Part shown: piece after piece, positions 1 to 42,194 of the stretch
Position numbering within the stretch: the stretch's first letter is position 1
Layout: each line of letters starts with the position of its first letter
Origin: Dinochytrium kinnereticum
Taxonomy: Eukaryota; Chytridiomycota; Chytridiomycetes; Chytridiales; Chytridiaceae
DNA: 42,194 bases
Assembly (NCBI GenBank): GCA_027604005.1
Contig: JADGJT010000173.1
Coordinates: 4,088-46,281, forward strand
Direction: 5' to 3'
Notes under the pieces: model-generated
What the model was told of the DNA's origin: nothing
Databases searched by the model: none
The model's input: the letters and a program-made list of their open reading frames with translations, nothing else
Translations under genes and position numbers: made by a program

Positions 1-269
1 CCAGTCTTCGGATCCTTTCCCAAAACCGCCAACTGCCCCTTGTAAATCGAATCCGCACCAACCTCCCCAGCATGGTCCACCCTCAGCATGGCCTCCAAAA
101 TCTCGCGCTGGCGTTCTGTCAGATCAAACTTTTTGTCAGAACTCGATGAGGCCGATGGTGAAGATAAATTGGATGCGGGGATGGATGTGGATGTATTTCT
201 GATGGTCAGGCATCGCGGTGATGACCTCTGGATGGGTCTAGCGAGGAGGGGTTGGATGGCCGATCGCAT
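1..269 (-). CDS. COQ7: COQ7, 5-demethoxyubiquinone hydroxylase (N-terminal part, cut by window edge)
   Basis: Mitochondrial di-iron monooxygenase that hydroxylates demethoxyubiquinone late in coenzyme Q synthesis, on the matrix face of the inner membrane. The minus-strand reading from an ATG at 269 stays open to the window edge (89 codons). The first ~45 residues are rich in Arg, Ser and Ala with almost no acid (starts MRSAIQPLLARPIQRSSPR), as expected of a mitochondrial presequence. The mature start then follows: ERQREILEAMLRVDHAGEVG and GADSIYKGQLAVLGKDP. The RVDHAGEvGA.{1,3}IY.GQ.AVLG block is the family hallmark, and the Glu in HAGE is the first di-iron ligand. The remaining ligands and the stop lie outside the window. 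No intron is needed in the visible part. It diverges from the small gene at 381. Confidence 0.92.
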   Translation of the reverse strand, partial: MRSAIQPLLARPIQRSSPRCLTIRNTSTSIPASNLSSPSASSSSDKKFDLTERQREILEAMLRVDHAGEVGADSIYKGQLAVLGKDPKT

Positions 270-380
270 GCTGTCTCTGTTGTTGGGTATGGTTTGGTTG
301 GTTGGTTGTTCCGCTGGCGAAATGGAATCTGACAATTTTTCTCTTTTTCCCGAACAACAATCGTTTTTGTTTCATCAAAC
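270..380. promoter_or_regulatory. Shared intergenic promoter between COQ7 and the BRAWNIN-like gene
   Basis: Only 111 bp separate the two divergent start codons (269 on minus, 381 on plus). Both products are mitochondrial inner-membrane proteins of the ubiquinone/complex III step, so a bidirectional promoter with common control is plausible (inference). The stretch holds a GGTTGGTTG-type repeat near 292-309 and a TTTTTCTCTTTTT tract near 335-347. I see no clear TATA box. Confidence 0.5.
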
Positions 381-688
381 ATGACCATGCCAGCTGCTCC
401 GTACAAGGCAAACCGGTTCATGATCTTCTCGGCGGTCTTTGCTGGGATGCTTATGGGTGAGGGTTTGGTTTGGAAAACATGCATGCTTTGTTTTTAAGGG
501 TTCTTGCGCGAACCACTCTTGAATGCATGCGTTTCTTCTTGTTGAGTGTTGATCAGTGGGGTTTACTTTTTTTCTTCTTCTTCTTCTCCTTCTTCTTCGT
601 CTTCTCAGGAGCGCAAAGCATGCACTGGATTCTCAGGCCTGATGTTTCTATTCCAGTGATTGTTGTGGACAAGAAGGACGACGAATGA
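381..688 (+). CDS. BRAWNIN/UQCC6-like 51-residue inner-membrane microprotein (two exons)
   Basis: Exons 381-456 and 609-688; intron 457-608 begins GTGAGG, ends TTCTCAG and contains a TTC/TCC-rich tract. Spliced, it encodes 51 residues. A short N-terminus (MTMPAAPYKANRF) precedes one hydrophobic segment (MIFSAVFAGMLMGAQ, residues 14-28), then HWILRPDVSIPVI and an acidic/basic tail KKDDE. Vertebrate BRAWNIN (UQCC6) is a ~70-residue inner-membrane factor for complex III assembly with the same order: MPA start, one membrane segment ending in GA, then H...RPDLTIPEI. That match to the RPD[LV][TS]IP motif is the basis of the call. The second exon has no ATG suited to a separate gene, and the splice restores frame exactly. 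The main doubt is shortness: a 51-residue match is weak statistically. It shares its promoter with COQ7, which fits a respiratory role. Confidence 0.72.
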
Positions 689-1340
689 ATGTCCCAAATA
701 CAATGACCAGCCGACTGAATACCCATCCATTCACTGTACCCATCCATCCGCCTCGGCAAGCCAAGTCATCGTTCGCACACCCTTGCAGCCAGCAAGCAGG
801 GGCAACCTCCTTTCCAGCGCGCCTGTGTAAGCATTTCAAGCGATGCGATGCTGTGTCGTTTACTCAAAAGGCGACTGTGCCAGTCTATTGTAACACACGT
901 AATAGAAATTGTCAATCCTCAAGTGGGAGTGACTTGTCAAAAGTTGTTTCTTTCGCCTTCCCCCCAAACATCCCTCACACCTCAGAAGATCCAGCGACAC
1001 TCCCCCCCCCCCGCAGCGTTGATTGAGCTTGCGGCTAACTAATTCGGCATCTGTGCGTTGCTGATTTGTAAACTGTTGTTTTTCTTCAAGATCGGGTGAG
1101 TTGGGCCTTAGAGTGCTTGCCAGGGGAATGATCTGGGCTCTAACTACGATACCGAAAAGAGTTCATCAGAAGGCAACGCTCGCAACAACAACAGCAACAA
1201 CAGCTTTTGCTGGCTGGCCAGCTGGAAGAGAAAGGGAAGAAGAAAGACGAAAAAGTGATTAGGAGTTTCAAAATAGAAGGAGAAGGTCGGGGGATCGACT
1301 GCAAACATCACCTGGATCCACTCGCCACAGAGTCTTCAAA
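689..1340. other. Intergenic region and probable dynein 5' leader
   Basis: No gene could be supported here. The first ~150 bp probably hold the 3' UTR of the small upstream gene. Visible features are an 11-base C run (1002-1012), a CAA/CAG-rich stretch (about 1181-1204) and a purine-rich AAGAAGAAAGA stretch (about 1236-1250) before the dynein start. Open frames in this stretch overlap each other and show no family motif. Confidence 0.5.
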
Positions 1341-4300
1341 ATGGCTGAGCTTGGATCGAAATCAAACCTTCACAGGTCCAACAACAACCTTGGATATCAT
1401 GATGGAGACCTGAAGAAGAAGGGAGGCGCCGGGCAGAATCAGATGGAGAAGAAGAGGGCAAGTTTGGATGCGAGGCATAGGTTCTTGCTTGAAAAGTTTT
1501 CGCAGTATGTTGATGAGAAACCTGCGGGGCTTGAGAACTCGTTGTTGATTGGGAACAAGCTTGATGTTGTTAACGACTTTTTTGCGGATGGGGGGTCGAA
1601 GAAGGTCATGTTCTTCTGGCAGGCCGCGCCAAAGGTATGAGTATAAACGTTTGTCCACTTGTTTATTGATCTGTGTTGCGCGTTGTTTCTTTCTCCTCGC
1701 TGATTCAAAAGGACGACACGATCAATACAAAGACCGCTCCAATTCTGTTGGGACAGAGTCAACAAAAAACAAATACCCTCATCGTCACCAATGGCGCTCG
1801 GGAGGGTATAACCGGCACGGGCTGCTTTTTCATCAGACCTAGCACGAAGCCAATCACCATTCAAAACGTCTTTACGGATATCTGCTTTGGTCTTATCCAG
1901 CCCAACATTCTTCCATCACTCACGGTGATGGTGAAGCATGTTGTGATGCCTGCGCTTAAGGCACAGGTAAAAACAAATGTTCCTCTTTCTTCGTTGTTTA
2001 ACTTTTTTTTTTTTCGTTTCCGGCGGTGATGTAGGAGAACTGGGGAGTGTTGAACAGACAAAAAGATGAATCCGTCAAGTCCTTTATGGAGGTTCTTGAA
2101 CGTTTCGTGAATGATCTGGATGTTGCCATGGTGAACCTCCATGACTCGGTTCAACTGCATCCAACAACTATCGATCTGGATGCATACAAAAAACCATCGG
2201 ATTACGCCAACGCAGCGCACAATCCTGATGTCGTGAACGCCCTCGAAGGTGATTTTAAAAGTCCCAGACTCTATTTGTCCACCACCCAGCGCTTACAATG
2301 CCTTCCTTCTGTTTTCTTTTAAACCCCGAAATACTCTAGGCCTCGTAAACGAATGGTGCAAGCAGATTGAGCAGGTTCTCGCGGAATCCGAGCAAATGCG
2401 AAAAGAAGCGGATGACATTGGCCCGAATGCCGAGCTTGCTCATTGGAAAGCACGGATGGTCAAATTCAACAGCATCACAGACCAGCTCAAGTCTCCCAAC
2501 TGCAAAAAGGTGATTGGGATCTTGAACGCTGTCAAGTCTAGGGCTTTGCTTAAGACTTGGAAGGATCTTGACAATAGGGTTACGGATGCTGCTAATGAGT
2601 CTAAGGTCAGTTTCAATTTTCTTCTTTTCTTAACTTTTGCTGGATTATTTTGTTGGTTTTTCTGATGGTTGGATTAGGATAACGTGAAATATTTGTACAC
2701 ATTGGAGAGATTCTATGACCCTCTTTACTCTTGCGATCCTATCGGAATGATTCCCGCTATTCCTGGATTGATCAATGCGATCAAGATGATTTACAGGTTT
2801 GTTGAATGAATGAGATCATCCAGAAAACGCTTACTCTCTTACCAGCATATCACGATACTACAATACCTCTGAGCGTATGACGTCGCTCTTTGTAAAGGTG
2901 ACCAACCAGATGATCACTAGCTGCAAAGAGTTCATCTACAAAGACGGCGGCTCTAAATTGTGGGATCAGGATAGAACCGTTCTCGTAAAGAAGCTGACAG
3001 ATTGCATCAAGCTTAATGAGGCATACCAAAGATGCTTCCATGAGACAAAGGTAAATATGTATTGTAGCTTTAAATGCTAGTTTCTTACCCAACGCAAACC
3101 AGAAACGTCTCCAAGAAACTCCCCACGAGAAACAGTTCGACTTTTCTGAGATGTACATCTTTGGAAAATTCGACGCCTTCTGCAAACGCATTCAAAAGGT
3201 CATTGATATGTTCAGCGTGATTGAGAAGTTCTGCCTCCTCGAAAAACTCGGCATTGAAGGGATGGACTCCCTCATCAGAAAGTTCTCAAACATCATGATG
3301 CAAATGCAACGAAAACCCTACGATATTCTTGACCACCGTAAAATGGAGTACGACTCTGACTATTCCACGTTCAAGAAACAAATCTCGGACCTTGAGGCGA
3401 ATTTGCAGCAGTTTATTGATCTGTCGTTTGAGCACATCACCAGCACTGAGCAGTCGTTGAGTTTGTTACTCAAATTTAGTCAGATTAAGGACATGCAACT
3501 TGACCTCGAGTCAAAGTACCATGCTGTCTTTGTTCACTACACCCGAAAAGATCTAGAGGGAGTTCGAAAGCTTTACCAAAAGTACAAGGACGGTCCACCG
3601 ATTCCTCGCAACACCCCACCCGTGTCTGGAGCCATCGCGTGGGCGCGGCAGTTGTACCGGCGCATCGAGAACCCCATGAAGCAATTCAAGACCAACACTT
3701 CGGTTCTCGAATCGTCTGAGGCCAAGAAACACATTCGAAATTACAACAAGCTTGCACGCGCTTTGATCGAGTTTGAGCTACTTTGGCATCGGTCATGGTA
3801 CAATATTGTTGAGCAGGCTAAAACGGGTCTTCAGGCCACCCTTCTCGTTTCAGACCCTGATGGAAACCTCTACGTCAATTTCGATCCTCAGATTATTCAA
3901 CTGATCAAAGAGACAAAGCTTCTTCTTCGATTGGGTCTTGAGGTTCCTGACTCGGTTCGCAACGTCTGCCTAAAGGAGATGTACTACAAGGGCCTTTACA
4001 GCGGTCTCCGTCACATTCTAAACAGCAAGAAACGCGTCTTAGAGAGGGTGTCTAACATCTTGAGACGCGCTATGGGACCCCACATTGATGAGCTTGATAG
4101 GGCACTGCAGCCTGGTTTGACGGCGTTAACATGGACGTCGCTGAACCTCGATAATTACCTTGCGGCCAATCATCACCAACTGGCGAAGCTTGAAGAACTC
4201 GTTGACAAGCTTCTCGATATTACAGAATGCCGTATCAACAATGGTGTTCGGAGAATCGCAGAGTTGTCCCTATGCGAAGTTCCTGCTGAGAATGAGCAGT

Positions 4301-7300
4301 GGACCGTCGAGTTCTTCCTTGAGCGAACAGAGAGTCGATGCACTTCGGTGTTGCAGTCGATTAATAACCGTAGTAACTTGATCGAAGGGGCTACAAGGGA
4401 CATGATCCTCGAGTTATCGAAAGGGGTTCCAATGCCTTTGACTCAGGATTTGAAACTCTCTTACGAGAGCGTGTATTATCACTTCAACTTTCAAAACTTT
4501 GAGGCGCTCGTCCAGTGCACAAAGGGTACAGTCGATCTTCTTCGATCAAGACTCGGAAATTACACGAGCAACCAGTACGGGAAATCTGGGACGCAACGGC
4601 CTTTTTTCAAGGCCGAGCTTGTTCTTCTCATTCCTAACGTCGTGCTGCAACCAAAGTTAGAGGATATTCAGGGAGCACTGAATAGAGCTGCTAGCATGGT
4701 TGTTGAGGTTTCAAAGAAATTGACTTTGAATTGGAAGGTTTTCCTCAACTCTCCGGAGGACCATGCAACAGCTCACTACCCTGAAGACACGTCTCAAGTC
4801 GCCAACAACAAGGACGTGATGAAAGTTTTGGTCATGCTGAGCTCAACTGTTAATTCGATGAAAAAGGACGTTGAGCTTCATCGAGAGCAGTTCGCAAAGT
4901 TTGATTTCTTGTGGAAGGATGACAAGAATGAGACGATTCAGAATTTCCTGAAGAACAATCCTACCATCGGTGATTTCGAGCAGGAGATCAATCGGTATGA
5001 GTCAATTGAGAAAGAGATTTCGGAGATTCCCCTCACGACTCAAATTGGGTTGCTTCTCATTTCGTCCGAGCCGTTGAAGCTGGCCCTTATCTCTGAGACT
5101 AAGGATTGGAAGCAGCAGTACGGGTTGAACTTGAACCGTAAGGTTAAGCTTGACATGGAACAGCTTATCGAGTATATGGATAATAAGACTGTCAGGCTAA
5201 GTCGAAAGATTTCCGACATCGATGATTTGAGGCTCGCCGTTCAAACCCTAAGTGAGATCCGAGAGACCGAGGTTGATATAGACATGAAGGTTCAGCCGAT
5301 TGAAGAAGCCTACCTCTTGTTAACCAAACACAACGTCTCCGTAACTAAAGAGGAAACTGAAATGGTCGACTCGTTACGGTACAGTTGGAAGAAACTGAAG
5401 CAACTGGTTATTGAAGTCCAAACGCATCTCAGCAAGATTCAGCCAGTCTTCAAGGCAGATCTCATCAACGCTGTTCAGAAATTTGCTCAGGATGTTAAGG
5501 ATTTCACTGTCGAGTACACTGAGAACGGGCCTATGGTTGGGAGCATCCCTCCAAAGACAGCCTCGGAGCGTCTCAACGTCTTTCAGCGAGCGTTTGATGA
5601 ACTGAATCGCAAGTGGGAGACATACTCAGCGGGTGAGGAGCTTTTCTCACTTCCAGTGACTCCGTTCCCAACACTCGTGAGGGTGAAGAAGGAGCTAAGG
5701 CTCTTGCAAAACCTATACTCGCTCTATAATGACGTTCTTGAGAAAAGAGCGAGTTATAATGAAACGCTTTGGGCCGATTTGAATTTGGAACGCATCAACA
5801 ACGATATGATGGATTTCCAGAACAAAATCAAGAAATTGCCAAAAGCTATTAAAGACTGGGACGCGTTCTTGGAATTGAAGAAGATTGTAGACGATCTTAC
5901 TGGAAAAGTGCCGTTGTTGGAGATGGCGAGCAACAAGGCAATGCAAACCCGTCACTGGGACTCTATCATGAACATCACATCAACTCAATTCAACCTCGAC
6001 CCCGAGATGTTCTACCTCCGAAACCTGCTTGACGCCCCACTTGTAGAGCATCGTGAGGATATTGAAGACATCTGTACCGCTGCTGTGAAGGAAGCCGATA
6101 TAGAAGTGAAGTTGAAGCAGACTGTTGCAGAGTGGGAGGACAAATCTTTCACACTTGCTGGGTTTAAGACGAGAGGAAACCTGATCTTGAAACCTAGCTC
6201 TACTTCTGAGATCATCTCTCAGATGGAGGATTCGTTGATGACACTGGCCTCACTCATGTCCAACCGATACAACGCGCCATTTAAGCAGGAGATTCAAACA
6301 TGGGTTCACAACCTTTCTACGGCGTCTGAGGTTATCGAAAACTGGCTTGCTGTGCAAAATCTTTGGATCTATCTTGAGGCTGTGTTTGTTGGAGGTGATA
6401 TCGCAAAGCAAATGCCAAAGGAGGCCAAACGTTTCAGCAATATTGATAAAAGTTGGTGCAAGATCATGGGGTTGGCGAATGAACACCCAAATGTAATTCA
6501 ATGTTGCGTTTTGGATGAGACCATTGCGAATCTTTTGCCGCATCTCACTGAACAGCTCGAGCTTTGCCAGAAGTCGTTGTCTGGGTACTTGGAGTCAAAG
6601 CGAGCCATTTTCCCTCGGTTCTACTTCGTATCTGACCCGGCGCTTCTTGAAATTCTTGGGCAGGCTTCGGACTCTCACACGATTCAGGCACATCTCAAAT
6701 CTGTGTTTGATAACGTCAGCAGTGTGGCGTTCCATGAGAAAGAATACGACAAGATCCTAGCCATGGAATCTGCTGAAGGTGAACGAGTGGCTTTGAGCAA
6801 ACCTATGCTTGCGACTGGAAACGTTGAAGCCTGGCTTGGAACCTTGCTGACCTCGATGCAAGCCTCTATCAACGACATTGTTCGTGAAGCAGCTTCGAGG
6901 ATGAATGATATGCCGCTCCAAAAGTTTTTGGATGAGTACCCCGCCCAGATTGGGTTGCTCTGCCTTCAGATTCAGTGGACGATGTTGTCCGAGGAGGCTT
7001 TAACAAACTCCAAGTCTGATAAGAAGAAGATGGCGGCGACAAACCAGAAGATCACGGAGATCTTAAACAGTCTGATTGAGGTCACCACCAGGGATCTCAC
7101 CAAGATGGATCGAACAAAGTACGAGACGTTCATCACTATTCAAGTGCATCACCGTGATGTGTTCGAGAAGCTCTATAAGGCTCACGTTAAGAGCCCGGAA
7201 GATTTTGAGTGGTTGAAGCAGGCTAGATTTTACTGGCACGAAACTAAAGATTGCTGTATCGTGTCCATCACCAACTTTGACTTCCGCTACCAATGCGAGT

Positions 7301-10300
7301 ACCTTGGCTGCACGGACCGTCTTGTCATTACTCCCCTCACCGACCGATGCTACATTACCCTTGCGCAAGCCCTCGGAATGTCACTGGGAGGCTCTCCCGC
7401 TGGCCCCGCTGGAACAGGCAAAACAGAATCCGTAAAAGATTTGGGTAAAAACTTAGCCAAGTGGGTCGTAGTCTTCAACTGTTCAGATCAAATGGATTAC
7501 CGTGGATTGGGCCGTATCTTCAAAGGTCTTGCTCAGTCTGGTTGCTGGGGATGTTTCGATGAGTTTAACAGAATTGAGCTTCCCGTCTTGTCTGTCGCTG
7601 CCCAACAGATTGGATGTGTCTTCTCCGCTCGAAAGGAGAGGAAGTCGAGCTTTATCTTCACGGATGGAGATACTGTTGATTTGAACCCTGAGGTCGGAAT
7701 GTTTATTACGATGAACCCCGGTTATGCTGGTCGTGTCGAGCTCCCCGAGAACCTAAAGGTTCATTTCCGTTACGTCGCAATGATGGTTCCCGATCGACAG
7801 ATTATCATTCGTGTTAAGCTTGCCGGTTGTGGTTTCATCAGTAACTTAATTCTGGCGAAAAAGTTCTTTGTGCTATACCGTCTTTGCGAGGAGCAGCTGT
7901 CAAAACAGGTTCACTACGACTTCGGGTTAAGGAACATCTTGTCCGTGCTGAGAACTTGTGGATCCGTTAAGCGTGCTAGCCCAGAAGACAGTGAAAACCT
8001 CATCATTATGCGTGTGTTGCGTGACATGAATCTATCAAAGCTTGTTGATGAAGATGAGGCGCTGTTCTTGTCCCTCGTGAACGATCTATTCCCTGGGCTT
8101 ACGGCAAAGAAAGCTTCATACCCCAACATTGAGTCTGCCGTTGATCAGCAGTTGTCCGAAGCAAATTTGATCAATCACCCACCGTGGACGCTTAAGGTTA
8201 TCCAACTTTATGAAACCGCTAGGGTGCGGCACGGTATCATGGTGTTGGGACCTACTGGAACCGGGAAAACCAAGTGTATCAATTCGCTCCTAAAGGCTAT
8301 GACAGTGTGTGGAGATCCCCACAAAGAGCTTCGAATGAACCCTAAAGCCATAACGGACTACCAAATGTTCGGTCGGCTCGATGTCGCTACAAACGACTGG
8401 ACAGATGGTATCTTCTCCAGTTTGTGGAGGAAGACCTTAAAGAAGAAGGGTGAGACCGTATGGATTGTGCTAGACGGTCCTGTCGATGCTGTCTGGATTG
8501 AGAACCTTAACTCTGTGCTCGACGACAATAAGTGCCTGACCCTTGCCAATGGTGATCGTATTCCCATGTCAAGCTCTTGCAAACTAACGTTCGAGGTTCA
8601 CTCCCTCCGTAACGCGTCACCTGCAACTGTGTCGCGGTGTGGTATGATTTATATCGGTATCACGGCTCTCACATGGGACATTGTATTGCAATCTTGGTTC
8701 AAGAGCCGTCTTCCTCAAGAGGTAGCTATCTTAGAGCCCTTGTTCAACAGCAGCTTTGGTATCGCAAATCAGTTCCTCATGCTTGAGCTTCACCCCAAGA
8801 TGATAATCGCAAAGGTCACTTACGTGTCAAATGTGTGTACTTTGCTCAGCGGGCTCATTCCAAAAGCTGAGGCGAACAAGTCACAGATCTCCGCAGACTA
8901 TATGGAGAGGCTCTACATTTTCGCAATGTTCTGGAGTTTGGGTGCTCTTCTTGAGCTCGATGAAAGGAAAAAGCTTCAGGCATTCCTTTTGGAGAAGGCT
9001 CCTGATTTGAAATACCCACCACTAGATCCTGCCTCCCAGGATACTTTCTATGAGTACTTTGTTTCGGAGACTGGACAGTGGATGCACTGGAAAGAGCGTG
9101 TACCCAGCTGGGCGTACCCTCAGGATCATACTCCAGAATTCTCCAGCATCATTATTCCTACAGTGGACAACGTCCGTACCGAATTCCTAATGGAGACCGT
9201 GATCAAGCAGCAGCGATCGGTTCTTCTTATAGGTGAGCCTGGTACTGCAAAAACGGTGACGATTCGAAAGTACCTTGCAAAATTGACTCCGGAGACCCAC
9301 CTCTATAAGAACCTTTCGTTCTCCAGTGCTACCACCCCAATGATTTTCCAGAGGACGGTTGAATCTTACCTTGACAAGCGAATGGGATCGACTTATGGTC
9401 CTCCAGCTGGAAAGAAGATGATTCTTTTCATCGATGATATCAATATGCCTGAGATCAACGAATGGGGTGACCAGGTCACTGGTGAAATTGTTAGACAGCT
9501 TATGGAGTGGCAAGGATTCTATTCACTTGACCGACCTGGTAAGCAAAAATTGCTTTACTCAATATAGCAGAATGTTTCTAACACATATTTATATTAAGGT
9601 GACTGGACCGGTATCGTTGATCTGCAATACCTCGCTGCTATGATGCACCCCGGAGGAGGCCGTAACGACATTCCCAGTCGCCTAAAACGTCAGTTTATTG
9701 TCCTGAATTGTACCATCCCATCAGATGTCTCTGTAGACAAGATTTTCGGCACGATGTTAGAGGGGCATTTCTCGGCGGCTAGGAAATTTACTGAGGATGT
9801 GAGCGCGCTTGCCGCGAGATTGCCCGGAATTACCCGAAGGCTGTGGCAGATGACAAAGAATAAGATGTTGCCGACACCCGCAAAGTTCCACTACATTTTC
9901 AACCTTCGTGATCTCAGTCGTATCGTTGAAGGAATGTTGAACTCTCACGCCGAAGAGATTAGCTCGGTCAAGCTATTGCTTAATTTGTGGGAGCATGAGT
10001 GTTCTCGTGTCATTCCGGATCGATTTATTACCTCTGAAGACGTTGACTGGTTTAATAAGACCCTTACTAATATCGTCACGAAAGAAATAGGAGAAGATTA
10101 CGGCCCTATTGTGGCTTCTAAAAGTCTATTCGTAGACTTCCTGAGAGAACCACCTGAGGTAGAAGATCCTGACGTGGAAATCGACTTGGAAGCAATAAAA
10201 GTCTACGAAAAAGTTCCCAGCTTTGATGTGCTACGTGAGCGGCTGATGGATTATATGAAGCAGTACAACGAAGCAATTCGCGGATCTAAGATGGACTTGG

Positions 10301-13300
10301 TGCTATTCGAAGACGCTATGAAGCATATTGTGCGAGTGTCAAGAATAATCAGAACTCCTCGTGGAAACGCCTTGCTTGTCGGTGTCGGTGGATCAGGAAA
10401 GCAGTCTTTGACGAAACTGGCCGCATTTATTGCCAAGAGCCAAGTCTTCCAGATTGCGATCTCGAAAAACTATGGTGTTTCTAACCTCATGGAAGACTTG
10501 AAATTTATGTACAAGATCGCCGGAGCTAATGGAAAGTCGCTTACGTTCATCTTTACCGATAATGAGGTCAAGGAAGAAGGTTTCTTGGGATACATTAACA
10601 ATATTCTTACTTCCGGTGAAATCACCAACCTCTTCCCGAAGGACGAGATAATTTCGATATCGTCAGACCTTCGCCCTGCCCTAAAGAAGGCGCGACCAAC
10701 AGTAATGGACACTATAGAAAACTTATGGCAGTTCTTCATCGACCGAGTGAAGGCAAACCTTCATGTTGTGCTCTGCTTCTCACCCGTTGGTGATAAATTC
10801 CGAAACCGGTCATTAAAGTTCCCTGGCCTCATCAGTGGTTGTACTATGGATTGGTTTACTCGCTGGCCCAATGAGGCTCTTCGAGCTGTAGCTGAGAAAT
10901 TTGTTGGTGAGATGGATATTGTAGGCAGTGAGGCTACAAAGAAAGAAGTAGTCTACCATATGGCATTTGTTCACGACTTAGTGACAGAGGCTTGCGACAA
11001 TTACTTCTCCCAATTCAGAAGGCGGACCCATGTCACTCCTAAGTCGTACCTCTCCTTCCTTTCCTCGTACAAAAGTCTATACAATAGCAAGAGGTCTGAG
11101 GTCGGTGGATCATCTGATCGCATGAACATGGGTCTTTCAAAACTGATCGAGGCTTCTAAATCCGTGGCGATGCTTCAAGAACAGCTTGTAGTAAAGGAAA
11201 AGGAGCTTGCTGTGGCGTCAAAGCAGGCCGATACCGTGCTCACTGAAGTGACGGCTTCTACCGCTTCCGCCGAGAAAGTGAAGGATGCTGTATACAAGGT
11301 GAAGACAAAGTCTGAGGCTATCGCAAACACGATCAAGGCAGATAAGTCTTTTGCCGAGTCTCAACTTGAGGCAGCGAAGCCTGCTCTGGAAGAAGCAACG
11401 AACGCCCTTAACTCGATTCAGGCGTCGCACATTTCAACTGTTCGTAAGCTTGCCAAACCACCCCACTTGATTATGAGGATTATGGACGGTGTGCTTTTGC
11501 TTCAGAAGAGAAGAGTCGATGCAGTAACTCAAGATCCGGATAAGCCTTGCGCAAAGCCATCGTGGGGTGAAGCTCTTCGACTAATGTCTGCGTCTGATTT
11601 CTTGACATCTCTTACGACTTTTGGGAAGGATGAGATTAATGAGGAAACCACCGAACTTTTGGAACCCTTGCTCGAGATGCCTGACTTTAACCTCGAAGGT
11701 GCTAAAAAGGTGTCCGCCGACGTGGCTGGTCTTGCTTCATGGGTAAAAGCTATGGCTTTCTACTTCTCTATCAACAAAAAGGTTATTCCCTTAAAAGCGA
11801 ACTTGATCGTGCAAGAGGCCAGGCTTCAGGTCGCCATGAACGATTTGAACAAGGCACAGCAGGCTCTTGATGAGAAGCAGGCGGAGCTTGACGACTGTAA
11901 GGAGAAATACAATTCAGTGATTGCCCAAAAGCAGGCTTTACAAGCGGATGCAGACAGCTGCAAAAGAAAAATGAATGCCGCAACAGCTCTTATTTCAGGT
12001 CTTAAAGGAGAAAAAGATCGATGGACGATTCAAAGTAAGGAGTTTGGAGAGCGAATTGGAAGACTTGTGGGAGACGTCATCTTGGCTGTTGCTTTCCTAT
12101 CCTACAGTGGTCCCTTCAATCAAACCTTCCGGTCTCAGCTTCTGAGTGATTGGAAGAAAGAACTCGTCAGAAGAAAGATTCCTCACACGGAGGATCTGGA
12201 CATCATCGGGCTTCTAGTAGATAATACCACTGTGGGAGAGTGGAATATTCAAGGTTTACCCACGGACGAGCTTTCCACACAGAATGGTATTATTGTCACT
12301 AAAGGAACGCGTTATCCTCTTTTGATTGACCCTCAGACGCAGGCGAAGGCGTGGATCAAGAACAGGGAAGGAAATAACAAGCTTCAAGTTACAAGCTTGT
12401 CGAGCAAATACTTCCGTCAGCACGTCGATGATTGCGTCAGCCAGGGCCGACCTCTCTTGATTGAAGATGTAGAAGAAGCTCTAGACCCTACTTTGGATAA
12501 TATCCTTGAAAAAAACTTAATCAAAGCTGGTCGGTCTTTCAAGGTTGTCTTCGGAGATAAGGAGATTGATTTCTGTGAGGGATTCAGTCTGTTTATTACA
12601 ACCAAACTTCCGAACCCGAACTACAACCCCGAAATTTACGCAAAATGCAGTATTATCGATTTCACTGTCACTCACAAAGGTCTAGAAGAGCAGCTCCTCG
12701 GTCGTGTCATCATGAGAGAAAAGCAAGAGCTCGAAACCGAGAGGTCAAAGCTTATGGAGGAAGTTAACTCTAATAAGAGGAAGATGAAGCAGCTTGAAGA
12801 CAACTTACTTGAGAGATTAACATCGACAAAAGGATCCCTCGTCGATGATGAATCCCTTATCGAGGTACTGGCCGTTACAAAAACAACGGCAGAGGAAGTG
12901 AATGAGAAGCTAGTTGTGGCCGCCGACACGCAGAAGAAGATCAGTATCGCCCGAGAGGAGTATAGACCAGTCGCTAGCCGTGGAAGTATTATTTATTTCC
13001 TTATCGCTGAGATGAGTATGGTGAACCCCATGTACCAAACCTCTCTGAAGCAGTTCCTGGGGCTATTTGACGAGAGCATGGAAAAGGGCGCACCTTCACC
13101 AATTCCGAGCAAGCGCATTCAGAACATTATCGAATACTGCACGTTCCGCGCATTTTCGTACATCACTCGAGGCTTGTACGAAGTCCATAAGGTCCTTTTC
13201 GTGCTTCTTCTGGCCCTTAAGATCGATATCTCTACTAACAAGGTGACACATGAAGAGTTCCGATGCTTTATTAAGGGAGGTGCTGCGCTTGATATCAATG

Positions 13301-15534
13301 CAGTTGTTAAAAAGCCATTCAACTGGATTCCCGACATGACTTGGTTGAATTTAGTCGCATTAAGCAAGATGCCCGGATTTAATGACTTACTAAATCAAGT
13401 CGGGAAGAACGAGAAGGCTTGGAAATCTTGGTACGAAAAGGATGGTCCCGAGAATGAGATGCTTCCTAGCGGATATCAAAACTCTCTAGACGCCTTCCGT
13501 CGACTCTTGCTAATTCGATCATGGTGTCTTGATCGAACGATCATGATGGCGAAACAGTATATCGCGAACTCCATGACTCAGAGGTATGCCGAGTCGCAGA
13601 TTTTAGACTTAGACGCTCTCCTTATGGAATCTGACAACCGAACGCCAATGATCTGTCTTCTTTCAACTGGATCTGACCCCTCGTCTGATATTGAGAATCT
13701 ATCTAAGAAGTATAAGATTGATATTAAAGCAATTTCCATGGGTCAAGGACAGGAAGTTCATGCGCGAAAGCTGCTTCAAGCTTTTATGACAAACGGAGGT
13801 TGGGCACTTCTTCAAAACTGTCATCTTGGCTTGCCATTTATGGACGAACTTTTGACTACAATCCTTGAGACCGAGAATATTCACGAAAAGTTCCGCCTGT
13901 GGATAACTACAGATGTCAGTTTAAAGTTCCCTATAACATTCCTGCAAATGGCCATTAAGTTCACCAACGAGCCGCCTCAGGGTATCAAAGCTGGTTTAAA
14001 GCGAACCTACGCTTGGTTTACACAGGATATGCTTGATATGAGCACACGGCCACAATACAAGCCCTTACTATACGGGTTGGCATTCCTTCACTCCGTCGTA
14101 CAGGAGCGCAGGAAGTTCGGTCCCTTGGGATGGAATATTCCTTACGAGTTTAACCAATCCGACTTGGCTGCTTCCGTTCAGTTTGTTCAGAACCACGTTG
14201 ACGAACTTGCTCCAAAGGCCTCAATTTCGTGGCAGACTGCACGCTATATGTTTTGCGAGGTACACTACGGAGGTAGAGTAACAGATGACTTCGATAGGTA
14301 ATTCAAAAACTTTGAAATCCTTTACTAACTTGAATTAGGCGACTATTAAACACCTATGGCAAGGTGTGGTTTGGAGACCATATGTTCCTGGACAATTTTA
14401 GCTTCTTTAAAGGCTACGTTATTCCTCACTTGAAAAGCGTAGAAGAATACCGCCAATCTATCGAGTCACTACCTCTCGTTGATACTCCGGATGTGTTTGG
14501 ATTACATCCCAATGCCGATATCTCCAGTCAAACTAAAGATTCCCAGAGAATGCTTGGTAATATAGTTGTTAGCTCATATCTTCCCTATTTCTAACTTCTG
14601 TTCTTTATAGATACCATTATGTCTATTCAGCCGAAAGACAGCAACACTGGTGGAGGTGAAACCAGAGAAGACACTGTGAAGCGCATGGCTAATGATCTGT
14701 TGAGCAAGCTCCCAGAAGACTTTGACAAAAACAAGGCAAAGGCCGCTATCAATAAGCAAGGTGGAATGAAGCCCCTCAATATCTTCTTGGGTCAGGAAAT
14801 TGATCGAATGCAAATCGTTATTGGCATCGTCCGTTCAACGCTTAACGATCTCAAGTTGGCGATAGATGGTACTATTATTGTGAGTGCTCAACTACAGGAG
14901 GCTCTTGACGCTCTTTACGATGCCCGAGTTCCAAACGCGTGGGTGAAGGTTTCCTGGCAGAGCGCAACACTTGGTCTTTGGTACTCTGAGTTATTGAGCA
15001 GAATCGCTCAGTTCCACACATGGCTCTACGATGGACGGCCGCTTGTTTTCTGGCTCTCCGGATTCTTCAATCCTCAAGGCTTCCTTACAGCCATCCGACA
15101 GGAAATTACTCGTACACATAATGGATGGGCTTTGGATAATGTCAAGGTACGGCTTTACTATTTTGAAATAGTCTTTGACTTTCTATCTTCAGTTGGCTCC
15201 TGAGGTGATGAAACAGATGAAAGAAGATATTACTGCGCCTCCAGCTGAAGGTGTATATATTCACGGTCTCTTTATTGAGGGTGCTGGGTGGGACAGGAAG
15301 AATATTCGCCTGACGGAATCTCAACCCAAAGTGATTCATCAATCCATGCCAGTCGTGCATGTATCAGCGACAAATTCTACGGATGACGGTGACCCTCGAA
15401 TGTACAGATGCCCCGTCTACCGAAGGCCGAGAAGAACTGATCAGAACTATATCTTCGATATTGATCTGAAGACCACTGCCAATCCTGACTACTGGATTTT
15501 GAGGGGCATCGCCCTTCTGTGTGCTACGAGTTAA
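1341..15534 (+). CDS. Axonemal outer-arm dynein heavy chain, gamma type (DNAH5/DNAH8 class)
   Basis: Minus-end-directed motor subunit of the outer dynein arm that drives flagellar beating. Eleven exons: 1341-1634, 1712-1966, 2035-2248, 2340-2605, 2678-2796, 2846-3050, 3103-9538, 9599-14297, 14339-14556, 14611-15146, 15193-15534, giving 4527 aa, normal for the family. The start sits in a good context (AAAATGGCT). Order: N-terminal tail (~1-1400), linker, AAA1 Walker A GPAGTGKT (~1885) with CFDEFNR; AAA2 GPTGTGKT (~2167); AAA3 GEPGTAKT (~2495); AAA4 GVGGSGKQ (~2858); stalk with microtubule-binding domain (~3216-3317, starting [17 protein letters not shown]); AAA5, AAA6, C-terminal domain ending [13 protein letters not shown]. 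The AAA1 block ([37 protein letters not shown]) follows the DNAH5/8 pattern rather than the DNAH9/11/17 one. All four P-loops look intact. Two giant exons carry 82% of the coding sequence. Confidence 0.97.
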
Positions 15535-16074
15535 AAAAATAGCGCTCGAATGTAAAATATATTTGTATAATAAGATGAATAAATAAAACAAAATGAAGAG
15601 TGAATGCATCTTAATTTCTTGGAGAATTTCCTTATGAATGTAAACATATGATAATAAACAAAACTATGGATACAGCCATTAACAACATCAAGTTAATACA
15701 CACAGCAAGGTAAACAACACGATTCTGACTATCTACTTTTTTGAAGAACGTCCATTTCTGTGCTATTCAAAAACTTACACATTTTGGAGCAATAAATAAA
15801 CGAATTTTTAGTTGAGAAACATGCATCAGATAAAAGAGGTCAGCGTTATTGAAGATACTGGAAGCATGGGTCTAAAATGGTAAGATGTAATAGGATTGTT
15901 GGCTCGCCGAATGATGGCTGGTATGCAGCTGCCCAGCCTTGTGTGATCGTATCTAAGGTCCACTGCAGCAGAGAATAAGGAAACTGCCGTCTTTTCCAGT
16001 TTAAAAATAAAGAAATCTAGATTATTGCTATCTTGACTGAGTCTGTTTGGTTACTGTAGAGGGCTGAAAAGAGA
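15535..16074. other. Intergenic region with dynein poly(A) signals
   Basis: Two overlapping AATAAA hexamers (15578-15583 and 15582-15587) lie ~45 bp after the dynein stop and are the likely polyadenylation signal. Another AATAAATAAA lies near 15791-15800. The rest is AT-rich with no supported gene and should contain the promoter of the Ki-67-like gene. Confidence 0.6.
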
Positions 16075-19000
16075 ATGACTGCCAAATCACAGCGCGGATT
16101 GCCCAAACACAATCAGAATGCTTTTGGACAAGTCCTTTCTGAAAGGAATTTCGTTGTCCGAACATCAAAACAATTTTCACCAATGGCGACCTTTGGCCGT
16201 ATCATTGTCATTAGACGGACAGGGGAGGATGGAAAGTAAGTAGCAACCTTGTGAAGCGATGCTAACCACCGCTTAAGCTCATTTCCTCTGACCAGGACGG
16301 AATGCACGTTTGGAAGGTAATCCTCGTAATGCAGTCAAAATACTTATTTCCTTAGGGCACTTAGTTGCACCATTAGAGTGCGTCTGCCCGAGGTTTCCCG
16401 TAATCACTGCATCATTAGCGTTAAGGAAGATAACATTGTAAGCTCTTACTTTATATTCTTTCTATATCTCCAACTTCAACAAGATTTATTTGACGGACTT
16501 GAGCAACAACGGAACTCTACTGAATGGATCGGAGATTCCGAGAAATGAACCAGTGGCTCTAAGTAACGGAGATGTGTTCTCCGTCCTCACGAGGACTTTT
16601 CGATTTGAGTATTCGGATACCCCCCCTGGAAAGCTCCTTGCTGCAGCGTTGCCAGGTAATCCTGGAATTGACGGTCACATGGAGCCTTTGATGCACGCAA
16701 AATCCATGAGTGGAGTGGAGGCCATAACTCCAAAGAAGCGACCAAATTGTATACCGGATGATCAGTTATCTAAGCCGCAAGATGCCTGCACTAGAACAGT
16801 GGTGGAAAAGGAGGCCGAAGAAGAGGGAGAGAAGGTCGAGCTGCATGCGAACTCTTGCGAAATGGATTTAAAAAACGATGATATTCAACCAGTTGAAAGA
16901 GTGGAAGTGGATACCTCGGAGAAAAAGCGAAGAAAACTTGAGTTTCTCTCAAAGACTTCTCCTAGAAAGAAAAAGGAGAGGGGCTCGGATAGTGCATTCT
17001 GGACACCTCTTGCTTCGCGAGACCGGACTATTACAAGTGGAGGTGAATATATCCGGAACAATTAAGATCTAATATGGTGAAGAACAACTGATGCCAACTA
17101 CAGCGAATTCTCCGTTCAAGCCTTTGACTGTCTTAGTTGCTGGTGCCGTGGAGAACGACACATCGCGGCAGGATGAAGCAGAGGTACGCAGCTTACAGCG
17201 ATCCAGCCATAACTTTTCCCACTAGATAGCCGAAAACGCGGCCCAGGAAAGAGTCATTTTGGAAAGTGATCCAGATATCTCTTTAATTTCCAACGCAGTT
17301 GAGGCCTTAGATAAGGTTTCAGAAAATCGAAATGATACTACAGACGCTACTATAGTTTTGACTAACAAGGCATTAACTCATGATGGAAACATAGTAGAAA
17401 AGGCCATTCATGAAGAAGAGCTTCTGTCTCCTGCAAAAGAGCAAGGTGTAACTGAATCACGCACGCCTATAGAGCTGCAGTCGCCAGTTTTAGGTAGAAA
17501 GACCGTAACATTTGCGCCTCCGGTAATCTACCTGCTAAACGGCTGTTTCATGCTCACTCCTTCTCAGTTAAGCCCAGAGATTTTTGCAAAGGACCAACCG
17601 CCATCAACCCCAATTAAACGTGGCGCTGCCCTCCCTATGACGTCCACCCCGACTGGACTTATCCGATCGGCACTACGGAAAGGAAGAAGCTCACATTCTA
17701 CCACCGCTACTAAAAATAACTCACCGGCAACTAAGAACGTTGGTGGCGCTCCGATGACACCGTTAGGTCTTTCAGTGCCTCTAGATCTTTTACGCCAGGT
17801 CAAAAAGCCTACATCGATGCACACCAACTCCCCGAAGAATTCCCTCACTCAGGTCCTAATGAATTCACTAAAATCCAAGTCCGTGGAACGCGTCCAGAAC
17901 TTCTACTGTAGTTCTGCGGCAAATTCCCCTGTCCGCCTTCCCAGTCAGCTGCCAAGGCCTAAAAATGTAAGTATTAATCTTTGTCGTCACATCTATCGTA
18001 ACCTATCTGTAAGGCTCCGTACTCCGGAACTTTGTCGTTTTTGGCGAAAATGAAGAAAGAGGCCACTAGTCTGCCTCAGACATCTACTAAGGGCGAGGAA
18101 GAGTCTTTGTCTGTGAAAACTTCCGACCAGCCGATAGCTTTGCAAAAAGACGAGGATTTAGGAATGGCTGTAGTTGATACGTCACTAGATCTCACGGCCT
18201 TAGATAATAATGAGCTCGCAATTATAGATACTTCGTTAGACCTGGTCTCCTTAGATAACACAGAGAGGAGCATTAGGCTTTCAGGATTAGGTCTTCAGGA
18301 AGGCTTCGACGCAGGTCCCACAAATGTTATTTCAGAAAAAGTATACTGAGCTATCTTCTGATCAGATATCTTACGTTTTTTCTTAAAACTTTATTAGCCG
18401 TCACCCGCTCATGAAAAAAAAATTATAGGCGCGGTCGAAACTGAACCGATTGGTGCTGATCTGATTCGATTCTCGCCGTCGCCAAAGAAAGCGTCAATAA
18501 CTGAGAGCTCATCCACTCGAGACATGGTTCAAAGCAATTCATTTTATTCTCGCTCCACTGTTAGTTGGAAGTCTCATAGCTTATCTACTCTACCTTCTGC
18601 TCAGAGTAAAGTGCCTAATCCTTCTGGAATTGAGGTTATGGATTCGAAAAACCAGCACCCCAAACTTAATTCTATTGTGCTGGAAGATTCTGTTGAGAAT
18701 AGTATCGAGGCTTTCAAAGGAGATGGGGCCGATTCACCCCATAAACAATCACGAACTATCGAGGAAGTTGGCCCCATTCGTAGAACGTCATCCAGGCGAG
18801 CGTCTCTACCCGTCATTACGAAGACTCCCACAAAGAGGTTAAGGGCGAGGAGGCATACTGAATTCAAGGATATTGATGTTCCTGTTTCTGTTGCTGGGTC
18901 GGTTGTAGTCAAGCCGACTCTTGGTAATGTTTTAGAATCGGCTTCAGCTGAGCGGGTTACAGAGACAAGTAACTTAGTGGCAAGCGAATCCGTTGCTCAT

Positions 19001-22000
19001 GAAGACATTTCTTTGGCAGCTGAGGAGGCCGAAGCCACGGAAATTGAAGATGGAGCCGTAAGTTCTAACGCTACTTGTTTGGTCCCCGCCTTTAACGTGG
19101 GCGATGCGGCTGATTTGGAGGGGGCCGATAAGTGCAAGGGTGCTTCAGCTATTAGCTCCGATCCTTTAAATTATGGGGAATCTCTCCATGATATTGATAC
19201 CAAAATAACTGCAAATCCGGATGAAAATGCATTGGAGGACGTGAATGCGCTCGACGGTGAGGAGACTGTAGACTCTCCTGAAGCAGATCAAGCGGACTCA
19301 GATATGAACATGATTAGTACGGTTCCTCCTGAAGCTATAGATGCAGCAGGTAGCCCAACCATTACTGACTCTAAAGCGGCGATAGACATTGTCAACACTG
19401 GTGAGATTGATGTTTTTATTTTTTTGTTCGATGTTGACCCACGTTTATTGACTTGCTCTTTCATTAACCCAAGTTGACAAGGTGCTACCCAATGACTCTA
19501 ACAATTCGCTTACAAACGCTGACGAACTTGAATCGACGAGCTCTAGTCTGCCTAAAGCCTTTGCGGACGAACAGCAACCTGACGTTCAAGCTACGGCTGT
19601 TATGGTCATGTTAAGTTGCGAAAGCTCGGTTATACAAGGTAGTTTATATTCGAGATTATTGGTTTCCAGTTGTCGTATAAACCATCCTCATTTTTACTTT
19701 TAAAAGATGATACTGAAGTCGAGGCTCTCGATACACATCAACGAGAGACCAACAGGATTAATGATGAATCTACACCAGAAAGTCTAGAGAGTAAGGAGCT
19801 GAGTCTTATGATTTTCTATTTATCGCCTCTATTAAAGGGCAAGCAACCCCTCTCTCGGAAACCAAAAAGTCGGCTACAAAGTCTGGACGCAAATCCTCAA
19901 TATATAAGAAAGCCACAATCGAAAGGCCTGCCACAAGGTCTCGGTCACGTCAGAGTACCGCCTCGAGTCCCCGTTCTCCACCCCCCAACACTTCCGAAAC
20001 GTCTTTAAGGCTTCCTGGTAAGTTATACTTACTTCTATAAGATTTCATGGGTGTTTTGGTACTAATATTTTAAAAGAGAACCAGTTATCCGCCCCTGACC
20101 CTGTCCCCTCCCAAACGCAATGGAACTCTTCCAACTCCCCTTTCCGACCATCAGCATCATCTGGGGACGACAGTGACGTTCCTTTATCCGAGCGACGAAG
20201 AAGAAGAAGAACCAGATTGAGCGATGTCACCAGTGGTCTCTGTCTCAAACACAGTGATATTTCGCCTGTCGAAGCCCTTGCTTTTGTTGCGCCGATTGAG
20301 GCGAATCCAATTGGACTTAATTGTGAAGATGGAACACCAAAGAGGATGTCGCTGGCGGTTGATAAGGCTTTTGACTCTTCTGAAAAGGCTAACGAGGACG
20401 ATAAGGAGAATCGTGTAGATGTTGAGGTTGTTGCGAAGACTGATGATAGTGGGGGCGAAATGGAAGAGGAGAGTGCGATAGATAAAGTTCTTGACATGCC
20501 CGTAAAACGTATCGATTTGGACAAGGTGATTGAACAGATAGGCGACGAGGATATTGACCTTTCTGACGTTGAGGAGCAAATACCTGTGACTGCTGCTCAT
20601 GACACGATTGCCGTCCCTAATGAGGGCGAGTCGACTACCATCCCTGCTGCGGACGAGCCTCCTGCCCTCCCTGTTCATGAGCAGCCTACTGCTCTTCCTT
20701 CTGAAGAGGAGTCTATCACCCTATTTACTACAGAGGGACCGCCCACCCTTCCTGCGCATGAGGAACCTGATACCCTCGCTAATGAGATGGAGCCTGCTAC
20801 CCTCATTGCGGAGGAAGATGCTTTCTCTGCTCTAAAGCAGTCTGCAACCCCATCTATTCAGGAAGAACCTACTGCTCCCGCACCCAGATCAACGCAGCCA
20901 TCACCGGCCTCCAAGCCTCGACGAGGAGTGAGAAAAGGAAAGGCAAAGTCCACAATTGAAAGCCCTCCTCAAGACCCTATACCTGAGACCGTCGAATCAG
21001 TAGAGCAAGCCGTCGATCATGTAGAGTCCGAGGCGGCAATGGAAGGAACACCTGTGCCCCCCGATCCCGCTGCGGATGTATTTGCTGAGGCGGAGCCTAA
21101 GCTTGGGAGGGGAGAGCGTAAGGGCCGAGGAGTTAGTACTGGTATAGAGGATCCCGTTCCTCCGACCACTGAGCTCAGTTCAACCATTGACGATGGCGCG
21201 CCTGCTCAGCCAAGTGAGAGGGAAGTCGAGACGCCGCTTGTTGAAACTGAAGGTCAGACTGGTAAGCTTCGCAGAGGCGGAAGGAGAGGAATAGCTGAAA
21301 CACATGCTTCTGCCAAAGAAGAAGTTGCCACTACGATGGAGGGTGTAGAGGAAGCGTCCCTGGAAACAGGCCTTGAAGTGGAAGAGGTGACTGGCTTTAT
21401 GGAGCTCGAGGAAGATTCGGGAAAACTTCGACGAGGGGGACGCAGACTTAAAGGTGGGGCTGTTTTAAAAGAAATCGTGGCTGTGAAGACACGCAGGGGT
21501 GGGAAAAGGCCTAAGATTGTTATTGAGAAGGAAGCTGCTGAACTTTCCGAGGAGACACTTGTCGCGCTTCCTGTGGAGGAGGCAGATGCCAGCTCGACAG
21601 CGGGGAATGAGGCGATTGTAGAAGAGACTATGCCTTATACCGTTGTTCATGAGGCTCCTAAACCTCAAAGAGGTGGAAGGACGGCTCAGCCTGCAATCGA
21701 GGAGTCTCCTGCTCCCATAGAGGAGGTGTCCGTCCCTCTCGCCACTGAGGCTACCCTTTCGACTGCTCTCTCCGCTCTAACAGAGGACGAGACACCGCAA
21801 GCTGATGAAGTATTAGAGGAAACACTAGTCCTTCACGAGGAACAAAAACCTCGAAGGAATGGGAGGAAGACGAAAGCTGCTGATGAGGTTGCGAATGAGG
21901 CCCCAGTTACTTCTGTAAGCGTGATTCCTAGGGACGAGACGCCGATGGCAGACGACGTCCCGGAGCCTATAGTTGATGCACCGAAACCTCGGAGAGGTGG

Positions 22001-24266
22001 GAGGAGGGCGAAGGGTGTTGTTGAGATTGCGGAAGAGATACCGGCCACCTCAGCCATGCAGGAGTCCCATGATTCTACCACCCGCCAAGTAACCGACGAT
22101 GAAACCCCCATGGTTAAAGAGCCTGTGCCTGTTGCTCATGAAGCGCCAAAACTCCGGAGGGGCGCGAGAAAGGCGAAAGGTGTTGTTGCTGAAGAGGTTT
22201 CCGTAACTGTTGTGGACACTCCCACCGCTGCCTCTCTTTTAACGACTCCCAGCGTCATGACGGAGGGTAAGACGTCCACTGTCGAAGCTCCAACAGTACC
22301 TGATGTGCCTAAATCACGGAGAGGCGGGAGGAGAGCGAAACTTACTGTCGAGGAGGCCCCTAAACATGTGGAGGAGACAAGCGTTATAGATGCTCCCGTT
22401 TCAACGGCTACTGGCCCGATTTTGGAGGATGAGACGCCCACTGTCCAAACCTTACCAGAACCCGTTACGGAGCCTCCCCAATCACGGAGGAGTGGAAGGA
22501 AAGCGAAGCCTGCTGCCAATGAGTCCTCTACACATATAGAGGAGACAGGCGTTAGAGAGCCTCCCCTTCCTACCCCCACTAGCACGATGTTGGAGGATGA
22601 GACCCCCATAGAAGAGGATGCACCTGTTATTGAGGCTCCGAAACCTCGGAGAGGCGGGCGGAAGGCGAAGGGGGCTACCATTGACGAAGTTGCTGAGCCT
22701 GTCAAGGACACGTCCGTTCCGGAAGCGGCGCTTTCAACGGCTGTCAGCTCGATGACAGAAGATGACATCCCGAATGTTGAAACATTAACGGAGCCTGTCG
22801 TTGAGGCGCCTAAACCTCGGAGAGGCGGGAGGAAGGCGAAGGGTGTTGCTGTTGACGAGGTTGCTGAGCCTGTGAAGGATGAGCTCGTTCCGGAAGCGGC
22901 GCTTTCAACGGCCGTCAGTTCGATGACGGAAGATGAAATCCCAACGGCGCCTAAACCTCGTAGAGGCGGGAGGAAGGCAAAGGGTCTTGTTGTTGACGAG
23001 GTTGCTGAGCCTGTAAAGGATGCGCCCGTTCCGGAAGCGGCACCTTCAACGGCCGTTAGCTCGATGACGGAAGATAACATCCTGAATGTTGAAATCTTAC
23101 CGGAAACTGTTGCAGAAGCTCCTAAACCTCTAAGAGGTAGGAGGAAGGCTAAAGGGGTTGTTTCTGAGGAGTCCGCCCAACCCAGTGAGGAGACGCATAC
23201 CCCTCCTGCTGCTGTTTCAACTTCTACTAGCGCGACAGCAGAGGCTGAGACCCTGATCGCTGAGGCTGTTTCAGACGACGTGCCTAAACCTCGGAGAGGT
23301 GGGAGAAAAACCAAACTCCCCGCTGCTGTTGAACCGCTTAACGATACCCTTGAGAAGGCGGCGGAGCCGTTACCCAACCGTGCGGCTGTTGCGGCTGAAC
23401 CGGTTGACATTTTGGCACCGACTATGGAGACGAGACCTCGACGTGGAGGAAGGAAGAATCAAATTGAGGGTGTTGATGCTGAGGAATCCGTAACGACCGT
23501 CGCGGGTGACGACAACACGACCACCACTGCTGGAGTTGACACGACCGACACGGTGAAGCTTCGGAGAGGTGGACGAGGCAAGACTAAGCTTGCTGCATTG
23601 GAGGAGGCGACGGAGGTCTCTGCTGTGGGTGAGATGTCTGGGAAAGATGAGTTGGAGGAGATGGCTAAGATGGCTTTGACTGTTCAGGCCATGAAGTTTA
23701 TTTCTGCATTTGAGGGGAAGGGTAGTGCGAGCGGGGGTGGGGGTAAGACCAAGAGAGGCGGACGAAGGAGAGTGGATGATGAGGAGGGGACGGAGGACGC
23801 GAGGGGAGGGAAAAAAGTAAAGGGGGAAGATGTTGTAAAGGTATCTGTTGAAGTGCCTGTTGAGATGCAGCGTGGTGGTGGTGGTGGACGGAAAGGAAAA
23901 CGGAAAGCAGGCGTCGACGTTCCGACCACAACCACCACGACCACTATCCTACCGTCATCGACAGAAGAAGAATCCACCGTAAGACCTGATTCCACCCCTA
24001 CGACACCGGGGCTTCAGAGCTCCCCTGCGATGGATCATCCAAAGAAGCTAAGGCCTATAAGGTTGAATTTGACGCCGATTCGGTTAAAGCTTGTGCATCA
24101 TGGGCGGGGGAAGGAGGGGGAAGGTAGAAGGGAGGTTTTGATCGTTGGTGTGCCGGGTGGAGGGGAGGAGAAGAGGGCGAAGAAAGGAAAGAAGGGTGTG
24201 GAGGAGGGGGAGGAGGGGGAGGGGGGTGAACATGTAAAGAGGGGGAAGAGGGCTAGAAGGTTGTAA
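16075..24266 (+). CDS. Ki-67-like protein: FHA domain, PP1-docking motif, basic repeats, Leu/Arg-rich tail
   Basis: Exons 16075-16235, 16296-16316 (21 nt), 16356-16437, 16484-17042, 17104-17183, 17226-17522, 17568-17966, 18014-18340, 18398-19400, 19474-19638, 19707-19790, 19838-20017, 20077-24266: 2515 aa, or 2530 if the 45-nt intron 17523-17567 is retained. FHA domain ~39-135: GR (60-61), SRNH (75-78), NNGT (96-99), ending RTFRFEYSD; it matches Ki-67's FHA in order, spacing and end. PP1-docking KTVTF is at 393-397, followed by LSPEIF and PPSTPIKRG, the Ki-67/Repo-Man pattern. Then come Ser/Pro sites, ~20 R-G-G-R basic motifs in acidic spacers, and a Leu/Arg-rich basic end (LRPIRLNLTPIRLKL). 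In animals Ki-67 coats mitotic chromosomes and recruits PP1. The start could also be ATG 16183 (MATFGRI), which aligns with the Ki-67 N-terminus. Function in this organism is inferred. Confidence 0.8.
17496..17624 (+). other. KiR-type PP1-docking motif with embedded 45-nt intron (17523-17567)
   Basis: Codons read R-KTVTF-APP up to 17522. Next is a 45-nt segment starting GTAATC, holding CTAAAC and ending TTCTCAG, then LSPEIF ... PPSTPIKRG. The 45 nt have no stop and divide by three, so an unspliced reading stays open. Removing them brings the two halves of the motif to the spacing known from Ki-67/Repo-Man (RVxF, three residues, LxPE[IL]F, ..., NTPLKRG). Splice-site quality, branch-like CTAAAC and motif spacing agree that it is an intron. 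Confidence 0.8.
20913..23905 (+). repeat. About 20 copies of a basic R-R-G-G-R motif with acidic spacers (coding)
   Basis: Within the last exon of the Ki-67-like gene a core of the form K-P-R-R-G-G-R-K-A-K-G recurs about 20 times. It is spaced mostly 40-60 codons apart by stretches rich in Glu, Pro, Thr, Val and Ala, often with an SxMTEDE.P phrase. Copies degrade toward both ends (RRGVRKGK at the start, RGGGGGRKGKRK at the end). The core resembles AT-hook-like or RGG DNA/RNA-binding patches (inference). It is a different sequence from the ~120-residue vertebrate Ki-67 repeat but occupies the same place in the protein. Confidence 0.85.
22641..23123 (+). repeat. Three near-identical tandem units (171, 141, 171 bp)
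   Basis: Units start at 22641, 22812 and 22953, each opening with AAACCTCG.AGAGGCGGG. They share long near-identical blocks (VDEVAEPVKD, PEAALSTAVSSMTED). The middle unit lacks ten codons before the next KPRRGGR core. High identity at DNA level, including synonymous sites, points to recent unequal exchange inside the reading frame. Confidence 0.85.
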
Positions 24267-25071
24267 TGTAGGGTTTAAAGAGTTGGGGTTAGAATTGGGG
24301 GCGGGGCTTGTCTTGAGGGAGGGGAGAAGAGGTTCTGCAGGGGGGTTTTAGTCACAACACAACCTTTAATTTTCTTTTGATTTTATGTATTTTTCTTATA
24401 CAAACTAAAATAAATGTATTTTGGGATTATTATTATAGGTCTGTTGTGCATTTTTCCCCCTTCATTATTATTCTTGTTCCTTTTTATTTGTTTGACTTAA
24501 AAGTGTATGATTTTTTTTTTTTAAAAAAAATGATTGATGCTGATAGGAGACTTATGGATAAACCGGTTCAGCATAGCTTTTAGTTTCTTCTTCTTATTCA
24601 ACTGCTTAGACAACTAATCCGTGCTTGATCTTCAGGGCGATTATTGCTTTCCTATTCGTTAAATACATATACTCCATGAAGCAGAGTGTATTAGTTTTCA
24701 GCTGACGGGTATGTGTCCACCAGCCTCTTCCCCACCACAAATAAATCTTTTTTTTTTCTTGCCTAACCTTTTTTATTATTATCTGCGTTGGCATTCTGCC
24801 TCACAGGTTTGCCGGTACTCCCATCTCCATCTTTTCTTGATGGCCCGTAAAGCAATGTAATCTCTGTGGCGACTCGAGGGCGGTAGAAGAGGGGACAAGT
24901 TCGCATCTGAAGTGTTATCGGGTTGGTCATGTGTTTTTTTGTTTTTTTTTTAAGGAGAGATGGAGGAGCGCTAAATATACGGTGGTTTGGGGGTGGGTGA
25001 GTCGTGGTTGGAGGTGAGCAATGTGTGGGATGGAGGAGTGAGGTGATTGCTTTTTTCTTCCTTTGTTTCTT
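24267..25071. other. Intergenic region between convergent genes
   Basis: An AATAAA at 24409-24414 follows the Ki-67-like stop by ~140 bp and is its likely poly(A) signal. The rest holds long T/A runs (near 24510-24528, 24748-24760 and 24931-24951). It should also contain the 3' UTR of the minus-strand gene ending at 25072. No convincing gene was found; a 55-codon minus-strand frame at 24763-24930 was considered and not called. Confidence 0.55.
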
Positions 25072-25786
25072 TTAGGTAAAAGAAAGTGGAATATGGGTTG
25101 TTTCCTGGAGCTGATTTGAGAAGCTGAAAGCATGGCGATCGCTTTGCTCATGGCAAGGGGAAAAGACAGAATAGTCGCCTTTACAGATCGCGAAAAAAAA
25201 AAAGGGATAATATAAGGGTGGAGTGAAGGCTATTGCTAAGTGTGGCCTCGCTTTTTCTCTGGCTGATTCTTTCTCACTCACCAATGGAGCAGGATGTTCC
25301 CCGTAGACTTGTGAGGAGGTGACGTTCCTCCTCGAGTTTCTAAGAAAGACGGGCAATGTGGGGTCGTTGGTCGAATACGATGATGGGCTGTTCCACACGA
25401 CATGATTAGGTTTATCAGCGAGCACGGAAGCCTCTATTCAATTTTATCCAAATTGGAGGTGGGGATGAAGAGAATCAGTGGGAGGGGATATGGTTTTAAA
25501 CAAGCAAAGAAGAACAAGTGGAAGGAAGGAAGGAACAAGAGCGAAATCCCCAAAACTCACCGCATCTCACTCTCGCAGGCCAGACAAAGTTCTCATGCAG
25601 CCTGTGATATCTGAGTTCTTTGCGAATGGTTTCACCTTGCACGGCGTCCATCTTTGCGGTGAGGACGCCTGCTCTTCCTGACGCCGATGCGGCGGCTGTT
25701 GGCTGAGAGGACTGCCTTCTTTTAGCCCCTCTGTCGGAGTTGGTTGCAGCAGCAGAGCCAGCAGACGGCGGGGGTGGTCTGCGCAT
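25072..25786 (-). CDS. Small three-exon protein, 162 aa; possible PIERCE-like flagellar protein
   Basis: Minus-strand exons 25786-25561, 25433-25278 and 25178-25072 join in frame (donors GTGAGT and GTGAGA, acceptors TAG and AAG) to 162 residues. The N-terminus is low-complexity (MRRPPPPSAGSAAA). A predicted helix MDAVQGETIRKELRYHRLHE follows, then DPTLPVFLRNSRRNVTSSQ and VYGEHPAPL; it ends NQLQETTHIPLSFT. The TSSQVYG...AP...VF.P...FSNQL order loosely recalls PIERCE (DUF4490) microtubule inner proteins, whose core reads TSNQTYG...AP...VF.P...FS.QL. That would suit a flagellated fungus, but the similarity is from memory and short. The exact last donor is uncertain: a donor 4 nt earlier shifts the C-terminal frame. 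It diverges from lipin with 319 bp between start codons. Confidence 0.5.
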
Positions 25787-26105
25787 AGTGCCTTGCGCGC
25801 AGTGGGTGGTGCGGCAGAGGGGGGTGAAGGAGGGAAGGAAGGAAGGTGTGGAGTGGAGTGGAGTGGAGTGGAGTGGAGTGGGAGGTGCAGTATGTCTTCC
25901 CTTGAAATAATATTGAGTTGACAATTCGGTTGAGCATGGTTGGTGCAACCCATGTCTCATTGGTTGAATATTCAATTAAAATAATAATAATAATAAACAC
26001 ACCCGCCTCCATCCCATCTCACCCACCCCCAATCCAGCATCCATCGCCCTCCGTCGGTCCGTCCGTCCGTCTCAACCTCCTCTGCCCGCACACCCTGCTG
26101 CATGC
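25787..26105. promoter_or_regulatory. Shared intergenic region of the small minus-strand gene and lipin
   Basis: The 319-bp divergent promoter region holds six tandem GAGTG copies (25851-25880), a GGAAGGAAGGAAGG run just before them, an AATAATAATAATAA tract near 25980-25995 and GTCC/GTCG repeats near 26055-26070. No TATA box stands out. Confidence 0.5.
25851..25880. repeat. (GAGTG)6 microsatellite
   Basis: Six perfect tandem copies of the pentamer GAGTG, lying ~65 bp upstream of the minus-strand start codon at 25786. Confidence 0.9.
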
Positions 26106-29100
26106 ATGGCCCTCTCTTACGTGGGAAAGGTAGCATCATCACTCCAGCACAACATGCACCCATTTCCATCCATCCATCCTTCTTTCTTTCTCTCCTTCCT
26201 TTCCTTTCCTTTACTTTACTTTCCTTTACTTCCTTCCTTCCCTTCCCTTCCGTTCGTCTGCTGCTGCTCTACTCTTCCGCATCATCCCCTCACCAATTTT
26301 CATTCAATAGGTCGTCTCAACCGTCGCTGACTTTTACGGCGGCATCAACCCTGCTACCCTCTCAGGCGCCATTGACATTGTTGTTGTCGAGCGAAAGGAT
26401 GGCCAGCTCCACTGCTCTCCCTTCCATGTCAGATTTGGAAAGCTCAAGCTGTTGCGGCCTATTGAGAAAAAGGTATGAAAAACTAAAGTGTTCATTCCGC
26501 CTTGTGGAGGGGTATTGGACGGCGCAAGTGGTGGGCTATGCTAGACTGACTACAATGAGGCCATACTTCTTATGCTTCTGGCGAGATAAACCTTTATATC
26601 AACTGCTCCTCTTTCCTTTATATATTTTCCATTCACCTTACACCACCCTTTGCACATGCAAATATGAATAGGTCTCTATCTCAATCAACGGCAAGTTGAC
26701 TGAATTTGAGATGAAAGTTGGGGAGGCAGGTGAAGCATTCTTTGTCGTTGAAACGGATGACCCTGTCGCTTCAGAGTACGCCACTTCCCCCATTCCTCAA
26801 CCCACTACTCCCCCAGATGAGGTAAGTGTCTTTTTTTTGTTTCAGCTTCTCTTCTTTCAACCATTCTGTAATTTAACGAATTAACCCCCCAAAATCAGCT
26901 TATTTCTGACATTTTGGATCTGGGCGATTCGATCACCCTGGCCTCTGGGAGTCCAGCGGCAAAGGCAGGTGGACTCGCGTCTCCTTCCCCTTCAGACGGC
27001 GCTATCAAAGAGGGGACAGCTCAAGCCTTCGCCCCCGCAAACCGTGCCCGATCGGCGTCTGAACGTCCTCTGTCTGATGTGTTTGATGGGTCTTTTAAGG
27101 TTGAGAGGGAGGATGAGGATGATTATCCTCTTAGCGAGACTGATGCAGAGTGAGTCCAGGCGACTAATTTGAGCGAGTGACCGTGAACCTTCGTGCCGCC
27201 TTCAATGGTCATTGGCGCTCCGGAGGGGCCGTATCGCCCTCTTTTTTGATCCTACCGTCCGAAGCGATACGCGAAGTCATTTGATCTTCCCATGCATATC
27301 GAGCGAAGCGGGATATTAGCATCTTGATCTCATCGATCTGGCGAGCGAAAGCGACCATTTTATTCTCTCTTCACCGTATACTTCGTCCCTAAACATTAAT
27401 GTTGTGTTTTTCTTCTTTCATGAAAAAGCCCCAACGCTCCGAGAGGATTTCGAACCGATATTCACGCAGAAAGGTCCCTTTATAATAGCTCTCCTGTGCC
27501 AGGGGGCTCGCCTTCCAATGAGTGGTCGTGGACGTGGGGCGGTTTGCCCGTCAAGGCTGAAGAAGCTTTAGACGCAACTCTACAACAGGATGGCGAAATT
27601 GCTGAGGGGGGAGACCCCCTTGGTTTGATCAAGGACGGCCAGGCGTCATCCACTTACCCTGTATCTCCAACCCAAGTTTCCTCTCTCTCTGCGGCGATCA
27701 AGGCGACTGCAACAGAGCGACAAGCCATCACAACAAACCCTTTAACTGTCACTGAAAAAGTTGACAGTTTCCTCGCGTCACTTCCTGAGGATTCCTCCCC
27801 CTTAGCAAAAATCCCTAAAGTCAATGTCTCATCCGATGACAACCCCGTCAAACCCATGACTGTCGAACTAAGCCTGTGCGGCAAATCCGCCGTCCTACCT
27901 TTTCTTAACCAAGGCAAAGAGGTCATGAAAACCGTCACCCCAGAACAGCGTCAACACGTCGAAACCCAGTTCACGAACTTCCTCATCACTTTTGACTCGT
28001 TCAGCATTGATCCTTTGATCCTTCAGCACCCAGATTTGATTGTCAGGATTGACGGGATGGGGTATTATGATTGGAACGCGGCCTCGGTCTTGTTGGTATC
28101 TGTTTGGGCTTTTGGCAGGATTCCGTCTCCATTAGGGAAGGTACCGGATCGTGGGGTTACTGGACCTTCTTTGGAACCGAAAAAGTACAGCAGTTTCAGT
28201 GAGGGGTTGAGACAATGGTGGTCTCGTGGTGCTGGTAGCTCTGCTGATGGGATTGACTCGTTGTCAACGTCACCGACCAAACCACCTGGGTTGAGTACTT
28301 CACCAACTCTTTCTTCGGTGACTCCTGCTGCCCCCAGTGCCGAGAAAAAATTGGCGGCACCGCCGGTTGAACAGGTTAAACCGAGGAGACGACAGGCGTT
28401 TGCCAAGACTTTGAGGCTGACTTCAGATCAGTTGAAGAAGTTAGATTTGAGGAAGGGGGTCAATACGGTGACCTTTTCGGTGACGAGTACTTTACAGGGG
28501 ACTGCTAGTTGTACGAGTAAGATCTTTTTTTGGGATTATGATGTGAAGGTTGTTATTTCAGATGTTGATGGCACGATTACAAAGTTAGTTTTGTTTCTTT
28601 CATTTATTGTTGTTTTATTTATTTGTTATTTTTTTTGCTCTTTTCATTCCTCCTCTTTTTTTTTTTTTAAAAAATATCTTTAACTGCGTTCCTTTGTTTA
28701 TTCCTCCCTTGCTCCCTACCCAATCATCTTACCTCCCCCCACTCTTCAGATCCGACGCTCTGGGCCATCTGTTTACCATGGTGGGCCGAGACTGGACGCA
28801 CTCTGGTGTGGCATCACTTTACACGAATATTCGGAAAAATGGATACCAAATTCTTTATTTGACCTCGAGAGCGATCGGACAGTATTCCACCACGAGGGAT
28901 TACTTGATGAAGATTGAACAGAATTCTTGTCAGTTGCCTGACGGACCGGTGATCATGAGCCCTGATCGGTTGTTTACAGCTTTGCATAGGTATGTTGTGG
29001 GTTGTGTTTTGTTCTGGAATGGTTGAAGGGATGATGGTTGTTCGTCTTTGCTGTTTTTTTTTTTTCCCGAAGGGGAAAAAAAATAGCGGGGTTTCTCGAG

Positions 29101-29821
29101 ATTGGCGGGTCTCCGATGCTGTTTTCCCCCATGCCGCAGCCCAAAATACTCCCACCCACGAAAATCCTTATTCTAACCGCCACAAATTCATCTCGGCAGA
29201 GAGGTGATCCAACGGAAACCCGAGATCTTCAAAATTGCTGCCCTCCGCGACGTTAAAAATCTCTTTGGAGACAAAACCCCGTTCTACGCCGGTTTCGGCA
29301 ACCGCATCACTGACGCCTTGGCCTACCGAGCCGTCCATGTTCCCCCGTCACGAATTTTCACCATCGACCCGACAGGCGAGGTCAAGCTTGAACTTCTGAG
29401 CAGTTACAAAAGCAGTTACGTCAAGCTGAATGACATTGTTGATCAGATCTTCCCGGACGTGATGAAGGAGATCAGTGGGGGTTATGGAGATTTTGAGTAC
29501 TGGAGGGCACCTGTTGGGGAGGTTGAGGTTGGAGGTTTGGAGGAGGAGGAGGAGGAGGACGAGGAGGATGAAGAGGAAGAGGAGGAGGAGGAGGAGGACG
29601 ACGTGGAGGTTTCGCTTGAGACCGAGGGGGTGCATAGGGTGAATGGGAAGCCGAAATCTGGAGGTGTGGACGGTGGTGAGGGAGCTTTAGGAAGGGAGGT
29701 TACGGATGCGTCCAATGGTAAAGACGCTACGGAGGACGATGGTGTTTCGGATGAGGAGGAGGGTGGGGAGAAGGATGATTTGGCGGAGAGGGTTTTGGAG
29801 GTTCGAGGAGAGCCTTTCTAA
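26106..29821 (+). CDS. PAH1: Lipin / Pah1-type phosphatidate phosphatase
   Basis: Mg-dependent enzyme that dephosphorylates phosphatidate to diacylglycerol at the nuclear/ER membrane, setting the balance between membrane and storage lipid. Exons: 26106-26129 (24 nt), 26311-26472, 26672-26821, 26899-27149, 27429-28583, 28750-28989, 29200-29821; 867 aa. The N-lip domain (1-112) opens MALSYVGK and carries [19 protein letters not shown] and [11 protein letters not shown]; its Gly in LSGA is the residue needed for activity in yeast. [13 protein letters not shown] is at ~226. The HAD catalytic motif DVDGT is at 574-578, split from SDALGHLF by intron 5. [13 protein letters not shown] follows, then FEYWRAP, comparable to the conserved WRDPL segment of Pah1, and a long Glu/Asp run (29538-29610), like the acidic tail through which Pah1 meets its Nem1-Spo7 phosphatase. 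AATAAA lies at 29852. All key residues appear intact. Confidence 0.95.
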
Positions 29822-30174
29822 GGACGTGTGATTGTGTGGATTCTGTTTTGGAATAAAGGCGTTGACGATAACACCTCTGATAATGCAGCGCGGAGTAAGC
29901 CATCTTCCACGCGAAGCCTACGTGCAGTAAGCCATCTCCAACTCGAAGCTTACGCGCAGTAAGCCTCATCCGGGGTTCTCTCGCTTGCCAAAGACTCTCC
30001 TGAGTGTTAAGGATCCTCGACATCATTTTCAGTTTATCGTGTCTCAGAGCCATGTGAAACAAGGCGAGAACTGCTCCATTTTTTTTTCTTTTTCACGCCT
30101 CTTCGAACAACACTCGTGCGACGCCAAACACCCGTCCCCATTCAACCTCACCATCAACCCCCTACCAAACCATC
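29822..30174. promoter_or_regulatory. Intergenic region with AGTAAGCC repeats upstream of the Spa2-like gene
   Basis: It begins with lipin's poly(A) signal (AATAAA, 29852-29857). At about 29892-29965 AGTAAGCC recurs three times, in units of roughly 33 bp (AGTAAGCCATC, then CGAAGC.TACG). The second unit ends in an inverted repeat GCTTAC-GCGCA-GTAAGC with 6-bp arms. A T8 tract lies near 30079-30087. The repeats could be a transcription-factor site array for the Spa2-like gene (inference). Confidence 0.5.
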
Positions 30175-32942
30175 ATGGATGAGGTGCCGCCCGTCTACCA
30201 GGAGCAGTACGACTGCCTCAGGCAGTACCTGGAAACCCACTTGCAGACGCAGAAACAGTCATCGAGCCAGTCGTCTCAGCGAGCATCGGCGAGGGAGAAG
30301 CTGACAAAGCTGACGAAACATCAGTTCTCGGAGCTTGCCACCGATGTTTATGATGAGATGAAGAGGCGGCAGTTGGATTCGAGTGATGGTTTGAGACATG
30401 CGGTTGTTTGCTGTGATGTCTGATCTGGACTTTTCAACTTGGTTTCCTCCACAGTTCCGTTTTTGTCGGTCAGGGATGATCTGCATCAGAAGAGAAACCA
30501 GGCCCGACAAAAGTTGGCCACACTGCCTACATCCAGATTCAAGGATCTTGCTAGTGATGTTTATTATGAGATTGAAAGGAGGTACCCAGTTGTGATCAAG
30601 GTGTTTGAAGCAAAGTTTGGAGTCGTTGGGGTGAGTCTTGTTGGCGACAAAAAAACACGCTTTATTGATCATCAAACCATTTTACAGTCTCCTATTGATA
30701 GAAAAGATATGGTATGTAACTTCCTTTCTGCCTCCCTTTTTCCAGCATCCTCAAATGGTACCACAGGGTGCAGAGAACTACCAAGCTGGTCTTCGAAGTC
30801 CTCTGGGCAACAACAATAGCAGCAACATCAACAGCAAGCAAGGACAGGATTTCACGTCGCTTGATAACCTCATGGCAGATCTTGGGAACATGCTTTTGCC
30901 AAAGGGTGGGCAGCCCGAGGAGAAGGCGGGGGGGATTTCGATTGTAAGAGGGGGGGGGGAGTCTTTTTTTTATTGGTGGGCAGCTGTCGCTGACGTTTCT
31001 TCTATTTTCCACCTGTCATTTTGCAGGAATCTGTTGAGAAATTGAGGAGCGAGTATGAGGCTAGGATTGAGTCGCTTCAGCTTCGGACTGTGCAGTTGGA
31101 TCAGGAAGTGAATGTAAGGATTCGGGGGCTGGGTTTGTTATTCTTATTGGGTTTTTTTTTCTGCTTTATAGTCTTTGCGTCAGGACAGGATTCCTAAACT
31201 CGAAGATGAGCTCGCTGCTGAAAGACGGGTATGTTTTGTCATTCTTTATTCGCATTTTACTATTGCAATTTGCCGGGGTTTCTTTTTTTTTTTTTACTTA
31301 TTTTTTTTCGTCTTTTTTCTTCTTTTTTTTGACACCTCCTTGTTCTTCGTTTAAGTTGAACGACGAGAAAGACGCTGTGATTGAGAAGATGAGGCAGGAT
31401 TACACAAAGTTGAAGACGGATTATGAAGGGCTTCAGGATGATTATAATAATCAACAGCAGGTATGTCTTTGAGACGGTGATTGTAAAATTTAAAAGCGCA
31501 AATTAGATTGCTCAGGATATTAGGACAGAGGCGACGAACCTTTTGGCTGAGATTAAGTCTCTGTCGAAGCGTAATGAGGAGCTAGCTGCAGAGAGGGATC
31601 GGTTGATGGGAGTTAATAACTCGTACCCACAGGTATATTGAATTCTTTTTTGGCTAGGGTGTCATTATTCTGATTTTATATTTTTTCTTCTTTTTACTAA
31701 CTAGCCTGCCAACGGGAATGCTGGCCAGCCTAGAGAAGGTTGGTCTCCTCTTTATTCCTTTTCTCTTTATTTCTTCTGAGTATAAGCTAACATGAAGAAC
31801 GGTAAGACCTTGCTCCAAGATCCAATGGCAACAGTATCGAGACTAGTAATATCATTCCGAAAGCCCGTATCACCGCCTATCAGCAGGCCGTGAACGAGCT
31901 CCTCCGAGCTGCGAGGTACATGAGCTCTCGTCTTAAAGCATCGTTCTCATCTAATCCTCACTTAGGAGCGACACTCCCACCAGCGTTCTAGTCGCCATGA
32001 AATCCATTGTGATAGCCTGCAAGAACATTACCGAAGACACAGAAGCCTACGAAAACTCATCGACCTCGATCAGCGCGGATGATAAAGAGCGATTGGAAGA
32101 CGTCAAGAACAAGCTCTCTCAATCTCTTACCGGGTTGATGTCATCTGCCAAGACCCATGCGACCAACTTTGGGAGTGTTCCCATCTCGTTGCTGGAAGAG
32201 TCTTCGGCGAATTTGACGGATACTATTGGGGAGCTTGTGGGGCTGTTGGATGAGACTGGACGTGGGGGAGAGGGGGGTGTCAGGAATGATGTTGAGAGAT
32301 ATGATATTGATGATTTGAAGGTTTGTTCGTTTTTTATGCATTTTGTTTTTGGTGGAGGTTGGAAGACCGGGAATGTGACGCATGTTAACCTTCGCACTTT
32401 TTTACAGCTTTTTCTCGAAAGGCAGACCGACTCGATCGTTCAAGGTAAAACAAAAAAAAAGCACTATACCCTACATATCTATGCTCTTTGTTCTTAACCT
32501 TGTCAAACCACAGCCATCCAGACCCTTCTTTACGCTATGCGAACTCAAACCGGGGCCTTTGGGGAAGACTTTAAAAACACCGTATCAGGCATCACGAGTA
32601 TTGTCGATAACCTCGTTGAAGTTTCCCGGCATACTCTTTCCACTCCATCAGCCTCGGTCTTCCAGGAGAGGGGAGAAAAGATTTTGGAGGATTTGAGCAC
32701 AGCAAATGTGACGTTGGAGCAGCTTGGGGTTTCGATGCTGAATTCGCCGCAGTCTAAGACTCTGAAACAGAGGTTGGCAAGCTCTTCGTATGAGATCGCG
32801 AAGTATGTTAAGGAGCTTATCAGTTTGATTGGTGAGTCTTTTGTTTTCGTTGCCTTTTTGGGTTGCAGCTGTGGGTTTGCTTTTTTTTGGTGATTTCAGT
32901 TTCTAACTGTTCTCATTATCTCGCTTTCTTTGTGTAGAGTGA
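30175..32942 (+). CDS. SPA2: Spa2-like polarisome/GIT-type scaffold protein
   Basis: Scaffold of polarized growth sites in fungi, linking formin, MAP-kinase modules and actin. Fourteen exons: 30175-30388, 30455-30630, 30688-30711 (24 nt), 30746-30943, 31027-31113, 31172-31228, 31356-31460, 31507-31632, 31705-31738, 31807-31915, 31966-32320, 32408-32444, 32514-32831, 32938-32942; 614 aa. Two N-terminal Spa2 homology repeats are plain: AREKLTKLTKHQFSELATDV with YDEMKRR, and ARQKLATLPTSRFKDLASDV with YYEIERR. FTSLDNLMADLGNML follows (~161-175), then a coiled coil over exons 5-8. The conserved C-terminal helical region reads SDTPTSVLVAMKSIV and LFLERQTDSIVQAIQTLL. The last exon as modelled is 5 nt (Glu plus stop); an alternative acceptor at 32898-32899 gives a slightly different tail. 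Yeast Spa2 is far longer, so this is a compact form. Confidence 0.9.
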
Positions 32943-33361
32943 TGATAAGCCCTGAATGCCGAGTGAGACTTCATGGTTTTTTTCTCCTTTTTTTTTGCTT
33001 CCCATGTTCTTAGATAAGGGAATTGGTTTGAGATGGGTTGCTTTTTTGTGAAAATATTAGAAAAACAAAAATGATCCTTTCATGGACATTTATTTATGGC
33101 CTCATCTTCGGGCCCTTCACTTGTTTTTTGAGAAGCGTCTGATTTCGTTGTCTTCCCCTTTGCTTGTTATTTGATGAACCTTTTAGTTTTCTCCCCCCCT
33201 TTTTCTATCCCTCAAGTTTTTGTATCTGTCCTTTTCTCTCTTTTCTGTTTGTTTTTGTCATCTGTCGAATGATGAAATATACTAGGGTTTTGTGTTTTGA
33301 GAACAACCTTTTCAATGTCAGCTGCTTCTTTTCTTCTTGAGGACGGCGAGCTTATATGATT
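32943..33361. other. Intergenic tails of convergent genes
   Basis: T-rich on the plus strand, with runs near 32988-32995 and 33190-33250. It lies between the stops of the Spa2-like gene (plus) and UTP22 (minus) and probably holds only both 3' UTRs. No gene seen. Confidence 0.6.
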
Positions 33362-36300
33362 TTACTCATCTAAGTCGCTTGAGATTTCAACGCCAATGAC
33401 AAGACCATTTCCGAGACGTTGAAGCTCGGCTGCTATGGCTTTCCAGTTGGGCTTTACTGTAGCCTTTTTTGACTGTTAGTTCGTGATGTTTACATTGACT
33501 TGAAACAGGAAAACAAAACACAAGCAAAGATGGGGGGGGGGGAAAGGGTTACCTTTTCGTTCACCTCTTCCAAATCCTCAAAGCTGGCGTTGTAGGATGT
33601 GTTGACCTTCCAGTTTTGCGGCTTCATCTTGTCCATGTCCCAAGTAACGCCGACAACGTCACCTCCATAAATGTCGTAGTAAAGCGAGGCAGAGTCCGAG
33701 AGGGATTTCTAAGGTCAAAAAAAGAAAAGCGGAGGAAAAAGAAAAGTGAGCAACATGTGTTTTGAAAAGCCACCATCTCTGCAAAGCAGCAACACAATAA
33801 AATGTACCTGAAGGTCAAAGAGGTAACAGAGAACAGGGTCGTTTAGCTCTTGGAAAGCCGAAAGCTCGCTGCGGAGTCCCATGGAAAGGTTCCGGTACTT
33901 TTCGCTCTTCTTCGGTAGGGCGGTCGGATCGTATGAGACGTTAAGATGGTATTGTGATAGCTTGGAGGGGTCCAAACGTAACACCATGTGGTAGGCTTTG
34001 CTTGATCCCAAAAAGATTTTCTGCAAACATAGCGATCGGTGAGAAAAGGATCAACAACAAAAAAAAGAAGAAGAAGAAAGACAAAAGTAAGGTAAACGGC
34101 GAAACTTACAGCAATCGAACCAGCCTTTGACTCAAAGTATTCATCGGAAAGATACCTCAGCGCAGCCTTGCAGCATTTTTGCAACTTTTCAACCGAGCTC
34201 GGTAACACATCGGATGTCCACCAGCCCCCATTCAAATCCGCTGAAGTTACTATAGCAATCGCAGGCTTGGGCCAACCATTTCCAGAACCTCTCTGTGCAT
34301 GGCTATGCATAACATTCTCAATCATACCATCAGGCAGTTCCCCACTCTCGTACTCAAAAAGAATAGGATCGCTTCTCCAATCCCAGGTTGAGAACAGCTC
34401 CAATATCCTCACAAGACCACACAGAGGGGATTTCGGAGAGGAAGGGTAAGGAGAAGGATCGGTGAAAATCTTGGCGGCGATGATCTCAAGGGACTCTTCA
34501 CTAAAGTGGGTGGAGAGAAGGTGGCTCGAGACGAAACGCTTGAACAAACGGATGGTCAGAGAGAGGAGCTCAAACTTTGAGCATAGGTTGTGCATGCGAG
34601 ATGAGTGGAAGGGTCTTCGGATGTTGAGGCCTTCGATTGCTGCCGCCCTTGGGCCTGTGAGAGAGCTATCGAGGTTTAAGTCACGCTCAGACTTCAGAAA
34701 TAGCCTAAAGACGTGTCCTTCCGCCGTTGTCACATCAACGTGACCAAATGGAGATCTGTCGCGAATGAGCTCATGTGCTACCTTCGGATTGAAAACAGAG
34801 GCAGATGAGCCTTCGTGAGTTGTCATGAAAGACTTCGCGATGCACAGCGCAAGAGCAAGCTTCATTTGAGTCAAAGCCTCGAGGTTGTCCGGCCATCGAT
34901 TGGAAGATTCAAACTCCACCACAGCCTCAAGGACATCCAGCTTGCGTGGAACACGGTCAGTTGGACGAAGCTGCTTAAGCTGCGGGATAAACACCGAGGT
35001 AGAGCGAAGGCCCGAGGAGAGGGGGATCACGTTCGTGATGCTGATAGGAAGGTCCTCAAGGGCTTTGACCTGCTTAGCAAACGTATTAAATCTATCCCTA
35101 ATGGACTGGAAAGACGTTGCGGCGTCTTGAGGGGTGTCTTTTAACCCGAGCGGCCGAGGAATCGTGATCAAGTCTCGGATACCGTCTCCTCCTGATAATT
35201 TTAAACTATCGCTAGCAATCCCAACATGCCTAGAAATCAGGTAGGAGGCCATCCGAGCATTGAGCTGAACGCGATCTTCAATAGATCCATCTGTATCCCA
35301 GACAACAGAGTAGGAGATGGTTCCGTCATCAAATCTCCGCAAGTCAGCCTTAGAACCCCATAGCCTTCTGAAATTCATTACTTCCTTTTCCTCACTTGCC
35401 GAAGGCCCGAGCTCCACAGCTTTTAACGAAACATCTTCACGATGGACGAACCCAATAGTCAACTGAAGCCTTGTCGTCAATGGTGTAGGTGATGCTTTGC
35501 TTGGTTTCCACGGTTCGGTCAAAATATGGCTGCATCCAATGAGTTCCACACGATTTTTAAGTCCTCTTTGCAATACACGCATGATGAAGTAGCGAGCGAA
35601 TTCATTGCGATCTGGAAAGTCGAGCTGAACAGAGGGTTTGTACGCGGGAAAGTTGCCAACTGCAGTGTCAATGCTAGGATCTCGTTAGATTAATTACGAT
35701 ATTCACTCGGCCAACCTAATAACAGAATCATAGTAGTGAAGGGGCTTAGAAATACGGCTCAGGAAGATATAGCTGAAAGAGTCCTTCCGCGAGGACTGCA
35801 ATAAGCTTAGGGTTGAGGTTGCCTCAAGTTGTAACTATTAACGAGGGATTAGATAAGATCAAGTAAAGATTTCGTTAGTGTACAGTACCTGATCGATATC
35901 TGATATATTCAAAAATGCCGCCAAATTAATTTTTCCTGATGGGTCGACAATGATCACATCAAAAAATCGTCGGAAAGACGCCTCCGAAAACTGGAAAGGG
36001 GTTTCAGAGGAAGAAGTCAGCAAGGGATCTGTGGCTCGAAAAGATAGGGAAAATAAATACCCCATCCTCTTCAAGAGGTTGGCCAGCCTTCGTCATAAAA
36101 ATTCCACTTTCTCTAAAATTGAACTTTGCTATTTCGCAAGATGCAAGTAGATTTTAGATTAATTTAAACGATTGATGACGGATTTAGATAAAAGTCATCA
36201 GATCAAGACTCACCAAGAAATTCCAAGGTAAGCTTAAATAGCAAGAATGAGCTCAGGTTGCTATCGAGTCGGAAAGATGATTTGCCGTGAGGCAGGCCGA

Positions 36301-37512
36301 GAAGGTATGCGATTGTCATCCCAAAAATAAACCCAGAAAACTTCTGAGACAGTCCCCTCTGCTCCAGCCAGATCTTTGCAAGAGCGCAGGCATCTTGAAA
36401 TTCGGGGCAGGACTTCATGTGGAAATTCTGGAAATTCAAATGTGACAGGAAAGTACCATCCATCAACATCGCTGTATTGTATCGCGGCGTTGCATGGAAC
36501 TCGCCCACTTCCGAAGATTCCCCATCTTGCAGAATTGATAATCGAGCGTTGCTTTTTTCGGGTGATAGACGGCTGCTAGCGAAAGCATTCTGAGAGATCG
36601 TTGGGAAGATTCGAATAGAAATGCCACGAATTGCCTTCGGCCATGAAGTTCCAGTAAGCTTTAAAATCAAAATAGGCCGTCTGATATCTCCCTGGGCATA
36701 GTCAAAAAGGAACTCGGCATTTTCAATACCCCGAGTCTTCTTTTGAAGTTCGGCAGCCAACACTGAAATGTAGTATGCCCGTTTGTGAAAATAGCGATAG
36801 TTAATGAAGTCTTTCTCAGTAAAAACATCCTTAAAGACCATTAGTACCTTTTTTTTCTTAAGGCACTTACATCTGGAATTTCAACGGCCATATCTATGTT
36901 AGCTCCGCCTGGAGTCCGAAGGAGATTGTTCAACACGTAAGACCCGAAAATAAAAACCCTCGATGGCTTTTGGAATTTGAATTTGTATTTGACATCATCC
37001 TTTGGTGCTGGCGTTGGAAATGGGATATATACCCCTTCCTCTTTTAGAGAGCTTTTGCACTCAGAAAGCTATTCAAAATCAGAAGGAATAGAAAGTTGTA
37101 AGCAAACCGAAAGCTCGTCGCGATCCTCCATAGAGTCCATTATCCCCTTTATTTTCTTGAGAAGGCGATCGATGTCTCCAGTCATGGTCCGGCTTATCCG
37201 AGTTTCCTTCAATAGCTCTGATATCTAGCAAAAAACATGAGTATAATAAATATATTATCGATGACGGACCTGCAATTTGAAAAAGTTCGAGTGAAAGCGT
37301 TCTGTGGTGTCCTTATACATGAGCATCTCCGAGTTGGTTGGTGCTTCATACGGGGCAGCATGGGATCTTTTGACGGATGGTGCAGGAATCACTGGGGAAG
37401 CATCCTGATCTTCGCCTTCATCGTAATCGCTTTCGCTTTCATCAATCGCTGACTCAAGTTTGGGCCGCTTTCCCTCCGCTTTGCCCTCCTCACCGAATTG
37501 TCTCTTAACCAT
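33362..37512 (-). CDS. UTP22: UTP22 / Nrap, U3 processome (small-subunit rRNA) protein
   Basis: Nucleolar member of the small-subunit processome that acts in 18S rRNA maturation; it carries an inactive poly(A)-polymerase-like fold. Minus-strand exons: 37512-37270, 37224-37108, 37068-36871, 36829-36214, 36110-36061, 35990-35889, 35834-35716, 35673-34110, 34020-33808, 33708-33553, 33472-33362; 1162 aa, close to human NOL6 (1146) and yeast Utp22 (1237). The N-terminus is basic then acidic (MVKRQFGEEGKAEGKRPKLE). Family blocks: VFIFGSYVLNNLLRTPGGAN then IDMAVEIPD, EKDFINYRYFHKRAYY, FFDVIIVDPSGKINL, RRLWGSKADLRRFDDG, DIYGGDVVGVTWD, and the C-terminal RLGNGLVIGVEI. Introns are very short (39, 41 and 42 bp for three of them), and intron 3 carries a TACTAAT branch site. 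Exon 5 (50 nt) is the least certain. Confidence 0.95.
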
Positions 37513-37549
37513 GATGATCCTAAAACGAATGCAAAAAAAAGGAATTGTC
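37513..37549. promoter_or_regulatory. 37-bp head-to-head gap between UTP22 and the PHF14-like gene
   Basis: The UTP22 start codon (37512, minus) and the PHF14-like start codon (37550, plus) are separated by 37 bp containing an A8 run (37532-37539). There is no room for two ordinary 5' leaders without overlap, so either the leaders are extremely short or the two transcripts overlap. Confidence 0.6.
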
Positions 37550-39311
37550 ATGTATAGGAAGCACAACCCCGACAGCATTTTCGCAGCCTGGGTACTGCAG
37601 TTGAGAACTCACCCAAACTAACGACTTCGCCCAGAAATCACAGAATCCCAAGCTTTGCTGTATATGTCTGGAAGAAGATGATTTCCATGACCCCGTGATA
37701 TCGTGCAGTCGGCTGGGCTGCCCTGTCATTGTGCACAAAGATTGCTATGGCGTAAAAGTGCCCAAGAACAGTCGATTGTCTTGGCTTTGCGATCCCTGCG
37801 CCGCTGGAGACTCGGAAATAGCCGTTTGCTTTTTTACTTGTAAGCTGTAAATTTACTTTTAAAAGAAATGCGTTTTATGCCCTAGCAAAAATGGTGCTTT
37901 GAGGTTGGCAAACTCAAAGGAAGCCATTTACGTTCACATTGTTTGCGCGCTGTGGATTAAGGAGGTGGTAGGTTTCAATATGTCTTTTTTTTTTTCCCCT
38001 GATTATGCGTGTCTGATGTAATCTCCCCTCAGGATTTTATGGATGAAGACAGGTTTGAAACCGTGATTCCATATGTCTCTAACACAAATTATCAAACCAG
38101 GATGGCCAATATCGAAATAAGAAATATAGACCCGAAAAAATGGAAGGGCACATGTTCCATCTGTGCAGACGAGGCTAGTGCGAATATGGGCTGTAAAGTA
38201 CCCTGTGATGCACATGGCTGCAAGAACTCGGTTTGCTATCATAATGCAAAGTACATGGCTTATCAGTTTTTATTCTAGGTTCACATATCATGTGCTCAGA
38301 ATTACAAGCTTTTGGAGGATGCGGATAACGACGAAATGGGCGACCCTTTCTTTGTCTATTGTAAACAGCATGCTCCGGAGGACGAGCCCTACTTAAACCC
38401 ATGGGCAAAGTGGGTTAGAAGGAAATTGTCTTTGCAACAAAATGCTGTTTCAAGTATACCTCCCGCGTCATCAAGCAACATGCTGCTGCGCCAAGCTATC
38501 ATTGATACCTATCTACTATCGAAGGAGAGGCAAGAGGAGATTCTGCATAAGACGCAAGAGAACTATTGCCGGGGCCTATGCGATCTTTCTTTCATGGAGC
38601 AGCATCTTCCCAAAATGAAGAAAGAATTATCATCTGTCAACAAGGAATTGGAATCCTCTATGGCAGATATCGGAATTTTGCAAAGTCGGATAGAGAGCGC
38701 CCAAGTTCAGTTCCAATCGATTTTTTCCAAGCTTTTCGGGCAAAAACCACCTGCAAACTTTTCTACTTCACACTTAGTCGATCCGCTCCATTCGTTTTTA
38801 GTGAGAGGGCCGAGCAATGTTTTGGCGTGTCAAAGATTGTCGGATATATACGATGGCGTCTTGAATCTGCTTTCTACATCGGAAAAGGGCTCAGCTGACA
38901 CGAGGCCCTCGAACTTTCGAAAAAAGCGAAAGAGTTACATCTTGGATATTGATAAGATAGGCACAAAAACGAACAACTGCAGTATTTGCAAAAGTGTTGG
39001 GCCTGCCCAAGTTAAAGGCAAAGCTGTAGTTGCGTTAAGATGGATTGTCTGTGATTCCTGTGCGCGAACATTCCACTGGGGCTGCTTGGATCCTCCTCTA
39101 ACTAAACCTAAAAGACGAGGCTATGTTTGGAGGTACATTCTGGTAGTGGGATTGTGCTGATTTGCGTAGGTGTGAAGACTGTGATAAATCGGAATTAGAT
39201 AATTCAGATAGGAGTTCGAGTGAGGATGCGAAAAGTAGAGGCGACGGAAATGAATCAGATTCGGCAGAGAAATTGAGAAGAAGCAAACGACGGCGAAGTG
39301 CTAAGAACTGA
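37550..39311 (+). CDS. PHF14-like chromatin reader with PHD, extended PHD and C-terminal PHD fingers
   Basis: Exons 37550-37591, 37635-37823, 37866-37967, 38033-38230, 38279-39132, 39170-39311; 508 aa. PHD1 (from ~21): CCICLEEDDF...C...HKDCYGVKV...WLCDPC. Extended PHD (from ~79): CVLCPSKNG, VHIVCALWI, CSICADEAS, GCKNSVHISCAQ, then DPFFVYCKQHA, the last nearly as in animal PHF14. A coiled-coil region spans ~270-330. The last PHD (411-~466) is CSIC...CDSC..TFHWGCLDPPL..RGYVWRCEDC, followed by a Ser/Asp-rich segment and a basic end (SKRRRS). PHF14 binds unmodified histone H3 and represses transcription in animals; here the role is inferred. It lacks one of the two C-terminal PHDs of human PHF14. 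Two introns use GTTTGC donors; the 48-nt intron 38231-38278 places the ePHD histidine correctly. It is head-to-head with UTP22. Confidence 0.85.
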
Positions 39312-39974
39312 ATATTATAATATTATTTGATTTTCTATACCGTCTTTGACCCCCAAATCAAAAATTTTCTATTATTACTATTTGAGAAGCGTTTGAAGAG
39401 GATTGGGAAGCGCTTGCTTTCGCACTTTTTCGTAATGTGAAAAATAATTGCTCAGAGTTGCTGGAGGAAATCTCGGGAGGTCATAAGTTTTTAGGTCACT
39501 ACCAGTGCTGTGTGGGAGTCTTGCTGTATGATGCACCGGACTCAGTGGTGCGAGGTCCGTCCGCCGTAAGTTTACAGTATCCCTTAGAAACGAAACACTG
39601 ACGCAAAAAGAAGCGGGACTTTGCCGAAACGTGGGCACCACAAAAACACAAAACAATCAATAAAAGCCATGTGTTCCCCAGCTCAACCCACCCGTGCGTT
39701 GCGGTGGTAAAGGGCGAACGTGAAATCTGGGCTGGTCCGGAGGTGCCGGTAGAATGTGTCCGATGTCCACAGCCACACAACATGAAGTTGTCCAACAACC
39801 AACCTTGGTATGCCACTCCTAAACCCATCTTCCTTCCACCTTACCCTTGCCCCGGTGTCTGACAAGGAGAAATATGTCAAGGAGAAGCTTTGTCAAAGGG
39901 ATAATTAAAAAAGTTGTCAATGACAGACTGACCTTTTAAGTCGAAGTTCAACGAGGCCGAATCATGTTATTTAG
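39312..39974. other. Intergenic region before the decayed retroelement
   Basis: A 14-bp perfect palindrome AATATTATAATATT (39311-39324) overlaps the PHF14-like stop and starts its 3' UTR. The rest carries overlapping open frames on both strands with no recognised motif. It may include leader or LTR remains of the retroelement that follows, but I could not identify LTR ends. Confidence 0.45.
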
Positions 39975-40379
39975 GATGGCGGGGCGCTGGCTAAAGAGGT
40001 TAATTTCGACAGAAGCAGCCGTTCAGAACTTCTGCTCCAACAGTTAAACAGCTTTCGACAGCAAGAAAAAGAGTCGGATTTGGACTACGCTGAGCTAGTT
40101 TCTCGTCTGACAGCTTTGGATTACACTGGCCGAACCAATGCAGTGATAGCTGATGCTCACGATCTCATTGTTGCTCACAAGTTTCGTCTCGGATTCAGAG
40201 AATCTCGCTTCGTTTCACTCACAGCCACGTTCAGAAACAAAGGCATTGATAAGAGTTTCGACAACAGGTGTGGCTACATTGTCAAGAGCGCGCAGGAACT
40301 GAAACTGAGTAGAGCTCAAAGACAACAAACATCAGATGACAACACAGATCGGGCACTCACAGTAAAAGGAAATGAGTAG
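39975..40379 (+). pseudogene. Gag-like remnant
   Basis: Open from 39975 to the TAG at 40377. It reads SELLLQQLNSFRQQEKESDL then DYAELVSRLTALDY, resembling the copia gag core (leucine-rich L..L..F.Q...ES..DY..R...L). There is no zinc knuckle. The call rests on position before protease and on this weak pattern. Confidence 0.4.
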
Positions 40380-40430
40380 AGAACTAGAAAAGGAAACATC
40401 AATACAGCCTATTGAGCTACCAAATTCAAT

Positions 40431-40689
40431 GATCCAAATAAACTCTTTGTGGGAAACCTCGCTTAGAAAGTTACTGATAAGACACTGACGGACATGTTCA
40501 AAAAGTTCGGAACGGTTACAGACACATTTGTAGTTATGTCTACAGAAGAACTAACTCCAAGATCGCGGGGCTTCGGATTTGTGACCCTTTCAAGCCAAGC
40601 AGAAAGTGCTTCAGCCATAGCAGAGCTAGACGGAAAGGAGATTGATGGTTGCCCCCTAGTAGTGAATTATTCCAAAAACAGATCCGGAT
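40431..40689 (+). pseudogene. RNA-recognition motif (RRM) with an internal stop
   Basis: Both RRM signatures are present in one frame: RNP2 LFVGNL (40443-40460) and RNP1 RGFGFVTL (about 40566-40589), followed by SAIAELDGKEIDGCPLVVNY. A TAG at 40464-40466 falls immediately after RNP2. The frame is the same as the gag-like segment, with two further stops between them (40377, 40413). Either a host RRM gene was captured by the element or the element inserted beside one. Confidence 0.75.
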
Positions 40690-41398
40690 CTGGCATGTTA
40701 ACGGGGTGGAGCTCAACCTCAGGCCAAGCAAAACAATTAAGGAGGAAGAGGACGACAAAACAGAGGATCTTCCTACAGGATATGTTTTTTCCTCTTGTGA
40801 AATTATGGATGGAGCTGATGATAATGATTTGTATTCAGAAGATTCAGACGAAGAGATTACTTTTGACTACTACCTGATCGTTCCTGATTATGCCTTTTCT
40901 TGTTCCTTGGCATCCAATACTACTTCCAACGATAGTGCTATAAGCGCCAATTCCTTCTTGGGATATGTTGATTTTGGTTGCATGTCCCATCTTTCCCCAC
41001 ATCTAGAGAATTTACTCAATCAGTCCACATCCAGACCCCGTCCTCGATTTACTGTGGCCAGCGGTCACCTAATTAAAGGAAGTGGAGTACAGGGAAGCTT
41101 TAAGGGTGATGACTCCCACGGCCGTACCTTCTCAATTGACAAAATTGCTCAAGTTCCCGAGGCGGGCAGCCCACTTCTCTCAGTATGGCAGTTCCTCAAA
41201 AATGGTCACGACGTCTGGTTCGATCATCGGTCAGTGCAAGTCAACATTGGAAATCTGGATTACAATTCAAATCATCAAATAGCAGCTCAGGGTCAAGGCA
41301 TCAATGGCATGTTCAAACTATCGCCACAACAACATACAGATAAGGCCATGCTGGGGGCAGGCATACCATCAACGAGGGACGCTGAAATGTGGCATTGA
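40649..41398 (+). pseudogene. Copia protease-region remnant
   Basis: The frame overlaps the RRM end. It reads an acidic linker, then GYVDFGCMSHLSPHLENLL. The DxGC.SHL pattern matches the copia retropepsin DSGAxxHl, here with Phe in place of the active-site Ser. FTVASGHLIKGSGVQGSF and PLLSVWQFLKNGHDVWFD follow, corresponding to the family's G.G.....LLSV.QL...G..V.F. It ends at a TGA (41396) right after MWH. Confidence 0.7.
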
Positions 41399-41637
41399 CG
41401 CTACATGCACGCTGGCTACAAACACCTTGCGCGGACAATACCCGCTGTGTATGGTCTCAAAATATCCAGAGCTATCCCAAAAGACCTTCTTTGCGAACCT
41501 TGTGTCCTGGGAAAAATGCACGTAAGACCTTTCCCGTCAGTGGGATCAAAGTGTTCAAGCATCCTGGGATCCGTCTCACTTGATCTCCTTGTCATCTCTA
41601 AAGATAATACACCCCCGTCGGAAAAAATCTTTTAAAA
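41390..41637 (+). pseudogene. GAG-pre-integrase remnant
   Basis: The same frame as the protease region continues past the TGA: MWH, then HAGYKHLARTIPAVYGLKI and LLCEPCVLGKMHVRPFP. The WH...H...C..C..GK arrangement is the copia pre-integrase zinc motif. Homology ends at about 41615, where the AT-rich repeat begins. Confidence 0.75.
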
Positions 41638-41838
41638 AGATTTTTTGGGCCCAAAATCTCGTGGCGAGGTTGCATACGATCTTTTTTGAACATTTTTACC
41701 CAAAATCTTTTTCAACCTTTTTTGCCCAATCTCGTCACGATCTTTTCGATTTCTCCAATCTTTTCAAAAGCTTTTTCCTCCAAAATCTTTTTGCTCCTAA
41801 TTAAAAAGATTGTGAGAAAAAGGTTGCTACGAGATTGT
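41622..41838. repeat. AT-rich palindromic repeat interrupting the retroelement
   Basis: It starts with a perfect inverted repeat: 12-bp arms AAAAAATCTTTT / AAAAGATTTTTT around one base (41622-41646). Motifs AATCTCGT and AAAATCTTTTT then recur in direct orientation (about 41657, 41703, 41730, 41785). Near the right end GCTACGAGATT is the inverse of AATCTCGTGGC near the left end, apart from one base, suggesting short terminal inverted repeats of a miniature element about 180 bp long. Confidence 0.6.
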
Positions 41839-42194
41839 GGACAGTTCCCCCTTTCAACTGAGGTTTGTCACTTCACTCCTTCAACCCAGCATCCAGGTGG
41901 AATCACACTGACCGTTCATTGGATGAGCTCCTTTGAGCCAGCACCGCAACAAGTTTTTTTTTTCTAAGTTTTTGGCCTTCACTTTGGATGTCGCTCTGCT
42001 GTGAGAGCTCGCTTGATAGCGAAGATACGAGTGTCGCTCGCTGGCGTCAGTCGTCCAGTTGCTGAGTTACGGGGTCTTCGCAATCAGTGTCGTCGGTGGA
42101 TTGACTGCTTCATTACATATTGCAGGTGAGATCAACATGGAACAGAAACTAGCACACAATTTAGTTCTGCTTGACTTGAACGCGCGCATCTCAT
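41839..42194. other. Uncharacterised end of window
   Basis: No gene could be established. A T10 run lies near 41955-41964. An open frame starts at an ATG at 42138 (MEQKLAHNLVLLDLNARIS) and runs to the window edge; a TTGCAG just before it (about 42119-42124) could be an acceptor or an element border. It may be the start of another retroelement gag or of a host gene. Confidence 0.35.

Follow-up and report, generated by a model that had tools for sequence, protein, structure and literature searches.

The gene studied here raises the question of whether a flagellated fungus carries a relative of the animal protein Ki-67 and, if so, to which of the known members of that family it is closest. The host, Dinochytrium kinnereticum, belongs to the Chytridiomycota (Chytridiales) in the NCBI taxonomy, and the window analyzed is a stretch of 42,194 nucleotides of its assembly. 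The initial annotation had proposed that three hallmarks of Ki-67 follow one another in a single gene, and all three were found in that order: an N-terminal FHA domain, a PP1 dock, and a long array before a basic tail. The novelty that it claimed was overstated. The deposited protein is already named "antigen identified by monoclonal antibody Ki-67 [Dinochytrium kinnereticum]" at NCBI, and Ki-67 has been recorded from Ciona, Saccoglossus, Hydra, and Trichoplax (Booth et al. 2014, PMC4032110). Homology in fungi is also published, since a 2021 paper on the fungal kinetochore protein bridgin names Ki67 as its homologue in metazoans (PMC7794384), and a 2022 review describes bridgin as conserved among other fungal phyla and present in Amoebozoa (PMC9252888). 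No published report of a KiR-type dock in fungi or of a chytrid Ki-67 was found in the literature covered, a partial collection.

The gene model was built by hand, with 12 exons at the outset and 14 after improvement (Table 1). All exons of the deposited protein (P0001, 2,441 residues) were located exactly inside the window, and an earlier version of our model, minus its exon 2 residues, equals P0001 letter for letter. Lacking exon 2, P0001 also lacks the FHA arginine, which we take, from FHA structures, to be the phosphate-binding residue. The deposited protein of Cladochytrium tenue (P0007) is without the equivalent FHA stretch too, and the short exon may have been overlooked in that model as well. 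A 21-nt form of exon 2 was dropped in favor of the 39-nt form, which restores the residues FPL and adds ~21 bits to the Ki-67 FHA match (1r21), a gain that compares queries of unequal length (83.3 bits for 107 aa with the 39-nt exon, 62.7 bits for 555 aa with the 21-nt exon). The Pfam FHA score barely differed between the two forms (62.8 bits with 21 nt and 62.9 bits with 39 nt; 53.3 bits for the deposited protein). The start at position 16075 given by the initial annotation is possible, but less likely than the ATG at 16183, because the deposited model begins at the latter and the alignment with the human Ki-67 FHA runs from residue 6 onward. Six of the 13 predicted introns have a length divisible by three.

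Table 1. Positions in the window of the predicted gene, its parts, and its neighbors
Feature	Position	Strand	Remarks
Dynein heavy chain	3151-15203		Three long ORFs (2,138, 1,553, and 194 aa); axonemal DYH2-5-8 coiled-coil family
Whole coding region	16183..24266	+	Predicted model: 14 exons, 2,454 aa, 13/13 introns GT-AG, 0 internal stops
Exons 1-7	16183-16235, 16278-16316, 16356-16437, 16484-17042, 17104-17183, 17226-17522, 17568-17966	+	Predicted
Exons 8-14	18014-18325, 18398-18526, 18605-19400, 19474-19638, 19707-19790, 19838-20017, 20077-24266	+	Predicted
FHA domain, Ki-67 type	16183..16612	+	Spliced from exons 1-4; Pfam FHA 62.9 bits, 3.9e-17
Exon 2 (39 nt)	16278..16316	+	13 residues more than the deposited protein; stretch SFPLTRTECTFGR, including the FHA arginine
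RVxF part of the dock, KTVTFAPP	17499..17522	+	Spliced model; Pfam PP1_bind
Intron within the dock (45 nt, in frame)	17523..17567	+	GTAATC...CTCAG; GT-AG; absent from deposited P0001
LSPEIF and KiR-like part of the dock	17568..17624	+	LSPEIFAKDQPPSTPIKRG; matches to PDB peptides
Mostly acidic region from dock to array, introns included	17625..21269	+	pI 4.51 (residues 430-1000) and 4.52 (residues 1000-1330)
Array of RRGGR-type basic patches on acidic background	21270..23765	+	Within the last exon, 20077-24266
Basic C-terminal tail	23682..24266	+	pI 10.14, 194 residues; includes LRPIRLNLTPIRLKL; ends in KRGKRARRL
Lipin-type gene	27496-29026		Lipin_mid and LNS2 domains
Nrap protein	33843-36841	-	Domains 1-5 over two ORFs
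PHD-finger ORF	38312-39160		Downstream
RRM ORF	40494-40877		Downstream

The N-terminal domain, read in the initial annotation as an FHA domain ending in RTFRFEY, was recognized as such by Pfam, and its best match among 177,635 distinct PDB sequences was human Ki-67 (2aff, 83.6 bits, E 9.8e-23). The next FHA chains scored far lower: 34.7 bits for 6c4u ("Forkhead-associated 1") and 33.4 bits for Rad53. In pairwise alignment with the human Ki-67 FHA, the identity was 45% over 95 aligned positions and the score 90.5 bits, vs. 32.3 bits for another FHA domain of the assembly (L001). The usual FHA arginine, serine, and NGT positions are all present in the predicted protein. NCBIfam matches were limited to unspecific FHA similarity and a weak one attributable to chance, and the Rfam scan gave no match. 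When the human Ki-67 FHA was searched against the assembly exon by exon, the best single-exon E-value (0.00133) belonged to an exon of another gene, on contig C367, and two exons of the window gene followed (0.00293 and 0.00588); the former outranks the latter because introns split the domain. That contig carries two FHA stretches (L005 and L001), at most ~2 kb apart, the first of them truncated by the contig end and followed by two in-frame stops and then a RING-like cysteine pattern. The best PDB match of L001 was Rad53 and CHFR was not among its matches; from its FHA-RING layout we presume it to be CHFR-like.

Grouping of the domain with a different FHA family, named in the initial annotation as evidence against a Ki-67 relationship, was not seen in a tree of 18 sequences that did not include NBS1, MDC1, or bridgin. 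Eight Ki-67-type FHAs, namely human Ki-67, a EukProt protein (P0012), three chytrids, and three Mortierellomycota, separated from 10 others (aLRT 88.5 / UFBoot 89), which were Rad53, two more FHAs of the assembly, and seven from P0010, P0011, P0013, and P0014. Left out were P0005 (near P0004), the assembly FHAs L002 and L004-L008, and two P0011 matches below 15 bits, and part of the P0007 FHA is missing in the deposited model. The branching order inside the eight received weak support (57.9/62 and 77.9/62).

The PP1 motif proposed by the initial annotation proved to be present, as KTVTF followed by LSPEIFAKDQPPSTPIKRG, and the 15 surplus residues between its halves in the frame used there proved to come from a 45-nt intron that had not been removed. 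In the unspliced frame, 18 residues lie between KTVTF and LSPEIF, of which 15 are encoded by the intron; a genuine insert of 15 residues was rejected, and P0001 as deposited also has the intron spliced out. Splicing raised the PP1_bind (PF15276) score from 20.8 to 30.2 bits, across the Pfam cut-off of 27, and a search of the assembly with the same family was uninformative, failing to find even the window gene, whose motif is interrupted by the intron. The intron is both stop-free and in frame, so that its retention would lengthen the dock in the resulting protein and move the two halves 15 residues apart. The spliced dock peptide (GRKTVTFAPPLSPEIFAKDQPPSTPIKRG) can be aligned gap-free with the peptides of RepoMan and Ki-67 and has the spacing of both human proteins. 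Against PDB, it matched only three sequences at E<1, RepoMan (5ioh and 5inb) and Ki-67 (5j28), all chains of PP1-complex entries; 5j28 is named as a PP1 complex in PMC8354752. The half-motif V[ST]F...L.PE occurred in six of 20,000 shuffles of the window protein.

The KiR-SLiM, its selectivity for Arg20 of PP1, and the Aurora B site were defined by Kumar et al. (2016, PMC5005033), whose Swiss-Prot search, as described there, returned the motif in Ki-67 and RepoMan only, making these its likely sole users. The strict published form, FDxxLP(P/A)N(T/S)PL(R/K)(R/K)Gx(T/S)P, was not matched by the window protein, and the dock is therefore termed KiR-like. Nor was it matched by seven of the nine relatives (six fungal proteins and P0012), the other two, both bird CDCA2 sequences, carrying it in full; a relaxed form defined in this analysis was found in all 10 (the window protein and nine relatives). 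A search of the assembly with a Mortierella dock gave the window gene as its sole match at E<=10. No FHA-less, Repo-Man-like paralogue was seen in that search, from which an intron-split copy could escape. The closest PP1 catalytic gene of the assembly (C2, 145.3-146.4 kb) has the predicted reading LLE|VRGSRPGK, with an intron placed by eye between the two parts; it would then carry the Arg20 of PP1-gamma that is selected by Ki-67 and RepoMan (PMC5005033). At the same place, another PP1-like gene (on C183) has LLQSRNK. Arginine at PP1 position 20 is common in fungal PP1, and this is hence a weak test.

Between the dock and the tail, no Pfam domain scored above the cut-off. The long repeat array of the initial annotation is evident as basic patches of the form [KR]RG[GRA][RKSP] or [KR]R[SN]GR, with 15 matches, where 300 shuffled versions averaged 0.09. 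When the pattern was relaxed a little, 17 spacings between patches could be measured, of which 13 were 41-64 residues. The array as a whole (residues 1330-2260) has a pI of 4.81 and lies in a single last exon of 4,190 nt in the predicted model; tandem DNA repeats occur within 22623-23203. As had been supposed, the array appears unrelated to the repeats of Ki-67: no Ki-67 repeat family (K167R in Pfam, presumably PF08065) matched the last exon or P0001 at E<=1, in a search run without a positive control. The tail had been described as a Leu/Arg-rich basic end, of which the basic character was confirmed and the composition is only partly apt, the final 110 residues having 9 L, 12 R, and 11 K. Leucine and arginine together make up 0.20 of the last 100 residues vs. 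0.13 of the whole protein, a modest enrichment in a comparison of composition.

Six further fungal proteins (P0002-P0007) have FHA and PP1_bind in the same order, and P0012 also has both domains. Of the six, two are from Chytridiomycota, Chytriomyces sp. MP71 (P0002) and C. tenue (P0007), and four from Mortierellomycota: Mortierella sp. GBA30, M. alpina, M. antarctica, and Gamsiella multidivaricata. Both domains exceeded the Pfam cut-offs in all six (PP1_bind 34.2-37.7 bits) and in P0012 scored 36.3 bits (FHA) and 56.3 bits (PP1_bind). Three of the six already bear a Ki-67 name, and the top PDB match was Ki-67 for each of the three relatives searched (Chytriomyces P0002, Mortierella P0003, and P0012). 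By inspection, all seven fungal proteins share the dock [KR][KT]V[ST]F[GA]P[APK]LSPE[IV]F....P[PAV][SA]TP[ILV]KRG. The dock of P0012 (FDKSLPPSTPLRKG) combines the animal leucine with the fungal PST and looks intermediate between the two forms. This protein also has a long TPL..EI..G..LR.TK array of its own, which differs from that of the chytrid.

The C-terminal halves of these proteins are less uniform. Chytriomyces resembles the window protein in its KRGR/KRGGR patches and basic end. As annotated, all four Mortierellomycota proteins are without RRGGR-type patches or a basic end (pI 4.2-4.7 in the last 200 residues), and the last 200 residues of Cladochytrium have a near-neutral net charge (+1, pI 8.4); the chromatin-binding half is therefore not found in every relative. 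Loss of the PP1 motif in related chytrids was the other observation that the initial annotation held to count against it, and the motif was present in both chytrids and all four Mortierellomycota returned by queries that themselves contained the dock. The FHA region alone had returned only P0001 (one match of 217 candidates). The second search gave 10 matches of 7,988 scored (six with both domains, two bird CDCA2 proteins that have the dock alone, and two other FHA proteins), and the third gave three of 7,992 scored, one with both domains. Because the third did not relist P0002-P0007, the searches are limited by their candidates and silent on absence from other fungi, and because the second and third queries contained the dock, fungal relatives without it would be under-reported.

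An animal source of the gene, through contamination or horizontal transfer, is scarcely credible: no supporting evidence was found, the contig also bears dynein heavy chain, lipin, and Nrap genes, and the dock, with TP[ILV]KRG and no leucine before the first P, is of a form common to the other fungal proteins. The axonemal type of the neighboring dynein is as expected, the host fungus being flagellated. Convergence, that is, an unrelated FHA protein that acquired a PP1 motif, could account for an array unlike the Ki-67 repeats, and RVxF motifs are common; it is nonetheless highly improbable, since the FHA domain and the dock each independently favor Ki-67 or RepoMan across PDB and occur together in seven fungal proteins, the dock aligns without gaps, and even its half-motif is rare in shuffled sequence. 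Homology with Ki-67, as first proposed, is strongly supported by the PDB matches of both parts and by the FHA tree.

Our best explanation, to which we assign a probability of about 0.72, is that the predicted protein belongs to the Ki-67/bridgin family and likely resides on mitotic chromatin, to which it would recruit PP1. The basic tail and patches would bind DNA or nucleosomes, the acidic stretch would be extended and disordered, and the FHA domain would read phosphothreonine on a mitotic partner. In early mitosis, kinases may shut the dock through phosphorylation at two positions, the x of RVxF and the STPIKR threonine. The former is the threonine of KTVTF, at the position of the RepoMan Aurora B site, and the latter aligns with the mitotic phosphosite T412 of RepoMan. 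At mitotic exit, loss of these phosphates would allow PP1 to dock and to dephosphorylate chromatin proteins. The place of action may be either the chromosome surface, as for Ki-67, or the kinetochore, as for bridgin.

Two narrower readings choose between these places. The protein might be a chytrid bridgin, an outer-kinetochore linker that contacts kinetochore proteins through its FHA domain and acidic region and centromeric chromatin through its basic tail; the dock would then serve kinetochore dephosphorylation rather than a chromosome coat. We consider this plausible, if somewhat short of an even chance. Among the published characters of bridgin homologues, the window protein has the N-terminal FHA and the basic C-terminus (pI 10.14), and it has the acidic middle too (PMC7794384). 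Cryptococcus neoformans bridgin likewise combines a putative PP1 site and 13 repeats with a middle part that is acidic (pI 4.65) and an end that is basic (pI 11.20). Ndc80 was found in the assembly; in exon-by-exon searches, CENP-C_C gave no match and CENP-T_C gave one match over the cut-off (30 bits) and two under it, all possibly generic histone folds. Against this reading, the dock is of the Ki-67/RepoMan type, while the site of bridgin (residues 161-164) is described only as unconventional; it also overlaps with our best explanation, location being the sole difference. Less likely, and in our view doubtful, is a strict functional orthologue of animal Ki-67, a surfactant brush that coats whole mitotic chromosomes and organizes a perichromosomal layer. 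The FHA, KiR-like dock, basic tail, and repeats in one large last exon agree with it (cf. PMC8354752), but no Ki-67 repeat family matched, in the search without a positive control, and the studied fungal relative, bridgin, sits at the kinetochore (PMC7794384). The chromosome-periphery role put forward in the initial annotation is not supported. Neither the Ki-67 FHA partner motif hNIFK_binding (PF12196) nor the HP1 chromoshadow domain (Chromo_shadow, PF01393) was found in the assembly, and the control genomes were silent for both, so these searches are uninformative.

As far as our searches show, what appears to be new is a Ki-67-type PP1 dock in fungi of two early-diverging phyla, a distribution which suggests that the dock predates animals. 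It also suggests that the combination of FHA and dock is older than the animal-fungal split, and that PP1 recruitment together with the FHA is the old, conserved job of the family, with repeats and tails turning over freely. We regard it as an evenly balanced proposition that a Ki-67 equipped with both an FHA reader and the full RVxF-KiR-type dock was present in the animal-fungal ancestor, acting as a chromosome-borne mitotic-exit phosphatase, from which Ki-67, Repo-Man, and bridgin descend, the chytrid form having stayed close and the arrays having been rebuilt independently. From its Swiss-Prot search, the 2016 structural paper took Ki-67 and RepoMan to be the likely sole users of the KiR dock (PMC5005033), and a close variant is now seen in seven fungal proteins. 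These fungal docks are deep natural variants with which to test which dock residues matter, and a chytrid offers a direct way to test how the family divides into a chromosome coat (Ki-67) and a kinetochore linker (bridgin).

Compared with the known systems, the window protein is like Ki-67 (MKI67) in its N-terminal FHA, the spacing of its dock, its basic C-terminus, and its repeats in one large exon, as in human Ki-67 (PMC8354752). It differs in having no match to the Ki-67 repeat families, a dock without the leucine and asparagine of the KiR-SLiM, and an NGT loop in its FHA at the place of NPT in the human protein. Because neither the Ki-67 repeats nor the strict KiR motif was found, we place it in the Ki-67/bridgin family and not in strict animal Ki-67. 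With Repo-Man (CDCA2), probably a duplicate of Ki-67 (PMC8354752), it shares the PP1 dock LSPE[IV]F ... TPL[RK][RK]G, but it has an FHA, which was absent from the single bird CDCA2 scanned (P0008). Bridgin (Bgi1), for which alone a kinetochore location is established, differs in its unconventional PP1 site, as compared by description rather than by sequence, and is otherwise like the window protein in being fungal and in combining an FHA, a putative PP1 site, an acidic middle with repeats, and a basic C-terminus.
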